Source of the DNA: Fodinibius salinus
GTDB lineage: Bacteria > Bacteroidota > Rhodothermia > Balneolales > Balneolaceae
Length of the DNA: 64,000 nucleotides
NCBI RefSeq assembly: GCF_008124865.1
Contig: NZ_VNHY01000002.1
Span: forward strand, 558,001-622,000
Direction: 5' to 3'
The translations under genes and the position numbers were made by a program. Under the pieces are notes generated by a model, which did not search any database, was not told the DNA's origin, and saw only the letters and a program-made list of their open reading frames with translations. Shown piece after piece: positions 1-64,000 of the stretch. Within the stretch, counting starts at the first letter, position 1. The number at the start of each line of letters is the position of its first letter.

Positions 1-77
1 ATGTGGAAACATTCGTAGTTTCGGTACGTTAAATATGTAGTTAAAGGTAAGTGAAAAGACGAAAAAAATCTGAATTT

Positions 78-749
78 ATGAGTGATCGATTTGTATTAGA
101 TACTACTAAGCAAAATGTGGAGCAGCTTTTTAAAGTATCCACAGAACGGGATGATTTTTTCACGCCGGAGTTTAATATATCACCTGGATCGCTTATTCCC
201 GTAGTGTATGAGAACGAGGGAGAGCGAAAGATTTATAATTTTGTGTGGGGATTAATTCCTGAAGATGCTGAGGCAGAAACCGATGGACGAGAGAATTTTG
301 AAGTTGCGCTTGAAGACATTGAAGATGATAGTTGGTATGGTAGATGCTTGACTCAGCGCCGTTGCCTGATTCCTGCCAATGGGTTTTATAAGTGGAAAAC
401 CAGTGAAAAGCAGAATACGCCTTTTTATATCCGTTTGCTATCCAACGAGCTGACTGCTTTTGGGGGTATATTTTCGGTGTGGGAATCTGATTCCGGTCGA
501 GACGTATATTCCTGCGCTATGCTTACTACCGAAGCAAATGCACTTGTGCAGCCGGTGGGAGATCGTATGCCGTTATTGTTGCATCCTGATGATTATGGGC
601 TATGGCTGGCGGATGATAGTTTTAATAAGGAAAGTGTTAGTGATCTTAAAGGATATGGAATTACTGAGCTGGCGGTAAATCGTGTTTCGGAAGATGTTAA
701 TGATCCCTCAAATAACAGTGCCGATCTGATACAGCCTATTCCCAAATAA
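78..749 (+). CDS. SRAP-domain (YedK/HMCES-like) protein, apparently catalytically degenerate
   Basis: A 223-residue SRAP-fold protein. Family members crosslink abasic sites in single-stranded DNA through the Cys that follows the initiator Met. The core is recognisable: WGLIP at 57-61, RCLIPANGFYKW at 95-106, a TTEAN segment near 150 and DRMPLLL at 162-168. The usual active site is not there. MCGRF reads MSDRF (Cys2 to Ser), GFYEW reads GFYKW (Glu to Lys105), HDRMP reads GDRMP (His to Gly161), and the NARAET segment is replaced by an acidic stretch. I chose the ATG at 78 because the family begins exactly there; an in-frame GTG at 51 would add nine mostly basic residues. The fold assignment is firm. 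Loss of activity is inferred from the residues. It stands alone, convergent with the MscS gene. Confidence 0.85.
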   Translation: MSDRFVLDTTKQNVEQLFKVSTERDDFFTPEFNISPGSLIPVVYENEGERKIYNFVWGLIPEDAEAETDGRENFEVALEDIEDDSWYGRCLTQRRCLIPANGFYKWKTSEKQNTPFYIRLLSNELTAFGGIFSVWESDSGRDVYSCAMLTTEANALVQPVGDRMPLLLHPDDYGLWLADDSFNKESVSDLKGYGITELAVNRVSEDVNDPSNNSADLIQPIPK

Positions 750-842
750 AACTGCAGACTTGTAGATCAATCTAACACTTTGGCAATCGATCAAATGGAA
801 TTGCTATAAAGAATATTTGTTGAATCCACTATTAGTGATACA

Positions 843-1736
843 TCAGCGATTCGGTTGTTGATAAATACGCATAGTAGGATAGGCCAGTTCAATATCATCG
901 TGTTGCTCAATTTTTTGAAGTAGGTCTTCCCAAATAGCTTCTGATATTCCCCGTCGTTTTCGAGGGTTAAGCGGATGGCGGATGGTGAGGCAAACACCGC
1001 TGTCTTGAACGTCAGTATAGACAATAGGAGTTAAATGTTGGTAATAAATGAGATACGACATTTGGGCTTCTCCTACTTGCTGTTCGGCTTGGGCTGGGAA
1101 ATCTTGTACATGGTTTTCAGCAATTTCTTGGAATAGTGCCTTCGCTTTTTTCCAATCACTTTCAAAAGTGAGAAGGACTTGCAGTTCATTCCATACAAAT
1201 TTAAAATCGCTGGTGTAATTGGCCAGGGAATCAGAAAAAACTTTGTGGTTGGGAACGTGCATGATACGACCGGTACTTTGGTCGGCACCTACCCAGTTAC
1301 CAATTTCGAGAAGACTAAATTTAAAAAGCCGGGTGTCAATGACATCGCCCTTAATACCGTCCACCTCAATGCGATCACCTACCTCGAATGGTTGGCGCCA
1401 AAGGATAAAAATCCATCCGGCAATATCACTAATCGGATCTTTTAGGGCAATGGCTAAACCGGCTGTAAGCAATCCAAAGAAGGTAGCGAGCGACTGTAGG
1501 CCTTCGAACCAGATACGGCCGACGATTAAAACTCCAATAAATACGAAGAGATAAGTTAAGTTTTTTCGCCATTTGTACTGAATTTTTGTCTCCGAAATAT
1601 TGCGGTTGACTATGCGGATTGTAATATGCCGCATAATCCATAGAGAGATGATAACGACCAGAGAAAGCAAAATCTGTTTAGTAAGTTCCGGAGAGCTTAA
1701 GAAAAACTCTTGAATACTACTGGTAAAATTTTCCAT
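843..1736 (-). CDS. MscS-family small-conductance mechanosensitive ion channel
   Basis: A 297-residue inner-membrane channel of the MscS family, which opens under membrane tension to release solutes during hypo-osmotic shock. Three hydrophobic segments lie near residues 20-38, 58-78 and 83-103. The third is the Gly/Ala-rich pore helix (GLLTAGLAIALKDP), followed directly by the conserved beta-domain start (PFEVGDRIEVDGIKGDV) and the VPNHKVFSD segment that aligns with the family's conserved PN motif. The C-terminal alpha/beta vestibule continues to about residue 290. Length matches the short MscS class. It is a single gene on the minus strand, convergent with the SRAP gene and divergent from secG. 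Confidence 0.9.
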   Translation of the reverse strand: MENFTSSIQEFFLSSPELTKQILLSLVVIISLWIMRHITIRIVNRNISETKIQYKWRKNLTYLFVFIGVLIVGRIWFEGLQSLATFFGLLTAGLAIALKDPISDIAGWIFILWRQPFEVGDRIEVDGIKGDVIDTRLFKFSLLEIGNWVGADQSTGRIMHVPNHKVFSDSLANYTSDFKFVWNELQVLLTFESDWKKAKALFQEIAENHVQDFPAQAEQQVGEAQMSYLIYYQHLTPIVYTDVQDSGVCLTIRHPLNPRKRRGISEAIWEDLLQKIEQHDDIELAYPTMRIYQQPNR

Positions 1737-1886
1737 TGGATATTTGGATTAACGTACAATAAACAGTTTATGCTGTTGTTGAATATACAAATATCTATTC
1801 CTTGATAATTGAATTAATATCATTGTAAAGAAAGGGAATTTTGGATAACTTTACGGGTCTGAAATAACAGTCATATAGATTTTATT

Positions 1887-2303
1887 ATGCTTTATACAAT
1901 TATTTTAACTGTAATAACGATTATTTGTGTATTATTAACCATTGTTGTGCTTTTACAGCCGGGCCAAGATCAAGGTATGTCCGGTGGCATAGCAGGTGGT
2001 AATGCTGGAGGGCAGGGGTTAGGCGCGCGACGTACTGCTGACTTGCTGTCAAAATCGACAACCGTATTGGGTACGGCACTTTTGGTATTAAGTGTACTGG
2101 CTAATTTTGCTATTGATCGAGGTGGGGCTACCGAAAGTGCAGTACAACAAAATAATACCGGTCAAACCACGCAGCAGAGTAATGGAGTAAACAATCCTTC
2201 TGAAACGCCTTCGGCAGTGCCCGAATTGCCGCAGAATCAAAGCGGCGGTAACAATAGTGGTAGCGGAGGAGGCAATGGCTCCGGTTCTGACGGCGGTAGT
2301 TAA
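1887..2303 (+). CDS. secG: Preprotein translocase subunit SecG
   Basis: SecG, the small accessory subunit of the SecYEG protein-export channel in the inner membrane. The 138-residue protein has two membrane segments (about 1-23 and 58-76). Between them is the diagnostic cytoplasmic loop with LLQPGQDQGMSGG, the Gly-rich segment and RRTADLLSKST. The C-terminal 60 residues are a low-complexity Gln/Asn/Gly/Ser tail with no predicted fold; such tails are common on SecG in this group and make it longer than the enterobacterial protein (about 110). A strong hairpin terminator follows at 2342-2373, so it is probably monocistronic. Confidence 0.93.
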   Translation: MLYTIILTVITIICVLLTIVVLLQPGQDQGMSGGIAGGNAGGQGLGARRTADLLSKSTTVLGTALLVLSVLANFAIDRGGATESAVQQNNTGQTTQQSNGVNNPSETPSAVPELPQNQSGGNNSGSGGGNGSGSDGGS

Positions 2304-2341
2304 GATACCGAACTAGTTTACTTACAAGTTATTGAAATTAG

Positions 2342-2373
2342 AAAAGCCCGGTTTTTAGTAGCCGGGCTTTTTT
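2342..2373 (+). terminator. Rho-independent terminator of secG
   Basis: An AAAGCCCGG arm (2343-2351) and a CCGGGCTTT arm (2362-2370) form a GC-rich stem with a loop of about ten bases, followed by further T residues. It sits 39 bases after the secG stop. The A-tract on the left arm means it could also work leftward for the oxidoreductase gene ending at 2450. Confidence 0.85.
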
Positions 2374-2449
2374 GTGTTCAATGTTGGGGATAATTTCTTT
2401 AAAAGGAAATCCAAAGTTATTGATTTGAATGGAATCCAATGATAAATGG

Positions 2450-3469
2450 CTAGTCCCCATCTTTACCCTGCATTAATTCGGCAAATAGCCGATGTGATTT
2501 TATGCGTTGTTGATGGTCATAAATATAAGAAGCAATCATAATCTCATCGGCTTCAGTTTCTTCCACAAAATCAGACAATTCTTTTTTAATCGTTTCCTTA
2601 CTGCCGATAAAAGAATAGGTGAGCATTTGTTTTACTGCCATCTTTTGCTGCAGATTCCAAACGGTATTCATATCGTCAACCGGTGGAGGCATAGGTTTAC
2701 GTTCGCCGGTAACTACTCCCATAAACATTTGTTTAAAAGAAGTAGCCAGCCATTCGGCTTGCTTATCAGTATCGGCTGCTATCACATTTACACAAGGAAT
2801 AACATACGGCTCATCCAGCTGTTCGGAAGGCTGAAACTCTTTCCGATAAATTCTTAATGCGGAATCTAATTGCTGGGGAGAAAAATGGCTGGCAAAAACA
2901 TAAGGTAAGCCCATAGCTGCCGCCAACCGGGCGCTATCAGTACTAGATCCTAAAATCCACAAAGGTATGTTTGTTCCTTCTCCCGGGACAGCACGAATGG
3001 TATTTTCGTTATGATGTTCAGAAAAATACTGCTGTAGCTGTCTTACATTGTTGGGGAATTGCCGTACTTGTTGCATCCGGTCAGGACGAATGGCTTGGGC
3101 AGTAGCTTTATCAGTGCCTGGAGCACGTCCCAACCCTAAATCAATACGATTTGGATATAGAGTTGCGAGTGTGCCAAATTGCTCGGCAATAATTAACGGC
3201 GAATGATTGGGTAGCATTACGCCGCCGGAGCCGATACGAATAGAGTCAGTGGCTTCGGCAACATATCCAAGCAAAACAGAAGTAGCCGAACTGGCGATGT
3301 TTTCCATGTTGTGATGTTCGGCCATCCAGAAACGAGTATAGCCCATTTTTTCGACTTGTTTAGCTAAGTCACGACTGTTATGGATGGCATCGGCGGGTGA
3401 TTGTCCCTCGGTAATAACCGCCAGATCTAAAACCGAATATTTGATGTCTTGTAAAAGGTCAGAACCCAT
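2450..3469 (-). CDS. LLM-class flavin-dependent oxidoreductase (luciferase-like monooxygenase)
   Basis: A 339-residue TIM-barrel flavin monooxygenase of the bacterial luciferase-like superfamily, YhbW/MsnO8-like branch. Recognised from [19 protein letters not shown] at the N-terminus, FWMAEHHNM near 48 (the family's AEHH motif), [24 protein letters not shown] near 78-97 and [13 protein letters not shown] near 107. These enzymes use reduced FMN to oxygenate small organic substrates; the substrate here cannot be read from sequence. The next gene on the same strand, an SDR, begins upstream at 4099 and ends 27 bases before this start, so the two are probably co-transcribed as a redox pair. Confidence 0.88.
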
Positions 3470-3496
3470 AGAAATGATTAAAAGTCTTGAATATAG

Positions 3497-4099
3497 TTAT
3501 GAAATTTTGATGATTTCTCCGGTAAGGAATGTTTTTAGGCTTTTTTCGTACCCGTTTACCACATGCTCCATCTTGGCAGGTGTGTGACCGGGAAAAAAGT
3601 CACTAAGTTCATCAGCTGAATCTTCAACCAAGGCCGGACTTACAGCATTAATGCGAAATCCCTGCTGTAAGAAATCACCATTTGCCCCGATCACAAATCC
3701 ATTGATGGCACCGTTAATCGTGCTCAAAATGGTGCCCTGCGGGATAGGATCTTCTGCTAATATTCCGGAGGTAAGTGTAACGCTGCCCCCGTCATTTAAA
3801 TAATCCATGGCAGTAAGCGCAACATTAATTTGTCCCATCATTTTACTTTTTATGCCCTGCAGAAAATTTTGGTTAGTACTTTCAGGGAGTGGTTTTACAG
3901 GGGCTGATCCTGCCGTAACAATAACAGCATCTATACTCCCGATCTTTTTAAACAATGTTTTAATAGAGTTTGGGTCTGTAATATCAGCTTGCACATCTCC
4001 CGAAGAGGATCCCGCAGTTATGATGTCATTTTCTGACTTTAATCGTTCGGCCACTTTTGAACCGATAGTTCCGGTTCCACCAATAAGTAGAATTTTCAT
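3497..4099 (-). CDS. Atypical short-chain dehydrogenase/reductase (SDR)
   Basis: A 200-residue Rossmann-fold SDR-like protein. The N-terminal nucleotide-binding motif GGTGTIGSKVAERL is clear, followed by a DITDP acidic motif near 40 typical of NADP-type SDRs, a VTAGSAP segment in place of NNAG, and the C-terminal RINAVSPALV strand. The usual catalytic Tyr-xxx-Lys is not present after the conserved Ser (TSG): the helix reads STINGAINGFV. A subfamily of about 200-residue SDRs with this same change is known, so this is a lineage feature and not a mutation here. It is first gene of a probable two-gene unit with the flavin oxidoreductase at 2450. Confidence 0.85.
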   Translation of the reverse strand: MKILLIGGTGTIGSKVAERLKSENDIITAGSSSGDVQADITDPNSIKTLFKKIGSIDAVIVTAGSAPVKPLPESTNQNFLQGIKSKMMGQINVALTAMDYLNDGGSVTLTSGILAEDPIPQGTILSTINGAINGFVIGANGDFLQQGFRINAVSPALVEDSADELSDFFPGHTPAKMEHVVNGYEKSLKTFLTGEIIKIS

Positions 4100-4240
4100 G
4101 TTGTAAAAGGTTATAGGGTTAATAATATGGAATGAATAGAGTGACTATTTTTTCACCCAAAGGAAAATAAATTACTCAAATAGGAGAGATAGATGCATCC
4201 TATAAATGTACTCAATTACTTTTTTAGTACTTTGGTCCAT

Positions 4241-5650
4241 TTACTTACCGATACAAAACCGCGAAAAGATACTGTCGAGGATATCTTCAGTTGTAATTTC
4301 ACCGGTAATGGTTCCCAGGTCTTTAAGAGCCGACCGCAAGTCAATGGAGAGGAAATCGCCCGTCATACCTTGGTCAAGCGCTTGGATAGCACTTTGTACA
4401 TTTTCCTGTGCATTTTGCAGGGCATCACGGTGTCGGCTGGAGGTGACCAGCAGGCTTGATGAGTCGTATTCCGTATTTTCGAGTGCACGCTGCTTAAGGA
4501 GTTTTTTTAGCTCATCGATTTTTTCGTTCTCCAGTGCCGATATTTTAAGGTCATAATCCATGCGTTCATCATCTAAGTCGAGCGCAATATCATGCTTTGT
4601 CCCAATCAGCACAAAAGGGGTATCGCCAGCTTTTTTCTGAATTTCAGCGATATCCTCACGTTCTTCGGTAGTAAGTTTTCGAGAAAGATCCTTGAGATAG
4701 ACGGCCAGATCTGCCTTTTCAAATGCTTGTTGTGATCGTTTTACCCCTTCGGCTTCCACAACATCATCGGTGTCACGGAGTCCCGCTGTATCTGTAAGTA
4801 TAAAACGGAGTCCGTCGTAGCTCCAGTCCACATCAATGGTGTCGCGTGTAGTGCCCGCTATATCAGTGACGATAGCACGATCTTTACCTACTAATGTATT
4901 CAACAAGGTTGATTTGCCCGCATTGGGCAGCCCCACAAACACCGTCTTAATTCCATGCTTTACCAGCCGACCGGTTTCATAGGTGGCCAGTAGGTTGTCA
5001 ATTTCGTCGTCAAGCTCTACAAGAAGCTCTTTTAGTTCTTCTTTGTTGGCAAACTCTACATCTTCTTCCACAAAATCGAGTTCCAATTCCACCATGGCAG
5101 TGGCATCAATAATCTGCTGTCGAAACTCACTAATATGTTCACCGAGGCGTCCCTCAAGTTGTTGGTGGGCAGAATCCAGTGCTTTTTTGCTTTTGGCATG
5201 GATGAGATCGGCTACGGCCTCAGCCTGACTTAGCTCCATTTTCCCGTTCAAAAATGCCCGTTGGGTAAATTCCCCAGGCTCAGCAGGTTTAATATCTAAA
5301 TCCAGCATGGCTTCTAAGACAGCTTGTGTTACCAATACGCCACCATGACAAGATATTTCTATAATCTCTTCGCCGGTATAAGATTTTGGGGAATGAAAAA
5401 GTGTAGCCAGCACTTCATCTACAACCTTGTCATCACTATCTATAATCTTGCCAAAGTGGACAGTGTGAGAGTCCTGCTCCCTGAGGTCCGTTCCTTCAAA
5501 CGATTGATTGACTGTTGCGATAGCATTTTCCCCTGAAACACGGATAACGGAAATTCCACCTTCACCCACAGGCGTAGCAATGGCTGCAATGGGATGATTT
5601 TGGGTAATTTCTTTTTCTTTTTGGTCAGCGGTAGCTTCTTTTTTGGACAT
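4241..5650 (-). CDS. mnmE: tRNA modification GTPase MnmE
   Basis: MnmE (TrmE), the K+-activated GTPase that with MnmG installs the 5-aminomethyl-type modification on wobble uridine 34 of certain tRNAs. The 469-residue protein begins with a charged leader, then the folate-binding domain (IAAIATPVGEGGISVIRVSG, HGG motif near 103). The G domain lies in the middle: GLPNAGKSTLLN (P-loop), GTTRDTI (G2), DTAGLRDT (G3) and GTKHD (G4, where NKxD is usual). The C-terminus ends in the invariant FCIGK, whose Cys is needed for activity. Length and order are canonical. Confidence 0.97.
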   Translation of the reverse strand: MSKKEATADQKEKEITQNHPIAAIATPVGEGGISVIRVSGENAIATVNQSFEGTDLREQDSHTVHFGKIIDSDDKVVDEVLATLFHSPKSYTGEEIIEISCHGGVLVTQAVLEAMLDLDIKPAEPGEFTQRAFLNGKMELSQAEAVADLIHAKSKKALDSAHQQLEGRLGEHISEFRQQIIDATAMVELELDFVEEDVEFANKEELKELLVELDDEIDNLLATYETGRLVKHGIKTVFVGLPNAGKSTLLNTLVGKDRAIVTDIAGTTRDTIDVDWSYDGLRFILTDTAGLRDTDDVVEAEGVKRSQQAFEKADLAVYLKDLSRKLTTEEREDIAEIQKKAGDTPFVLIGTKHDIALDLDDERMDYDLKISALENEKIDELKKLLKQRALENTEYDSSSLLVTSSRHRDALQNAQENVQSAIQALDQGMTGDFLSIDLRSALKDLGTITGEITTEDILDSIFSRFCIGK

Positions 5651-5705
5651 AGGTCAAATATAAGGGTTTTGAGCCTTATATCATTTCCTGCTATAGTATC
5701 TATTA

Positions 5706-5745
5706 ATTAAAAAAACCTGGCAGGATTTAGGATCCTACCAGGTTT
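5706..5745 (-). terminator. Rho-independent terminator of the POT transporter gene
   Basis: AAACCTGG (5713-5720) pairs with CCAGGTTT (5738-5745), with an inner AGGA/TCCT pairing. Read on the minus strand the stem is followed by a run of T residues (the A-tract at 5709-5715). It lies just past the transporter stop at 5773 and ends its transcription before mnmE. Confidence 0.85.
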
Positions 5746-5772
5746 ATAAATGAGTACTAAAAAGTTTAGTAT

Positions 5773-7635
5773 TTACTGAACATCCCCCATGAGTCTTTTA
5801 ACCGGAGGCGCTGCTAGCAGTGCTATGATGCCACCGCCGCCAACAAGTAGAGCAACGCTCCAAAACAGACCGGTTGGCTCTAAGGTTTCAAGCTGACCTG
5901 CCATGAGTCCGGCAAATAAGTTGCCGAGCGCGGCCGCTACAAACCAGACACCCATCATCTGACTTACAAGGCGTTTAGGAGCAAGTTTGGTCATTGAAGA
6001 AAGTCCGACAGGAGACAGGCAGAGTTCGCCACAAGTATGAAGGAAGTAAGTGACAATAAGCCATGCAGGAGCAACTGAATTAGGTCCTGTAGCATTAGCA
6101 GCTCCCCATGAAATTACGAAAAAGCCTGCAGCTAAGCCTAATAGTCCTAATCCAAACTTTACAGGGATTGAAGGATTTGCGTTACGGTTAGCCAGCCATG
6201 TCCATAGCCACCCAAAAACAGGAGCAAGTATTACAATAAAGAGGGGGTTGATATTTTGAAGCATACTTGCCGGCATTTCCCAACTGGTGGTAAGTTGGGT
6301 AGAAATATAATAGGTAAAGCCAACTGCGAGTAAAGAGAGACCGGATACCCCTGCCTTGCCAACCCACCAAAGATTCGTACGTTTGAATATCCGCCAGCTG
6401 ATATATCCGAGAGGTAGTGCCAAGATAAGTGCTGGTAAAAATACACCAATTTGGCTAATTAAGCCATATGGTCCAAAAGTGCGATTTGTTTCTCTTTCTG
6501 CAAATAGGTTAAGGGAAGACCCAGCCTGCTCAAAACCACTCCAGAAAAGAGCTGCCAGAATAAAAAGCCAAAATATGACGAATAACCGTTTGTTTTCGAG
6601 GGATACATCAAGATTTGGCATAAACATCCGAACCGTATTGAAAATGAGAAACCCTATAACAGTTATGCCAATACCGATTTGGTACGAAAATAATGTATAT
6701 CCCCAATAAAATGATGCCACATAGAATCCTGCGGCAGCTACAAGTAATACAGCCCCAATAGATTTTGCATCATTTATTAAATAAGCAAAGAATACGACGG
6801 CGATAAGGGCCACGCTAGTACCGAGTGTTTGAGCCAGTTGCTGCAGGGATATTCCAATTACACCTGTATTCATCAAGATGCTAAATAAAACAATAAGTGC
6901 TGTACAGACACCAGTAGTTATCCAAAAATTGCGGCTCCGCCGGGAGAGTGTTTCCTGGCTGTCATCCACCTTGAGTGTTCCAGCTTCTCCCAGATTTTTC
7001 TCTCCAATTTTATAGGAGATGAGTCCGAGCAACATTCCGAAACCTGCTAATGAAAATCCCCAGTGCCAGTTGTAGCCTTCACCGAGAATACCGCAAAGTG
7101 TGGGACCTAAAATAGCACCGAAGTTAATTCCCATATAAAAGATGGAGAAGCCGGCATCCCGTCGGGCACCTCCTTCCGGATAGAGCTCTCCAACCATGGA
7201 GCTTACATTTGGTTTCAAAAGTCCTGTTCCAACTACAATGAAAATAAGTCCCAGGTAAAAGGAAGGCTCACCAGGAAGCCCTATCAATGGACCAGCCATC
7301 GTAAAGTGACCTAAGGCAATGATGCAGCCACCAACAAAAACACTTTTCTTTTGCCCCCATAACTTATCGGCTACCCAGCCCCCGGGTAAAGCCAGCACGT
7401 ACACAAAGAAGGTATAAAGTCCGTATATAGCAGTAGCTCTCCCATCACTAAATCCGAGACCGGGATTGTCTCCTGTTACAGCCGCTGCCATAAAAAGAAC
7501 GAGTAAGGCACGCATCCCATAGTAACTGAAGCGTTCCCAAAATTCTGTAAAAAATAATGTAGATAACCCTCGAGGATGGCCGAAAAAGTCATTCTTTTTA
7601 CTGGGGTTTACCGTGTCTGCTTCCTCATTTGCCAT
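5773..7635 (-). CDS. POT/PTR-family proton-dependent oligopeptide transporter
   Basis: A 620-residue inner-membrane symporter of the POT (PTR2) branch of the major facilitator superfamily, taking up di- and tripeptides with protons. The hallmark helix-1 motif is intact (FWERFSYYGMRALL at about 30-43, matching ExxERFxYYG), as are GGWVADKLWGQKKSV near 82-96 and KPNVSSMVGELYPEG near 143 (second PTR2 signature). It is longer than the 460-500 residues of short bacterial POTs, with extra hydrophobic segments in the middle, as is common in Bacteroidota relatives. It is followed by its own terminator. Confidence 0.93.
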   Translation of the reverse strand: MANEEADTVNPSKKNDFFGHPRGLSTLFFTEFWERFSYYGMRALLVLFMAAAVTGDNPGLGFSDGRATAIYGLYTFFVYVLALPGGWVADKLWGQKKSVFVGGCIIALGHFTMAGPLIGLPGEPSFYLGLIFIVVGTGLLKPNVSSMVGELYPEGGARRDAGFSIFYMGINFGAILGPTLCGILGEGYNWHWGFSLAGFGMLLGLISYKIGEKNLGEAGTLKVDDSQETLSRRSRNFWITTGVCTALIVLFSILMNTGVIGISLQQLAQTLGTSVALIAVVFFAYLINDAKSIGAVLLVAAAGFYVASFYWGYTLFSYQIGIGITVIGFLIFNTVRMFMPNLDVSLENKRLFVIFWLFILAALFWSGFEQAGSSLNLFAERETNRTFGPYGLISQIGVFLPALILALPLGYISWRIFKRTNLWWVGKAGVSGLSLLAVGFTYYISTQLTTSWEMPASMLQNINPLFIVILAPVFGWLWTWLANRNANPSIPVKFGLGLLGLAAGFFVISWGAANATGPNSVAPAWLIVTYFLHTCGELCLSPVGLSSMTKLAPKRLVSQMMGVWFVAAALGNLFAGLMAGQLETLEPTGLFWSVALLVGGGGIIALLAAPPVKRLMGDVQ

Positions 7636-7806
7636 TGATACTTTTTTACTTTAGTTCAATATACAATTTATACAATACTCATAATTAAGCCGTGCATGAT
7701 AATTAAACCGCCATAGTGAAGCAACTTTTTAGTGTTTCGTATTTTATAATGGGTGTTTTAACGGATGTTTAATGTTAGATATAAGCTTCAGGTACGCAAT
7801 GCCTTT

Positions 7807-7814
7807 TATATTTG
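7807..7814 (+). promoter_or_regulatory. Possible -7 promoter element (TAnnTTTG) of hutU
   Basis: TATATTTG matches the TAnnTTTG -7 consensus known for the Bacteroidetes housekeeping sigma factor and sits 39 bases before the hutU ATG. No clear TTTG at about -33 is visible, so this is only a candidate. Confidence 0.3.
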
Positions 7815-7853
7815 TTACATTTCTACCAAATCGAAAGTAAATAAATAGTGGCA

Positions 7854-9524
7854 ATGAGTACTAATTCAGGCGTCGTTAAAAATATTAAAGCACCAACCGG
7901 AACCGATTTGCAGTGTAAGGGATGGCACCAGGAAGCTGCCTTACGTATGCTAATGAATAACCTTGACCCTGAGGTGGCCGAAAAGCCCGATGACCTGATT
8001 GTGTATGGCGGGGGCGGAAAAGCTGCACGAAATTGGGAATCATATCACAAAATTACTGAGACCCTGAAGCGCCTTGAAGATGATGAGACTATGCTGGTGC
8101 AGAGTGGTAAGCCGGTAGGCGTTTTTCAAACCCACGAAGAAGCACCACGTGTGCTTATTGCCAACGCTCATTTAGTACCTAACTGGGCCAACTGGGATGA
8201 GTTTCGCCGCCTCGACAAGATGGGGCTTACCATGTATGGACAAATGACTGCCGGATCATGGATCTATATTGGCACACAGGGCATTTTGCAGGGCACCTAC
8301 GAGACTTTTGCTGAGTGCGCCCGACAGAAATTTGATGGCACATTGCAGGGACAGCTGGTAGTAACAGCCGGACTTGGCGGTATGGGCGGCGCGCAGCCCC
8401 TTGCCGCTACGATGAACGGGGCCGCTTTTATTGGTATTGAGGTGGATGAACATCGCATCGATCGCCGTGTGGAAACGGGCTACTGTGACATCAAATGTAC
8501 CAATCTGGATGAAGCCATTGAGAAAGCACTGGATGCCAAGGAAAAAGGCGAAGCACTCTCTATTGGTTTATTGGGTAATGTGGCTGAAGTGTTGCCAAAA
8601 ATGGTGGATAAAGGTGTGATTCCCGACGTGTTAACTGATCAAACTTCGGCGCATGACTTAAAACTGGGATATATACCGGTTGGCTATACGCTGGATGAGG
8701 CAGAAGAGAAAAGAGAATCCGATCCCGAAGGTTATCAATCCGATGTACTGGATTCGATGGAGACCCATGTATCAACAATGTTAAAAATGCAGGATGAAGG
8801 GGCAATTACTTTTGATTACGGCAACAATCTTCGCGGACAGGTCGCTGATCATCGGGGAATGGAAGAAGCTTTTAACTTTCCTGGCTTTGTACCGGCCTTT
8901 ATCCGTCCGCTGTTCTGCCGCGGATCAGGCCCGTTCCGTTGGGCTGCGCTATCCGGCAATCCTGAAGACATCTATACAACAGATCAAGCGGTATTGGAAG
9001 CTTTTCCAGAAAAGGAATCACTCAACCGTTGGATCCACAAAGCCCAAGACCAAGTGCAGTTCCAAGGACTGCCATCTCGTATTTGCTGGCTGGAGTATGG
9101 TGAACGTGCGGAGATGGGTGTAAAATTCAACTGGTTGGTGAAGAAAGGAAAAGTAGATGCTCCGTTGGTAATCGGCCGTGATCATCTGGATACCGGATCA
9201 GTCGCTTCTCCTAACAGAGAAACCGAAGGTATGAAAGATGGTTCCGATGCAATTGCCGACTGGCCGCTGCTTAATGCCATGCTCAATACTGCTAGTGGAG
9301 CCAGTTGGGTATCGTTGCATCACGGTGGTGGCGTGGGAATTGGCTACTCCATTCATGCTGGGATGGTGTGTGTGGCTGACGGAACAGAAATGGCCGACGA
9401 ACGATTGGAGCGTGTGTTGACCAATGATCCGGGTAGTGGCGTTATGCGTCATGCGGATGCCGGATACGACGAAGCCATTAAAACCGCCAAAGAGCGCGGC
9501 GTGGATCTACCTATGGTGGAGTAG
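7854..9524 (+). CDS. hutU: Urocanate hydratase HutU
   Basis: Urocanase, the second enzyme of histidine degradation, converting urocanate to imidazolonepropionate with tightly bound NAD+ as electrophile. The 556-residue protein has the usual length. Visible motifs include [25 protein letters not shown] at the N-terminus (given in part: the family's KGW.QEA signature), the Rossmann-like [14 protein letters not shown] near 174-187, and [10 protein letters not shown] containing the catalytic Cys (residue 411, equivalent to Cys410 of the Pseudomonas putida enzyme). The ATG at 7854 is preferred over the in-frame GTG at 7848. hutH and hutI lie 5-7 kb downstream and hutG at 19.7 kb, so the pathway is split over several transcripts. 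Confidence 0.97.
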
Positions 9525-9568
9525 AGTTTCGTAATCACTTTGTTAGATAAGCAAAAATCCGGTAATCT

Positions 9569-10771
9569 ATGTCTAATTCTATCCCCAAACGTATTCTCCC
9601 TGTTATTGTGTTGGCCCAGTTTGCCGGAACTTCGCTCTGGTTTGCTGGTAATGCAGTAATACCGGATCTGGTACAAGAGCTTCAACTTACCGACATGGCC
9701 ATAGGTTATATCACCTCAGCGGTACAAGTTGGATTTATTGCCGGCACCTTGCTTTTTGCATTTTTAAGTGTGGCCGATCGTATTTCTCCAAGTAAAGTTT
9801 TCCTGGGATGTGCGATTACAGGCGCCGCCTGCAATGTAGCCACCGTTTATAGTGATACTTTTTTGTTATTAATGGTCAGTCGATTTGGGACGGGATTCTT
9901 TTTAGCCGGTATTTACCCGGTGGGCATGAAGATCGCCTCGGACTGGCACAAAGAGGGACTTGGAAAAGCATTGGGCTATCTGGTGGGCGCACTTGTTTTA
10001 GGAACAGCTTTTCCTCACTTGATAAAATATTTTAGTGCTGATTTGCCGTGGAAGATTATTTTATTTGCGACATCAGCATTTTCTGGTTTTGGGGGTATCT
10101 TGCTTTATGTAGCTGTACCGGATGGCCCGCATCAAGGTAAAAAGGGAGAGTTTAGACCGACGGTGATATTTCAGTTATTTAAAAATCCTAACTTCAGGTC
10201 TGCGGCATTTGGTTACTTTGGACATATGTGGGAACTGTACACCTTTTGGGCCTTTGTACCGATAATGGTGGGATTTTATAAGGAAATAAACACCGAATTT
10301 TTTGGGAGTATCCCCCTCTGGTCCTTTGTCATTATTGGGATAGGAGGTATAAGTTGTGCAATAGGTGGATACTGGGCGATCAGATCGAGTAGTAAGAAAG
10401 TAGCATTAGCTTCATTGATTGGCTCGGGGTTTTGCTGCTTGTTGGTGCCTGTGATGTTCGAGCTTCCGTTCTATCTTTTTATGGGATTCTTACTGGGTTG
10501 GGGGCTTTTTGTCGTTTCGGATTCTCCCCAATTTTCAACGCTTGTAGCCCAGTCAGCCGATCGTGATTATGTAGCAACAGGCTTGACTATCGTCAATAGT
10601 ATTGGCTTTGCTATTACAATCGTGAGCATCCAGTTGGTAAACTTGATGTGGATCAGTTGGCAGAGTCCTTTTGTATTTTTGGTTATGGCAATAGGGCCGT
10701 TATTGGGAGCAATTTCGATTATGCAATACGGAGTGTCTGGGAAAAGGGATGAAACTAAAGCGGTGACTTAA
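9569..10771 (+). CDS. Major facilitator superfamily transporter
   Basis: A 400-residue MFS permease with about twelve hydrophobic segments. The first helix (VIVLAQFAGTSLWFAGNAVIP) and the following segments with GYITSAVQVGFIAGTLLFAFLSVADRI (quoted in part here: the SAVQVGF and ADRI pieces) correspond to helices 1-2 and the cytoplasmic loop of the fold. SRFGTGFFLAGIYPVGMKI near 113 is the helix-4 region. It starts 44 bases after hutU and is probably in the same transcript, so uptake of histidine, urocanate or a breakdown product is an attractive guess from context only; nothing in the sequence fixes the substrate. Confidence 0.85.
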   Translation: MSNSIPKRILPVIVLAQFAGTSLWFAGNAVIPDLVQELQLTDMAIGYITSAVQVGFIAGTLLFAFLSVADRISPSKVFLGCAITGAACNVATVYSDTFLLLMVSRFGTGFFLAGIYPVGMKIASDWHKEGLGKALGYLVGALVLGTAFPHLIKYFSADLPWKIILFATSAFSGFGGILLYVAVPDGPHQGKKGEFRPTVIFQLFKNPNFRSAAFGYFGHMWELYTFWAFVPIMVGFYKEINTEFFGSIPLWSFVIIGIGGISCAIGGYWAIRSSSKKVALASLIGSGFCCLLVPVMFELPFYLFMGFLLGWGLFVVSDSPQFSTLVAQSADRDYVATGLTIVNSIGFAITIVSIQLVNLMWISWQSPFVFLVMAIGPLLGAISIMQYGVSGKRDETKAVT

Positions 10772-10811
10772 TCGTGCACTATAGATAAACTGATGAATAA
10801 AACCGATTCAG

Positions 10812-11282
10812 ATGGAAACTATTCTTATCATTTTAGCCGCACTGCTCATTGTTGCAGGATTTATAGGAGCTTTGTTACCCGTTGTGCCAGGTCCGCCTAT
10901 AAGCTATTTGGGATTACTTGTTTTACAGTTAACGTCTGCTCATCCGTTCAGTTTGCAATTTTTTATTATTTGGGGCCTCATTGTCGCTACGTTAATGATT
11001 TTGGATAATGTGATTCCTGCTTATGGCACTAAAAAGTTTGGCGGTTCGGCCTATGGTATCTGGGGATGTGTAATAGGAATGGTTATTGGTATTTTCTTTT
11101 CACCTATAGGATTAGTTGTGGGTCCCTTAGTTGGTGCGTTTTCCGGTGAACTCATTGGTGGAAAAACTTCGTACCAAGCCATGCGTTCGGCAGTAGGGTC
11201 ATTTTTAGGATTTATGGTCAGTACCGTATTGAAACTTATAGCAAGCGGAATGATGGGATACTACTTTTTTATGAATTTGTAA
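10812..11282 (+). CDS. DUF456 family small membrane protein
   Basis: A 156-residue, very hydrophobic protein of the DUF456 family, whose function is unknown. It shows the family's Gly/Pro-rich first hairpin (IVAGFIGALLPVVPGPPISY), a LDNVIPAYGTKKFGGSAYGIWG central segment and a GPLVGAFSGELIGG motif between the later helices, giving four to five membrane segments. It begins 40 bases after the MFS gene and likely ends the hutU transcript. It converges on a methyltransferase gene with only 22 bases between them. No catalytic residues are evident; a structural or transport-related membrane role is possible but unproven. Confidence 0.85.
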   Translation: METILIILAALLIVAGFIGALLPVVPGPPISYLGLLVLQLTSAHPFSLQFFIIWGLIVATLMILDNVIPAYGTKKFGGSAYGIWGCVIGMVIGIFFSPIGLVVGPLVGAFSGELIGGKTSYQAMRSAVGSFLGFMVSTVLKLIASGMMGYYFFMNL

Positions 11283-11304
11283 GAGCTTTTCATGGGGGCA
11301 ATAG

Positions 11305-11964
11305 CTACTCTTGTTTTTGGAAAATGATAACCCGATCTCCCGGACATGTTACTGAAGCTCCCCATTTATCAGCTATCCACTGGAATGTTTGTTTGGTATA
11401 AAAGGTGACATGCGTTTCATCCATCCGGTAGTGCCAATCTGCAAAGAAAGATTTATCATCTTTAGCAATTTTTGTCATGATTCCTAAATACCCCCCGGGC
11501 CTTAAGCAATCCCAAAGTCTTTTGAATTCTTTACCTGGATAAAAGAGATGTTCAACTACTTCAGTAGCAGTTATAAAATCATATCTCGTATTGAATACCG
11601 ATTCATCATCTGCATAAAAGGGATCGTAGATATTAACCTCATGTCCGTGCTCTTCAAATATAATATTAAGTGTTGGTCCCGGGCCTGAGCCGAAGTCGAG
11701 TCCTTTGCTCTTCGGTTCAAGCAAGTTGTTTAGCGGATCAAAAAGTTGGCTCAGAAAATTGCGATAATCTTCATCCTCGGGATCATTTTCATGGGTTTCA
11801 TACCGGGCAAGTTCCTCTTGCGCAGAAGGTTGATCTTTAGGCGGGGCAAAGATTAATCTGCAGTTCTGGCACTGGTAGTAATCACTGTTATAGTGTTCAG
11901 TAGTATCTCGATAAAAAAGATGAACATCAGTATTGCCACATAAGGTGCAGATCGTTACGGACAT
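11305..11964 (-). CDS. Class I SAM-dependent methyltransferase with N-terminal zinc ribbon
   Basis: A 219-residue protein. The first 35 residues hold two CxxC pairs (CTLCGN and CQNCRL) that form a probable zinc ribbon. A class I methyltransferase domain follows, with LDFGSGPGPTL as the SAM-binding motif I, a YDPFY acidic end of strand 2, TATEVVEHLFYP as motif II, and a LRPGGYLGIMTK strand. The ATG at 11964 is used; an upstream TTG at 12003 would add 13 residues of no recognisable domain. The substrate cannot be inferred. It is divergent from the TetR gene and lies on the far side of the 24-bp palindrome, so it could share that control. Confidence 0.85.
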   Translation of the reverse strand: MSVTICTLCGNTDVHLFYRDTTEHYNSDYYQCQNCRLIFAPPKDQPSAQEELARYETHENDPEDEDYRNFLSQLFDPLNNLLEPKSKGLDFGSGPGPTLNIIFEEHGHEVNIYDPFYADDESVFNTRYDFITATEVVEHLFYPGKEFKRLWDCLRPGGYLGIMTKIAKDDKSFFADWHYRMDETHVTFYTKQTFQWIADKWGASVTCPGDRVIIFQKQE

Positions 11965-12079
11965 ATTGTTAAGTTGAATCGATGCTTTTTGTGAAAGATA
12001 CAAATTACAGCTTCTTTCTTGCTATAAAATTTAGGAAGCTGAACTTGACGTTCTACCTGCTGCCAATTTATTTGTATTT

Positions 12080-12103
12080 AAATGAATGAACGTTCATTCA
12101 TTT
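12080..12103. promoter_or_regulatory. Perfect 24-bp palindrome, probable TetR operator
   Basis: The half site AAATGAATGAAC is followed at once by its exact complement, with no spacer, giving a perfect 24-bp palindrome centred at 12091/12092. Sites of the TGAATGAACGTTCATTCA type are typical operators of TetR/AcrR regulators. It lies 37 bases before the TetR start codon and 115 bases before the divergent methyltransferase start, well placed for autorepression. Confidence 0.8.
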
Positions 12104-12140
12104 TTGTTGTACCAATTGAAATCAAGCAAAAAATAGAACA

Positions 12141-12716
12141 ATGACAGATAAAAATACCGACAAACGCACTGATTTGTTATTAGCTACTTTGAACCTTGTA
12201 AGTAATCGTGGATTTCATAATGCCCCGATGGCTAAAATTGCCCAAATCGCTGATGTATCGGCCGGGACTATCTACAATTACTTCAGTAATAAGCAGGATC
12301 TTGTTGATAGTCTTTATCTGTACGTTAAAGAACAGTTTACCAGTGCAGCATTTCGGGATTACGATCAAAAAATGGCTGTTAAAGAAGGGATGCAGATTAT
12401 TTGGTTTAATATGATTGAATATAAAATGTCGAATCAAAAGCAGGCAAATTTTTTGTCACAGTGTGAGAACTCTCAGATTATATCAGAGGGAGTGCGCGAA
12501 AGGGGACTACAACATTTACAACCATTGCTAGAGCTTTGGAAGCGCGGTCAAGAAGAAGGGTATATCAGGGACGTTTCTCCCTACTTGTTATATGCATATG
12601 CCGTTTATCCTCTGTCCTTTTTTGTGGCAGTTGAAAAACGCGATGAATTTCATTTAACCCAAGAAATGCAAGAACACTCCTTTGAGATGGTTTGGAGTGC
12701 CATTTCATCAACGTAA
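12141..12716 (+). CDS. TetR/AcrR family transcriptional regulator
   Basis: A 191-residue TetR-type regulator. The N-terminal helix-turn-helix is typical: TDLLLATLNLVSNRGFHNAPMAKIA, with recognition helix VSAGTIYNYFSNKQDLV at about 38-52. The C-terminal part is an all-helical ligand-binding domain with aromatic and Leu-rich stretches (LLELWKRGQEEGYIRD near 132). It presumably binds the palindrome just upstream and represses itself together with the enone reductase and DJ-1 genes that follow at 34-bp and 49-bp spacings. The inducer is unknown; the downstream enzymes suggest an electrophile or reactive carbonyl. Confidence 0.93.
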   Translation: MTDKNTDKRTDLLLATLNLVSNRGFHNAPMAKIAQIADVSAGTIYNYFSNKQDLVDSLYLYVKEQFTSAAFRDYDQKMAVKEGMQIIWFNMIEYKMSNQKQANFLSQCENSQIISEGVRERGLQHLQPLLELWKRGQEEGYIRDVSPYLLYAYAVYPLSFFVAVEKRDEFHLTQEMQEHSFEMVWSAISST

Positions 12717-12750
12717 TTGAACAAATATTTAAACTTTAAAAAAATAACAG

Positions 12751-13746
12751 ATGAATAAGGTAATAGAACTTAGAAGCAGACCGGTAGGTGAGCCTACCCT
12801 CTCAGACTTTAACTTTGAAGAAACTGAAAAACCAACCGCCTCAGATGGTGAGATTCTACTGAAGACCGAATATGTTTCAGTGGATCCGTATCTGCGAGGA
12901 CGAATGAGTGATGCTGATTCTTATGTAGAACCATTCGAATTGGACAAGCCGATCAGCTCAGCTATAGTAGCAAAGGTAGTATCAAGCAAGAATAAGAGGT
13001 TTGATGAAGGTGATTATATAACAGCTGAACTAGATTGGAAAGAATATCAGCTATCGGATGGTAAAAATGTAAGAAAGATAGATCCCAATGCAGCCCCGCT
13101 TTCTGCAAATCTTGGAATTTTGGGGATGACCGGAATAACTGCCTACATCGGCCTGACAGAAATAGGACAGCTGAAAGAAGGCGAAACATTAGTTGTTTCT
13201 GGTGCTGCTGGTGCCGTGGGAAGTGTTGTTGGGCAGATTGGTAAGATTAAGGGTTGTCATGTAGTAGGTATTGCAGGCTCCGATGAGAAGATAGAGCTCT
13301 TGAAATCTAAATTCGGATTTGATGAAGGGATTAACTATAAAAAAACAGAAGCCATGGGCGAAGCTATTGCTCAAGCATCTCCTGATGGGGTGGATGTTTA
13401 TTTTGATAATGTGGCTGGCCGAATCTCAGATGGGGTGTATCAAAATATGGCTGATTTTGGTCGGATCGTTAATTGTGGAGCTATCGCGCTGTACAATGCA
13501 ACCGAAATGCCCACCGGTCCCCGAGTAGAACCGATGCTTATTAAAAAGCGTGTTTCCATGCAGGGCTTCATTGTTGGCGATCACCAAGATAAGTTTACGG
13601 AAGCTGTAAAACAGTTAGGGAAATGGCTCGGAGAGGGACAATTAGAATACTCAGAGACGGTCGTAGAAGGATTTGAAAATATACCCCAGGCCTTTTTGGA
13701 TTTATTTGAAGGGAAGAACAAAGGAAAGATGATCGTCAAAGTTTAA
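12751..13746 (+). CDS. NADP-dependent medium-chain reductase (CurA/leukotriene B4 dehydrogenase-like)
   Basis: A 331-residue zinc-free medium-chain oxidoreductase that reduces alpha,beta-unsaturated carbonyls. Diagnostic features are SVDPYLRGRMSD near 48-59, the GITAYIGLTEIGQLKEGETLVVSGAAGAVG region (the last part, VVSGAAGAVGSVVGQIGKI, is the Rossmann motif), YFDNVAG near 219 and the C-terminal GKNKGKMIVKV. It is longer than and unlike zinc alcohol dehydrogenases and matches the curcumin/alkenal reductase branch. It sits between the TetR regulator and a DJ-1 protein, which fits a detoxification module. Confidence 0.92.
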   Translation: MNKVIELRSRPVGEPTLSDFNFEETEKPTASDGEILLKTEYVSVDPYLRGRMSDADSYVEPFELDKPISSAIVAKVVSSKNKRFDEGDYITAELDWKEYQLSDGKNVRKIDPNAAPLSANLGILGMTGITAYIGLTEIGQLKEGETLVVSGAAGAVGSVVGQIGKIKGCHVVGIAGSDEKIELLKSKFGFDEGINYKKTEAMGEAIAQASPDGVDVYFDNVAGRISDGVYQNMADFGRIVNCGAIALYNATEMPTGPRVEPMLIKKRVSMQGFIVGDHQDKFTEAVKQLGKWLGEGQLEYSETVVEGFENIPQAFLDLFEGKNKGKMIVKV

Positions 13747-13795
13747 AATCAGTTGTAGATATACATAATTCAAATTGCTAATTAAGAGTATCATT

Positions 13796-14473
13796 ATGAA
13801 GATCTTATTTGTATTAACATCGCACGACGAATTGGGAAATACAGGAAAGAAAACGGGTTTCTGGATCGAAGAATTTGCCAGTCCCTATTATGTTTTTGAG
13901 GATGAAGGAGCGGATATTACACTTGCATCTCCACAAGGAGGTCAGCCGCCTATAGATCCCAGCAGTGATACCGCAGATGCTCAAACAGAAGCAACAAAGC
14001 GGTTTAAAAATGATAAAGAACTCCAGCAAAAGCTGGCGGAGACCCAAAAGCTGTCGAACGTCAATGAGGCGGATTTTGATGCGGTATTTTATCCCGGTGG
14101 GCACGGACCACTTTGGGATTTGGCAGAAGATGATGATTCCATCAACCTGATTGAATCGTTCAACAAAGCAAATAAACCGGTTGGTTTTGTTTGCCACGCC
14201 CCCGCAGCTTTAAAGAAGGTTAACGGAACGGATGAGGAGCCCCTGGTGAAAGGGAGAAAGGTTACCGGCTTTTCAAACGAAGAGGAAGAAGCTGTCGGCC
14301 TTACCGAGGTTGTCCCCTTTAAAGTGGAAGATATGCTCACCGAAAATGGCGGTATATATAGTAAAGCTGATTCTTGGGAGAGTTATGCCTTGGAAGATGG
14401 AAATTTAATTACAGGGCAGAATCCAGCATCATCAGAATTAGTTGCCAAAAAAATGTTGAGCCAGCTTAAATAG
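13796..14473 (+). CDS. DJ-1/PfpI family protein (Hsp31-like)
   Basis: A 225-residue class I glutamine-amidotransferase-fold protein of the DJ-1/PfpI superfamily, Hsp31-like branch, whose members act as glutathione-independent glyoxalases or deglycases. The nucleophile elbow is GFVCHAP with Cys133-His134. Other markers are TGFWIEEFASPYYVFEDEGADITLASP (the first part sets the family's conserved Glu) and AVFYPGGHGPLWDL near 94-107. An ATG at 13796 is used; a TTG seven codons earlier has no support. Placed after the enone reductase it suggests joint handling of methylglyoxal or related carbonyls. Confidence 0.9.
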   Translation: MKILFVLTSHDELGNTGKKTGFWIEEFASPYYVFEDEGADITLASPQGGQPPIDPSSDTADAQTEATKRFKNDKELQQKLAETQKLSNVNEADFDAVFYPGGHGPLWDLAEDDDSINLIESFNKANKPVGFVCHAPAALKKVNGTDEEPLVKGRKVTGFSNEEEEAVGLTEVVPFKVEDMLTENGGIYSKADSWESYALEDGNLITGQNPASSELVAKKMLSQLK

Positions 14474-14495
14474 TAATATTTGAGTAATTATACTG

Positions 14496-14531
14496 AGGGG
14501 GATTAGCGGTAAACTCGCTGATCCCTTTTTC
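14496..14531 (+). terminator. Rho-independent terminator after the DJ-1 gene
   Basis: GGGGATtAGCG (14497-14507) pairs with CGCTgATCCC (14516-14525) around a short loop and is followed by a TTTTT run at 14525-14530. It closes the TetR-reductase-DJ-1 transcript and separates it from hutH. Confidence 0.85.
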
Positions 14532-14684
14532 AATTAGTGGGAAATTAATTTATTTACCTGCCAAGTAGATTTGCACACTCTAGAGAGGGAACATCAAAAT
14601 GTTCATTTAGCGAGTTAATAACGAGTTGGGCAACTGTTGCTATTGTCCTATCTTCAGAAAAAGAAAAAATTGTTTATACGTACA

Positions 14685-16181
14685 ATGATTAGATTAGAAC
14701 AGTTGTATTCCGACCTTGCAGATAGTATTGAAAGCCTGAAAGATGACCCCTCTACGGTACAGCAGTCTCGTCAAGTCGTAGAAGAAGCCCTTGATCGTGA
14801 CGAGCCGATGTACGGGATAAATACCGGTTTTGGCGCGCTGGCTAATAAGCGCGTGGGTCAAGAGGAGCTCAAGCAGTTGCAGCGAAATCTAATTCTTTCC
14901 CATTCGGTTGGGGTTGGCGATCTTATTCCCAAAGAGATTTCACGACTGATGCTGCAGATCAAAATCCATTCGTTGGGGTTGGGTAATTCTGGAATATCTG
15001 AAGAAACTTTTAATCGGCTTATCTATTTTTCTGATCATGATTTGATCCCTGCCATGCCCGAAAAGGGAAGCGTAGGTGCCTCGGGTGATTTAGCTCCACT
15101 GGCACATATGTCGCTGCCGTTGCTGGGCTACGGATTGTTTTGGAATGAGGAAGGTACTGATACTATCCCCGCCGAAAAGGTACTCAACGATCATGACCTC
15201 GATCCCATTGACCTGCAACCCAAAGATGGGCTTTCCCTCATTAACGGCACGCAGCTGATGAGTGCCTACGGTGCTTATGTGCTCGAAAAATCACTCAGCC
15301 TGATGAAAGCAGCTGACCTGATTGCCGCCATGAGCCTGGAAGCTTTGCAGGGGAGCATCAAGCCGTTTGATGAGCGCATCCACGAAATTCGTCCCCATAA
15401 GGGACAGCAAAAAGTGGCTACAAATGTGCGTGAACTGTTAGTAAAAAGTGAAATACTGGAATCGCACCGAAATTGTGGGAAAGTGCAGGATCCGTATTGC
15501 CTGCGATGTGTTCCACAAGTACACGGGGCCAGCCGTGATGGACTGCGGTATAGCTGCGAAACAATTGAAACCGAATTGAACTCGGTAACTGATAACCCAT
15601 TGGTATTTGGGAATGGAGATATTATTAGCGGCGGTAATTTTCACGGTCAGCCGCTGGCGCTGGCACTGGATCACGCTAAAATTGCGCTGGCTGAGTTTGC
15701 CAGTATCTCTGAGCGGCGAACCTATTTGTTGTTGGAGGGACATGATGGACTGCCCGAATTGCTGATGGAAGAGACAGGCATTAATTCTGGATTTATGATT
15801 CCACAATACACCTCGGCCTCACTTGTATCTGAAAATAAAGTGTTATGTCATCCTTCGTCGGTGGATTCTATTCCTACTAGCTTGGGACAGGAAGATCACG
15901 TTAGTATGGGAAGCATCAGCGCATTAAAACTACTGGAAGTGTATCAAAATGTGGAGCATGTACTGGCTATTGAGTTGTTTACCGCTGCTCAGGCATTGGA
16001 TTTTAGAAAGCCATTACGTCCAGGGCGCGGCGTTGAAATAGCCCATAACTATGTGCGTGACGCAATACCACATGCTAAGAAAGATCACTATTTTAAAGAT
16101 GACATTAATACAGCAGTAGAATTATTGCAGAATCGGAGCATGGTTAGAGAAGTTGAAAAAGAGCTGGTAGATTTGATATAG
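14685..16181 (+). CDS. hutH: Histidine ammonia-lyase HutH
   Basis: Histidase, first enzyme of histidine degradation, which removes ammonia from L-histidine to give trans-urocanate. The 498-residue protein carries the self-cyclising Ala-Ser-Gly triad (132-134) within GSVGASGDLAPLAH, which forms the MIO electrophile. YGINTGFGALANK near 38-50, the central NGTQLM motif and the QDPYCLRCVPQVHGA-type segment (here VQDPYCLRCVPQVHG) are also present. I use the ATG at 14685; an in-frame TTG 16 codons earlier encodes only a Lys-rich stretch. hutI follows after 45 bases in the same direction. Confidence 0.97.
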   Translation: MIRLEQLYSDLADSIESLKDDPSTVQQSRQVVEEALDRDEPMYGINTGFGALANKRVGQEELKQLQRNLILSHSVGVGDLIPKEISRLMLQIKIHSLGLGNSGISEETFNRLIYFSDHDLIPAMPEKGSVGASGDLAPLAHMSLPLLGYGLFWNEEGTDTIPAEKVLNDHDLDPIDLQPKDGLSLINGTQLMSAYGAYVLEKSLSLMKAADLIAAMSLEALQGSIKPFDERIHEIRPHKGQQKVATNVRELLVKSEILESHRNCGKVQDPYCLRCVPQVHGASRDGLRYSCETIETELNSVTDNPLVFGNGDIISGGNFHGQPLALALDHAKIALAEFASISERRTYLLLEGHDGLPELLMEETGINSGFMIPQYTSASLVSENKVLCHPSSVDSIPTSLGQEDHVSMGSISALKLLEVYQNVEHVLAIELFTAAQALDFRKPLRPGRGVEIAHNYVRDAIPHAKKDHYFKDDINTAVELLQNRSMVREVEKELVDLI

Positions 16182-16226
16182 TATCAGAGCGTAACGTTAA
16201 GTTTTTAAGGTTAATAATCTAGTTGA

Positions 16227-17441
16227 ATGCCTGTATTAAAGAACATTGGTTATCTGGCAACGTGTAAGGATAAAGGCGAACAGGATGATATCCATACGAT
16301 TGGCCAGGCCGCTATCGCTTGGGAAGGAGATACCATTAAATGGGTTGGGGAAGAAGCGAGCATACCGGATCAGTATGTTCGGGGAAAAATATATGATGCC
16401 AATGGTAAAATGGTTATACCCGGCTTAGTTGATTGTCACACCCATTTAGCTTTTGGCGGCTGGCGACCGGATGAATTCGAGATGCGGGTACGGGGAGAAA
16501 GTTATCTGGATATTGCCCAAGCCGGTGGTGGAATTTTATCCACAGTGAAAGCTACGCGAGAGGCTACAGAAAATGAACTTTTTGAAAAAGCATCCGGTTT
16601 TCTTGAGGAGATTGCCAAACAGGGAGTAACTGCCGTAGAGTGTAAAAGTGGATATGGGTTATCTCTAAAACATGAGCTAAAGACTTTACGAGTATATAAA
16701 CGTCTTGAGGAAGAAAGTCCGTTGCATATCGCTCCTACTTTTTTGGGTGCGCATACCATTCCACCTGAGTACAAAGAAAATCGTGAAGCCTACATTGAGT
16801 TATTAATAGATGAGATGATTCCGGCCGTTGCCGAAAGTGAGTTGGCGGACTTTTGTGATATCTTTACTGAAGAATCGGCCTTTAATATAGAAGAGTCGCG
16901 CAAAATATTACTGGCAGCTAAAGTGGCGGGATTGATTCCTAAGCTTCATGCCGATCAGCTTACCTCTTGTGGGGGCGCAGAGCTGGCGGCCGAGGTAGAA
17001 GCAGCCAGTGCTGATCACCTGGAAAAGGTATCTGAACAAGGAATTAAGGATATGGCCAAAGCCGGTGTCGTGGGTGTAACCTTGCCCTTGGCGTCGCTTT
17101 ATACTCAGGAAGAACCGTTAAACTGTCGTAAGCTAGTTGATGGTGGCGTGGATGTAGCGGTAGCCACTGATTTTAATCCGGGTTCAGCTCCCACCTACGA
17201 TTTGCCGCTGGCAATGATGTTAACTTGTAATCAAGGGCGATTAACACCTGCAGAGGCTTTGAAGGGGGCAACGGTGTATGCTGCCAAAGCAATAAAGCGC
17301 AATCATAAAATCGGTTCTATTGAACCGGGTAAATCAGCAGATTTTGCAGTTATTGATGCGCCCGATCCTAATTTTTGGATGTATCATTATAAGGGAGCAA
17401 ATTGCGTGACCTCTTATGTAAGTGGACAAAAGATTGCGTGA
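16227..17441 (+). CDS. hutI: Imidazolonepropionase HutI
   Basis: Imidazolonepropionase, a metal-dependent amidohydrolase that opens the imidazolone ring to N-formimino-L-glutamate (third step of the pathway). The 404-residue TIM-barrel protein shows the metal-site motif DCHTHLAFGG near 70-79, ECKSGYGLSL near 140, GAHTIP near 176, KLHADQLTSCGGAEL near 240 and the ATDFNPGSAPT motif near 315. Order with hutH and the 45-base gap indicate co-transcription. The transcript probably continues into the nucleotide cyclase gene 76 bases downstream; a weak hairpin (17448-17466) without a T-run lies between. Confidence 0.97.
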   Translation: MPVLKNIGYLATCKDKGEQDDIHTIGQAAIAWEGDTIKWVGEEASIPDQYVRGKIYDANGKMVIPGLVDCHTHLAFGGWRPDEFEMRVRGESYLDIAQAGGGILSTVKATREATENELFEKASGFLEEIAKQGVTAVECKSGYGLSLKHELKTLRVYKRLEEESPLHIAPTFLGAHTIPPEYKENREAYIELLIDEMIPAVAESELADFCDIFTEESAFNIEESRKILLAAKVAGLIPKLHADQLTSCGGAELAAEVEAASADHLEKVSEQGIKDMAKAGVVGVTLPLASLYTQEEPLNCRKLVDGGVDVAVATDFNPGSAPTYDLPLAMMLTCNQGRLTPAEALKGATVYAAKAIKRNHKIGSIEPGKSADFAVIDAPDPNFWMYHYKGANCVTSYVSGQKIA

Positions 17442-17517
17442 GGAGCTCTCTACAATAATGGTAGAGGGGTAAAATCTGTTCTTGGTAAAGATAAGAGGTT
17501 TTTAAAACATATATCTT

Positions 17518-18117
17518 ATGACTAACGATTTCCAAGCTGAAAAATGGGAGGCAACCATCTTATTTTGTGATATACGAAACTTTACCAAGCTGTTTGATGA
17601 GGAGGATCCCCTGGAAGCGGTACAATTTGCTAACTCCGTGTTGGCAGAGTTGGGAGAAGAGGTAGAAAAGAAGGGTGGGAAAGTAGATCGGTTTACCGGG
17701 GATGGATTTATGGCTCATTTTGGTATTATAAATGGTAGTACTAACCATGTGGAAGATGCTTGTAAAACTGCATTAAAAATGCGTAGTACGCTTCAACATA
17801 TTAACACTGCCCGTTATTTAGATGTGCAGCAGGTTGTATCGGCAGGCATTGGGATACATACCGGTACCGTAGCACATGGTGAAATATCGACGAAACAGAT
17901 TAAGCAAACGACGGTACTGGGAGATGTTGTTAATACTACTGCCCGTATTGAACGATTGACTAAATATTTTTCGGTGGATATTCTACTTTCTTACGAAAGT
18001 TATAAACGAGTAGAAAAAGATTTTCAGTTTAAGGAAATGGCGCCACAACGAATTCAGGGAAAGGAAAACGAAATTGCAACGTATTGGTTGCTTCCTATGA
18101 ATGATCTAGATGATTAA
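17518..18117 (+). CDS. Stand-alone class III adenylate/guanylate cyclase catalytic domain
   Basis: A 199-residue protein made of one class III nucleotidyl cyclase domain and nothing else. The two metal-binding aspartates are Asp18 (FCDIRNFT) and Asp62 (FTGDGFMAHF). The transition-state Asn139 and Arg143 lie in LGDVVNTTARIE. The residue that reads the purine base is usually Lys in a VDKxxGD context but is Arg58 here, and the second specificity position after GD is Val137, so the preferred nucleotide is uncertain. No sensor, HAMP or membrane segment is attached; such domains work as homodimers and may be controlled by a partner. The small gene 28 bases downstream is the obvious candidate. Confidence 0.88.
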   Translation: MTNDFQAEKWEATILFCDIRNFTKLFDEEDPLEAVQFANSVLAELGEEVEKKGGKVDRFTGDGFMAHFGIINGSTNHVEDACKTALKMRSTLQHINTARYLDVQQVVSAGIGIHTGTVAHGEISTKQIKQTTVLGDVVNTTARIERLTKYFSVDILLSYESYKRVEKDFQFKEMAPQRIQGKENEIATYWLLPMNDLDD

Positions 18118-18145
18118 TTGTACTTTTTAATTTCAAACAGTTGTT

Positions 18146-18454
18146 ATGCAGATTACCGTAGAGGATGGCAGTCAAATTAGTGAAGAGGCTATAGAGGAGT
18201 TGAAGAAGCACGCTGATATGATCGAATGTGAATGTCCTGCACGGCTTATGGAGATACTTGAAAAGGTTCGTGATTTTACTGAGTACTCTGAGCAATGCAT
18301 TGAAAAATACCCCGAAGACAAAGCTACGCATAAGTGGTTGCGTTCATCTTCTATGAATTTAGATCAACTTATTTCTACCACGCTCATACAATTGGCCCGT
18401 TATGAAGGTTTTATTAACGAGAAAAATGAAATTGTGGACCGGCCCAGCTCTTAA
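18146..18454 (+). CDS. Small acidic protein of unknown function, downstream of the cyclase
   Basis: A 102-residue protein I do not recognise. It is rich in Glu, probably all helical after residue 14, has an ECEC pair near 28-31 followed by PARLMEILEKV, a Trp near 64 (HKWLRSSS), and no signal peptide or membrane segment. Codon usage and the 28-base spacing suggest co-translation with the cyclase and a possible role as its regulator or target, but that is inference from position only. It converges on the TPR gene with a four-base gap between the two stops. Confidence 0.7.
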   Translation: MQITVEDGSQISEEAIEELKKHADMIECECPARLMEILEKVRDFTEYSEQCIEKYPEDKATHKWLRSSSMNLDQLISTTLIQLARYEGFINEKNEIVDRPSS

Positions 18455-18458
18455 ATCA

Positions 18459-19523
18459 TTAGCTGGAAGAACAAGTAGGGGCTTTTCCCTTATCATTATA
18501 TTGGTTTTGAAAGTCCTTTAATGCCCCCGGTATTCTTCCTAGCTCTTCTCCGTTTTCTTTCGCTTGTTTTTTAATGTGTTGCATGTTTTTGATGATATTG
18601 CAGGCTTTTTTAAAGTCCTCAACTTCCAGATATGCTTCAAATAACCAGCGATAGGAGTGGTAATCCCGGTCTTTTAACGGCCTATCCGTTTTTTGCTGCC
18701 AGTTAACGGATGCATCATAAGCGCGAATGTTAGATTGTATTACTTTATCCCACATCTTCAGCTGTTTAAAAATATGACTGGGCATATGAATAGCATGAGA
18801 GGATGAGTAGGCCACATCTGAGTAATCATTGGCCGGACGAATGCCCATCTCTGCAAAAGTACTGTTATCATAAATATGAATAAGGTAGTGCATGCCTCCG
18901 GGGTGCTTTGGGTTACGTTTGTATAGCTGCTCAAGCTTGGCTGCAATAGGAACAAGCTTATCCGGATCAGGATTGCTGTAGTCATAGTCAGGTGTTGTCA
19001 TTGAAGCCAGAGCAGAAAAAGCCAGTGTTTCGTCGCTGGGAAACTTCTCATAAAGCGACTGCATTGCTTGGGCATATTCACTACGCCGCTTACTCATATT
19101 TTTGTTGTCATCATAGAGAATGCGGATCGCATTTATATAAGCTTTCTCTCGTTCTGTCCAGTTGATCTTGCCACTTTCTATTTGGTGATCTAACTGTTCT
19201 AATACCTTTGAGCCGGCAGACTGGTTATGTTGTCCCCAGATTGGATGGTCGTACGTCATCAGTTCTCCCCAGTAAGCCATTGCAAAGGCTGGGTCTAGCT
19301 TTCTGGCTTTTTTAAAATGATCACGAGCTTCTGGATACCAGAAACTGTGGAGGGCAAGTACTCCTGTTAAAAATTCTTGTTGAGCTTTACCGGTAGCTGA
19401 AGTGGGAAAATCGATAGAACCCAGTTTAAGTTGATCATCAGTCGTATTTTGAGCCGATACAGATCCCCAAAGAAAAAGGAAGCAGCTAAGGAACGACAGC
19501 AGATATGGTCTTAAGTCAGTCAT
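18459..19523 (-). CDS. Exported tetratricopeptide-repeat protein
   Basis: A 354-residue protein with an N-terminal signal peptide (hydrophobic 7-22, cleavage probably after VSAQ). It has helical repeats of TPR type: WYPEARDHFKKARKLDPAFAMAYWGELM near 63-90 is a clear repeat (quoted in part: ARKLDPAFAMAYWG). A His-rich set of conserved motifs (HPGGMHYLIHIYDNS and HAIHMPSHIF) marks a family of secreted TPR proteins found widely in environmental bacteria, whose function is unknown. The C-terminus ends in a short Cys/Ser tail. It is a single gene between two convergent/divergent neighbours. Confidence 0.82.
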   Translation of the reverse strand: MTDLRPYLLSFLSCFLFLWGSVSAQNTTDDQLKLGSIDFPTSATGKAQQEFLTGVLALHSFWYPEARDHFKKARKLDPAFAMAYWGELMTYDHPIWGQHNQSAGSKVLEQLDHQIESGKINWTEREKAYINAIRILYDDNKNMSKRRSEYAQAMQSLYEKFPSDETLAFSALASMTTPDYDYSNPDPDKLVPIAAKLEQLYKRNPKHPGGMHYLIHIYDNSTFAEMGIRPANDYSDVAYSSSHAIHMPSHIFKQLKMWDKVIQSNIRAYDASVNWQQKTDRPLKDRDYHSYRWLFEAYLEVEDFKKACNIIKNMQHIKKQAKENGEELGRIPGALKDFQNQYNDKGKAPTCSSS

Positions 19524-19687
19524 GAGAAGGTCATACTAAAGTTTTATTTTTTACTATAGTTAATAACATACAATACTCTTAGTACTGTAAAAAGGAAAGT
19601 GCTTAATATCCAGCTGATAGCTTAATAAAAAGTTTATCCCTGTAGTTTGCTCACGATTTGGAATAATGTTATGCTTAGGGCTGCTTT

Positions 19688-20644
19688 TTGAAAACCGAAA
19701 ATCAAAAGTTGAAAACTGTGTCTGATCTTATTTCACCGTCGGTCTCTATTCCCGAAACAGCAAAAGATGATCCCCGTTTAGCTCATTGGTTGAACAATAA
19801 CTCTGATTCTGTACAAACAGTATTAGTGGGGTTTCCTTCTGATGAGGGAGTACGTCGGAATGGCGGGCGTCCCGGAGCTTCAAAAGCACCGTCTGAAATA
19901 CGTGAACAGCTTTATAAGATGACGCCGAGTGCTGAATATTATGATCCCTTTGTTACATTATTGGAAGGCTGTGAAGATGCCGGAGATATAGAAGTAACCG
20001 GAAATCTCGAAACAGATCAGGAGCGACTAGGTGATACGATAGCAGAGTTTTTGGAGCAGGGTGTTGTACCTATCATTTTGGGGGGAGGGCATGAAACAGC
20101 CTTCGGACACTTTTTAGGCTATGCGAAAGCAGAAAAAAGAACTTCCATCTTTAACCTGGATGCCCATAGTGATGTGCGTCCGCTCAAAGAGGATAAAGCT
20201 CATTCAGGATCGCCCTTTCGACAGGCGCTTGAACATAAGAGTGGATGCGGGGAAACCTATCTTGTATCAGGATTACAGCCCCATTCTGTTTCACAATCTC
20301 ACCTTGACTTTATTAAGGAACAGGGTGGGCATTATAAATTTCGTGACGAAACCAATATAACGGCAATTTCAGGACTTTTTCACCAGCACGAAAGTGAACA
20401 GTTAATGGTCACTTTTGATATGGATGCTGTAGATCAGTCACAGGCACCGGGCGTAAGTGCTCCTTGTACAAATGGCCTGCCGGCCGATCTTTGGCTGACG
20501 GCCGCTTATATGGCCGGTCGAAATGAGAAGGTTACTTCTTTTGATTTGTCTGAAGTAAATCCTGAATATGATCGTGATAATCAAACGACTAAGCTAGCAG
20601 CACTTACGATCTGGCATTTCTTATTGGGATTGAGCCAGCGATAA
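19688..20644 (+). CDS. hutG: Formimidoylglutamase HutG (arginase family)
   Basis: Formimidoylglutamase, the ureohydrolase-fold enzyme that hydrolyses N-formimino-glutamate to glutamate and formamide, completing histidine degradation. The 318-residue protein has all binuclear manganese motifs: GGGHE near 137, NLDAHSDVR near 155, SGSPFRQAL near 174, TFDMDAVDQSQAPGVSAP near 239-256 and SEVNPEYD near 287. No in-frame ATG precedes the conserved part; the TTG at 19688 has an AGGG seven bases upstream (19677-19680), with a GTG at 19715 as alternative. It has its own promoter region, 3.5 kb from hutHI. Confidence 0.93.
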   Translation: MKTENQKLKTVSDLISPSVSIPETAKDDPRLAHWLNNNSDSVQTVLVGFPSDEGVRRNGGRPGASKAPSEIREQLYKMTPSAEYYDPFVTLLEGCEDAGDIEVTGNLETDQERLGDTIAEFLEQGVVPIILGGGHETAFGHFLGYAKAEKRTSIFNLDAHSDVRPLKEDKAHSGSPFRQALEHKSGCGETYLVSGLQPHSVSQSHLDFIKEQGGHYKFRDETNITAISGLFHQHESEQLMVTFDMDAVDQSQAPGVSAPCTNGLPADLWLTAAYMAGRNEKVTSFDLSEVNPEYDRDNQTTKLAALTIWHFLLGLSQR

Positions 20645-20710
20645 ACGGTTTTGCATATTCAAACTCAGGTGGATAAGCTGAATGGGCTTTAATGGATTTG
20701 TTTCACCAAA

Positions 20711-20842
20711 CGTCATTCCTGTCCTAGTGAATTCTCATATTTTTAATTCAACTGTTCTATCGTCATTCCGCGCCCCGCCGCGGAATCTTAGCAGTGGCTT
20801 GTGTTAGGATCTTTTGAGATCCCGGATCAAGTCCGGGATGAC
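20711..20842. repeat. REP-like palindromic repeats, left flank of the GIY-YIG gene
   Basis: One full palindromic unit at 20762-20788 begins GTCATTCCGCG and ends CGCGGAATCT (stem 20765-20772 with 20779-20786). A second, inverted unit at 20817-20842 has stem ATCCCGGA/TCCGGGAT (20819-20826 with 20832-20839) and ends ATGAC. The pair therefore has inverted GTCAT/ATGAC outer ends, like a two-unit REP element. A decayed copy beginning CGTCATTCCTG lies at 20711-20736. Confidence 0.8.
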
Positions 20843-20859
20843 AACCGTTCCTAATAATT

Positions 20860-21165
20860 CTACCTGTTGTTCGCTATAATATCAGTCCAAATATCATCTA
20901 AGGTGGGATTAACTTCGCGAATTAGGTCAAGCTTCCATGTTCGTTCCCAGTTTTTTAATTGTTTTTCCCGCTCAATTGCCTTAGTGATACTTTTGTACTC
21001 TTCATAATAAATGGGATAGCGAAGATTGTACCGTTTGGTAAAGCTGCTTCCCGAACCGATTCGATGTTGATGAATACGTTGTAGCAAATCAGAGGTAACG
21101 CCGATATATAAAACCGATCGGCTCTTGTTTGATAAAATATAAATAAAACCCCTTTTGGTAGCCAT
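20860..21165 (-). CDS. Small GIY-YIG nuclease domain protein
   Basis: A 101-residue stand-alone GIY-YIG nuclease domain (UPF0213/YhbQ-like). The motif is seen as FIYIL (9-13) and LYIGVT (19-24), with the catalytic Arg in DLLQRIHQH, the metal-binding Glu in AIEREKQLKNWER and a conserved VNP near the end. No DNA-binding domain is attached. Genes of this type are often present in many copies per genome and lie next to short palindromic repeats, as here: related repeat copies occur on both sides and nowhere else that I saw in the window. A link between nuclease and repeats is inferred, not shown. Confidence 0.92.
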   Translation of the reverse strand: MATKRGFIYILSNKSRSVLYIGVTSDLLQRIHQHRIGSGSSFTKRYNLRYPIYYEEYKSITKAIEREKQLKNWERTWKLDLIREVNPTLDDIWTDIIANNR

Positions 21166-21215
21166 AATGAAATTTACTAGTAAGAGACTTTTAAAAGAGA
21201 ATCCTTACATTTTTT

Positions 21216-21291
21216 GATGTCATTCTGGATTCCAAGGAGTTTCTATCCTTATAAAATGTTGATGTCATTCCGTGCTCCGGCGCGGAATCTC
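21216..21291. repeat. REP-like palindromic repeats, right flank of the GIY-YIG gene
   Basis: A full unit at 21264-21290 begins GTCATTCCGTG and ends CGCGGAATCT, nearly identical to the left-flank unit at 20762-20788 and in the same orientation. A decayed partial copy (GTCATTCTGGATTCC) lies at 21219-21233. Confidence 0.78.
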
Positions 21292-21396
21292 AATACGAGA
21301 GGGGCAAAATTATCGAAGAGGAAACTTTCAAGGAACCTTTATGGCAGTTGATTTGGTTAACCTTGTCTTATCAATACTTAAGAAAGGCCAATAAAT

Positions 21397-21849
21397 ATGT
21401 ACGAACTGCACCAGGAGCAATTTTTAGATGCGCCGATAGATGAAATATGGGACTTCATTTCTCACCCGGCCAACCTGAATGAGATAACCCCGCCGCAAAT
21501 GGATTTTGATATCCAAAGTAGTGTTCCAGATATGATGCGTAATGGGTTATTAATCAAGTATGAAGTTAAATTGCCGTTGCTGGGACATTCGGAATGGGTG
21601 ACTGAGATCAAGCATATTGTGTCAGGCAAAGAGTTTGTGGATGAGCAGCGTATAGGACCTTATAACTTTTGGTATCACCGCCATCAGCTTGAAGAGACCG
21701 ATCGTGGCACAAAAATGATTGATCACGTGAGCTATCAGCCACCCTATGGGATACTTGGACAAATAGCTAATACTCTGCTAATCCGTAATAAACTAGAAGA
21801 GATTTTCAACTACCGAAAGGAAGTGCTGGATGGTCGTTATAATATTTAG
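21397..21849 (+). CDS. SRPBCC (START-like) family protein
   Basis: A 150-residue soluble protein of the SRPBCC helix-grip fold, which encloses a hydrophobic cavity for a ligand. The N-terminal strand-helix QEQFLDAPIDEIWDFISHPANLNEITPP is typical (quoted short: APIDEIWDFISHPANL), as are the central GPYNFWYHRHQLE and the long C-terminal helix ending at 150. The ligand is unknown. It has no partner gene nearby: the repeat/GIY-YIG region lies upstream and the convergent mrp gene downstream. Confidence 0.85.
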   Translation: MYELHQEQFLDAPIDEIWDFISHPANLNEITPPQMDFDIQSSVPDMMRNGLLIKYEVKLPLLGHSEWVTEIKHIVSGKEFVDEQRIGPYNFWYHRHQLEETDRGTKMIDHVSYQPPYGILGQIANTLLIRNKLEEIFNYRKEVLDGRYNI

Positions 21850-21942
21850 CATACGAACCATGTGGGTTCTGAATATCTACAATCCTAATTGCTCTCTATA
21901 AAACCAGTGGCAATTAGTTCTAGCCGCTATATTTGCGTTTTA

Positions 21943-23103
21943 TTACGGCTTAATTTTGATATCGATCTTCTCAGTCGGATCCTGTTCCTGGTTACGAATT
22001 GCCAGCTGCTGAATCACATTATTGGAAAGTTCCACAAAAGCCTCACCGGATTTTGTTTCCATATCGCCCAGTACAATAGGTTTACCCTCATCGCTGCTTT
22101 CACGTACCTTTTGTTCCAGAGGGATTTCACCCAGAAAGTTCGTTCCCATTTGCTCAGCTAAATTTCGGGCTCCGTGTTTGCCAAAAATATGATATTTTTT
22201 GTCCGGCTGATCTTCAGGGATAAAGTATGCCATATTTTCAACCATGCCCAGTACTGGTACATTCACTTTTTTAAACATGGCAACGCCTTTGCGGGCATCA
22301 TCCAGCGCCACATTCTGTGGTGTTGAAACAATAACTGCTCCGGTTAGCGGAACGGTTTGTACCAGCGTAAGCTGGATGTCACCGGTGCCGGGTGGTAGGT
22401 CGAGCACGAGATAGTCAAGTTCACCCCATTCCACCTCATTCATAAATTGTTTGACAGCGCTCGTTACCATTGGTCCACGCCAGATCATGGCCTGATCGGG
22501 ATCAACGAGCATGCCCATTGACAGAAAGCGGATGCCGTATTTTTCTTTGGGGATCAACTGCTTTTCCGTCGTGATGTTAGGCCGTCCGTGAGCGTCCATC
22601 ATTGTGGGAATGCTGGGGCCATAAATATCAGTATCCAGTAATCCAACTTTGGCGCCAGTTCGTGCCAGTCCACAGGCCAGGTTAACGGCGACCGTAGATT
22701 TACCAACACCGCCTTTACCTGAAGCTACGGCAATAATATTGTCAACACCAGTAAGAATTTCTTCATCTTCCTGATCTTGTTCCTGCTTTTTTTGACTACG
22801 ATGACCTTGTCCCGGGAATTCTCCTTGCTCTTCTTCGCCATTGCGAAACTTCGAGATATTAACGGCCGTTGTGATATCCAGTACAGCATCTTCATCCACA
22901 AACTTATGGATAGCTTCTTTACATTTATCCTTAAGTGTGGCTTCAAGCTTAGTATCTTTTTCGGGCAGGTCAATAGTAAAAGTGATGAAGGAATCCTGCA
23001 CAATAAGGTCTTCAATCATGTCCAGCGTTACCACGTCCTTATCCATCTCGGGATGCATTACATGAGTAAGCGCCGTGCGGACTTGTTGTTTATTAATGGC
23101 CAT
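21943..23103 (-). CDS. Mrp/NBP35-family P-loop ATPase (Fe-S carrier type) without CxxC
   Basis: A 386-residue Mrp (ApbC/Nbp35) ATPase. Residues 1-85 form a MIP18/DUF59-like domain. After a Glu/Gln-rich linker comes the ATPase domain with the deviant Walker A AVASGKGGVGKSTVAVNLA near 128, DTDIYGPSIP near 158 and LPPGTGDIQLT near 236. Fe-S carriers of this family hold a bridging cluster on a CxxC late in the domain; here that stretch reads MVENMAYFIPEDQPDKKYHIFG with no cysteine, as in other Bacteroidota relatives, so cluster binding must differ. Preceded by a candidate promoter at 23145-23175. Confidence 0.92.
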   Translation of the reverse strand: MAINKQQVRTALTHVMHPEMDKDVVTLDMIEDLIVQDSFITFTIDLPEKDTKLEATLKDKCKEAIHKFVDEDAVLDITTAVNISKFRNGEEEQGEFPGQGHRSQKKQEQDQEDEEILTGVDNIIAVASGKGGVGKSTVAVNLACGLARTGAKVGLLDTDIYGPSIPTMMDAHGRPNITTEKQLIPKEKYGIRFLSMGMLVDPDQAMIWRGPMVTSAVKQFMNEVEWGELDYLVLDLPPGTGDIQLTLVQTVPLTGAVIVSTPQNVALDDARKGVAMFKKVNVPVLGMVENMAYFIPEDQPDKKYHIFGKHGARNLAEQMGTNFLGEIPLEQKVRESSDEGKPIVLGDMETKSGEAFVELSNNVIQQLAIRNQEQDPTEKIDIKIKP

Positions 23104-23413
23104 CAGGGAATAAAATATTAGATTTTGCTAAATAATTTAGTCTTCAAAGATAAGCATTTAATACCAGATGCTAAACGCTGATTGTCGAATAAAAATTCAT
23201 TACAGGAAGGATATAAAATTCTCCATTCTATTGTTTAATCTGTATTTTAGGCAACAGTTTTCTGGATGCTGTAAACTAGATACGAAATACTGGAATAATG
23301 ATGCAAACTACGGCTAGAGACTTCAGTATTTAGAATCCGGTATCTTATATCATAAGCTATAGGAAACATCATTTTTGAAATAGAGTTCAAAGCTAAACCA
23401 ACATTATCCTCCC
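23104..23413. other. Divergent intergenic region between mrp and gcvT
   Basis: About 310 bases with no gene. It contains a candidate mrp promoter (23145-23175) and an inverted repeat AAATACTG (23285-23292) with CAGTATTT (23324-23331), bordered by GATAC/GTATC. I looked for a glycine riboswitch before gcvT and could not see one. Confidence 0.6.
23145..23175 (-). promoter_or_regulatory. Candidate Bacteroidetes-type promoter of mrp
   Basis: Read on the minus strand: TTTA (23175-23172), 19 bases, then TATCTTTG (23152-23145), close to the TTTG-N19-TAnnTTTG consensus. The element ends 41 bases before the mrp ATG. Confidence 0.45.
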
Positions 23414-24511
23414 ATGTTAAAACAAACACCTTTTTATAATGTCCACGAGCAAGCCGGAGCTAAACTTGTTGATTTTGGTGGATTTGAAATGCCCGTACAG
23501 TACGATAGTATCCGCAAAGAACACAAGGCAGTTCGCGAAAGGGTAGGTATGTTTGACGTATCACATATGGGAGAATTTTATGTATCTGGCGATGAAGCAC
23601 TGGATTTGCTGCAGCATGTGACGATTAACGATGTGTCGAAGCTTGAAAATGGCAAGGCGCAATACAGTGTTATGTGTTACGAAGACGGCGGTATTGTGGA
23701 TGACCTGCTGGTGTATAAGTTGTTTGATGACGCCGGATATATGTTGGTAGTAAACGCTTCAAATATTGAAAAAGATTTAGAATGGATTGAAATTAATAAC
23801 AGTTTTGATGCGGAGGTGAATAACCAATCCGATGATACTTGTTTGCTGGCTGTACAGGGACCAAAGGCAATAGAGACGCTCCAAAAGCTGACGGAGACAG
23901 ATCTTAGCGGAATATCCTTTTATAGTTTTGAAATGGGCACATTGGCAGGCTTTGATAACGTGGTGCTTTCCGCCACGGGCTATACCGGCGAAAAAGGATT
24001 TGAGCTGTATTTTGATAAAAATGACACTGACCCCGAAGCTATCTGGGAAGCTATTATGGAAGCTGGGGACGAGTTTGATATCGAAGCCTGTGGGCTGGGT
24101 GCCCGCGATACGTTACGTCTTGAAAAAGGTTTTGCGCTTTATGGCAATGACATTACCCAAGATACACACCCGCTGGAGGCACGTATGGGCTGGCTTACAA
24201 GGCTGGATAAGGGAGACTTTATTGGTCGGGTTGCATTGCTGGAAGCCAAAGAAGAAGGACTCAAGCGTAAGCTTGTTGGTCTTACCATTGATGATAAGCG
24301 GTCTATCCCGCGCAAGGGGTATAAGATTTTTGATGCCAATGACAACGAAATTGGATTTGTCACCAGCGGTTCTCGGTCAATTACGTTAGGGAACAATATC
24401 GGTATGGGGTATGTAGCTATCGACCATGCAGATGAAGGCGACACTGTTTTTGTAGAAATCCGAAACAAAAAGGCCGAGGCCAAGGTAGTAAAACCACCAT
24501 TTGTGGAGTAA
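23414..24511 (+). CDS. gcvT: Aminomethyltransferase (glycine cleavage T protein)
   Basis: GcvT, which transfers the aminomethyl carbon from the lipoyl H protein to tetrahydrofolate and releases ammonia in glycine cleavage. The 365-residue protein starts with the family pattern [26 protein letters not shown] (quoted in part: [14 protein letters not shown]). It continues with DVSHMGEF near 49 and [22 protein letters not shown] near 73 (partial: [18 protein letters not shown]). [11 protein letters not shown] near 192 and the C-terminal barrel ending in KPPFVE are also present. H and P protein genes are not in the window. comB follows after 59 bases. Confidence 0.96.
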
Positions 24512-24570
24512 TATTTATCAACAAAAATGAGTTACCTGCAAGCCCAATGTAATAGAGAGTATTTCAATTT

Positions 24571-25311
24571 ATGACTGACGCACTTGACGTATTTGTATCA
24601 GCCCATTCTTTTCGGGAAAAAGATTTGCGAGATAAAACTGTAGTAATGATTGATGTGCTGCGGGCAAGTTCCACCATGGTGACAGCACTGCATCACGGTG
24701 CCAAGGGAGTTATTCCGGTGGGCAATATGGATGAAGCGGGCAAAATATCCCGGAATTTAGATTCAGAAAGTTTTTTGATGAGCGGCGAAAAGAACGGTGT
24801 CAAAATTGATGGATATGATTTGACTAACTCCCCGCTGGAACATGCAGCAGATGTAGTTACGGGAAAAACGGTCATATTAAATACAACCAACGGTACCAAG
24901 GCGATAGATCGAGCAGATCACGCAGATAAAATTCTTGTAGGATCTTTTTTAAATTTAGATGCAGTGGTTAAACATCTGCAAGATGAGAAAAACGAGATAG
25001 TGTTGGTTTGTGCAGGCTGGCGGGGACGCCTTTCGTTTGAGGATTTACTTTGTGCTGGAAATATTATTTACGAACTTTGCTCTGGAAACCTGTCAAATAC
25101 AGCAGCAGATGGCGCAAAAGTAGCTTTTGGTCTTTATGAAAAATTTGCGGATGATATAGAAAACAGTATCATGTCATCGAATTATGCCGAACGGCTGGAA
25201 GGTATCGTAAGTAAAGATGACATATCGTATTGCTGTCAACGCAACGAATTGCAGAATTTACCAGCATTAAATAAAGGAATCATTACAAGTTTAGATGACA
25301 CAGCAAACTAA
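24571..25311 (+). CDS. comB: 2-phosphosulfolactate phosphatase (ComB family)
   Basis: A 246-residue protein of the ComB family, Mg-dependent phosphatases that make sulfolactate from phosphosulfolactate, first defined in coenzyme M synthesis in archaea. The family also occurs in bacteria without coenzyme M, where its job is unclear. Diagnostic segments: VMIDVLRASSTMVTALHHGAKGVIPV near 26-51 (quoted short: IDVLRASSTM), LMSGEKNG near 69, NTTNGTKAI near 110 and LVCAGWRGRLSFEDLLCAG near 149. Its last 17 bases overlap the start of ftsK, so the two are translationally coupled. Confidence 0.9.
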   Translation: MTDALDVFVSAHSFREKDLRDKTVVMIDVLRASSTMVTALHHGAKGVIPVGNMDEAGKISRNLDSESFLMSGEKNGVKIDGYDLTNSPLEHAADVVTGKTVILNTTNGTKAIDRADHADKILVGSFLNLDAVVKHLQDEKNEIVLVCAGWRGRLSFEDLLCAGNIIYELCSGNLSNTAADGAKVAFGLYEKFADDIENSIMSSNYAERLEGIVSKDDISYCCQRNELQNLPALNKGIITSLDDTAN

Positions 25312-27871
25312 TTCGGGAAATATTTTTGGCGGACTTTCGGAATCTCGGAAAATGGAAATTATCGGGATTCTAATTATGGCTGTCGGCGGTCTGCTGGGGT
25401 TGAGTATCATAACCTACGACCCGGGCGATTTTGCGGTCATCCAGTCCTTATCAAACGACAGTCTGTTTGCCCTTGACCAAGGTCCGGTATTACGGGTGCA
25501 GAATGCACTCGGAATTATTGGTGCTTATCTGGCTCAATTTTTTGTGCACTTGCTTTTTGGATATATGAGCATCATTGTGCCGTTTTTTATCATCAGTTAC
25601 GGCTGGTTTATTTTTCGTGATCGTGATACAAGTCCATTGCTATGGACTACGGCCTACGGCATTTGGAGTATGGTACTTTTTTCCACCATTCTGGGATGGA
25701 TGAATATTAATTACGATTTAGTATCATCTGTTTGGAGTGGGTCATCGGGCATTGCCACTGCGCAAGGTCTTCAAAAATTTACTGCTCCGGTGGGGTCCAT
25801 TATTATTCTCACCGTATTTTTTATTACAACTTTGCTGGCCTTTTTGGATCGTGATCTTCAGCAAACGGTAGAGCGATGTAAGGAATGGATTGCTGGTATT
25901 AAAGCATCTTTTGCAGAGTGGAAAGAAAAACGACGCCAGCGAAAAGAAGCAAAGCGCAAAGAAAAGAAACAACAAGAACAGCAACAAAAAGTTGAACAAC
26001 AGCGCAAAGCCGAGCGCCAGGCACAGCAGCGTACTCCCAAAGAGACTCAGCCACAACAGCAAAGCCGGCAAGAACCGGAGCGTAAGGAACAACAGTATCA
26101 AGAGCCCGAAGAGCAGGACGAAGGAGAAGATGATTCACAGTCTATAGCTGATATTGTGGCAAAATCGCAGAAGCAGGATCGGGAGCGTATACAGCAAGAA
26201 AAGGAGGATGTGCAATCGCTCGAAAACCGTCCGCGCGCTGATATTGAAAAGAATAAAGTTGCCGAAGCTGAAGAAGATGACGTTGATATTTCGGTCTATG
26301 TGGGTGAAGGAGATGAACAGGCCGATGAGAAAGAGCTAGACAAACAAAATAAAGACAAGGCTAAAGAAATTCCGCGGGTCAAATATAAGTTCCCGACTAT
26401 TGATTTGCTGGATTCTCCGCCCAATGAAGGCAATGACGTTGACCTTGATGAAATCAAAGAGAATAAACGTATTATTCTCGACAAGCTACAGCGCCACAAT
26501 ATTGAGATTCGCAGCATCAACGCTATTGTAGGTCCCACCGTTACACTTTATGAACTTGATCCAGCTCCTGATGTTAAGATCAGCAAGATCGAAAGTTATG
26601 CCAACGATCTGAAGATGGCAACGGCTGCAAAAGGATTACGTATTATGGCGCCAATCCCCGGTCGATCTGCCGTAGGTATTGAGGTGCCGAACGGAGCCCG
26701 TGAAACGGTATTTATAAAGACCGTTATTAATACCAAGAAATTTGTGGAAAGTGACCATGAGTTGCCGCTGGCTTTCGGTAAGACCATCGAGAATGATGTG
26801 TTTATGGTAGATCTGACGAAGATGCCGCACCTGTTGATTGCTGGTGCAACCGGATCCGGTAAAACAGTGGGTATCAATACTATTATTACCTGCCTGTTGT
26901 ATAAGTGTCATCCCGACGATCTGAAGTTTGTGATGATTGATCCCAAGAAGATTGAGCTATCGCTGTATCAAAAGATTGAAGATCACTTTTTAGCGACCTT
27001 GCCCGGTGAAGATGAGCCTATTGTTACGGATACAACGACAGCTCAGGAAACGCTGGAAAGCCTTACCAAAGAGATGGATGAGCGTTACGACTTGCTTAAA
27101 GAAGGAATGGTACGCAATATCCAAGCTTATAATGAGAAGTTTGATAATGGAGAACTGGACGAAGAAGAGGGGCATCGCCACTTGCCATACATTGTGGTAC
27201 TTATTGATGAGCTAGCTGATCTGATGATGACGGCCGGTAAACAAATTGAGGAACCTATTGCCAGGCTGGCTCAACTTGCCCGTGCAGTGGGCATCCATTT
27301 GGTGGTTGCTACTCAGCGTCCGTCGGTAAATGTTATTACCGGAACTATTAAGGCGAACTTTCCGGCGCGGATGGCTTATCAGGTGGCCTCGAAAGTGGAT
27401 TCCAGAACTATCCTCGATACCGGCGGTGCTGATCAGCTTATTGGCCGCGGAGATATGCTGTTTACCAACGGGGGTGGAATGACACGTATCCAGAATGCCT
27501 TTGTGTCTACTGAGGAGGTCGAAGAGATTACCGACTTTATTGGTAACCAGAAAGGGTATAATAAAAAGTATGAACTGCCTGTTTTACAAGATGAGTCTTC
27601 GTCGGGCGGTGACATTCCAGACCCGCTGGAAGATATTGACGAACTCTTTGAGTCAGCAGCCAAAGTGATTGTACTGCACCAGCAAGGTTCGGTATCACTG
27701 TTGCAGCGCAAGCTTAAAATTGGTTATAATCGTGCTGGCCGTATTGTAGATCAATTATTTAACGCAGGCATTGTGGGACCTTATCAGGGAAGCACGGCGC
27801 GCGATGTTCTGGTAGAAGATGAAGAAGAATTGGAACAAGTATTAGATGATCTTGACGAATTTGAACGATAG
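25295..27871 (+). CDS. ftsK: DNA translocase FtsK
   Basis: FtsK/SpoIIIE, the septum-bound DNA pump that clears chromosome ends from the closing division septum and activates dimer resolution. The 858-residue protein has four N-terminal membrane segments within about 20-190. Next is a low-complexity Gln/Glu/Lys/Arg linker (about 200-365). The alpha/beta motor follows, with Walker A GATGSGKTVG at about 514-523, FVMIDPKKIELS and the IDELADLMM Walker B, and the winged-helix gamma domain closes the protein at about 795-858 (VLHQQGSVSLLQRKLKIGYNRAGR, quoted short: SLLQRKLKIGYNRA), which reads KOPS sequences. It overlaps comB by 17 bases and is followed by an overlapping LolA-like gene. Confidence 0.97.
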   Translation: MTQQTNSGNIFGGLSESRKMEIIGILIMAVGGLLGLSIITYDPGDFAVIQSLSNDSLFALDQGPVLRVQNALGIIGAYLAQFFVHLLFGYMSIIVPFFIISYGWFIFRDRDTSPLLWTTAYGIWSMVLFSTILGWMNINYDLVSSVWSGSSGIATAQGLQKFTAPVGSIIILTVFFITTLLAFLDRDLQQTVERCKEWIAGIKASFAEWKEKRRQRKEAKRKEKKQQEQQQKVEQQRKAERQAQQRTPKETQPQQQSRQEPERKEQQYQEPEEQDEGEDDSQSIADIVAKSQKQDRERIQQEKEDVQSLENRPRADIEKNKVAEAEEDDVDISVYVGEGDEQADEKELDKQNKDKAKEIPRVKYKFPTIDLLDSPPNEGNDVDLDEIKENKRIILDKLQRHNIEIRSINAIVGPTVTLYELDPAPDVKISKIESYANDLKMATAAKGLRIMAPIPGRSAVGIEVPNGARETVFIKTVINTKKFVESDHELPLAFGKTIENDVFMVDLTKMPHLLIAGATGSGKTVGINTIITCLLYKCHPDDLKFVMIDPKKIELSLYQKIEDHFLATLPGEDEPIVTDTTTAQETLESLTKEMDERYDLLKEGMVRNIQAYNEKFDNGELDEEEGHRHLPYIVVLIDELADLMMTAGKQIEEPIARLAQLARAVGIHLVVATQRPSVNVITGTIKANFPARMAYQVASKVDSRTILDTGGADQLIGRGDMLFTNGGGMTRIQNAFVSTEEVEEITDFIGNQKGYNKKYELPVLQDESSSGGDIPDPLEDIDELFESAAKVIVLHQQGSVSLLQRKLKIGYNRAGRIVDQLFNAGIVGPYQGSTARDVLVEDEEELEQVLDDLDEFER

Positions 27872-28484
27872 CGTATTACAATTTTTGAGTTTTCTGTTCT
27901 TTTTATGCGGATGCTCACTTGCCCTTCAAGCACAAGACACTCCGCTGGATGACCTCAAACAAAAGTTTGAGACTAACTATATTTTTAAAGCCCAATTCCA
28001 CCATCAGTCCATTGATTCTTATACACAGGATACAATGTCCAGCCGTGGTCAAATTTGGGTCGGTGGCACCCAATATAAAGTGAAGACAGAGCATCAGACA
28101 GTTGTTGTAGATGGTAAAATGTCGATGGTATATGATAAAAATAGGAGCAGAGTCATTATCAGTAAATATGAACCTTCGGAAGATGATTTTGCTCCCTCCC
28201 GAATTTTAAATGGTATCGATTCTACCTTTACTGTACAGTCGCAGGAAATACGTGACAACCAGCATTATATTCGTCTCGGTTCAGACGATCCTTTTGCTAT
28301 CTATAAAAAAGTTGAAATTCATCTTGCCAAGACACTTATCCCGCAGAAGATCCGGGCGGTTGATCCTGTAGATAATGTGATTACGACCACCTTTAGCAAC
28401 GGAGAATTTGTAAGTCTTCGCAAAAACATTTTTGAATTGGATTATCCCGACAATACCGAAGTGGTAGATATGCGAAGTGAATAA
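27846..28484 (+). CDS. lolA: LolA-like outer-membrane lipoprotein carrier
   Basis: A 212-residue periplasmic LolA-like carrier, which shuttles lipoproteins from the LolCDE extractor to the outer membrane. A signal peptide (hydrophobic residues about 11-26, ending LALQAQ) is followed by the half-barrel pattern LDDLKQKFETNYIFKAQF, SSRGQIWVGGTQYKVK, VVVDGKMSMVYDKNRSRVIIS (quoted in pieces) and a final beta region with TTFSNGEFVSL. The ATG at 27846 lies inside the end of ftsK (26-base overlap), so expression is coupled. In many Bacteroidota a lolA-like gene directly follows ftsK, which supports the call. Confidence 0.85.
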   Translation: MILTNLNDSVLQFLSFLFFLCGCSLALQAQDTPLDDLKQKFETNYIFKAQFHHQSIDSYTQDTMSSRGQIWVGGTQYKVKTEHQTVVVDGKMSMVYDKNRSRVIISKYEPSEDDFAPSRILNGIDSTFTVQSQEIRDNQHYIRLGSDDPFAIYKKVEIHLAKTLIPQKIRAVDPVDNVITTTFSNGEFVSLRKNIFELDYPDNTEVVDMRSE

Positions 28485-28578
28485 AGAGAGGTTATTTTCA
28501 GGGATGGGGATAGCGAACAATCATCAGTATGCAGCTTAACGAAAGAATAGTGAACACCCAGTAATTCTTATTGGTTAA

Positions 28579-29628
28579 ATGTCCGAATCAAAAAAACCGT
28601 ATAAACGCGTATTAAAAATAGGGTTAGCCCTTGCATTGGGTGCGCTATTTATGTGGTTGGCCTTTCGTAATGTCCGGCTGCAAGAGGTGTGGCAGTATGC
28701 GCAAAATATACAGTTCGGCTGGATACTCCCCTTTGCTGTATCGGCCTTGCTTAGCCATGTTTTTAGAGCTGAGCGCTGGCGGTTGCTTATCGAACACGAC
28801 AATGATGAACTAGACCGGGTGACGCTTATTTCGGGGGTCTTGGTTGGCTATTTGATGAATATCGTCGGTCCACGGCTGGGAGAAGTTTCGCGCCCGCTGT
28901 ATGTAGCCAAAAAAGAAGACCTAAGCACCTCAAAGCTGATGGGCACCATTGTGCTCGAACGTATTATTGACGTAGTAGTCATGGCCTTTTTGATGCTTGT
29001 AGTTTCGGTGTATGTAATTTCAGATCCTGATTTATTGCGCCAAATTTTTGGAGATCAAACCATTAGTTTTTTAACGAATGAATCCAGTTTATCTACTTAT
29101 GGTTGGGCAGGGTTGCTGCTAATCGTTTTTGCAGCAATTGGATATCTGGGAATCAAATTTATTCTGTATTTGGGCTCCAAATTTGAAGTGCTACAAAAAT
29201 GGATTGATAAGGCTAAAAGTGCGCTTATCATGTTTAAAGATGGACTTCTTTCAGCCAGAGAAGTTGAGCGCTGGGGGCTTTTTGTAGTTTATACCGCCTG
29301 TATTTGGTTTTGCTATACGCTTATGACCTATATTCCTTTTTGGATGTTTGATCTGCAGGAAGTTTATAATCTTGACATGCTTGATGCCTTGGTCATCACT
29401 GTTATTTCGGCTATCGGTATTGCTATACCCTCACCCGGCGGTATTGGTACCTATCACTATTTTGTAAAACAGTCGTTACTGGTACTATATGCTGTCCCAG
29501 CGGTTACCGGTATTGCTTATGCCACAGTTACCCATGCCTCTATGGTAATTTTTGTAGCAAGTATTACGCCCGTGTTTTTATTTATTGATAAACTTAGATC
29601 CACAAAGGCCGGTAAATCGGTTGTTTAG
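28579..29628 (+). CDS. Lysylphosphatidylglycerol synthase-type membrane domain protein (UPF0104/flippase-like)
   Basis: A 349-residue inner-membrane protein with about eight hydrophobic segments, matching the flippase-like domain of MprF (UPF0104/AglD family) without the aminoacyl transferase half. Markers are FRAERWRLLIEH near 61-72, VGYLMNIVGPRLGEVSRPLYV near 91 (the GPRLGEVSRP motif), TSKLMGTIVLERIIDVV near 115 and the C-terminal ISAIGIAIPSPGGIGTYHY near 277. The lipid moved, if any, is unknown. It follows lolA by 94 bases and may be part of the ftsK transcript. Confidence 0.85.
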   Translation: MSESKKPYKRVLKIGLALALGALFMWLAFRNVRLQEVWQYAQNIQFGWILPFAVSALLSHVFRAERWRLLIEHDNDELDRVTLISGVLVGYLMNIVGPRLGEVSRPLYVAKKEDLSTSKLMGTIVLERIIDVVVMAFLMLVVSVYVISDPDLLRQIFGDQTISFLTNESSLSTYGWAGLLLIVFAAIGYLGIKFILYLGSKFEVLQKWIDKAKSALIMFKDGLLSAREVERWGLFVVYTACIWFCYTLMTYIPFWMFDLQEVYNLDMLDALVITVISAIGIAIPSPGGIGTYHYFVKQSLLVLYAVPAVTGIAYATVTHASMVIFVASITPVFLFIDKLRSTKAGKSVV

Positions 29629-29764
29629 GACAGGTTAGGATTTTTTTAGACTGATTCTTTAATTATTGGAAACAGTTACATTCTTTTGGGATATAAAAAG
29701 GAGTTGGACTATTAATCGTTGCCAAAAAATTAGTACCTTATCGAAAGGTTTTCTTTCAGTGAGT

Positions 29765-31501
29765 ATGACGAGCTTTATGAAAAAAATTGTACCATTTACA
29801 TTTGTACTTTTATGGGCACTGTTCATTGCATTGCCGGCCAGTGGTCAAGATCAGCAACAGGGGAGTGAAAATTCACTACTCCCGGAAATAGATCCTCAGG
29901 ATATTGAAATTCGCAGTCAGTTTAAGGCCCAGTTCCCCGGTCTGCGGCGGCAGCCCATTCTGGGTTTTGATCCTACACCGCGTGTCTATCAGATTGATCC
30001 CAACCGCACGCCCTATTTAGAAGACCGCGATCAGGCTGTAGCTGATCTGGAAGTTAGTAATTTGTCACGTCCGGCCCCTCCGGAATATACCCCCTTTCAT
30101 TATTCTTCTGATATTAATGCCTTTGCCCGTATGGGGATAGGCAGTTATCTGAGTCCCGAAGCCCAATTTTGGGGTGTCAGCCGTATATCTGATAAAAGTT
30201 ATGTGGGAGGTAATTTTGATTATAGTTCCTCCGATGGTCACCTGCAGAACCAAGCCAGTAGCTTTCGTTTTGTGGATGCCAATGGCCAATTTGTAACGAA
30301 GTTGAGCTCCGAAGGTAAGCTAAGTTTCACAGGCGGGTATGCCAACAGCTTTAATCAATTACCGAACTATGGTTCGGGTGGTCCTATTCCTGATAACGCT
30401 CGTAAAACATACAGTGGATTTCGATTGGGGGCAGGATTTGATCATCACAAGAATACGGTGACTGGCTGGAAAGTCCGCGCTAACGTTCGATATTTTAATA
30501 CTGGGCTGGATAATGCAGGCAGTCTGCTCACACAGGAATCTGAAGAGCGAGTGTTTAACATTTCTGTAGCAAAGCAGTGGGCCGGTTCGCATCCCAACGA
30601 AGTATTCACCATTAAGGGAGGGACAAATGGTGGGAATTATGAGCATAATACATCCTCTGGCATAATAAATGACAGTTGGATTACGGCACGCGGCGGCGTG
30701 GGGTATGAGCGACTCTTTAATTATCAGACACAGCTTTCTGCTGATGCGCAGATTTTTTATATCGATAATCCATTTAGGGATAATATTTATTTTGGTCCGT
30801 CTGTAGTGGTGGAACAGACGATAACAGATATGTTAAGTGTAAAGCTGCAGGCCAAGGGTCGCCCGACGGTTACTACGCTCGAAGATCACCAGACTCAAAA
30901 TCGTTTTTTGGGAACGGATGATCGTCTGCAGCACTCATATCGCATAAATGGATCGGCGGAGGTGCAGGTAGCACACGATAAGTTAGGCTCGCTGGATGTA
31001 GGTATCCGGTATGAAAATACGTCCAATGACCCTGTATATGCCAGAGACAGAAATAATTTGGGAACCTCTGTTTTAGACTTTTACGGTATAGCTTATTTGG
31101 ATACCTATACTATTGGAGCTTATGCCAATGCCACGCATCAGCTTGTTCCAGAACGGCTTTGGTTTGATGCAAAGATTTATTGGCAGTCGCCGAAGGTACA
31201 AGGTGGCGGACGCACCCCATACGAAGAAAAGGTAGGTATAAGTTCCACGTTTCGAGCACGGTTTTTTGATAGATTAACTATTGAACTATGGGGTGACTAT
31301 ATAGGATCCCGGGAGACTTTTCGAACAAATAGTACGTTGTCCGGTTATGTGATAACGGGTAGCCGCGCTGAAATGAATATTACTAAAAATGTTGGGGCTT
31401 ACGTTAAATTTGTGAATATTCTTAACCAAGACTATCAGGTTTGGCAAGGATATGCTGAACGGCCGTTTCAAGTGTACGGTGGCTTAACTGTAAAATTATA
31501 A
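29765..31501 (+). CDS. Outer-membrane beta-barrel protein, TonB-receptor-like but without a plug
   Basis: A 578-residue exported protein. The signal peptide follows the ATG at 29765 (a second ATG at 29777 is equally possible), ending near ASGQ; the open frame extends upstream to a TTG at 29666 but those residues precede the signal sequence. After about 110 residues without a known domain (conserved-looking LRRQPILGFDPTPRVYQIDP), the rest is a series of amphipathic strands and turns with aromatic residues. It ends in a NILNQDYQVWQGYAERPF segment and a final strand like those of TonB-dependent receptors. No plug or TonB box is visible. The ExbB-ExbD-TonB genes 2-4 kb downstream make a functional link possible. 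Confidence 0.8.
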   Translation: MTSFMKKIVPFTFVLLWALFIALPASGQDQQQGSENSLLPEIDPQDIEIRSQFKAQFPGLRRQPILGFDPTPRVYQIDPNRTPYLEDRDQAVADLEVSNLSRPAPPEYTPFHYSSDINAFARMGIGSYLSPEAQFWGVSRISDKSYVGGNFDYSSSDGHLQNQASSFRFVDANGQFVTKLSSEGKLSFTGGYANSFNQLPNYGSGGPIPDNARKTYSGFRLGAGFDHHKNTVTGWKVRANVRYFNTGLDNAGSLLTQESEERVFNISVAKQWAGSHPNEVFTIKGGTNGGNYEHNTSSGIINDSWITARGGVGYERLFNYQTQLSADAQIFYIDNPFRDNIYFGPSVVVEQTITDMLSVKLQAKGRPTVTTLEDHQTQNRFLGTDDRLQHSYRINGSAEVQVAHDKLGSLDVGIRYENTSNDPVYARDRNNLGTSVLDFYGIAYLDTYTIGAYANATHQLVPERLWFDAKIYWQSPKVQGGGRTPYEEKVGISSTFRARFFDRLTIELWGDYIGSRETFRTNSTLSGYVITGSRAEMNITKNVGAYVKFVNILNQDYQVWQGYAERPFQVYGGLTVKL

Positions 31502-31507
31502 TATGTG

Positions 31508-31711
31508 ATGGATAGTGATTTTCTACAGGCATTTTCGGAGGTAGTTCGTAATGAGGTATCCCAAAATAATGAAGTGCATGTAGAGGGCATCGGATGCTTT
31601 GTTTCGGAGCATCAAAAGCAATATCAGAAAAAGTTTGACGACGGACGTGTTGTGATGATGCCCCCAAAGAATACTATCAGTTTTATTCCTAAAAAGGATT
31701 CGGAGGTATGA
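31508..31711 (+). CDS. Minimal HU/IHF-like domain protein
   Basis: A 67-residue protein resembling a truncated HU/IHF fold: a helical start (FLQAFSEVVRNEVSQ) followed by HVEGIGCFVSEH, where HU-like proteins have L.GFG.F, and a final strand PKNTISFIP where HU has GR.P.TG..I.I. The dimer arms are short. It starts at the ATG at 31508 (a GTG lies one codon upstream), six bases after the barrel gene's stop, and its stop overlaps the next gene's ATG (ATGA). The next protein begins with a second HU-like domain, so the two may pair. DNA binding is inferred only. Confidence 0.7.
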   Translation: MDSDFLQAFSEVVRNEVSQNNEVHVEGIGCFVSEHQKQYQKKFDDGRVVMMPPKNTISFIPKKDSEV

Positions 31712-33606
31712 TTATCGACAAGCAAGAGCTTATACAACTTCTCGTAAACAAGACTGATTTAGATGAACAAGAGGTTCGAAATCAGCTTGCAGAACTGATC
31801 AAAAAAATTAAAAATGCTGCCCAAGAGGGCAAAGAGTTCGAAATAGAAGCGTTTGGGACCTTTTCGATGGAAGAGGGAATGCTGCAGTTTACCCCCAGCG
31901 AAACGCTTTCGACCGAAATCAACAATAAGTACTCGGGTATGAAACCCATTGAGTTGATTGGTTCATTTGAAGGAATTGATGAAGAAGGACCGACTGTAGA
32001 AGAGCAGCAGAATCGAGAAACCGATGATACTGAAGAAAAAGGATCGGTGTTTGATGAAGCTTTCGGCAAAAAAGAAGGAAAAGATAAAAAAGAAGGTGGG
32101 TTTAGCCTCGAAGGGTTTAAATCTACTCCCCAGGGAGGAGCAAAGCCAGAGTCCGAAGAAGAGGAAAAAACCGACGAGCCCGAGCAGGCGGAGACTGAGA
32201 GTACTGATGAAGAGCCTGAAAAGGAGGAAGCACCCGAGCATCAAACAGAAGAACCGGTAGCTGAAGAGGATGACTTAAAAGAAGATTTAGTGGAAGCTTC
32301 ATCAGCGACGGAGGATTCCGAGGAGGAAGCAGATGTAGTGGAGCCGGATGAAGAAGATGCATTTGATTTAGCAGCATTTACAGGTGAATCCGAAGATGAA
32401 GAAGAGTCTGAGTCTGAAACCGAAGAAATTGATATTTCGGACGAATCAGAAGATATAACGGAGGAAGAGCCTGATGAGCAAGAAACACTTGCTTCTGAAG
32501 AAACAGCTTCCCAAGAAAAAGCGGAAGCTGAACCCACCTCAGAAACAACGGAAGAAAAAGCAGAAGAAGAACCATCCGAAGAAAAATTTAACCTGGATGC
32601 TTTTATTGGTCCTGAGGAGCCTGAGAAAACAGACAGTAAAGGAAAAGGGGAAGAACCAGAAGGCGATGAACAAGAAGAGGTGGCCAAAGATAAAGAAGAG
32701 CCGGAGCCATCTGAAGAGGTCGATTATCTACAGCACGGCTTAAAGGATACATCGGCATCTGATGAAGATGAGTCTGTATCTGAAGAGGAGCTGCAAGACG
32801 ATGTGGTTGAAGCAGGGATTGATGACGAAGAAGAGCTTGTGGCTGAGGAACGGGAAGAAGAGGATGAGCCCGAACCTGTATTAGATAAAGAATCTTCTGC
32901 AACAGCAGATGAAACCGACAAAGAGAAGCCCATTGAGCGTATATTGGCAGTAGCCGTAGTGATTATTGTCATTGTATTAATAGGATTGAAAGTCTATGAT
33001 CTGGGCCTGCTGGGCAATAAAAGCTCTGATAGTACGTCAACAATATCAGAAGTGCCAGCAGAGCAACAGCAAACGCCGAACCAACAGCAGGATGAGGTAC
33101 CGGCAAACCAGCAGCAAATTGATCAGCAGGAGTCAACGAACGGTGAACAGGCATCATCCGATGAGCAAGAAGGCCAAATGACTGATCAAACGGGCGCCAC
33201 TACATCAGAAACCGGAGATACTGGTTCTGGTGAAAAATCTGAGCAGAATACGGAACCTGAGGCGTCCGAAGAAGTACAAAATGATGACATGTCCGAACAA
33301 GAAGCAGTTGAGGAGTCGCAGCAAACATCGCAGAACACCTATGGACTGCATGGGCAGGAGAATTCATCTATTGTTGAGGGATATACCATTGTGATTCACT
33401 CATTCCAAAACAATGAAACGGCGATTAATAAGAAGGCGGAGCTTCGTGAACAGGGATTTCGCGTACTGATTCGCCAAGCTACGGTTAACGGCACAACTTA
33501 TTACCGGGTGGCACTTGGACAGTTTGAGACCTTATCAGCAGCCAAGAGTGCAACTAGTGATCTGCCGGAGCGTTACCGTGGCAATAACTTTATTCAACAA
33601 ATTTAA
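31708..33606 (+). CDS. HU-like/SPOR membrane protein with very long acidic linker
   Basis: A 632-residue protein with an unusual order. Residues 1-85 are an HU-like domain (DKQELIQLLVNKTDLDEQEV, IEAFGTFSMEEG). Residues about 90-405 are an extremely acidic, low-complexity Glu/Asp/Ser linker with KFNLDAFIGPEE-like and FDLAAFTGESE-like short repeats. One membrane segment lies at about 411-429, then a Gln/Ser/Thr-rich periplasmic stretch, and a SPOR domain at about 556-632 (GYTIVIHSFQNNETAINKKA). SPOR domains bind denuded septal peptidoglycan. The topology puts the HU domain in the cytoplasm, so the protein could tie nucleoid or acidic-linker interactions to the division site. It is translationally coupled to the small HU gene. 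Confidence 0.85.
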   Translation: MIIDKQELIQLLVNKTDLDEQEVRNQLAELIKKIKNAAQEGKEFEIEAFGTFSMEEGMLQFTPSETLSTEINNKYSGMKPIELIGSFEGIDEEGPTVEEQQNRETDDTEEKGSVFDEAFGKKEGKDKKEGGFSLEGFKSTPQGGAKPESEEEEKTDEPEQAETESTDEEPEKEEAPEHQTEEPVAEEDDLKEDLVEASSATEDSEEEADVVEPDEEDAFDLAAFTGESEDEEESESETEEIDISDESEDITEEEPDEQETLASEETASQEKAEAEPTSETTEEKAEEEPSEEKFNLDAFIGPEEPEKTDSKGKGEEPEGDEQEEVAKDKEEPEPSEEVDYLQHGLKDTSASDEDESVSEEELQDDVVEAGIDDEEELVAEEREEEDEPEPVLDKESSATADETDKEKPIERILAVAVVIIVIVLIGLKVYDLGLLGNKSSDSTSTISEVPAEQQQTPNQQQDEVPANQQQIDQQESTNGEQASSDEQEGQMTDQTGATTSETGDTGSGEKSEQNTEPEASEEVQNDDMSEQEAVEESQQTSQNTYGLHGQENSSIVEGYTIVIHSFQNNETAINKKAELREQGFRVLIRQATVNGTTYYRVALGQFETLSAAKSATSDLPERYRGNNFIQQI

Positions 33607-33633
33607 TTACTGAACAGTTATTAGATTTTTCTT

Positions 33634-34371
33634 ATGCAACTATTCGTTTTCTTTTTGATACAAACGCAAAGCGACACCGCTGCGGCTGCAGATTCATTGA
33701 GTCTGGCAGCCCAGCAAGATAATATGTCAATGTTTGAGCTGCTATCCGAAGGTGGAGTGCTGATGATTCCACTGTTCATATTATCGCTGGTAGCTATATA
33801 TGTAATAGCAGAACGGTGGCGGTCACTCAATAATGCCCGTATTGAAGTTGACGGATTTTTACGCACCGTTGGGGAGATGCTTAAAGACGGTGATCGGGAA
33901 CGAGCACTTACCTATTGCGATGGCATTGATAAACCACTGCCCCGAATCTTTAAAGCAGGTATCCGTCGGCTGGGTCGCTCTATTCGTGATATTGAAGATG
34001 CCCTTAGCAACGCCGGCAAAAAAGAAATTTATCATCTCGAGAAGCGGATGAACTGGTTAGCGACCATTGCCGGTGTAGCGCCGCTCATCGGTTTTACCGG
34101 AACGGTAACCGGTATGATTGAGGCATTTATGGATATCCAGTCGCTGCAGGGGAATGTAAACCCCAGTGTGCTGGCGGGCGGTATATGGGAAGCGCTCATT
34201 ACTACGGCTACGGGACTAATTGTCGGTATTATTGCTTATGGATTTTATAATTTCTTGCTCGGAAAAATAAATCGTATGGTTCACGAGTTAGAAAATGCTT
34301 CGGCTGATTTTATTGATATGCTACAGTCGCCGTCAAGCAAAAGTAAAAAAGAACGCACGAAGGTAGGATAA
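33634..34371 (+). CDS. exbB: ExbB/TolQ-type proton channel
   Basis: A 245-residue MotA/TolQ/ExbB channel protein that with ExbD uses the proton gradient to energise TonB or a Tol system. Three membrane segments are seen: about 46-66 after a short periplasmic N-terminus, about 148-168 (IAGVAPLIGFTGTVTGMI, the family signature) and about 185-210 (ITTATGLIVGIIAYGFYNF). The cytoplasmic domain lies between the first two. It starts 28 bases after the SPOR gene and its stop overlaps the ExbD start by one base (TAATG). Confidence 0.94.
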   Translation: MQLFVFFLIQTQSDTAAAADSLSLAAQQDNMSMFELLSEGGVLMIPLFILSLVAIYVIAERWRSLNNARIEVDGFLRTVGEMLKDGDRERALTYCDGIDKPLPRIFKAGIRRLGRSIRDIEDALSNAGKKEIYHLEKRMNWLATIAGVAPLIGFTGTVTGMIEAFMDIQSLQGNVNPSVLAGGIWEALITTATGLIVGIIAYGFYNFLLGKINRMVHELENASADFIDMLQSPSSKSKKERTKVG

Positions 34372-34781
34372 TGGATTTTCGCAAAGATGATGATAGCATG
34401 GAACCGTTGACGATGTTTTCACAGTCGTCACTGACAGATATTGTGCTATTGCTACTTATTTTCTTTTTGTTGACATCCTCCTTTGTTACCAATTTTGGTA
34501 TCAAAGTGGATATCCCCAAAGCAGAGACTGGTGCGCAAACACAATCGGATTTTATTACTGTTGCGGTAACGAATGATGGTGAGTTTTATGTAAATGGTGA
34601 ATTAACCAGTAGTGGCATGTTATCATCGGCCATTCGCGATGCAAAGCAATCAAGCCCACAGGGCACAATGGTGTTGCGAGCAGATAAAGAAGCGATTATT
34701 GATAATGCCGTGCGAGTGATGAATATTGCCAAAGCCCTGGAGCTTAAAATTGTGATGGCTACCGAGCAGTCTTCAAGATAG
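34371..34781 (+). CDS. exbD: ExbD/TolR-type biopolymer transport protein
   Basis: A 136-residue ExbD/TolR protein. The single membrane helix (LTDIVLLLLIFFLLTSSFV, about 21-39) carries the essential proton-path Asp23. The periplasmic domain follows, with VDIPKAETG after the helix and a VLRADKEAIIDNAVRVMNIAKAL segment typical of the family (quoted in part: RADKEAIIDNAV). It overlaps exbB by one base and precedes tonB by nine bases: a tight three-gene unit. Confidence 0.94.
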   Translation: MDFRKDDDSMEPLTMFSQSSLTDIVLLLLIFFLLTSSFVTNFGIKVDIPKAETGAQTQSDFITVAVTNDGEFYVNGELTSSGMLSSAIRDAKQSSPQGTMVLRADKEAIIDNAVRVMNIAKALELKIVMATEQSSR

Positions 34782-34790
34782 AGATGCGTA

Positions 34791-35612
34791 ATGCAGCTAC
34801 CCAGCCTAAATAACGAAGATCGTTTTGCCCTTTCGGTTACGGGAGGCGTACATGTAGCGCTTGTTGTGTTTTTCGTGTTTTATACTTTTTCAATAGAAAC
34901 GAATGTTCGGCCTTCGTTTATCGAAGTAGAATTCGGGCAATTTAAATCCGGCAAGCCAACACAAAAAGCCGAAGAGAAAGCTGAACAGGTTGCCACGCGT
35001 CCCGATCCATCAGAAACCGAACCTGAAAAGCCTGAACCTGAAAAACCGGATCCCGTCGAAAAACAGGAATCCACAACGAAAGAAACCACAAAAGAAGTGG
35101 ATCTGTCTGACCAAGAGGAGCAGGTACAGGAAGAAGAGGTCAAAACTCCCGAAACTGACAAAGTGGATCCAAAGAAGGAAAATTCGACCGAGCAGCAGCA
35201 AGAAGTTACTGTGCCTCCCAAAACTGAAGAGGATGAGGTGCAACAACAAGGAGCAAAGAACAGCGGTGACGAAGAAGGAAATACCGGTGATGCTGATGCT
35301 GATCAGGGAACCGGGAATGAGCAGGAGAAGTCAGCCCCCTATGAATTGAAGTGGGAAGGTGACATTGAACGGAACCCTATGGTACAGCCGCTGCCTACTA
35401 ATACGACTGATGCCGAAGCAACAATCACCATCCGTTTTGAAGTGCAGCCCGACGGCACGGTGGGACGGATTATTCCACTGAAAAAAATGAATCCTGAGTT
35501 GGAGCGTGAAGTGATGAAGACCCTTCGCAGTTGGCGTTTTTCACGATTACCTCCCGGTGTACCACAGCAATCACAGTGGGGCACCATTACCTTCCGCTTC
35601 GTACTTGAGTGA
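34791..35612 (+). CDS. tonB: TonB family energy transducer
   Basis: A 273-residue TonB-like protein: one N-terminal membrane anchor (about 15-36, VTGGVHVALVVFFVFYTF), a long charged periplasmic linker of Glu/Lys/Pro/Gln (about 55-180), and a C-terminal TonB domain (about 200-273) with TITIRFEVQPDGTVGRI, REVMKTLRSWRFSRLP and a last strand GTITFRFVLE. It would contact a receptor in the outer membrane. Located directly after exbB-exbD. The plug-less barrel protein at the front of the same run of genes is a possible client. Confidence 0.92.
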   Translation: MQLPSLNNEDRFALSVTGGVHVALVVFFVFYTFSIETNVRPSFIEVEFGQFKSGKPTQKAEEKAEQVATRPDPSETEPEKPEPEKPDPVEKQESTTKETTKEVDLSDQEEQVQEEEVKTPETDKVDPKKENSTEQQQEVTVPPKTEEDEVQQQGAKNSGDEEGNTGDADADQGTGNEQEKSAPYELKWEGDIERNPMVQPLPTNTTDAEATITIRFEVQPDGTVGRIIPLKKMNPELEREVMKTLRSWRFSRLPPGVPQQSQWGTITFRFVLE

Positions 35613-35761
35613 TTTATCTAGCCGATATTTACTGACTAATGGAGAGTCTTGTTGTTGCCCTTCATTTATTATTTATACATTATCGGGTTGAAAGATCATG
35701 AATGGTTACTCCGTACTACACTGATAAGTACGGTTTAATATATGTGAAACCTTTTTATCTC

Positions 35762-37054
35762 ATGAAAAAAATATTATTGATAATTGTTTTTGCGTTAATT
35801 GCTTTTTCTTGCTCTGAGCAGCCAACGGCGGATAAGCAAGAAAATAAACAGGAAGAGGCTATTGCCAAACAACAAGGCTGCCTGGAAGAATCCACGGACA
35901 TCGAATATCCCTGTAAAAATGTAGAGCTGGTATCCCGCGTTTCAGCTAATGATTTACTCGGGGATAGGCTTAATGATATTTGGGGATGGACAGATCCGCA
36001 GACAGGCAAAGAATATGCACTGGTGGCACTTACCGATCGGGTGACATTTGTAGATATTTCAACACCCTCTGATCCTGCGGTTGTGGGTACGCTGCCGGAA
36101 TCAGTTGATGGAAGCAGTACATCGTCTGTTGCTTTCCATGATGATAATGAGGCAGAAAACAAATCGGCGTGGAGGGATCTGAAAGTATATCAAAATCATG
36201 CCTATATAGTGAGTGACGGACAGCCCCATGGACTACAAGTTTTTGACTTAACCAGACTTCGGGGGATCAGTAATCCACCGAAAACATTTAGCGAAGATCT
36301 GCACTATACTGATTTCGGTAATGCTCATAACATTGCCATCAATAAAGAATCAGGTTTTGCCTACGTGGTAGGATCCGACAGGTTTGGGGGCGGGTTATAC
36401 ATGTTGGACTTGAGCACCCCAAAAGATCCGCAACTTGTGGGCCACCATCAGGACCAAACGGTTGGGACTACTTCTCCCGGTTATGTACATGATACGCAGT
36501 GCGTGATGTACGATGGACCCGATACTGATTATGCTGGTCAGGAACTGTGCTTTAATGCCAGCGAATCGCATTTTATGATTTCCGATGTGTCTGACAAGCA
36601 GGCACCTGTCACGGTTGCCAAAAGCACGTATCCGGGCAATGAATATGCGCATCAAGGGTGGTTAACTGAAGATCAGCGTTATTTTTTGCTTGATGATGAG
36701 CTGGATGAATATAGAAATAATATAGTTACCCAAACATATATTTGGGACCTGCAGGATTTAGATAACCCCAAGTTAATTGGCACTTATGAATCAGCCCAGA
36801 CATCCATTGACCACAATCAATATGTGAAAGGCGATATGACCTACCAAGCCAATTATACGGCAGGCTTGCGTATCCTTAGTTTAAGCAATGTCGGTGATGG
36901 AAAGTTGAAAGAAGTGGCCTATTTTGATACCTATCCGGCTGGAGATGGACCAAATTTTGATGGAGCATGGAGCAATTATCCCTTCTTTGAAAGCGGATTG
37001 GTGATTGTCAGTGATGTATCAAACGGACTTTTCGTGTTGGATCCTAAATTATAA
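35762..37054 (+). CDS. Choice-of-anchor B lipoprotein with LVIVD-type repeats
   Basis: A 430-residue lipoprotein. The start at 35762 gives a lipoprotein signal peptide with lipobox ending FSCS (Cys17); an ATG 20 codons upstream would bury it. The body is a beta-propeller-like chain with repeated 'display' strands such as ALTDRVTFVDISTPSDPAVVG and GGLYMLDLSTPKDPQLVG (quoted pieces of the LVIVD repeat) plus MYDGPDTDYAGQELCFNA and AHQGWLTEDQRYFLLDDELDE, which mark the choice-of-anchor B family of extracellular proteins of unknown function. It is probably exposed on the outer membrane. The following secreted protein starts 11 bases later. Confidence 0.87.
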   Translation: MKKILLIIVFALIAFSCSEQPTADKQENKQEEAIAKQQGCLEESTDIEYPCKNVELVSRVSANDLLGDRLNDIWGWTDPQTGKEYALVALTDRVTFVDISTPSDPAVVGTLPESVDGSSTSSVAFHDDNEAENKSAWRDLKVYQNHAYIVSDGQPHGLQVFDLTRLRGISNPPKTFSEDLHYTDFGNAHNIAINKESGFAYVVGSDRFGGGLYMLDLSTPKDPQLVGHHQDQTVGTTSPGYVHDTQCVMYDGPDTDYAGQELCFNASESHFMISDVSDKQAPVTVAKSTYPGNEYAHQGWLTEDQRYFLLDDELDEYRNNIVTQTYIWDLQDLDNPKLIGTYESAQTSIDHNQYVKGDMTYQANYTAGLRILSLSNVGDGKLKEVAYFDTYPAGDGPNFDGAWSNYPFFESGLVIVSDVSNGLFVLDPKL

Positions 37055-37065
37055 ATGATATTGAT

Positions 37066-37704
37066 ATGAGACGTTTGTCCAGAGTATTTGCGGGAGTTGT
37101 CTTCGGTATTTTATTATTAAGTGCTAGTGCCACGGTGGCACAAGAGATGCAGGTATCGTCCAAACAACAGGTTGCTGCAGCAGTGAGTGCTGCCCCTGAT
37201 GAAATGCAGTCTGGTACAGCCGTTTTAGGATACAAAGATTCCGGCAAATTGATACAGCTCCGAGAGGGGAGTAATAAATTAATTTGCATTGCCGATAAGC
37301 CCGGAGATGATGAATTCCACGTGGCCTGCTACCACAAAGATTTGGAGCCCTTTATGAAGCGGGGACGCGAGCTTCGCGCACAAGGGTTATCAACAGCAAA
37401 AGTGGACAGCCTTCGCCGGGCAGAGGTTAAGGCCGGCAAGCTGGAGTTACCCCGCAAAGCAATGGCACTGTACTCATTGACTGCATCAAAAGGGAGTTAT
37501 GACTATGAAACGGGGACGATAACAAATGCATCGCCGCTCTATGTGATTTATGTACCCTTTGCCACTTCTACTACTACCGGCTTATCCGAAAAACCGGCTA
37601 GCAAGGGAGCACCCTGGATTATGGAACCCGGTAAACCATGGGCGCATATTATGGTAGTTACGGGGCGGAACGTAAGCAGTAGCACTGATGATGAAAACAA
37701 GTAG
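37066..37704 (+). CDS. Secreted protein of unknown function
   Basis: A 212-residue protein with a clear signal peptide (hydrophobic 8-24, cleavage after VAQ). I do not recognise the family. The mature part contains GTAVLGYKDSGKLIQLREGSNKLICIADKPGDDEFHVACYH (two Cys about 14 residues apart, quoted in pieces here as LICIADKPGDD and FHVACYHKDLEPFM), a helical RGRELRAQGLSTAKVDSLRRAE stretch (given in part) and SPLYVIYVPFATSTTTGL. It is only 11 bases after the choice-of-anchor B lipoprotein and likely co-expressed, so a joint extracellular role is possible. Confidence 0.75.
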   Translation: MRRLSRVFAGVVFGILLLSASATVAQEMQVSSKQQVAAAVSAAPDEMQSGTAVLGYKDSGKLIQLREGSNKLICIADKPGDDEFHVACYHKDLEPFMKRGRELRAQGLSTAKVDSLRRAEVKAGKLELPRKAMALYSLTASKGSYDYETGTITNASPLYVIYVPFATSTTTGLSEKPASKGAPWIMEPGKPWAHIMVVTGRNVSSSTDDENK

Positions 37705-37728
37705 CCTTTCCCTCATTCAAAGTATTAT

Positions 37729-37914
37729 TTAAAATCCAGTTGAACGGTACCGCTGAATGTAGTGGTCGCCAGTTTGGACTGCTGTCGTTACATCTGTTGT
37801 CTTAATCGTTTTGTTGGTGGATGCTTTGGCGGGGGTCATTAACAGTAAGGTCCCGAGCAATGATAACGTAAAAACGACTACGATTTGTTTGATATATTTT
37901 CTTCGTTTATTCAT
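37729..37914 (-). CDS. Possible small exported peptide
   Basis: A 61-residue open frame with a basic start (MNKRRKYIKQ), a hydrophobic core (IVVVFTLSLLGTLLLM) and an AKAS cleavage-like site, followed by 30 polar residues. The signal-peptide shape is convincing, but there is no clear ribosome binding site and no homologue I can name. It fills most of an otherwise empty interval of 378 bases (37705-38082). Confidence 0.4.
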   Translation of the reverse strand: MNKRRKYIKQIVVVFTLSLLGTLLLMTPAKASTNKTIKTTDVTTAVQTGDHYIQRYRSTGF

Positions 37915-38082
37915 GGTATGTGGTGCATAGTTTAATTTATGAAAGTAGCTAACAATAGCCCTTTACGATAGGGAGATAAAAGTGTTACAGCGGGAGCGCA
38001 AATTGCCGTAAATCAGTAGGAGAGATGCTCGCAATTCATTATTTTCTTTGCAGTTATTTTGATTGATAAAAATTACCACACC

Positions 38083-38934
38083 ATGAAACTACCATTTTTT
38101 CTCGCGAAACGATTTGTGGCGGGAGAATCTTTTGATCAGGCCATCCCCAAAGTAGAACAAATTAACAGCAAGGGTATTCACGTAACGCTCGACCTACTGG
38201 GCGAAAATGTGGATGATCGTGCCACCGCAGATGATACGGTACGAAGTTATATAAAGCTGCTGAATGATATTAACGAGGCGGGTCTTGACAGTACTATTTC
38301 TATTAAGCTCACTATGCTGGGGCTTGATATAGATCGGGAGTATTGCCGCAATAATTTGTTTGAGCTGTTGGATACTGCTCGCGAAACTGATCAGTTTGTC
38401 CGTATTGACATGGAAGGCTCTGACTATACCCAGCCTACTATTGATTTATTTAAGGAGGCACACAATGAATACGGCAGTCATGTAGGCATTGTATTGCAAG
38501 CCTATTTGTACCGTACAGAACAGGATGTCGCAGAGTTGGCAGAGATGGGTGCCGATGTTCGGATGTGCAAGGGGGCATACAGCGAACCCAAAGATATAGC
38601 ACTGCAGAAAATGGACGATATTCGCCAAGCCTTCAAGCAATACACCAAGGTATTGCTCGAAAAAACACCTTATCCCCGTATAGCTACTCATGATGATGAG
38701 CTTATCGACTGGGTACAAGGTTATGTTGATCAAAAAAATATATCACCGGATAATTTTGAATTCCAGATGTTGTATGGCCTGCGCCAACAAACTATGGAAG
38801 ATTTTGTGGCAAACGGATACAACGCCCGTATTTATGTACCCTTTGGCACTATGTGGTTTCCCTATTTCAAGCGCCGCCTGATGGAACGAAAAGAAAACAT
38901 CTGGTTTGTGTTGTCCACGCTATTCCAAAAATAA
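38083..38934 (+). CDS. Proline dehydrogenase
   Basis: A 283-residue monofunctional proline dehydrogenase, an FAD-dependent TIM-barrel enzyme that oxidises proline to pyrroline-5-carboxylate and passes electrons to the quinone pool. Markers: AKRFVAGES near 9, the DLLGENVDD strand near 42, VRIDMEGSDYTQPTIDLF near 115, VRMCKGAYSEPKDIA near 171 and the substrate-binding helix RIYVPFGTMWFPYFKRRLMER near 247-267 (quoted: YVPFGTMWFPYFKRRL) with its conserved Tyr and two Arg. Start at the ATG at 38083; an in-frame TTG at 38059 is less likely. No pyrroline-5-carboxylate dehydrogenase gene is nearby. Confidence 0.93.
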   Translation: MKLPFFLAKRFVAGESFDQAIPKVEQINSKGIHVTLDLLGENVDDRATADDTVRSYIKLLNDINEAGLDSTISIKLTMLGLDIDREYCRNNLFELLDTARETDQFVRIDMEGSDYTQPTIDLFKEAHNEYGSHVGIVLQAYLYRTEQDVAELAEMGADVRMCKGAYSEPKDIALQKMDDIRQAFKQYTKVLLEKTPYPRIATHDDELIDWVQGYVDQKNISPDNFEFQMLYGLRQQTMEDFVANGYNARIYVPFGTMWFPYFKRRLMERKENIWFVLSTLFQK

Positions 38935-38943
38935 CGCCTGAAT

Positions 38944-39318
38944 ATGTGGCTACAGCCTGAAATTCATCGGTATATTATGGCCACGGCTTTTGTTGTTACT
39001 GGCCTCTTGCACTTTATCAGGCCGCAGGTCTTTGTAAAGATTATGCCGGATTATATACCTTGGCATTTAGCAATGGTGTATGGTAGCGGTGTGGCGGAAT
39101 TGATGGGGGCCATAGGAATTCTGTTTCAAGAAACGAGGTTGTGGGCCGGAGGTGGTTTGATTTTGCTACTCATTGCAGTATTCCCGGCCAATATTAATAT
39201 GACAATAGAAGCGATAGAAAAAACAGGATACAGCTCGTGGTATTCTATTATAACTATAGCTCGACTTCCGCTACAATTTGTCCTCATCTACTGGGTGTAT
39301 TGGGCGTGTTTGAGATAG
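38944..39318 (+). CDS. DoxX family membrane protein
   Basis: A 124-residue protein with four membrane segments and the DoxX-family pattern: ATAFVVTGLLHFIRPQVFVKIMPDYIP near 14-40 (quoted short: GLLHFIRPQVFVKIMPDYIP), YGSGVAELMGAIGILF near 47 and the AVFPANINMTIE motif near 80. DoxX-like proteins are small inner-membrane proteins, some linked to quinone or thiosulfate metabolism, but most are unassigned. It begins nine bases after the proline dehydrogenase stop and is probably co-transcribed. Confidence 0.87.
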   Translation: MWLQPEIHRYIMATAFVVTGLLHFIRPQVFVKIMPDYIPWHLAMVYGSGVAELMGAIGILFQETRLWAGGGLILLLIAVFPANINMTIEAIEKTGYSSWYSIITIARLPLQFVLIYWVYWACLR

Positions 39319-39329
39319 CCGGGAATGTG

Positions 39330-39425
39330 AGAAGCTAGAACCAGTACCTGCTAAAAGCATTTGCATAGGTTGATTAAGCAGAAAAAGGATGAGCTTTAAT
39401 TTTTAACATTTTACTTCTAGCTTCT
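39330..39425. repeat. 11-bp perfect inverted repeat in the DoxX downstream region
   Basis: AGAAGCTAGAA (39330-39340) and TTCTAGCTTCT (39415-39425) are exact complements 74 bases apart, between the DoxX gene and the next gene. The spacer holds no gene. No target-site duplication is visible at its edges. Confidence 0.5.
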
Positions 39426-39468
39426 TTCGTTTTACGATTACGGCCTCATATCTTACAGATCTTGAATA

Positions 39469-41601
39469 ATGCCAAAAAAAGTAACACAAAATTACCTCTC
39501 GTATTTCCTGACTATAGCAACGGGAGTGGTCTTGCTTTTTATTCCTCTTTTGGGTGATCTCCATATCGAGTCGGCGATGCTTGCTACAGTGATCGGTTGT
39601 TTCTGGGGTGGATTTCGAGCATGTCGCGGGAATCCGAATGCTGATTTTCGAGCCGCTCTTCGGATTATCGGCTATTTATTTCTGGCAGGATTACCTTTAT
39701 TAGTAAATGCTATACTTACAGAATGCTTGAGCATCCACGGTCTTGCATTCTGGTTGCTTTTTCCGCCAACCGGTGTGTATTTTGGATATGCTATTGGCCG
39801 CCTGTTACGGAGTTTTCAGCTTTCCTTTCGCCGCCTGCTGTTAACGACAATCCTTCTTGCCCTGGGTATTGGCATATTTTTGTATGAGTTTTTCCACTAT
39901 CCCCAAGTGTATTTTTTTAATCATGTGTGGGGCGTGTGGCCGGGACCCATTTACGATGAGACGGTAAAACTCACAAAACCAATGGTATTTTTTCGGGCAC
40001 TTACCATATCTTGGATACTTTTATTGTGGCATATTCCAGCTTTTAGCCAAAAGCGGTACGCGCAATGGATCGTTGGTTTGTCAGCAATAGCGTTACTATT
40101 TGGATATACCCAGCTTACCAAGCAGGGAGTGCTTACTCCTCGCTCATATATTCAGGAGCAGCTAGGCGGGCACAAAACGACCGAGCATTTTGAGCTATAT
40201 TACGATCAACGGCTATATAGCGAATACGAAATTAATAAGCTGGCTGCTGAGCATGAATTTTATTTGCAGCAAATTACCGATGCTCTGACCCTGCCGTCTC
40301 GGGGTAAGAGCAACAAAATTGAAAGCTACCTGTACGGACATCCCTGGCAAAAGAAAGAACTGGTGGGAGCTAAATTTACCAGCTATGTCCCCATTTGGCT
40401 GCAACAGGATCAGCTGCATATTGCCAAGCAGCAAACGAAAAGTAGCCTTAAGCATGAGCTGGTGCATGTACTGGCCAAGCGATTTGGCAACAGACTGTTT
40501 AATGGTAGCTGGAGTATTGGGCTGATTGAAGGACTAGCCGTTGCTATTGATGGTGGTTCCTCTTCCACTTCTACCATCGATCAGATTGTGGTATCAGAGC
40601 AGCCTTATCCGACAGCTAAAGAATTGCAGCATAGTTTTTCTCTGCTGGGGTTTTATGGCGGACGGTCGGGCGTCAACTATATTACCAGCGGTTCGTTTAT
40701 CCGTTATTTGATGAATGAGTACCCTATATCCTTGCTTAAAGAGGCGTACCGCACAGCAGATATTGCTGCTTCGTACGGTAAAGACTGGCAGGTACTGGCC
40801 AACGGTTGGCACCGGCACCTAGATTCAATATCCGTTGATTCTGCGGATCAACAAACGGCCAGTCGTATCTTTCGTATTCCTTCACTGTTTGAGCAGGCCT
40901 GTCCTCACGTGCTATCTAATTTTGCAGCACGCTGGGATGAGTACCGGTTTTTAATGGCCAGTCATGATACAACCCAGGCACTAGCAGCGTTGGATGATGC
41001 GCTGGCCGCCGCCGACAGTGTAGCGTCTGTGAAAATAGAATGGAGTTTTCGTCAATTGGTTGCCGGCAAATTCGACAAGGTAAACAGAGTGGCGGCTTTG
41101 CAGGATACGACGGTAGAGCAGCATTTGCTTTATGCGGATGCATTTGCCATGAACGGTGATATTGAAACGGCTCGTCAATATTTGCGAAAAGCACGACAGC
41201 TTTTTAATCCCAAACAGGACTCACTGCTTAAGCCGGGCATGCAGGTTCGGCAGGATGACTGGCAGTGGAATATTTACAGACAGCTGCGCTATCAGAATTA
41301 TTGGCCGGACTCTGTAATTTTTGCAAAAACAAATTACCACATAAAAATCCGTACCCTTAAAAAAGCAATTAAAGAAGAGCGCTGGGAATTAGTTGAGCAA
41401 TATGGAAGGCAGCTCCTGCAGGTAAATCCCCGAAAGCGGTATGTTGACGAGTATCTGCTGTTTATTCATGAGCTTGCACTTCAGGGAAACCACAAGTTGG
41501 CAGAGCAATGGCGGAGAGTAGTATCAAAATTATCATTACGCCGCCGACAAGCTGAGCAATTGCAGAATGAAAGAGGGTGGCTAAAATTTATGAGCAAGTA
41601 G
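39469..41601 (+). CDS. Large polytopic membrane protein with gluzincin-type zinc peptidase motif
   Basis: A 710-residue protein in three parts. Residues 1-220 contain about seven hydrophobic segments. An extracytoplasmic peptidase-MA-like domain follows, with HELVH at 329-333 and a downstream Glu354 in LIEGLAVAID, the HExxH...E arrangement of zinc metallopeptidases of the gluzincin type (spacing about 20 residues). Residues about 480-710 are helical, with TPR-like repeats (LYADAFAMNGDIETARQYLRKARQLF, quoted short: GDIETARQYLRKARQL). I know of no named protein with this layout. Substrate unknown; a role in processing envelope or surface proteins is conceivable because the surface-protein operon is the convergent neighbour, 21 bases away. 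Confidence 0.8.
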   Translation: MPKKVTQNYLSYFLTIATGVVLLFIPLLGDLHIESAMLATVIGCFWGGFRACRGNPNADFRAALRIIGYLFLAGLPLLVNAILTECLSIHGLAFWLLFPPTGVYFGYAIGRLLRSFQLSFRRLLLTTILLALGIGIFLYEFFHYPQVYFFNHVWGVWPGPIYDETVKLTKPMVFFRALTISWILLLWHIPAFSQKRYAQWIVGLSAIALLFGYTQLTKQGVLTPRSYIQEQLGGHKTTEHFELYYDQRLYSEYEINKLAAEHEFYLQQITDALTLPSRGKSNKIESYLYGHPWQKKELVGAKFTSYVPIWLQQDQLHIAKQQTKSSLKHELVHVLAKRFGNRLFNGSWSIGLIEGLAVAIDGGSSSTSTIDQIVVSEQPYPTAKELQHSFSLLGFYGGRSGVNYITSGSFIRYLMNEYPISLLKEAYRTADIAASYGKDWQVLANGWHRHLDSISVDSADQQTASRIFRIPSLFEQACPHVLSNFAARWDEYRFLMASHDTTQALAALDDALAAADSVASVKIEWSFRQLVAGKFDKVNRVAALQDTTVEQHLLYADAFAMNGDIETARQYLRKARQLFNPKQDSLLKPGMQVRQDDWQWNIYRQLRYQNYWPDSVIFAKTNYHIKIRTLKKAIKEERWELVEQYGRQLLQVNPRKRYVDEYLLFIHELALQGNHKLAEQWRRVVSKLSLRRRQAEQLQNERGWLKFMSK

Positions 41602-41622
41602 TACAGGTGTTTTACAGTTCTG

Positions 41623-42027
41623 TCAGCTAAAAATGATCTGATTAATAGTGTCCCAAAATGTACTCTTGCTAATGGGCTTTTGGATGAATCCCTCTGCACC
41701 GGTGGCTTCCACTCTAGAGTTTACTTCAGTAGGACTGAGTGATGAAATGTACATAAAAGGAATATTTTGAATACCCGAATGGTTTTTTATCTCTTCAAAT
41801 AAGGTAAAACCATCTATTTCCGGCATTTCAATATCAGATATTATCAGATGGGGCTTCATTTCTGTCTGCTGCAGCTGTTCCAGCAAATGAAATCCATTGG
41901 TGAATGTTTTGACGGCATAACCCTTAGCAGTGAGCATCTTTTTTAAGATAATGTTGTGAAATTTACTGTCATCAATAACAAAAATATGACACTCATTTTC
42001 TGTAATAGAATTTATACTTTCGCTCAA
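41623..42027 (-). CDS. Single-domain response regulator (receiver only)
   Basis: A 134-residue CheY-like receiver with no output domain. The acidic pocket (Asp19, Asp20 in VIDDSK), phosphoacceptor Asp65 (IISDIEMPEIDG), Ser95 (YISS) and Lys117 (FIQKPIS) are all present, so phosphorylation is expected. The start is a TTG whose last bases overlap the stop of the preceding 1286-residue surface protein (TTGA), and no in-frame ATG precedes the domain, so translation is coupled. It ends the five-gene surface-protein operon. No histidine kinase gene lies in the window. Confidence 0.9.
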   Translation of the reverse strand: MSESINSITENECHIFVIDDSKFHNIILKKMLTAKGYAVKTFTNGFHLLEQLQQTEMKPHLIISDIEMPEIDGFTLFEEIKNHSGIQNIPFMYISSLSPTEVNSRVEATGAEGFIQKPISKSTFWDTINQIIFS

Positions 42028-45000
42028 TTTTGAATTTGCACTTTATAGATTATGGTTCCACTTTCGCCGGGTTGCAAGCTGCCGGAAAATGTCCACGTAA
42101 TGGTACCGGTATTTCCAACGCCCGGAGACGTTGTGTTACAACCGGTTAAGTTGTTGGGCAGTGAGCCAGGATTACAGTTAGAAGAGCTGTAGGTCGTGTA
42201 AGCAGGAACGTTATCAGTGACTTCAAGTGAGTTGATCGGTTGCGTTCCATTATTGCTATAGGTGATAGTATAGGTAATCAGCTCTCCCGGTAAAGCCTGG
42301 GATTTATCCACCGATTTGCTGAGTGAAAGTCCACTGTTGCTTTCGGTGACATTAATAACATCATTTCGCGATGCAGTCTGCTGGACGACCGGAGAGGTGT
42401 TCGCTAATGTAAAAGAAGCATTTAAGGTGAGAGTACCGGTGTCTCCGTTGCTTGCATTTTGTGGTACGACAACTTTCAAGAGCAGGCATTCGGTTTGACC
42501 CTTTGTTACTGAAAGGATATCTGAGTTTGTTAAGATAGGTTCACCGTTGTCAATTGTTTGATTGCAATCATTATCTTGATACAAGATTGGAGAAAAGTCG
42601 TTGCTCGACGGATTGTTGGTAGATTGAATCGAAAAGGTGACATCCCCATCCGTTTTAGCTGTAAATTTGTGTGGAAAAGTACCGCTGCTGCCGGTGGACA
42701 GATTTTTTTGTCCGTCGGTGTACAGCAGGCTTTTGTTTACATCAGAAAATAACAGCCCGGTATATATGGTACCTGTATTATTTGTAAAGCTAATTTCATC
42801 ATTTGGTCGGTCATAATTCCCTCCGGTAGTGCCTGCATTTCCCGCTACCGAAAGAAAGCCTGCTTTGTTGGTTTCTTTTATCTTGATTGTACTGCCGTCA
42901 GGCGCAGTTGAGGCAGGAAGAAACATTGTATATGATCCATCTCCGGCTGTGGTGGTTTGTTTGAGAACTGTTCCACTGTTGTCAGTGGCTTCGACAGTCA
43001 CACCGTCAATGCCCGTTTCTCCCCCATTTTGTAAGCCGTCATTGGCCGTTCCGCCACCGGTACCGTTATCATTAAAAACGATGCCCTGTACTTTCGAGCC
43101 TTCAAAATCACCAAACTGCTGTATGATGGGGTTGTTATTAACGGTGATCGGTTTGGTATTGGCCGTGGTTGATACGTAACCTGATGGGTCGGTGGCTGTT
43201 GGAGGACAGCTGCCAGGAGCAGGAGTACTTTCATTAGCAGCCTCAACTACTTTATAGTTGCCTGTCGGAATATTGCTAAATTCATAATTGCCATTGCCGT
43301 CAGTTTGTACACTTTGGCACGTTGTGTTATTGGTGTTGAGCAATACAATTGTTACGCCCGAGATACCGCTTTCACTTGATTCATTAGTCCCATTATGGTT
43401 GTTATCCGAAAAGACGGTACCGCTTACTTTAACGCCCGAGGTTACATTAATTTCAACATTCGATTGCTGATTACCAGTATTGGGATCAGTTTGGTTAAGC
43501 CCGTCAATTCGCGCAATATTGTTGATGGTGTTGCCCGCGGTACCTTGATTTACTGTAGCCGTTATAGTTAGTGTCTCAGAGTTACCGTTCGGAATATCTC
43601 CGATGTCCCATTCGCCGCTTGTTGGGTTATAGGTACCCTTTGTGGCGGATGCTGAACTATAGGTAATGCCGTTCGGCAGCGGATCTTTTACTAACACACT
43701 GGTAGCCTTTTCCGGACCGTAATTTTGGACATCAATAGTGTAGCTGATAGTTTCATTTTCATCAGGATTGGATTTGTCGACTGTTTTGGAAACGCCTACA
43801 TCAGCATTGTTGGGAACCGGTTGTGGGTTATTGGGAAAACTTTCCGGGACACAGGGGTTAAAATCAACAGTAAATTGACGCTCGGCGGCCGGACCCGACC
43901 CGGTATAGTTTACGACTCCTCCTCTTAGTTGAAATGAAGTAACATTTTTATACTCCAACGAAACCATTCCTTCAGGATAATCTAAAGGATCCGACCCGCT
44001 AAAATTGTCGTTATTTTGAGGTTCAAAAATGTCAAAAGGAGCATCAAAACCGGTATTTAATAAAGTGGTTGTCCCAAGAGTGTATGAAGCACTTGATGCA
44101 AATCCTACTAGTTCATGCCTGTTGCCACCATCGCCGTCAACATCAGTAGCCGATACTCTAAAGCGATCTATTGTTTTGGGGGTGCCTGTACCTGCATCAA
44201 AAAATTTAATTTCAAAATCGATATGCCCTTGCCCATAATTATTGGAAATAATGGGCTTAAACGCTGCTTCATTATTACCGGTAAACTGATCGGGATTTTC
44301 TAATGTTGCGTTATTAACGTCAGTAATAGTGATAGTAGCATATGTTCCCGTTAATACATTGTCATATCGATAAACGGCACCGACCTGTCCTGAACTTCCT
44401 GATATCAGAGAACCATTTTGGAATGTAAGGGTGGGTAATCCGTCACAGCTGCTTGGCGGGGGACCGCTGCCGCTGAACTGTACTGATATGGGAGCATCAT
44501 CACTATTATTAGCTGCATTTTCATCAGTTTGATCAATGGCTGACAGTGATGCAGTGTTGGTAATGGTATTGCCCTCTTGGCCAAATTGCACTTCGGCCTG
44601 GATAGTTAATGTGGCACTTGTTGAAGTAGGCAAACTTCCAATATCCCAATTACCGGACGTATTATTATAGGTTCCCTGGCTGGCAGTGGCTGATACAAAC
44701 GTTAACCCTTGGGGAAGGTTGTCTTCAATTTCAACGCCGCTGACCGGAATTTCTCCATCGTTTGCTGCAGTGATGGTATAGGTAATTGTTTCTTGTTCCT
44801 CTGGATTACCATTATTAACCGTTTTAGTAACGGCAACACCATTGTTTTGTACCTGCTGTTGCGATCCCAGGGTGTAAAAGTTTTCCGGGTTATTTTGGTT
44901 ATTATACTGTGTTGCTATCCAGTCTGCCGAGCGCGCTGTATTAGAGATGCGAACTTCATCAAGTCGGCCGTCAAAAGCAAGTGCGCCAGTACCAGAAAGT

Positions 45001-45884
45001 TTTAAAACACTATTATTGGATTGTATAGGTGGCGAATTCCCGTCAGTGGCATCCAATGAACTGTTAATATAAATGTTACGTCCATTGTTGTCTTTGATAA
45101 ATGTTAGGTATTGCCAACTACCTGTTGAAGAAGATGTGTTAGATTGGAAATAGCTTCCATTTAATATAAAACTGTAATTATTTCCATAATAATCAGCTAC
45201 AGAATACGATTCGTTGTATGCCCCTTTTGAAAGTAGCAATGGGAACCAGCCACCATTTGTATCTTCATTATAAACCCACATCGAGATAGTTATGGGGCCG
45301 CTAATATTCAGGGTGGGGGAGTTGGGAATTTCAATATTGCTGTTACCATCAAAGTCACGTGCAGTTCCTAGCTTACCGAGAATACTTGTAGTACCGTTAT
45401 TCAGTCCGTTATTGGCATTATTTGTAGCATCGGCCAGGTTATTTGCATTAAAGTGTTGAACAACTTTAAAATTGTTATCCCAAGTATTAGAAGTTGACGG
45501 ATCCGAAGTTACACTTGCATTCCCGTAAAGCATATAGATGGTCGTACTGCTGCTTAGATTTGGGATACGTACCCAGGATACAAGATTTCCATTGCTTGCA
45601 TTGTAGCTTTCTATCTGATGGTCTAAAACATTGTTGCCATCAGGATCCGTGGCAAAGATAATGTCATAGCCATTAGAATTTTGCACATTAGCCTGTAGGT
45701 TGGCATCGGTAATGTCGATCAACAGGGGAAAGTTCGTATGCGAACCCTGAACCTGTGAGCCATTTATTGTAATTTCTTTGACATACTGATAGTTGCCTTG
45801 GGCTCGTCCTTGTAGGGTAGCACCCAGGGTACATGCAACCAGCAAGATTCCAAAAATTTGATATGTCTTTTTCAGTACATTCAT
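42024..45884 (-). CDS. Secreted multidomain surface protein: DUF2341, LamG-like, DUF11 and SdrD-B domains
   Basis: A 1286-residue exported protein (signal peptide to about residue 28). Domains in order: DUF2341 (about 35-125: FPLLIDITDANLQAN, IYMLYGNASV), LamG/concanavalin-like (about 140-330), DUF11 (about 346-470), an unassigned beta region beginning SSCDGLPTLTF with a DVDGDGG motif (about 477-685), DUF11 (about 693-812), two SdrD-B/Cna-like domains (about 815-1030, e.g. VFSDNNHNG and GIVFNDNGTGGG), a beta region, and a last DUF11 (about 1185-1286) that ends on the repeat's own final strand. No anchor or sorting domain is seen. The ATG overlaps the stop of the OmpA/barrel gene (ATGA). DUF2341-LamG at the N-terminus suggests a ligand-binding end. 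Confidence 0.9.
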   Translation of the reverse strand: MNVLKKTYQIFGILLVACTLGATLQGRAQGNYQYVKEITINGSQVQGSHTNFPLLIDITDANLQANVQNSNGYDIIFATDPDGNNVLDHQIESYNASNGNLVSWVRIPNLSSSTTIYMLYGNASVTSDPSTSNTWDNNFKVVQHFNANNLADATNNANNGLNNGTTSILGKLGTARDFDGNSNIEIPNSPTLNISGPITISMWVYNEDTNGGWFPLLLSKGAYNESYSVADYYGNNYSFILNGSYFQSNTSSSTGSWQYLTFIKDNNGRNIYINSSLDATDGNSPPIQSNNSVLKLSGTGALAFDGRLDEVRISNTARSADWIATQYNNQNNPENFYTLGSQQQVQNNGVAVTKTVNNGNPEEQETITYTITAANDGEIPVSGVEIEDNLPQGLTFVSATASQGTYNNTSGNWDIGSLPTSTSATLTIQAEVQFGQEGNTITNTASLSAIDQTDENAANNSDDAPISVQFSGSGPPPSSCDGLPTLTFQNGSLISGSSGQVGAVYRYDNVLTGTYATITITDVNNATLENPDQFTGNNEAAFKPIISNNYGQGHIDFEIKFFDAGTGTPKTIDRFRVSATDVDGDGGNRHELVGFASSASYTLGTTTLLNTGFDAPFDIFEPQNNDNFSGSDPLDYPEGMVSLEYKNVTSFQLRGGVVNYTGSGPAAERQFTVDFNPCVPESFPNNPQPVPNNADVGVSKTVDKSNPDENETISYTIDVQNYGPEKATSVLVKDPLPNGITYSSASATKGTYNPTSGEWDIGDIPNGNSETLTITATVNQGTAGNTINNIARIDGLNQTDPNTGNQQSNVEINVTSGVKVSGTVFSDNNHNGTNESSESGISGVTIVLLNTNNTTCQSVQTDGNGNYEFSNIPTGNYKVVEAANESTPAPGSCPPTATDPSGYVSTTANTKPITVNNNPIIQQFGDFEGSKVQGIVFNDNGTGGGTANDGLQNGGETGIDGVTVEATDNSGTVLKQTTTAGDGSYTMFLPASTAPDGSTIKIKETNKAGFLSVAGNAGTTGGNYDRPNDEISFTNNTGTIYTGLLFSDVNKSLLYTDGQKNLSTGSSGTFPHKFTAKTDGDVTFSIQSTNNPSSNDFSPILYQDNDCNQTIDNGEPILTNSDILSVTKGQTECLLLKVVVPQNASNGDTGTLTLNASFTLANTSPVVQQTASRNDVINVTESNSGLSLSKSVDKSQALPGELITYTITYSNNGTQPINSLEVTDNVPAYTTYSSSNCNPGSLPNNLTGCNTTSPGVGNTGTITWTFSGSLQPGESGTIIYKVQIQN

Positions 45885-48800
45885 TGATTAGACGATGATA
45901 TTAACAAATGATCCTCGCGTTTGCTTAACAGTTTAAAGAGCTTAGACAAGATTGGTTTTACGGACTGATCCTGTTCTAATCCGATATTATGATCTTGGCT
46001 GATGGGAGAGAGTCGAGATTCTCCGCTGTATTTTACAACGACCATTTCTTCGCTTTGTCTATTGGTACCACCCGTGTCAAGTTGTATGTCAACCCGATTC
46101 ATATCTGTGCCAGCCTGTTGCAAAAATGATTTTAGCTGTTGCTTGTGCTGTTCCGTTTGATTGTTATTCATCATAAAAGTAACGGATGTTTCGGGATAGT
46201 ACGATAATGCCAGATGAATACGCTGCAGCAGATATTTAGATGCGGCACTCAATGTGTCATCCTTGAAATGAATACGGTCGGGCACGGCGGTAATTTCAGT
46301 ATTAAATAAGTAATCTAATTTAGCAATGTCAGTGCCAGTATCACTGCTTATTTGTAAGTCGTTAAGCTGAGGAATAAATCGAACATTGGCATTAGGGATT
46401 TCAAAATTCAGTTCCACACGTCGGTTCATTGCCCGATCTATCATATCACTTTCTTTGCTTGTCTCCGATTGCCATTCGCTAAGCCCTTCGAACTCCACAG
46501 AGTTTTTATTTACGCCCAATGATACCAGATATTCTTGTACCGACTCAGCCCGGCGTTTGGAAAGCCCCAGATTATACTGATATGATGCCCGGCTGTCGGT
46601 ATGACCAATGATCTCGAGTGTAAACTCTTCTTGTTTATTCAAAAAGTTTGCAACCAGCTGCAGCATTTCTTTGGATGCATTACTGAGCGTATCAGCATCA
46701 GAGGCAAAGTGGATGTCTTTGGGTAAGGTTGTCAGTGGTTTATGTTTGTTAACTTTAAACTCCGGAGCTTCAAATTCTATGGGTTGGATGCCAGGCATTT
46801 CAACTTCAGGTTCTGGCAGTTGCATTACCTCTTGTACCTGTTCGGGGCTATTACATTTGTTGCAGGTGTCATATAGTTTTTTCTGGCGCTTACTGGCATC
46901 GGGAGTTAAGCCGCGGAAAAGGCGCTCATCAAACTTGTAGCTGAATCCTAGGTAAACGCCTTTGCGGGTATAATTAGAAGCGGCCAGATCACGGTCGTTA
47001 AATCCGAATACGTTGAATCCTACGGCCAGCCGCAGGTTGCGTTTTACGACATACCCTACTTCAAAGCCGGCTCCGTAATCTTTACTGCCGAATCCGGCAT
47101 CTGTCATAAAGCTGGCATTAACACCGCCGTCGAGCTTACGCGTAATGTCGTACATGGTGCGGCCGCTCATCAGCATGGTTAAGCTGTTAGAGTCAAACTG
47201 TGCGGATGATTCGCTTACCTTTTTGGCAGAAAAACGAGCGGAATGTGTCCAGTCGGCATTGGGGTTGAAGTTTACATTGGTAGAAAATATGTGGACCAGT
47301 CGGTTAAAGTCGCCGCCGTATTGCCCGTTTTGCTCATATTTTAGCTCGTAGCGTCCGAGTCCGTCCCAGCGGTTTTGGTCTGCTTGTCGGTAAGCAAAAC
47401 CAAACCGTAGCCGCTGCTGAATGCGATTGGCCGTGCCGGCATTAGATGATGTTTGTAAGTTAAAGATATTTTTACCGAGGAACGTCCAATTGGGACTAAT
47501 TTTCCGTCCATATCCGAGGGTGTTTAAATAGCTGTTGGCGTTATTGCTAAAACGTGCCTCGGCGCGAGCAGTAGCTTTCCAAAGAGGGTTGGTGGTATAA
47601 TCAACAGCAGTAGAAATAGAAGTACCTTCGTTGCCGGCATTTCCAGAGAGGCTATATATGCGCTCCAGACTTGCAGTAATACCTAAGCCTTCGCGAACTT
47701 CGAAGCGATTTCGGAGTCCGATAGCTGCCTGTGCACTACGTCCGTCAAAGGTATCGTTAACACGGTATTCACTATATACTCGTCCATTTTGCATGTAGCT
47801 GGCATCAAGGCCAACAACCGTATTTTGGCGACGTTGGCTACCGTCCAGATTGTACTGTCCCAAAGCACTGGAGACAAATTCGTGCCGGGCATAAATTTTG
47901 CCGCGATTTTTAAAGCTGTAGTTTCCGCCCATTGCAATAAGCCGGCGGTCCCACTCCGTTACATCCTGCTCATATTCACCAAATACTGTAGCTCCATCCA
48001 CTTTGGGAACCCCCACCGTTAATTTACTGCGGATGTTTTTGTTGGTTATATCCTGGCCCTGGGGTTGGTTTTGGTCGGAGTAGCGTACGCCCAGCTCGCC
48101 GCGGATATCGGGCGTAAATTGTCGCTGAACATTGACTAAGCCGCCAGTGGTGTTGGTATTAAGAGTGTCGTTACTGCTGTAAAGAAGCTCTGTTTTTAGA
48201 TTTGTTGAGTTTGTAAGCTCTATAGATCCTCGTGCGCCTACCTCTGTACGTGCTTGCCCAAGCTGTGAGGAACGGTTCACAAAGTCCTCATTTGTCTGGC
48301 CGGCAAAAAGGCGTCCATCTATTTTGTTGCTTCGATGCTGTAGCTCGAGGCGGCCGCCGCGCCCATCCCCATCTTGCTCAGTGGTACTTTCAGCTATTTC
48401 GCCAATAAGGCGGGTATTTTCTCCGAATTCAACTGTTGAATTGACGCTTTTGAGTCGGTAGTTGTTTTCGGGATTACGATCTTCAACAAACGATCCGCCC
48501 ATTGTAAAAGAATCAGTAATATTAAACTGACCGTCAGCTCCGCCAATCCAATAATCCTTGCCTCCGTCTTGAACTTCATAAGTCACGCGGATATAAATGG
48601 GATTGAGTTCTTCATCCGCACTGCGCACCGGAGCGTTAAATATAATATTACCTGTAAATGGCTCGATCACATAATCCCGAAAGCGAGTCAGCTTTTTACG
48701 ATCAATAACTACCGACGGCTGATTGCGATCGCGTGTTATAAGTTCGACTCGTTCGCTGTTCACCAAAATATTATCGCTCTGCAGCTCATAGGGACCTGAA

Positions 48801-51800
48801 ATACCGCGTCCGCGAAATTCTTCAATACGCTGCAGTGAAGATGCTTGACTTCCAAATACATTGATCTTGCCCCAGTCTTTTTCATAGTGAACTTTAAGAC
48901 CGGTCTGAGTTCGGTTGTATTCGCCAAGACTTTTAGCGGGATCACGTTTTTGCGTTTCAAAATCACCATAGAGTGCGTATGTCTTTTTCCGCTCAACCCG
49001 AACATAAAGCCGACTCGTGGATTGTGCATCATATCCCTTTACGGAAGACTCTCCATAGACCGGATAAAATTCGTCCGGCTGAATGTCTCGGAACAGCTCA
49101 TCGTCATCTTTTTCAGAATCAAAGGCAGCCGTCAGTAGCATATTTCCCTTAATTTTACCTTTCAGGAAGAAAGCTGCCCGGGCATCGGCTGTAGCATTAC
49201 CGGTTTTATAGGAGAGTGATTTCAGCTCACGTTCAAAACCGTCAGCGCTGTGGGCGGGAACAATACTGGCGCCGTCATTCAGGCGAATACTCCCTTCAAT
49301 AATACCAGCTGCAATAAGGGGGCGCAGGTCGGGCAAGAAGCTAACAGTAGTTGTTTCTTCAAGTGCGCCTATAGCCACCCGTACTTTTACGTCTTGTGGT
49401 GCCGTGGGAGACTGAAGCTTAAGTCGCTGGCTACCATTTTCAATATAGGTTTGGGTTCCCGGTTCCGTTGGATTCCGATCCTTAACCTTCCATTGGCCGG
49501 CCGAAACATCCAGGGTAACAGGAACACGAGAGCTTACCGGGATGCCCGTTTTATCAAGCAGTTGAACCTGTACGATTGCTGCAGAAGTACCATCGGCAGA
49601 CACATCATTGACGGGAACATCCAGGTCAATTTGTTTAACCTTGCCAGGGGCAAAGAGGGTTATTTCTTTCTTTCCTCTTGGATTTCCAAAGGGATCGGTT
49701 TCGGTGAGTGTAAGCGTATTTTTGCCGGGTGAAAGCTTAACCCCAATATACTCCTGAGCCTGCAGGTTAGTCTGAGAAAGGGAGCTTTTTTTACTGATCC
49801 GATCGTTACGCAGCGTATCTCCATTTACAGCAAGAGATAAGGAAGCTCCCATTTTGCTTTTTACCCATATTCGGCGCTGTGCGGTTCGCAGCGTATCACC
49901 ATTTTGAAGGCCAATAAAACCGAGCTCTGCCTCTTCTTGGATCATAGCCTCTTCGAGCGTAAGCTGTTTTTTTACTGTTGAATCAGCAGCAGTGGTATCG
50001 CTTTTAATATTTGTTTTAGGCGTTGTGGACTCATCAGAGTTTTTAAGCTCTGGAGTTTTAGTATTGCCGACAACGCCACTGGCTTTGGCTCGTTTCCTAT
50101 TGCTTCTGTTGCGATTGTCTTCAACGCGAATCTTTTTACTAACGGATGAACCAATTTCGCTGTTGGCGGACGAGGAATATTTTTTCTGTCGTTGCTTTAT
50201 TCGCTTGTGTGTCTGTTCATCACAGTCGCAAACCGAAAAGTCAGCACGGTGCATTTGGCCTTTCTTTAGATCTACAAAGCGGCTTGAAGGATCACCGGCA
50301 TGACGATTATCCAAAACCCCCAGCTTACTGCCTTCAGGCAATGAGTAATTATCAAGCTTGAGAATATGTTTGTTCGGATTTATACCGTAGAAGGTATATT
50401 GTCCGTTGCTGTCAGTAACTACAAATGAACCATTTTCGAGATATAGTCGCACACCCGGAACGCCAAGCTCACCGGGATCTTGCACACCGTTCTCATTACA
50501 GTCGGCAAATACTTTACCGATAATGTAGCCTTTGTCCGTAAACACGCCACCGCGTACATCAATAGTATGCTGAGCTTGGTTACTTTGGATTTGAATACTC
50601 CGATCACTAACAGCAACGGCCGTATTCTTACCGTCGCCTTTCATAGCACCGGTTCCTAACAATGCGCGATAGCTGAGCGTTACCGATCCATTGGCTGGGA
50701 TATCACCAATATTAAAAGTCAGTGAAGGTCCTTGATCTCCATCAGGGTCTGCAATGGGTGATCCGTCACGGAGAGTGGTCCCTTTTTCATAGCGAAATCC
50801 AAAGGGAAGCATATCTTCCACGCGTACATCCCTGACAACGGATGATGCATTATTGGCCACGGTAATTTCATAATTAACGAAGTCGCCTATCTCTGCATTC
50901 TCGGTTGAGGCTGTTTTTTCGATAAAGAGCGTGCCGTCGGTTGACGGATCGAGCGGGGTATCAAAGGTAATAGCTCCCGGTTGTGAAAAAACAAACTCTT
51001 TACCGAAAGAAGTTTCTTCCCGGACGGTTTTATCAGATGGTAGTTCAGAAGCAGACAGTTGTGAAGGAAACTGATATCCGGCCGGCGGTGAAATTTCAAT
51101 ACGATAGGTGCTGGACTTTACATAAGGGAACCTGAACTGTCCGTTTTCGGAAGTCGTTTGGGTGCTGTTAATTTCATTATTACCGGTTTTGTTAAATACA
51201 TCAGCCGGTGCGCCGGGGTTGCCGCCGTTGCCGTTTCCGGTAACATCAATAAGAGTAACCTCAGCACCGGATACCGGTTCACCTGTCTGGCTGTTAAAAA
51301 CAACACCGTGTGGATCAACAACAATGTTAGCAGTTGTACTTTTTTGGTTGTTGCACTGTGGCATGGTGGCCGTAATTACATCGTTGCTGAGTGTTTCGAA
51401 AATACCATTATCCTGATTGACTGGGTTGTTGGAAGCATCACGGGTAGGTACGTTGGGAATGATGCGAAAATAACCGCTATTGTTGCTTGTTTCTATAGCG
51501 TCAAATGTTTCGGTGTCCGTAGTTTTTTTGGAGGTCAGCGTAATTTCAGACGTATCTTGTGTTGCAAAATTAGCGTTACAACCAGCAGCGCTTGCTTGCA
51601 GATGCAGATTATCACCTAGCTGTGTAGCATAGCTTGTATCAGAATACGAATTATCAATGTAGTAGTTCAGCTTGGCCTGTTTTTGAGGCAGGGAAGTTTG
51701 TACGGTGTTAGTTTGAGCAGAGTTATTTTTATTATTGCTGTTGATGGGATCGTTGTAGTTAAGTTGAGCAGTGTTTTCTAACACTCCGGCAGCATTATCA

Positions 51801-52747
51801 TTGACAGAAACATCGAATTGAATATCTAATTGTTCGCCGGGCTGTAAAGCATCAAAGGCAATAGCAAACTCGTCTACCTTTGAGAGATCTGTCGGTCGCT
51901 GGGTAGTATAAGTAAATTCCGGTTCCCCGATAAGGTGATACAACGGCTGTCCGCCATCGGCATCAACTATTTGTTGAAAAGTAGAGTTAGCCGGTATCTG
52001 ATCCCGAACTACAACTTTATTTTGAGAATTACCATCAACAGAAATTAGTAGTTTTTTAGCAACCTGGTCGCCATTGTTGCCGCCAGTAATACGATAGGTC
52101 AAAATTTTTCCCGGTTCTGGGTTTTGCTGAATAGCTTGCTTTTGAATGCTAATAGTTGGTCCCTGTAAGACCTGTATCGTGTTGGTGGTTTGTGACAGAA
52201 CCTGATTTTGTTGGGTTTGGGCCTGTATAATGATTTTACCCATATCACCGGCTTTTGCAGAATTGTTTACTATTGTTGAAACCTTAAAACTAACAGTATC
52301 GGAGGGATTAATTGTTACTGTAGAGCTGGATACAGGGGTTTGTGGGGCTGCAGACGAAGCTGCTTTAGGCTGAGGTTGATTTGTAGATTGGGGTTTTATT
52401 GATAGATTGGCAAAGTCAAAGTCATCATTGTTACCGTTGCTGACTGTCACGGTAATGGTAGAGGCAGTGTTACCTGTGTTGGAAAGGGTGTGGGTAAAAG
52501 TGCGTAATTGTCCTCTGCGTTCAACCACATTATGGTCAGGCCCAATTACGACACTTTCTTTTTTGTTGACAATGGTTGTTAGCTCATTAGAACTAACACG
52601 TACAGTATCTGTATTCCCCGGAATAGTGAAATAGCCGGATGCTTTATTTTTAATGTGCGTATTCGGGGCGGGGGACTGTTGTGCCACAGCCGTAGAAGCA
52701 GCCAAAGCCACTACCATAAATATGATATATGGGAATAGTTTACGCAC
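45881..52747 (-). CDS. Giant outer-membrane protein: DUF11/SdrD-B stalk, beta-barrel and OmpA domain
   Basis: A 2288-residue protein. After a signal peptide (1-22) come DUF11-like domains (about 60-350 and 609-735), a Cna-B/SpaA-like insert (about 482-580), an SdrD-B domain (about 739-830, VFADCNENGVQD), a basic and Ser-rich linker (about 846-960) and Ig-like strands (about 1050-1170). A long run of amphipathic strands (about 1200-1946) reads as an outer-membrane barrel. An OmpA/Pal-type peptidoglycan-binding domain follows (about 2010-2120; IIGHTDSRASYQYNLGLSKRRA with the Asp and Arg contacts; NRRVEL), and then a degenerate second copy. The start codon is GTG. It looks like the membrane- and wall-anchored base of a surface assembly. 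Upstream lies an intercistronic hairpin. Confidence 0.9.
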   Translation of the reverse strand: MRKLFPYIIFMVVALAASTAVAQQSPAPNTHIKNKASGYFTIPGNTDTVRVSSNELTTIVNKKESVVIGPDHNVVERRGQLRTFTHTLSNTGNTASTITVTVSNGNNDDFDFANLSIKPQSTNQPQPKAASSAAPQTPVSSSTVTINPSDTVSFKVSTIVNNSAKAGDMGKIIIQAQTQQNQVLSQTTNTIQVLQGPTISIQKQAIQQNPEPGKILTYRITGGNNGDQVAKKLLISVDGNSQNKVVVRDQIPANSTFQQIVDADGGQPLYHLIGEPEFTYTTQRPTDLSKVDEFAIAFDALQPGEQLDIQFDVSVNDNAAGVLENTAQLNYNDPINSNNKNNSAQTNTVQTSLPQKQAKLNYYIDNSYSDTSYATQLGDNLHLQASAAGCNANFATQDTSEITLTSKKTTDTETFDAIETSNNSGYFRIIPNVPTRDASNNPVNQDNGIFETLSNDVITATMPQCNNQKSTTANIVVDPHGVVFNSQTGEPVSGAEVTLIDVTGNGNGGNPGAPADVFNKTGNNEINSTQTTSENGQFRFPYVKSSTYRIEISPPAGYQFPSQLSASELPSDKTVREETSFGKEFVFSQPGAITFDTPLDPSTDGTLFIEKTASTENAEIGDFVNYEITVANNASSVVRDVRVEDMLPFGFRYEKGTTLRDGSPIADPDGDQGPSLTFNIGDIPANGSVTLSYRALLGTGAMKGDGKNTAVAVSDRSIQIQSNQAQHTIDVRGGVFTDKGYIIGKVFADCNENGVQDPGELGVPGVRLYLENGSFVVTDSNGQYTFYGINPNKHILKLDNYSLPEGSKLGVLDNRHAGDPSSRFVDLKKGQMHRADFSVCDCDEQTHKRIKQRQKKYSSSANSEIGSSVSKKIRVEDNRNRSNRKRAKASGVVGNTKTPELKNSDESTTPKTNIKSDTTAADSTVKKQLTLEEAMIQEEAELGFIGLQNGDTLRTAQRRIWVKSKMGASLSLAVNGDTLRNDRISKKSSLSQTNLQAQEYIGVKLSPGKNTLTLTETDPFGNPRGKKEITLFAPGKVKQIDLDVPVNDVSADGTSAAIVQVQLLDKTGIPVSSRVPVTLDVSAGQWKVKDRNPTEPGTQTYIENGSQRLKLQSPTAPQDVKVRVAIGALEETTTVSFLPDLRPLIAAGIIEGSIRLNDGASIVPAHSADGFERELKSLSYKTGNATADARAAFFLKGKIKGNMLLTAAFDSEKDDDELFRDIQPDEFYPVYGESSVKGYDAQSTSRLYVRVERKKTYALYGDFETQKRDPAKSLGEYNRTQTGLKVHYEKDWGKINVFGSQASSLQRIEEFRGRGISGPYELQSDNILVNSERVELITRDRNQPSVVIDRKKLTRFRDYVIEPFTGNIIFNAPVRSADEELNPIYIRVTYEVQDGGKDYWIGGADGQFNITDSFTMGGSFVEDRNPENNYRLKSVNSTVEFGENTRLIGEIAESTTEQDGDGRGGRLELQHRSNKIDGRLFAGQTNEDFVNRSSQLGQARTEVGARGSIELTNSTNLKTELLYSSNDTLNTNTTGGLVNVQRQFTPDIRGELGVRYSDQNQPQGQDITNKNIRSKLTVGVPKVDGATVFGEYEQDVTEWDRRLIAMGGNYSFKNRGKIYARHEFVSSALGQYNLDGSQRRQNTVVGLDASYMQNGRVYSEYRVNDTFDGRSAQAAIGLRNRFEVREGLGITASLERIYSLSGNAGNEGTSISTAVDYTTNPLWKATARAEARFSNNANSYLNTLGYGRKISPNWTFLGKNIFNLQTSSNAGTANRIQQRLRFGFAYRQADQNRWDGLGRYELKYEQNGQYGGDFNRLVHIFSTNVNFNPNADWTHSARFSAKKVSESSAQFDSNSLTMLMSGRTMYDITRKLDGGVNASFMTDAGFGSKDYGAGFEVGYVVKRNLRLAVGFNVFGFNDRDLAASNYTRKGVYLGFSYKFDERLFRGLTPDASKRQKKLYDTCNKCNSPEQVQEVMQLPEPEVEMPGIQPIEFEAPEFKVNKHKPLTTLPKDIHFASDADTLSNASKEMLQLVANFLNKQEEFTLEIIGHTDSRASYQYNLGLSKRRAESVQEYLVSLGVNKNSVEFEGLSEWQSETSKESDMIDRAMNRRVELNFEIPNANVRFIPQLNDLQISSDTGTDIAKLDYLFNTEITAVPDRIHFKDDTLSAASKYLLQRIHLALSYYPETSVTFMMNNNQTEQHKQQLKSFLQQAGTDMNRVDIQLDTGGTNRQSEEMVVVKYSGESRLSPISQDHNIGLEQDQSVKPILSKLFKLLSKREDHLLISSSNQ

Positions 52748-52763
52748 TAAATGTGATTGAACT

Positions 52764-52806
52764 TAAGTTGCTGAAAAGAAGTGAGGAGGCTTCACCCTCC
52801 TCACTA
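52764..52806 (-). terminator. Intercistronic hairpin (attenuator-like) inside the surface-protein operon
   Basis: GTGAGGAGG (52781-52789) and CCTCCTCAC (52796-52804) form a perfect nine-base-pair GC-rich stem with a six-base loop, 16 bases after the stop of the 882-residue gene. On the minus strand it is followed by CTTCTTTTC, a moderate T-rich stretch. It probably lowers transcription of the 2288-residue gene relative to the gene upstream. Confidence 0.65.
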
Positions 52807-52819
52807 CGGAACAAGATTT

Positions 52820-55468
52820 TTAGCTGTCTATTTGTACAGCAAATTCGATAGTAAACGATTCTCCGGGCGCAAGACTGCCAACGCTTACCTCAATTGGCCC
52901 AGTATTTCCATCACCGGGTTCGTTATCGACAGATGGTGATACGCTACCACTGCTAGCTGATACTGTTCCATCTTGGGTAGTATAGCTGGGAATGTTATCG
53001 GTTACATTAACAGTGTTTACCGGTGCAGAACCTTGGTTGGTAACCACAATCTGGTATTCAATTACTTCACCGGGATCGGCATTTAAGTTTGCTGTGCCGT
53101 ATGGGTTACCGGATCCTTGAATACGCTGTGATTTATTGATAGCAAGATCACCGGCCTGTATAGTGGTGACATCATTGACAGAAACATTCAGTGTTCCGGT
53201 TCCTGTGCCGCCAACCGATTGACCTGAACCGTCATCTGAAGTACTAAGCGTCGTAGTGTTGGATGTACCATCGGCTACGTTTGCACCAGGCTGAACCTGT
53301 ACAATCAGCTGTATCTGGTCTCCATTTTGCAGGGCTCCTACACCACTTGGCAGAACTGCCGCACCGTTGCTGGCAGTTGTAACTTGTGGGTCGCCACTGT
53401 TGATAGTGCCACTACCATCGGCATCGTAAAATACCTTTGTAGGGAAACCGCTTGTCTCAGAGTTTGACAGATCCAGCTGTAGTGTTGAGTTCGTTCCATC
53501 ATTTTCTACAACATTACCAGTGTTGGTAAGTGTATGAGTGTATGTAATGGAACCACCTGCGCTTACAGTACCGGTTTGGTCACTAACGAGTGTTAGGCTT
53601 CGCACGGCATTTACATCAACCGCGTCGTGTTTAACATCAGATGCGCCTGAAGATGATTGTGCCTGGAAGTAGATGCTTTGCGGAGCACTGTAGTCAGCAC
53701 CAGCAGGTACTGTTACAACAGCTGTAACTTCCATGTTGCTACCCGATGCAATAGATCCGGTACTGGTAATGGGATTTCCGCCAGAATCTTGGAATTCTAC
53801 CGACCATCCGGCAGGTAGCGTGATAGAACCGAAAGTATTATCGGTACTGGCAGCAAGATTGTAAGTATCAGCTACTGAACTGGTATTGTTAATAAACAGT
53901 GTAAAGCTTGTTGTAGTACCAGGGTTCGTAGTGTTGGTTGTAACAGGACTATTTTCACCGGTCGGGTTAATGCCTTCGCCGGGAGCACTTCCATTTACTG
54001 CCTGATTGTTCGTTACATCAACCGTGTTTGCAGTAATGTCTGTTATTTGATCGGTTACTTGTACCGACGTTGAAGGATCGTTCACAGAAGTAGCCGTCTT
54101 GGTAAGGTTGTAGGGTCCCGCTCCTGAAGCCCCAGATGGGAGCTGCACGTGTACAATTACCTGAACTTCACTTCCCGGGCTTACCGGACCGGTATCAGGG
54201 GTGGAATCGCCATTGGTATCACCCAGTAGTCCGGCTTTGTTTCCGCTGCCGTCAGACGCATACAGTTGAAATGACGTTCCGGAAGGATAATTCGCCGTAT
54301 TTGATAACACAATGTTATACGTATCTGCAGAACTGCCGTTATTCTTAAAAGTGTTCACAAACTCAACGGCTGAACCTTGCGCAACCGGTCCTTTTGATAC
54401 CGTAGAAGTTCCAGCGTCAGTTACGGAGTAATCTTCATTAACGGTGAAGTTAGCTGGAGCAGTGGTTTGTGATGTGGACAAGTCATCATGGTTCAATTCT
54501 CCAGTATTACTGATTGTTTGTCCTTCAGTACCGGTAGCAACCTGTACATCAAAAGTTATGCTGCCGCTTTGTCCGGGGCTAAAGGTACCAACGTCAACAG
54601 TAATTAAACCGTCGCCGCCATTGCCCGAGCCATCATAAGTAAAGCTGTCGCCGTCATTGCCATCAGTAACTCCGGAAGAATTTACCTGCGCAGAACCAGA
54701 AACGTAGTCAAAGCCGGCAGGCAGAGGATCACTGATCGTTAGGTTTGTCGCATCAGAAGTACCAGTATTGTTATAGTTTAACGTTACTGTAACTTGATTT
54801 CCGACATCACCGCTATTTGTATCCAGCGATTTGTTAAGCGTTACTACAGCATTTTCAGATACCGTTGCTGTATTTTGTACAGTAGTACTCACATTGCCAT
54901 CGAACTGGCTTGTTGCTGTAACGTCAACCGTTTCTGACTGTCCATCTGTAGCACCAGTGGGCACATCTGCTCTAACAACAACCGTATAAGTATTGCCTGC
55001 TGCTATACTGATCGTAGATGTGATTGGTGAATTGAGGTCGTCAGCTGAGCCATCCTGGTTGGCATCTTCAAATATCTGAATATTTGTGAAACTAAAATTA
55101 TTCGAAGATGCAATAGTGGAAAGATCAAAGGTATCTGATCCATTACCATTATTTGTTATGGTATGTTGGAATACAGCGGTTCCACCGGGGCTTACCGTTT
55201 GGGTAATGCCTGATGAAACAGTAACAGCCGCTACTTGCTGTACCGTTGTTTCCACACTGTTAGAGGTAACCGTTTGTGTATTACCGTTGTTATCTACATA
55301 CGTAGCAGAAGCTTGGTTCCCAATGGTTGTACCGGCTGCGGGATCACCACTTTGAGCCATAGACACGCTAGGTGTCAAGCTCATGGCAATTCCCACCACC
55401 ATACAAACCGCGAAAAAACCAACCATTTTACTACGCAACTTTTGAGCTGAATAAAGTTGAGTATTCAT
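52820..55468 (-). CDS. Secreted tandem DUF11-repeat protein
   Basis: An 882-residue exported protein (signal peptide to about 39, ending SMAQ) made almost wholly of DUF11/NEW3-like beta-sandwich repeats. Examples are TVSSGITQTVSPGGTAVFQHTITNNGNGSDTF (given in part: GGTAVFQHTITNNGNG), VTLNKSLDTNSGDVGNQV and LAINKSQRIQGSGNPYG as repeat starts, and PGQSGSITFDVQVATG and PGESFTIEFAVQIDS as repeat ends. About six repeats fill the protein and the last ends exactly at the C-terminus. Very few Cys and Lys, many Thr, Ser, Asn, Gly. No membrane anchor, barrel or sorting signal is visible, so it would have to be held by the other operon products. Confidence 0.88.
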   Translation of the reverse strand: MNTQLYSAQKLRSKMVGFFAVCMVVGIAMSLTPSVSMAQSGDPAAGTTIGNQASATYVDNNGNTQTVTSNSVETTVQQVAAVTVSSGITQTVSPGGTAVFQHTITNNGNGSDTFDLSTIASSNNFSFTNIQIFEDANQDGSADDLNSPITSTISIAAGNTYTVVVRADVPTGATDGQSETVDVTATSQFDGNVSTTVQNTATVSENAVVTLNKSLDTNSGDVGNQVTVTLNYNNTGTSDATNLTISDPLPAGFDYVSGSAQVNSSGVTDGNDGDSFTYDGSGNGGDGLITVDVGTFSPGQSGSITFDVQVATGTEGQTISNTGELNHDDLSTSQTTAPANFTVNEDYSVTDAGTSTVSKGPVAQGSAVEFVNTFKNNGSSADTYNIVLSNTANYPSGTSFQLYASDGSGNKAGLLGDTNGDSTPDTGPVSPGSEVQVIVHVQLPSGASGAGPYNLTKTATSVNDPSTSVQVTDQITDITANTVDVTNNQAVNGSAPGEGINPTGENSPVTTNTTNPGTTTSFTLFINNTSSVADTYNLAASTDNTFGSITLPAGWSVEFQDSGGNPITSTGSIASGSNMEVTAVVTVPAGADYSAPQSIYFQAQSSSGASDVKHDAVDVNAVRSLTLVSDQTGTVSAGGSITYTHTLTNTGNVVENDGTNSTLQLDLSNSETSGFPTKVFYDADGSGTINSGDPQVTTASNGAAVLPSGVGALQNGDQIQLIVQVQPGANVADGTSNTTTLSTSDDGSGQSVGGTGTGTLNVSVNDVTTIQAGDLAINKSQRIQGSGNPYGTANLNADPGEVIEYQIVVTNQGSAPVNTVNVTDNIPSYTTQDGTVSASSGSVSPSVDNEPGDGNTGPIEVSVGSLAPGESFTIEFAVQIDS

Positions 55469-55598
55469 ATAGTTATTTTGTATTAGTGATTGTTATTTAT
55501 TGAATTCTGAGATAGGGCCTTCTAAACGCACTCCTAAATGCTGAAACTGAAAGCCGCTAAACCTTAAAGAGTCGTGCTTGTTATAGTTGTGATTTATA

Positions 55599-56108
55599 TT
55601 AGTTTATATCGTTTACTTGTACCCGTGCACGTAATGTCACTGATCCCTGAGCCTCCAGAGATTCAACGGCCCATCGTAGTCGTCGATATTCACTGGCAGG
55701 AACCTCCTGCTCTACTACTTCGCCATTTTTCTGTGTTACTTCCCTGGTTATGGGTAGTTTTTGAAAGTTATTACCAGTTGAAGAAAGGCTTGCCGCATTT
55801 AATGCAGGTTCGGCAGTATCACTAAGATATTGCACGCCTGCAGGAATGGGCAGGGTAGGTACCAAGTTTGAAATACTATTTTCTGTGTTATTCGTATAGG
55901 TCAGCCGATATTCAATAGTATCGCCGGGCTGTATTTCGGATACTTCAACAGCCGTTTCGTTACCGGCACCATCTGTTGAAATTTTATATGTTTTTAATTC
56001 TGAAGTCAGATCTTCGTTGCCCTGGGCTTGTGTTACAAGTACTTGGGCAAAAAGAAAAAGAAACAGAACAAAGCTAGTTCTGATATTCATAATCAAGTTG
56101 TATTTCAT
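55599..56108 (-). CDS. Small secreted single DUF11-like protein, first gene of the surface operon
   Basis: A 169-residue exported protein: signal peptide (about 1-28, ending VTQAQG; a second Met at residue 7 is an alternative start) followed by one DUF11-like domain (EIQPGDTIEYRLTYTNNTENSISNLVPTLPIPAGVQYL, quoted short: GDTIEYRLTYTNNTENSI) and a final strand GSVTLRARVQVNDIN at the C-terminus. It is the size expected for an adaptor, chaperone-like or capping subunit that presents one copy of the fold used by the larger proteins. It opens the operon; 130 bases separate it from the 882-residue gene. Confidence 0.82.
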   Translation of the reverse strand: MKYNLIMNIRTSFVLFLFLFAQVLVTQAQGNEDLTSELKTYKISTDGAGNETAVEVSEIQPGDTIEYRLTYTNNTENSISNLVPTLPIPAGVQYLSDTAEPALNAASLSSTGNNFQKLPITREVTQKNGEVVEQEVPASEYRRLRWAVESLEAQGSVTLRARVQVNDIN

Positions 56109-56507
56109 TATTTGTTAACTAATCCGAAGCTAAATGCTCTTCAAAATATAGAATAGAGTAAGAGGATTCTTTTTTTTAGGCCTTCATGAAGGAATCCTAA
56201 CCTTTATTAGGGGCTATTAATGAAGATTAAAACTTTCCAATATTAAGAAATGTCAATCCTCTAAGTCACTGTAATGCAATGGGTTAAAATATTTTACATT
56301 CCATGTACAAATTTAATATTCCATATTTTCAGCTGCCTTAATTAAATGGCCCGTAATTATTTTGATGAACGAGAAAAAAATTGTGCGAAATTTGATTTTT
56401 CGACAATTGGCTCTAGACCAGTTGGTAATCAATGGTAGGTCAAAAAAGTTTTTGCTATGTTAATATGGAACTGTCTGCTATAATATTAATTCATAAGTTG
56501 TGTCTTT
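56109..56507. promoter_or_regulatory. Divergent control region of the surface operon and the nitroreductase gene
   Basis: About 400 AT-rich bases without a gene. AGGATTC (56163-56169) and GAATCCT (56192-56198) form an inverted repeat enclosing the perfect palindrome CCTTCATGAAGG (56181-56192), 55 to 90 bases before the operon start. A TAAATTTG on the minus strand (56315-56308) matches the TAnnTTTG -7 consensus, but no good -33 element is seen. The hairpin would lie in the 5' leader if that promoter is used. Confidence 0.45.
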
Positions 56508-57176
56508 ATGTCCCGCAGCAATTTCATCCCCCATACCGATTACAAAAGATATCCTGTAAAAGAAATGCGGCAGCGTGCCCGGTCATTTTATAACGAGATG
56601 CAACGACGGCGTACGGTTCGCGATTTTTCTGATGAAGATGTGCCTCGGGAAATTATTGAAGATTGTCTGCGAACGGCGGGTACTGCACCCAACGGGGCTA
56701 ATAAACAGCCATGGCATTTTTCAGTTGTTAGTGATCCCGAAGTACAAAAAGAAATCCGAGAGGCAGCCGAAGAAGAGGAACGAGAGTTTTATGAAAATCG
56801 TGCTACTGATGAATGGTTGGAAGCATTGGCACACCTCGGCACGGATGCCAATAAGCCTTTTCTTGAAGATGCTCCTTATCTTATCGCCATTTTTTCTAAA
56901 AGTTATGGACTCAAAGATGACGGAGAGAAAGAGACGTTTTACTATGTGAAAGAATCGGTCGGTATTGCTACCGGCATGTTGATTACAGCAATCCACAATG
57001 CGGGATTGGCATCGCTGACCCACACGCCCAGCCCCATGGGGTTCTTAAATGATATTTTGGAGCGACCCAAAAATGAACGTGCCTTTTTACTGTTGGTGGT
57101 GGGTTATCCCAAAGACGATGTAAGCGTACCGGATATTACTAAAAAGCCGCTGGACGAGATTGCAAGCTTTGTTTAA
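56508..57176 (+). CDS. Nitroreductase-family flavoprotein, iodotyrosine deiodinase-like
   Basis: A 222-residue FMN enzyme of the nitroreductase fold, closest in pattern to iodotyrosine deiodinases. FMN-binding segments are [14 protein letters not shown] (33-46) and [17 protein letters not shown] (55-71). The lid that in human IYD holds the zwitterion of the amino-acid substrate (Glu157, Tyr161, Lys182) is matched by Glu91, Tyr95 and Lys116 with the same 21-residue Tyr-Lys spacing. The C-terminal [21 protein letters not shown] also follows the family. Bacterial IYD homologues dehalogenate halotyrosines; the natural substrate here is unknown. Its stop abuts the stop of convergent tyrA with no gap. 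Confidence 0.9.
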
Positions 57177-58310
57177 TCAGGCAAAACGATCGGCCAGCCG
57201 GTTAATCAGATATCCGCTTTCTTCGAGGGCCTGGCTGGCAAACTTGCCAAAGAAATCAGTTACGGACTCAAACTCTTTGACAAAACCCTCTTTGTCATCA
57301 TTCTTAACCATCTGAGCAAGTTTGTCATTATGTTCAATAAATTTGAGTAGCAGTTCACGCCGTTCTTCATTGGCAAAAACGATATCCGCATATAGTTCAG
57401 CGCTTTGAGCAAAAATACGTCCTGTCATCATCAGCTCGGCACGGTAGATGGGCGAAGAATAGTCAAGGATATCTTGCGGTTTCAGATCGTAGGTCTTCAT
57501 AAATGAGCCGTGTAGCAGCGCTACAAAGTGGCGCAGTCCCTGCACCATGTGCATTACATGGTCATGTTTTTCGGCATCAGCTTCAACTACGCGCATGCCC
57601 CACAATTTTGACTGTTGGATAACCCACTCTGATGTATTCGTGTCTCGCGCAGTACAAACTACCATCAACTGTTTAGACAGATTGTCAACATCGGGACCAT
57701 GCATGGGGTGGAGGCCCAAAATTGGTCCGTCGTGAGCTTCTTTCATCGTTTTGATGGGGTCGGTTTTATTGCTTGTAAAATCAGCAAGGATGGTATCAGG
57801 CTTAAGCTTGGGTGCCAGCCGCTTGATGACATCTTCAGTAACATTGATCGGTACGGCAACAATGGCCAGATCAATGTTTGGGGCCATTTCTTCGAGCTCA
57901 TGCCAATTATGTTTGTCAATTTGATAAAGCTTGTGTCCCGTCTGCCTGATGATGCGGGAATACAGTTGCCCCATGCCACCCTTAGCGCCAACAATTAAAA
58001 TGTGCTTAGGTTCTTCAGTAGCACGTGGAAATTCATTAGAGGATTGGCTGGCTCGGGATGAGGCCATAATCATCCGCAAAAAGTCTTCGGCCCAGTCGGG
58101 ATCGAGATTGCGGTTGGCGGCCATCTTCCGGAACTTCTTAGTTTTTTCATCTTCACGCTTGGGTGCAAAAATGGGGAGCTGGTTTTTAACCTTTTTGTCT
58201 ATAACTTCGTGCACAATTTCCCGTCGTTCGGCAAGGAGATCAAGGAGCTGGCTATCAATTTCATCAATGCGATCACGTTGGGGACCGAGTTTCTTTTCTT
58301 TAGGGGTCAT
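57177..58310 (-). CDS. tyrA: Bifunctional chorismate mutase/prephenate dehydrogenase
   Basis: A 377-residue fusion enzyme of tyrosine synthesis. Residues 1-95 are an AroQ-type chorismate mutase (RIDEIDSQLLDLLAERREIVHEV, quoted short: DEIDSQLLDLLAERREIV). From about 100 on is an NAD-dependent prephenate dehydrogenase with ILIVGAKGGMGQLYSRI as nucleotide-binding loop, GLHPMHGPDVDNLSKQ near 195 and the QGLRHFVALLHGSFM helix near 255. Order and size match the T-protein of enteric bacteria (373 residues) and differ from the separate genes common in many phyla. It is preceded by a TAAATTTG -7 candidate at 58387-58380 (minus strand). Confidence 0.94.
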   Translation of the reverse strand: MTPKEKKLGPQRDRIDEIDSQLLDLLAERREIVHEVIDKKVKNQLPIFAPKREDEKTKKFRKMAANRNLDPDWAEDFLRMIMASSRASQSSNEFPRATEEPKHILIVGAKGGMGQLYSRIIRQTGHKLYQIDKHNWHELEEMAPNIDLAIVAVPINVTEDVIKRLAPKLKPDTILADFTSNKTDPIKTMKEAHDGPILGLHPMHGPDVDNLSKQLMVVCTARDTNTSEWVIQQSKLWGMRVVEADAEKHDHVMHMVQGLRHFVALLHGSFMKTYDLKPQDILDYSSPIYRAELMMTGRIFAQSAELYADIVFANEERRELLLKFIEHNDKLAQMVKNDDKEGFVKEFESVTDFFGKFASQALEESGYLINRLADRFA

Positions 58311-58618
58311 ATTTTCTTTTAATCTAAAAACTAGGTGTTATGCTGATTATAGCATTAGCAACGAAAGCTGCCTAAAATACAAATTTATCTATCGCGAAAT
58401 AAATGTACCGATAGATTAAAAAGATAGGGAGTCAAAAATTAAATAGAAGCTTTGCTGTTAATTCCCCGAAAAATATGGGATTTTAAGAGAATGATTCAGC
58501 GCTGTTTTCGTTTTATTAAAATGTAAATATCAATTGATTAGAACCCCGGGCTTGTACAGAAAGTTATTTGTTTGGCATCTTTGAAAATCCGAGGGTTTAA
58601 AAGTTAAATAAGTATCAC
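58311..58618. other. Divergent intergenic region between tyrA and uvrB
   Basis: About 308 AT-rich bases without a gene, carrying the promoters of both neighbours. A minus-strand TAAATTTG at 58387-58380 is a candidate -7 element for tyrA. A short hairpin ATGCT...AGCAT lies near 58340-58355. I saw no recognisable LexA box before uvrB. Confidence 0.5.
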
Positions 58619-60667
58619 ATGTCCCATTTTGATTTACAATCTCCCTGGCCGCCGGCGGGTGATCAGCCGGAAGCCATTGAAGAATTAGTAGAAGGCATCG
58701 AAAATGGAGATAAGTATCAGACGTTGCTGGGAATTACCGGTTCGGGAAAGACGCGAACGGTATCAGGTGTTATCGATGAGGTTGAGAAACCGACGTTGGT
58801 AATGAGCCACAACAAAACGCTGGCTGCACAGTTATACCGCGAGCTCAGCGACTTTTTCCCTGACAACAAGGTAGAGTTTTTTATCTCCTATTATGATTAC
58901 TATCAGCCCGAGGCTTATCTCTCATCTCAGGATAAATACATTGAAAAGGATTTGTCGATCAATGATGAGATTCAGCGCCTGCGCCTGCGGGCGACGAGCT
59001 CGCTGCTTTCCGGTCGACGTGATGTGATTATCGTTTCATCGGTAAGTTGTATTTACGGTATTGGGTCGCCTTCGGAGTACCAGAAGTTGATTATTAACCT
59101 TGAACAGGGCATGACCATTTCCCGAAATAAGTTACTCTATGATCTTGTAGATTTGCACTATACGCGCAACGATCGGGAATTCAGTCGCGGCACCTTTCGC
59201 GTGCGCGGTGATGTAGTGGATTTGTATCCCGCTTATGCCGAAGATGGCCTTCGTATTTCTTTTTGGGGGGATGAAATCGAAAAGATGGAGATTTTTGATA
59301 CCGATTCAGGGGAAGTTTTAGATACCGTGCAAGAGTTTCGAATCTATCCTGCGTCGCATTATGTGACTACCGAAGATCGGCTTAATAAAGCTATAGATCA
59401 GATTCGCGATGAGCTGAACCAGCGCGTGGGTACGCTCAATGATGAAGGTAAATACTTAGAGGCCAAGAGGCTGGAGCAGCGTACGCTCTTTGATATTGAG
59501 ATGATGCAGGAGATTGGTTACTGTTCAGGCATTGAAAACTATTCGCGCTATTTAAGTAACCGTAAGCCGGGCGAACGTCCGTACTGCCTATTTGATTACT
59601 TTCCGGATGACTTTCTGCTGGTGGTAGATGAGAGCCACCAGACGGTACCCCAGATTTCGGCTATGTATGGTGGTGACCGGTCCCGAAAGACAGAGCTGGT
59701 GGAAAATGGATTTCGCCTGCCTTCGGCCATGGATAATCGTCCACTTACCTTCGAAGAATGGGAGGGACTGGTCAACCAGGCTATTTTTGTAAGTGCTACC
59801 CCCAGTGATTATGAGCTCGAGAAAAGCGGCGGCGCTTTTGTGGAACAAATTGTACGCCCCACCGGACTTATGGAACCCGAAATTGAAGTACGTCCCGTTG
59901 AGAATCAGATTGATGATCTGCTCGAAGAAATTCAAAAGCGGATAGCCAATGGAGATCGGGTATTATGTATTACCCTCACCAAACGACTGAGCGAAGAGCT
60001 GAGCGAATATCTCAAAAGCGTGGGCATTTCGGCAGCTTATATGCACAGCGAGCTGAATGCTATGGAGCGTGTAGAGGTACTCTTTAAATTCCGCCGCGGT
60101 GACTTTGATGTCCTTGTAGGTATCAATCTGCTGCGGGAGGGTATCGACATTCCCGAACTTAGCCTTGTGGCCATATTAGATGCAGACAAAGAAGGATTCC
60201 TTCGGTCGGAGACTTCGCTTTTCCAAATAGTGGGCCGCGCAGCGCGGAATGTAGAAGGCAAAGCTATTTTGTACGGCGATAAAATTACCGACAGTATGCA
60301 AACAGTTATTGATGAGACCAAACGGCGGCGCAAAATACAGAAAGAATTTAACGAAGAACATGGCATAACACCCGAGACTATTGAAAAAGAGCTGAAGCCG
60401 CTGGTGGATCCCGCGTTGATTTCTAACGAGAACTTCGACTTGGAAGGGGATAGTGAAGACGAGGAAGAAGCTCTTGAGGTGGTAAAAGTGGCCGATGAAG
60501 GTATTAAGTACAAGGCAAATCCAGCGATGAAAGAGGTAACTTTTGATAATAAAGAGGAGTTTCTGGAATACCTACAGGATTCGATGCATAACGCTGCACA
60601 GAATATGGAGTTTGAAGAAGCGGCGCGCATCCGTGACCAGATCGAACAATTAGAAGAAGAACTGTAA
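58619..60667 (+). CDS. uvrB: Excinuclease ABC subunit UvrB
   Basis: UvrB, the damage-verifying helicase-like core of nucleotide excision repair, loaded by UvrA and joined by UvrC. The 682-residue protein shows the N-terminal PAGDQPEAIEELVEGIENG, Walker A LGITGSGKTRT near 37-47, the beta-hairpin region YYDYYQPEAYLSS near 92-104, DESHQTVPQISAMYGGDRSRK near 338 (quoted short: DESHQTVPQISAMYGGDR), helicase motif VGINLLREGIDIPE and QIVGRAARN. A C-terminal UVR domain (FEEAARIRDQIEQLEEEL) binds UvrC. Length and motifs are canonical. Confidence 0.98.
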   Translation: MSHFDLQSPWPPAGDQPEAIEELVEGIENGDKYQTLLGITGSGKTRTVSGVIDEVEKPTLVMSHNKTLAAQLYRELSDFFPDNKVEFFISYYDYYQPEAYLSSQDKYIEKDLSINDEIQRLRLRATSSLLSGRRDVIIVSSVSCIYGIGSPSEYQKLIINLEQGMTISRNKLLYDLVDLHYTRNDREFSRGTFRVRGDVVDLYPAYAEDGLRISFWGDEIEKMEIFDTDSGEVLDTVQEFRIYPASHYVTTEDRLNKAIDQIRDELNQRVGTLNDEGKYLEAKRLEQRTLFDIEMMQEIGYCSGIENYSRYLSNRKPGERPYCLFDYFPDDFLLVVDESHQTVPQISAMYGGDRSRKTELVENGFRLPSAMDNRPLTFEEWEGLVNQAIFVSATPSDYELEKSGGAFVEQIVRPTGLMEPEIEVRPVENQIDDLLEEIQKRIANGDRVLCITLTKRLSEELSEYLKSVGISAAYMHSELNAMERVEVLFKFRRGDFDVLVGINLLREGIDIPELSLVAILDADKEGFLRSETSLFQIVGRAARNVEGKAILYGDKITDSMQTVIDETKRRRKIQKEFNEEHGITPETIEKELKPLVDPALISNENFDLEGDSEDEEEALEVVKVADEGIKYKANPAMKEVTFDNKEEFLEYLQDSMHNAAQNMEFEEAARIRDQIEQLEEEL

Positions 60668-60680
60668 CGTACCAAATAGT

Positions 60681-60713
60681 TATTGGTTATTTGGCAAGCC
60701 TGACTAACCAATA
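60681..60713. repeat. Stem-loop between uvrB and the methyltransferase gene
   Basis: TATTGGTTA (60681-60689) and TAACCAATA (60705-60713) form a perfect nine-base-pair stem with a 15-base loop. There is no T-run on either side, so it is a weak terminator at best; it may be processed RNA structure or a remnant small repeat. Confidence 0.45.
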
Positions 60714-60734
60714 GCGAATAACAAATAATAAAAG

Positions 60735-61283
60735 ATGAGCACACTAGCGTATTTAAAAAGTTTTTTTAAGGATAAAGATGTTGCCTCGGTGACGCCCACT
60801 TCTCGATTTTGCGTGCGGAGTGTATGCAGCCCAATTGATTTCACCAAAGATATTACCGTGGTGGAGTACGGTGCCGGTGCCGGCGTTTTTTCCCGGTATA
60901 TTCTACAAAATATGACAGCTGATTCTAAGCTGTTCCTCTTTGAAACCAATGAGATCCTCTTTGAGAAACTAGAGCAAATCAATGATCCGCGGGCTATTTG
61001 TTATGATGAGAGCGTAGAATTTGTGAGCAAACTGCTGCCCGATGAAACCATTGGAGAAGTTGATTTTATCATTTCCGGGATTCCTTTTTCTTTTTTGGAT
61101 GAAGATACAAAGTCATCGATCTTGAGCCAGAGTTCTCGGCTCTTGCGCGACGGCGGAAAGTTCTTGGCCTATCAGACATCAGGACACTTAAAGGAGCCGT
61201 TGCGGCAAACCTTCGGTAACGTCAAAACGGAATGGGAGTGGCGGAACATCCCTCCGATGACAGTGTATGAGGCCGAAAAATAA
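60735..61283 (+). CDS. PmtA-like SAM-dependent methyltransferase
   Basis: A 182-residue methyltransferase resembling the PmtA/phospholipid N-methyltransferase and rRNA-dimethylase-like group. VEYGAGAGVFSRYIL near 43-57 is SAM motif I, LFLFETNEILFEKL is the strand-2 acidic region, and FIISGIPFSFLDEDTK near 112 corresponds to the SG(L/I)PFSF signature of PmtA. The C-terminus ends shortly after motif VI. Lipid substrate preference cannot be read from sequence. It begins 67 bases after uvrB in the same direction. Confidence 0.83.
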   Translation: MSTLAYLKSFFKDKDVASVTPTSRFCVRSVCSPIDFTKDITVVEYGAGAGVFSRYILQNMTADSKLFLFETNEILFEKLEQINDPRAICYDESVEFVSKLLPDETIGEVDFIISGIPFSFLDEDTKSSILSQSSRLLRDGGKFLAYQTSGHLKEPLRQTFGNVKTEWEWRNIPPMTVYEAEK

Positions 61284-61728
61284 AAAGTTGCGAAGTGATG
61301 ACTTAGTTTACAAGGCTCTGCCTATACTATTTATGAGGCTGGGCATCGTAAGGCAGTAAACGACTTGGAGATCATTAGTTCAAATTTTGGTTGTATCAAC
61401 TCTTGATACCATAGCTATATTTTCTGATAAGCGAGGATGTTTGTCAGAGCCAGAGAAATAACTAATGTTATCTTTAAATCCTAAGCAAACTCGTTTTCGC
61501 ATTTCTGTTGCCGGGTGGCTGTTTTGACAGAGGAGGGGCGATCTATCTATATCACAAAGACAATGTATTTTTCTACCGCTGATGAAATACTTGTCTGGAA
61601 GTATTCCTAATTTTTGAATATCCCTCCGGTAAGAATGGTCTTAATTTGTTTCTTGTGGAAGAATCCAGCTCAGGTTAACCTGTTGCCCGGAGGGGTATTC
61701 ATGCAGCTCTTCGTAATAGCAGTTTTTG
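61284..61728. other. Intergenic region with a long paired structure
   Basis: About 445 bases without a convincing gene. GAATATCCCTCCGG (61616-61629) pairs with CCGGAGGGGTATTC (61687-61700), one G-U type mismatch in 14, and encloses the perfect palindrome CAGGTTAACCTG (61671-61682). It lies between convergent genes, 29 bases past the fasciclin stop, so it may act as a terminator or RNA-stabilising structure, though no T-run follows on either strand. Confidence 0.45.
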
Positions 61729-62307
61729 TTAATTGGCGGCTACTAAGAAAACCTTGTCGACCACGTGAACTTCACCATTTGAAGCATCAACAGAACCTAA
61801 AATTTTGGCTCCGTTAACATAAATGTCACCGTCTTTCTTTTCTGATTTCACATACTGTCCGGTGGCCAGATATACATTCGTGCCTTTGGCCAATTGATCT
61901 TGATCCAGTGAAGCAGGAGAAGCATGGGAAGTTAAAATTTTGGCTAACTTAGATTTATTCTCAGGCTTCATCAAATCGTCGAGCGTACCTTCAGGTAATG
62001 CTTTAAAAGCATCATCGGTTGGAGCAAATACTGTTAACGGTCCCGGATTAGCCAGTACATTTTGGATGCCGGCTGCTTCTATCGCTTTAGCAAGAATAGT
62101 ATGATCAGGGGATTCTTTAGCAATTTGCAGGATGTGCGCTTTAGATGCATCATCTTTTACACCCGCCTGTCCTGTTGTAGATGCAGAGGTAGTCTCATTT
62201 TGGGTTGTTGTATTATTGGGTTTTTCTTTTGTATTTCCACACGAAATTAGTGCTGTAGAAATTATCATCACCAACGCTGTCGAGGCTATTTTTTGTACGA
62301 TACTCAT
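61729..62307 (-). CDS. Fasciclin (FAS1) domain lipoprotein
   Basis: A 192-residue lipoprotein: signal peptide with lipobox ending ISCG (Cys23), a Thr/Asn/Ser-rich spacer, then one FAS1 domain (about 65-192). H1 motif GPLTVFAPTDDAFKALPEGTLDDL (quoted short: LTVFAPTDDAFKALP) and the H2-like end NGEVHVVDKVFLV are clear. FAS1 domains mediate weak adhesion between cells or to matrix. It is a single gene with about 425 bases upstream before rplS, and it has no membrane anchor other than the lipid. Confidence 0.93.
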   Translation of the reverse strand: MSIVQKIASTALVMIISTALISCGNTKEKPNNTTTQNETTSASTTGQAGVKDDASKAHILQIAKESPDHTILAKAIEAAGIQNVLANPGPLTVFAPTDDAFKALPEGTLDDLMKPENKSKLAKILTSHASPASLDQDQLAKGTNVYLATGQYVKSEKKDGDIYVNGAKILGSVDASNGEVHVVDKVFLVAAN

Positions 62308-62644
62308 AACTGTAATGGGTTTATTTTATATCTTGTAATAAGAAAAAAAGATCTTTATCTCTTAATTTATGAAAAAAATCTATTACTCCCAATAATAAAT
62401 CTGGTATAATGTTGCTTGTCTCTTTACTCTGTTTTCCTATCCAACGCATCAACACAAGATAGAATAACTCCATACTATTATGGTGCTAGTAGCAATAGTT
62501 GATGGTAGGGCGAAGGAACAGCACGACTTTTCTCGTCATCTTCTCTTTGGGAATAGTGATAAAAAAATCCAGGTACACTACTATGTGGAAGGTTGGACAA
62601 CATCTCGTTATTAACCCAGGACAACTATTTAAATTATAGAATCT
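62308..62644. other. Intergenic region upstream of the fasciclin gene
   Basis: AT-rich sequence of about 340 bases containing no gene that I can support. It must hold the promoter for the minus-strand fasciclin gene, but I see no convincing element. The rplS terminator begins at its right end. Confidence 0.5.
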
Positions 62645-62691
62645 CAAAAATAAAAAAGTCATTCTACCTGATGGTCAGATAGAATGACTTT
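62645..62691 (-). terminator. Rho-independent terminator of the rimM-trmD-rplS operon
   Basis: AAAGTCATTCTA (62655-62666) pairs perfectly with TAGAATGACTTT (62680-62691), with an extra inner CTGA/TCAG pairing. On the minus strand the stem is followed by a T-tract (the A-rich 62646-62657). It begins 42 bases after the rplS stop. Confidence 0.9.
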
Positions 62692-62732
62692 GTAATAAGG
62701 AAATTGAAGTAAGAGGGATTTTGTAAAAAGCG

Positions 62733-63167
62733 TTACTCCTCTTCGGAGCCAGAATTTTGCTGATCGTTAGCTTCAGCTTTTTTTTCTGCCTGGCGGTTTA
62801 TTTCGCGAATCGTATCTTGATTTTGGTCTTTCTCCTTAATACGGGCTGATTTACCTTGACGTTCGCGTAGATAATATAGCTTGGAACGTCTGATATCGCC
62901 TTGCTTTTTCAGTTTAATTTTTGCGATAAACGGAGAATGAAGTGGGAAAATACGTTCAACGCCAATATTTCCCTCCGAAATTTTACGCACCATAAAAGTC
63001 TGGTTGGCACCAGAACCGCTGCGTGAGATAACAAGTCCTTCAAACTTCTGAATTCTCTCTTTATCTCCTTCGCGCACGCGGTAGTGCACATTCACGGTAT
63101 CACCGGTTTGAAACTCGGGATACTCGTCGTTAATCAATGTCTGTTCTGCTAGTTTTAACTTATCCAT
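62733..63167 (-). CDS. rplS: 50S ribosomal protein L19
   Basis: Ribosomal protein L19 at the 30S-50S interface. Conserved parts: [29 protein letters not shown] near 19-47 (quoted short: [19 protein letters not shown]), [18 protein letters not shown] near 84 and [20 protein letters not shown] near 108. At 144 residues it is about 30 longer than the Escherichia coli protein because of a charged Gln/Glu/Lys tail ending in acidic residues. It follows trmD by six bases and ends the operon. Confidence 0.97.
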
Positions 63168-63173
63168 AATAAC

Positions 63174-63872
63174 TTACTGTTGTTCATTTCGAAATTTTTT
63201 GTACATATCAGGACGTACGTTCTTCGTACGCTCCAGCGATTGTTCTAATCGCCATTGTTTTACTTTTTGATGATCACCTGACCGCAGCACTTTTGGTACT
63301 TCCATATCCCGGTATTTAGCAGGGCGCGTATAAACCGGACCTTCCAGTAAATCATTTTGGAAAGAGTCCGTTAATGCGCTTTCCGCGTCACCTAGTGCGC
63401 CGGGTAACAGCCGGACAATGGAATCTACCATTACGGCCGCCGGCAGCTCACCGCCGGAAAGTACTACATCGCCAATGCTGTAGGTCTCGGTAATTAGTGA
63501 ATCTATAACACGCTGATCGACTCCTTTATAGTGCCCGCACAAAAACATCAGGTTTTGGCTGATAGATAATTTATTAGCACTTTCCTGCTCGAATGGATCT
63601 CCATTCGGAGCTGTAAAGATGATTTCATCATATTCCCTTTGGCTCTGCAGTTTTTCAATGCATGAGAAAATCGGCTGGGGCGTAAGCACCATGCCGGCTC
63701 CACCACCGTAGGGATAGTCATCTACTTTCTTGTGCTTATCCTCGGAGTAATCGCGCAGGTCGTGAATATGGATTTCAACCAAACCATTTTCCCGGGCGTT
63801 ACCCACAATACTGTGTTTCAGCGGACTCTCGAGCAGCTGCGGTACGGCCGATATGATATCAATGCGCATCAT
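63174..63872 (-). CDS. trmD: tRNA (guanine-N1)-methyltransferase TrmD
   Basis: TrmD, the SPOUT-class (trefoil-knot) enzyme that methylates G37 at N1 in tRNAs reading CNN codons and so prevents +1 frameshifts. The 232-residue protein starts MRIDIISAVPQLLESPLKHSIVGNARENG (quoted short: HSIVGNARENG; two adjacent ATGs, 63872 and 63869). It contains DDYPYGGGAGMVL near 53, LCGHYKGVDQRV near 114 and the knot segment YSIGDVVLSGGELPAAVMVDSIVRLLPG (quoted short: GDVVLSGGELPA). Encoded directly after rimM with no gap between stop and start. Confidence 0.97.
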   Translation of the reverse strand: MMRIDIISAVPQLLESPLKHSIVGNARENGLVEIHIHDLRDYSEDKHKKVDDYPYGGGAGMVLTPQPIFSCIEKLQSQREYDEIIFTAPNGDPFEQESANKLSISQNLMFLCGHYKGVDQRVIDSLITETYSIGDVVLSGGELPAAVMVDSIVRLLPGALGDAESALTDSFQNDLLEGPVYTRPAKYRDMEVPKVLRSGDHQKVKQWRLEQSLERTKNVRPDMYKKFRNEQQ

Positions 63873-64000
63873 TTATAGTCCTTTCAGTTGGTCCAGGTTT
63901 TGGCATTGTATTTCTTCTTTTCCTTCATCAATATCGACAACGTACTCATCCACAAGTGGTATTAACAGTTGCTCTTGGTTGCTGGTCGAGACCTCGATAA
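63873..64000 (-). CDS. rimM: Ribosome maturation factor RimM, C-terminal part (runs off the window)
   Basis: The last 42 codons of a gene that continues beyond the right edge. The visible residues read as the end of the RimM PRC-barrel domain: EQLLIPLVDEYVVDIDEG followed by a short charged end. The pattern of a protein-protein strand with LIP and VDEG-type residues is typical of RimM, and the neighbours (trmD, rplS) fix the identity by operon order. RimM helps 30S head maturation by binding S19. Its TAA stop is followed at once by the trmD ATG. Confidence 0.9.
   Translation of the reverse strand, partial: IEVSTSNQEQLLIPLVDEYVVDIDEGKEEIQCQNLDQLKGL

Follow-up and report, generated by a model that had tools for sequence, protein, structure and literature searches.

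A five-gene surface operon and its distribution

Five open reading frames lie on the minus strand of the window (the whole 64,000-nucleotide stretch of Fodinibius salinus DNA analysed here), with the sizes given in a preliminary description of this sequence. Named for their proposed roles, they encode a small protein with a signal peptide and an acceptor-like DUF11 domain (P0005, 55599..56108, 169 aa); a shaft with an N-terminal donor segment, Ig-like domains and a C-terminal acceptor DUF11 (P0004, 52820..55468, 882 aa); a base with a donor segment, DUF11 and SdrD_B domains, a giant barrel and an OmpA domain (P0003, 45881..52747, 2288 aa, GTG start); a tip with DUF2341, LamG, DUF11 and SdrD_B domains and a C-terminal acceptor DUF11 (P0002, 42024..45884, 1286 aa); and a receiver-only response regulator (P0001, 41623..42027, 134 aa, TTG start). 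As previously described, the last three genes are linked by 4-base overlaps, which we located on this strand at 45881-45884 (P0003/P0002) and 42024-42027 (P0002/P0001).

The domain content listed in that description was also borne out. Pfam matches comprise DUF11 in both P0005 and P0004; DUF11, SdrD_B and OmpA in P0003; and DUF2341, Laminin_G_3, DUF11 and SdrD_B in P0002. The barrel region of P0003 has no Pfam match and is supported instead by AlphaFold2, which builds residues 1055-1960 into a very large beta-barrel (pTM 0.69, mean pLDDT 80.3). We place the predicted giant outer-membrane beta-barrel at residues 1145-1940 (46928..49315, minus strand), with ~36-40 strands by our own count, and the Pfam OmpA domain at residues 2014-2098 (46454..46708, minus strand). 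When the base core was compared with known structures by VIA-align, FimD came first among the matches listed (Z 15.3, rmsd 6.7, 336 aligned), VDAC scored Z 14.0, and other barrels were nearly level with FimD; Foldseek ranked BtuB first and PapC 46th, and a PDB sequence search with the base core returned OmpT porins alone (E 0.007). Residues 207-343 of the shaft resemble EbpB (Z 14.1) and BcpA (Z 14.0), and the shaft profile matched no PDB sequence at E 0.1.

Using two shaft-derived patterns, one of which spans the donor Asn, we retrieved 80 loci from several phyla and classed their genes by score thresholds of our own, below which the small-type genes of two loci (L130, L133) fell. Because the same gene order is found in other genera and phyla, the order of the operon is not a matter of chance. 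The earlier proposal that several genes form a single conserved surface system, comprising a barrel/OmpA base, a DUF11 shaft and another large protein, is supported. Six of the 80 loci show the order base-ompA-shaft, and in those six the small gene was not recognised.

C-termini and N-termini of the surface proteins

The shaft and the tip both end inside a DUF11 domain. The terminal match of P0004 (residues 773-882, 52823..53152, minus strand, with Lys779 and Asp824) covers positions 12-88 of the 114-position Pfam profile and then meets the stop codon; that of P0002 (residues 1185-1286, 42027..42332, minus strand, with Lys1190 and Asp1224) covers positions 2-87, and that of P0005 positions 8-89, each likewise followed by the stop. 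Every one of the nine DUF11 matches in this genome (E up to 0.1) falls inside the operon.

This end point recurs across the 80 loci: relative to the end of the model, 86 of 87 stop-bearing shaft ORFs finish at -1 to +4 residues and all 30 of 30 tips at -2 to +1. Such a shared end point makes frameshifts or mis-called stops an unlikely cause of the cut C-termini. By the criteria applied, no ORF in the 80 loci ends in a complete DUF11. To describe the intact domain, we built a model of 132 positions from 140 internal DUF11 domains; on it the acceptors end at positions 94-97 in shafts (86 matched of 87) and 93-97 in tips (30/30). The subunits thus carry an incomplete Ig-like domain, ending at positions 93-97 of 132 in this model and 87-89 of 114 in Pfam. 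Among 58 related genomes, stop-containing DUF11 matches are confined to these operons, and no stop lies inside a DUF11 of the relatives' single-chain DUF11 proteins. In two relatives, G007 and G024, long frames contain 21 and 12 DUF11 matches, respectively.

The piece that the acceptors are without is found at the other end of the neighbouring proteins. Past the signal peptide, P0004 and P0003 both start with it (residues 42-80 of P0004, 55229..55345, with Asn51; residues 25-63 of P0003, 52559..52675, with Asn34; both on the minus strand). A donor profile selected 144 such segments, from 85/85 shafts and 59/73 bases. On the intact-domain model 124 of the 144 score >=5 bits, every one starting at 95-104; in shuffled controls 162 of 2880 reach 5 bits, with scattered starts. 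Several of the remaining 14 bases have a donor by eye or a mis-called start, and some have none. The base carries a donor and no acceptor, and the tip an acceptor and no donor. A mutual-information test on 78 sequences was null, donor columns showing no excess of coupling to acceptor columns, and we found no natural acceptor-donor fusion in the 80 loci or in the 14 shaft-bearing genomes among the phylum's 198.

As read from their sequences, the surface proteins are divided within a DUF11 domain, and it is very likely that the donor of one subunit complements the acceptor of another. Because the split falls inside the domain, the shaft is probably polymeric, built up from subunits, and not a single stalk, a point that the preliminary description missed.

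Isopeptide residues and a proposed assembly

The available part of PMC12617251 describes a DUF11 crystal structure with a Lys-Asn isopeptide bond assisted by an Asp. In the proteins studied here these residues are divided, the acceptor carrying Lys and Asp and the donor carrying Asn; our alignment to 9IFR is a weak one (E 0.2), and in it the numbering of the Asp is off by one from that in the same part of PMC12617251. Counted across acceptor and donor, Lys779, Asp824 and Asn51 are present in 76 of 78 shafts. The underlying alignment (A2) contains the shaft of the window together with 77 of the 82 eligible shaft ORFs; the second-copy shafts of five loci (L113, L152, L154, L155, L156) are excluded from it, and L131, whose shaft ORF ends early, is excluded from it and from the residue counts. 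Because one of the locus-finding patterns includes the donor Asn, the conservation of Asn in shafts is not independent. An earlier shaft alignment gave Lys in 77/86, with 7 gaps and 2 other residues, and Asp in 84/86, and Lys213 and Lys779 are the sole Lys columns more than 80% conserved in the shaft alignment. For tips, MAFFT placed Lys in 29/30 and Asp in 30/30, whereas hmmalign placed Lys in 17 of the 30, left a gap in 12 and put Arg in 1.

Losses of these residues are also structured. The two exceptional shafts have lost Lys and Asp together and retained the split. At one locus (L141) the donor Asn of the base is also lost, as judged by eye, and the Lys and Asp of the tip and the Asn of the shaft are kept, a pattern of loss and retention that chain order predicts. 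At another (L104) the shaft is without Lys and Asp, yet the base Asn is retained. Base donors without Asn occur at L095 and L111 and, by eye, at L122 as well as L141. Among the 140 internal domains, 130 have all three residues, 5 have none and 5 are mixed.

With Lys and Asp on one partner and Asn on the other, an intermolecular isopeptide bond probably closes each junction, and the residue pattern makes us fairly confident of covalent sealing. The subunits could instead complement each other without a covalent bond, by a donor-strand-like insertion, with Lys, Asp and Asn retained for their hydrogen bonds or through common descent. Complementarity needs no bond, and both the two split shafts that have lost Lys and Asp and the base donors missing Asn accord with such an insertion. 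We nevertheless consider it unlikely, given the near-universal presence of Lys779 and Asp824 in shafts, their joint loss, the joint loss of all three residues in internal domains as well, and the bond already known from the DUF11 crystal (PMC12617251, available part).

Since the base is donor-only and the tip acceptor-only, pairing would run from base to shaft, from shaft to shaft and from the last shaft to the tip. In the assembly that we propose, the C-termini of shaft and tip would act as acceptors, DUF11 domains without their last strands, and the N-termini of shaft and base, after the signal peptide, would supply the matching strands. The base, with its predicted giant outer-membrane barrel and OmpA domain in their presumed orientation, would dock with the C-terminus of a shaft; shafts would polymerise shaft to shaft, and the tip would cap the last one, leaving LamG outermost in this genome's fibre. 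The bond at each junction would form autocatalytically between molecules, with no sortase required. Overall, a self-assembling DUF11 surface fibre built by split-domain complementation, with probable isopeptide sealing, appears likely to us.

The small protein may also take part. Its aligned bond Asp is missing in 71/71 members of the family alignment, P0005 likewise, and Lys stands in the chosen column in 10/71 and three columns further in 32/71. Because the incomplete fold is kept and the Asp lost, the small protein may hold donors reversibly ahead of assembly; we put forward this role as a donor shield tentatively. The fullest form of the proposal is a natural tag/catcher polymer of bacteria in several phyla: a sortase-free covalent fibre in which two proteins share one isopeptide domain at every junction, with a giant usher-like barrel/OmpA anchor and, from the first gene, a half-domain without catalytic activity that would shield donors up to assembly. 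We see the chances for and against that full form as evenly balanced.

The preliminary description had envisaged a fixed, regulated adhesin with a barrel/OmpA base, a DUF11 shaft, a LamG tip and a receiver controlling assembly or use. Its domains and gene order hold, and so does the position of the receiver within this genome's family, where it follows the large gene in 15/15 operons examined and so withstands the refutation that the description had itself set. Beyond the family the receiver is not supported as a general part of the system: it is absent from the one operon of another family (G035), and no consistent place for it emerged in the 80 wider loci, although many of these loci stop before the large gene's end. 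The surface genes are far wider in distribution than their pairing with the receiver. P0001 itself matches PF00072 at 15-127 of its 134 residues, with no output domain or other Pfam match. In a receiver tree, the operon receivers are weakly clustered (3 changes vs 5.2 in shuffles, 20/500 as low) and are not gathered in a single clade; the G000 and G013 receivers group with stand-alone ones. No kinase was found among ten neighbours of stand-alone receivers in six loci. Nor is LamG a general tip, because seven large proteins from outside Balneolota have neither LamG nor DUF2341; they carry DUF11, some with SpaA_3, SpaA_4 or SdrD_B. As a fixed adhesin also leaves the split domains unexplained, we find that model quite improbable. 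The receiver, regular in this family only, would probably couple the system to two-component signalling.

Complementation might be dispensed with altogether if the short last domain were a self-folding secretion or anchoring signal and the N-terminal segment capped the first domain. An end point common to all three kinds of protein does resemble a sorting signal, the coupling test was null, and single-chain AlphaFold2 models are confident for donor and acceptor ends alike without a second chain, although such models are unable to reveal docking. However, donors match exactly those profile positions that are absent from acceptors, base and tip are each one-sided, and the relatives' single-chain DUF11 proteins do not stop inside the domain, all of which makes this explanation very doubtful. 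It is scarcely probable that the shaft donor completes its own C-terminal domain, leaving only base-shaft and shaft-tip contacts between proteins: the two ends share one chain and both are modelled confidently in it, but several intervening Ig-like domains should hold them apart, and a donor-only base and an acceptor-only tip demand contacts between proteins.

Comparison with known systems

If the split-domain fibre is real, a widespread system known by DUF11 domain names alone would be a fibre that assembles by a logic of its own, distinct from that of sortase and of the known usher/chaperone families. It would account for proteins that stop mid-domain and assign a function to a cluster conserved in several phyla.

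SpyTag/SpyCatcher and other tag/catcher pairs are engineered from CnaB-type domains, and their halves re-form the bond when mixed. The proteins described here similarly present an isopeptide domain in two parts; in contrast, their split is natural, affects a CnaA-like DUF11 domain and is repeated along the proposed fibre, which would make them a source of ready-made natural tag/catcher pairs.

Chaperone-usher pili of the FimA/FimD/FimC type have an outer-membrane barrel at their base. In these pili the next subunit completes an incomplete Ig-like domain (PMC9715654, available part). Incomplete Ig-like domains and a basal barrel, here a predicted one for which FimD heads the VIA-align list with other barrels nearly level and BtuB first by Foldseek, are likenesses to the present system, whereas the base here bears its own donor and an OmpA domain; no Pfam match to an usher or PapD-type chaperone family was found among the five operon proteins. 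Gram-positive sortase pili share isopeptide-type Ig-like pilins, a likeness to which the EbpB and BcpA matches of the shaft belong, and SpaA_3 or SpaA_4 occurs on some tips. Unlike them, the proposed scheme needs no sortase, and from reading the sequences we found no sorting signal, with its motif, membrane anchor and basic tail, at the C-termini, which end inside DUF11.

The CLIPPER (single-chain DUF11) fibrillar adhesins use the same domain family in a stalk role (PMC12617251, PMC9210967); as far as the available parts of these sources describe them, their domains are whole in one chain, whereas here they are divided between chains. The available part of PMC12282271, in which we sought DUF11, deals almost entirely with DUF1194. 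Another likeness is to the thread of Sulfolobus acidocaldarius (Saci_0406), which, according to the available part of PMC9715654, has secreted subunits with an N-terminal donor strand and a proposed intermolecular isopeptide bond, from the N-terminal amine of Asp24 in subunit n+2 to Asn57 in subunit n, with no sortase known. Set against that description, the system proposed here would divide the Lys, Asp and Asn of one DUF11 domain between neighbours, and would use one protein for the base, another for the tip, and an outer-membrane barrel.

Division of DUF11 domains between proteins

All five minus-strand open reading frames (ORFs) named in the preliminary description (positions 41623-56108), with their sizes and two 4-base overlaps, were confirmed from sequence, and Pfam matched its domain list, with no Pfam match to the barrel of the 2288-residue protein (P0003, the base). 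The last gene (P0001) encodes a receiver alone, from a TTG start overlapping the stop of the preceding gene. Adjoining it at 39469-41601 is a gene for a 710-residue product that Pfam places in no clear family, a single weak TPR match aside.

All nine DUF11 matches of this genome lie inside the operon. Six internal matches extend to positions 100 to 113 of the 114-position profile, and the C-terminal DUF11 of the tip (P0002), shaft (P0004) and small protein (P0005) reach positions 87, 88 and 89, followed by a stop codon. We call these truncated domains acceptors. After the signal peptide, shaft and base start with a donor, a segment (such as AGTTIGNQASATYVDNNGNTQTVTSNSVETTV) that resembles the absent end of DUF11. 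Across eight operons from related genomes, the C-termini of 8 shafts, 8 tips and 7 small proteins, 23 in total, all end within ~4 residues of one alignment column.

A scan with the shaft alignment, covering a single genome of each species, yielded 278 relatives in 300 candidate stretches, of which we kept the best 80. Among these loci, the end coincides with that of the model in 86 of the 87 shaft ORFs having a stop and in all 30 tips. No ORF ends in a complete DUF11, for which we required a match reaching model position 120 or further and no more than 30 residues after it. On a 132-position DUF11 model, built exclusively from 140 complete internal domains, acceptors end at 94-97 in shafts (86 hits of 87) and at 93-97 in tips (30/30); the 71 small proteins all match it as well, and 62 end at 95-102, a short tail often following. 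For the donors, 36-residue segments were cut where the donor profile hit (85/85 shafts, 59/73 bases). At least 5 bits were reached by 124 of the 144, every one starting at 95-104, and by 162 of 2880 shuffled donors, with scattered starts. Judged from these acceptor ends and donor starts, the division point therefore lies near model position 97-100.

A stop inside DUF11 was found in none of the non-operon DUF11 proteins of 58 related genomes, such as the frames of 3739 residues in genome G007 (21 DUF11 matches) and 3270 residues in G024 (12 matches), whereas the operon acceptors do have it. The loci encoding these single many-DUF11 proteins of 3.2-3.7 thousand residues (L157, G007 contig C11, 634-15563; L158, G024 contig C11, 744-14758) come from relatives without the operon and represent the split fibre's counterpart in a single chain; the DUF11 protein adjoins a separate barrel-type protein of 1236 or 1439 residues, and that of G007 has OmpA near its end. 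Split pairs may also occur outside this operon type, since further proteins in the Thiothrix genome of locus L113 (G247; C24, 102808-104610, and C41, 207893-208156) end in truncated DUF11 whose match covers profile positions 1-85 to 1-88 before the stop.

Candidate covalent junctions

Three protein classes follow this division: the base has a donor only, the shaft a donor and an acceptor, and the tip and small protein an acceptor only. The simplest assembly would be base-shaft-(shaft)n-tip, with LamG outermost in this genome.

DUF11 has been renamed CLIPPER, and the crystal structure 9IFR contains an isopeptide bond between Lys and Asn, together with an Asp (PMC12617251). These three residues are paired when 9IFR is aligned with one of the internal DUF11 domains of P0002, in a weak match (E 0.2, second in the list) whose Lys-to-Asp count is one more than the paper's numbering. 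All three residues occur in 130 of 140 internal domains, none in 5 and a mixture in 5. The shaft equivalents, Lys779 and Asp824 in the acceptor and Asn51 in the donor, are all present in 76 of 78 shafts, the Asn partly by selection in the 80 loci because one of our two search patterns included it; acceptors, tips and bases were outside that selection.

Both exceptions, L104 (a Verrucomicrobiaceae MAG) and L141 (a beta-proteobacterial MAG), have lost Lys and Asp together; by chance, two Lys losses and two Asp losses would fall in the same shafts once in 3003 cases. In L141 the base lacks Asn at the donor position (by eye), the shaft retains Asn and the tip retains Lys and Asp, as the base-shaft-tip order predicts. 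L104 retains the base Asn despite the shaft losses, and the donor Asn is missing from the L095, L111 and L122 bases (the last by eye) although their shafts retain Lys and Asp. The junctions would likely be closed covalently. The small protein, acceptor-like and without the Asp, could act as a reversible donor shield; its lack of Lys is less clear.

Gene order and the receiver

A full-length relative of the base was found in 8 of 58 related genomes, the source included; G007, G024 and G048 have partial matches only. The preliminary description envisaged one system, and a search of relatives bears this out for the surface genes: the order small DUF11, 882-residue DUF11, OmpA protein and large DUF11 protein is kept in all eight operons, although the G027 operon yielded no small gene. 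The receiver follows the large gene in all seven operons of the source family f1 (G000, G013, G016, G020, G027, G028 and G034) and is absent from the end of the G035 operon, in another family. Just upstream of the G035 small gene is a divergent gene (contig C45, L056/L057, joined positions 19449-23654) whose 1401-residue product has a receiver-like match and is apparently a hybrid sensor kinase. Among 198 genomes drawn from the phylum, the shaft is present in 14, all in f1; in the eight additional ones the receiver lies directly 3′ of the large gene on the same strand (8/8), bringing the f1 total to 15 of 15 operons.

Flanking genes, including neighbours that by eye we take to be RecO and HtrA, are unlike one another in G000, G013 and the other five f1 operons, which suggests that the operon moves as one block. 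Eight genomes of the same genus (G002 to G009) are without it, yet carry a similar stand-alone receiver; the receiver tree is poorly resolved, and operon receivers do not all group. The receiver may tie fibre expression or use to a signal.

By record title, many of them MAGs, the best 80 loci include Balneolaceae, Pseudomonadota (among them Polaromonas, Nevskia, Thiothrix and Acinetobacter), Desulfuromonadales, Verrucomicrobia, Eisenbacteria, Armatimonadetes, Acidobacteriaceae and Thermodesulfovibrionales. By our own thresholds, 63 of the 80 show the small-shaft-base order, many of the remainder being cut by contig ends; in six the order is base-ompA-shaft and a small gene was not recognised. 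The OmpA domain often has its own gene behind a shorter base (20 such ORFs). Receivers are scattered elsewhere among these loci, many of which stop short of the region beyond the tip. In L153, a Thiothrix MAG outside Balneolota, a 120-residue receiver (5273-5635) immediately follows the shaft gene. In three Acinetobacter loci (L154, L155 and L156), the standard small-shaft-base set has two additional shaft-like genes upstream of it, together with a tip gene, which suggests two fibre types side by side.

Predicted structures and known systems

AlphaFold2 predicted the shaft (78 sequences) with mean pLDDT 87.8 and pTM 0.46; block means, from single-chain scores without coordinates, were 86-94 at residues 41-80 and 87-97 at 771-882. 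For base residues 1055-1960, mean pLDDT was 80.3 and pTM 0.69. We counted 32 strands from fragment residue 329 onward and about eight earlier, so the barrel (46928-49315) may have some 36-40, provided that a single barrel includes them all, an unusually high number for a single polypeptide. A short segment between its early strands recalls an usher plug. In VIA-align the FimD usher came top (Z 15.3, 336 residues, rmsd 6.7; VDAC, Z 14.0); Foldseek placed BtuB first, at low TM-scores, and PapC 46th. The model thus shows a large outer-membrane barrel, with usher identity not established by either comparison.

Taken jointly, a natural tag/catcher fibre on an usher-like barrel/OmpA base, its first gene encoding a catalytically dead, donor-shielding half-domain, is a reading on which we are evenly divided; we place it no higher because it is less clear that the small protein lacks Lys.

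A split of DUF11 domains across proteins went unreported in the open-access literature searched, where DUF11 papers were sampled in part and subscription papers mostly, and bioRxiv preprints, fell outside the scope. PMC11952670 names DUF11 as domains of a spore-fibre anchor protein. Shaft residues 207-343 resemble the pilins EbpB (Z 14.1) and BcpA (Z 14.0), and the closest mechanism in the literature searched is that of the archaeal thread (PMC9715654).
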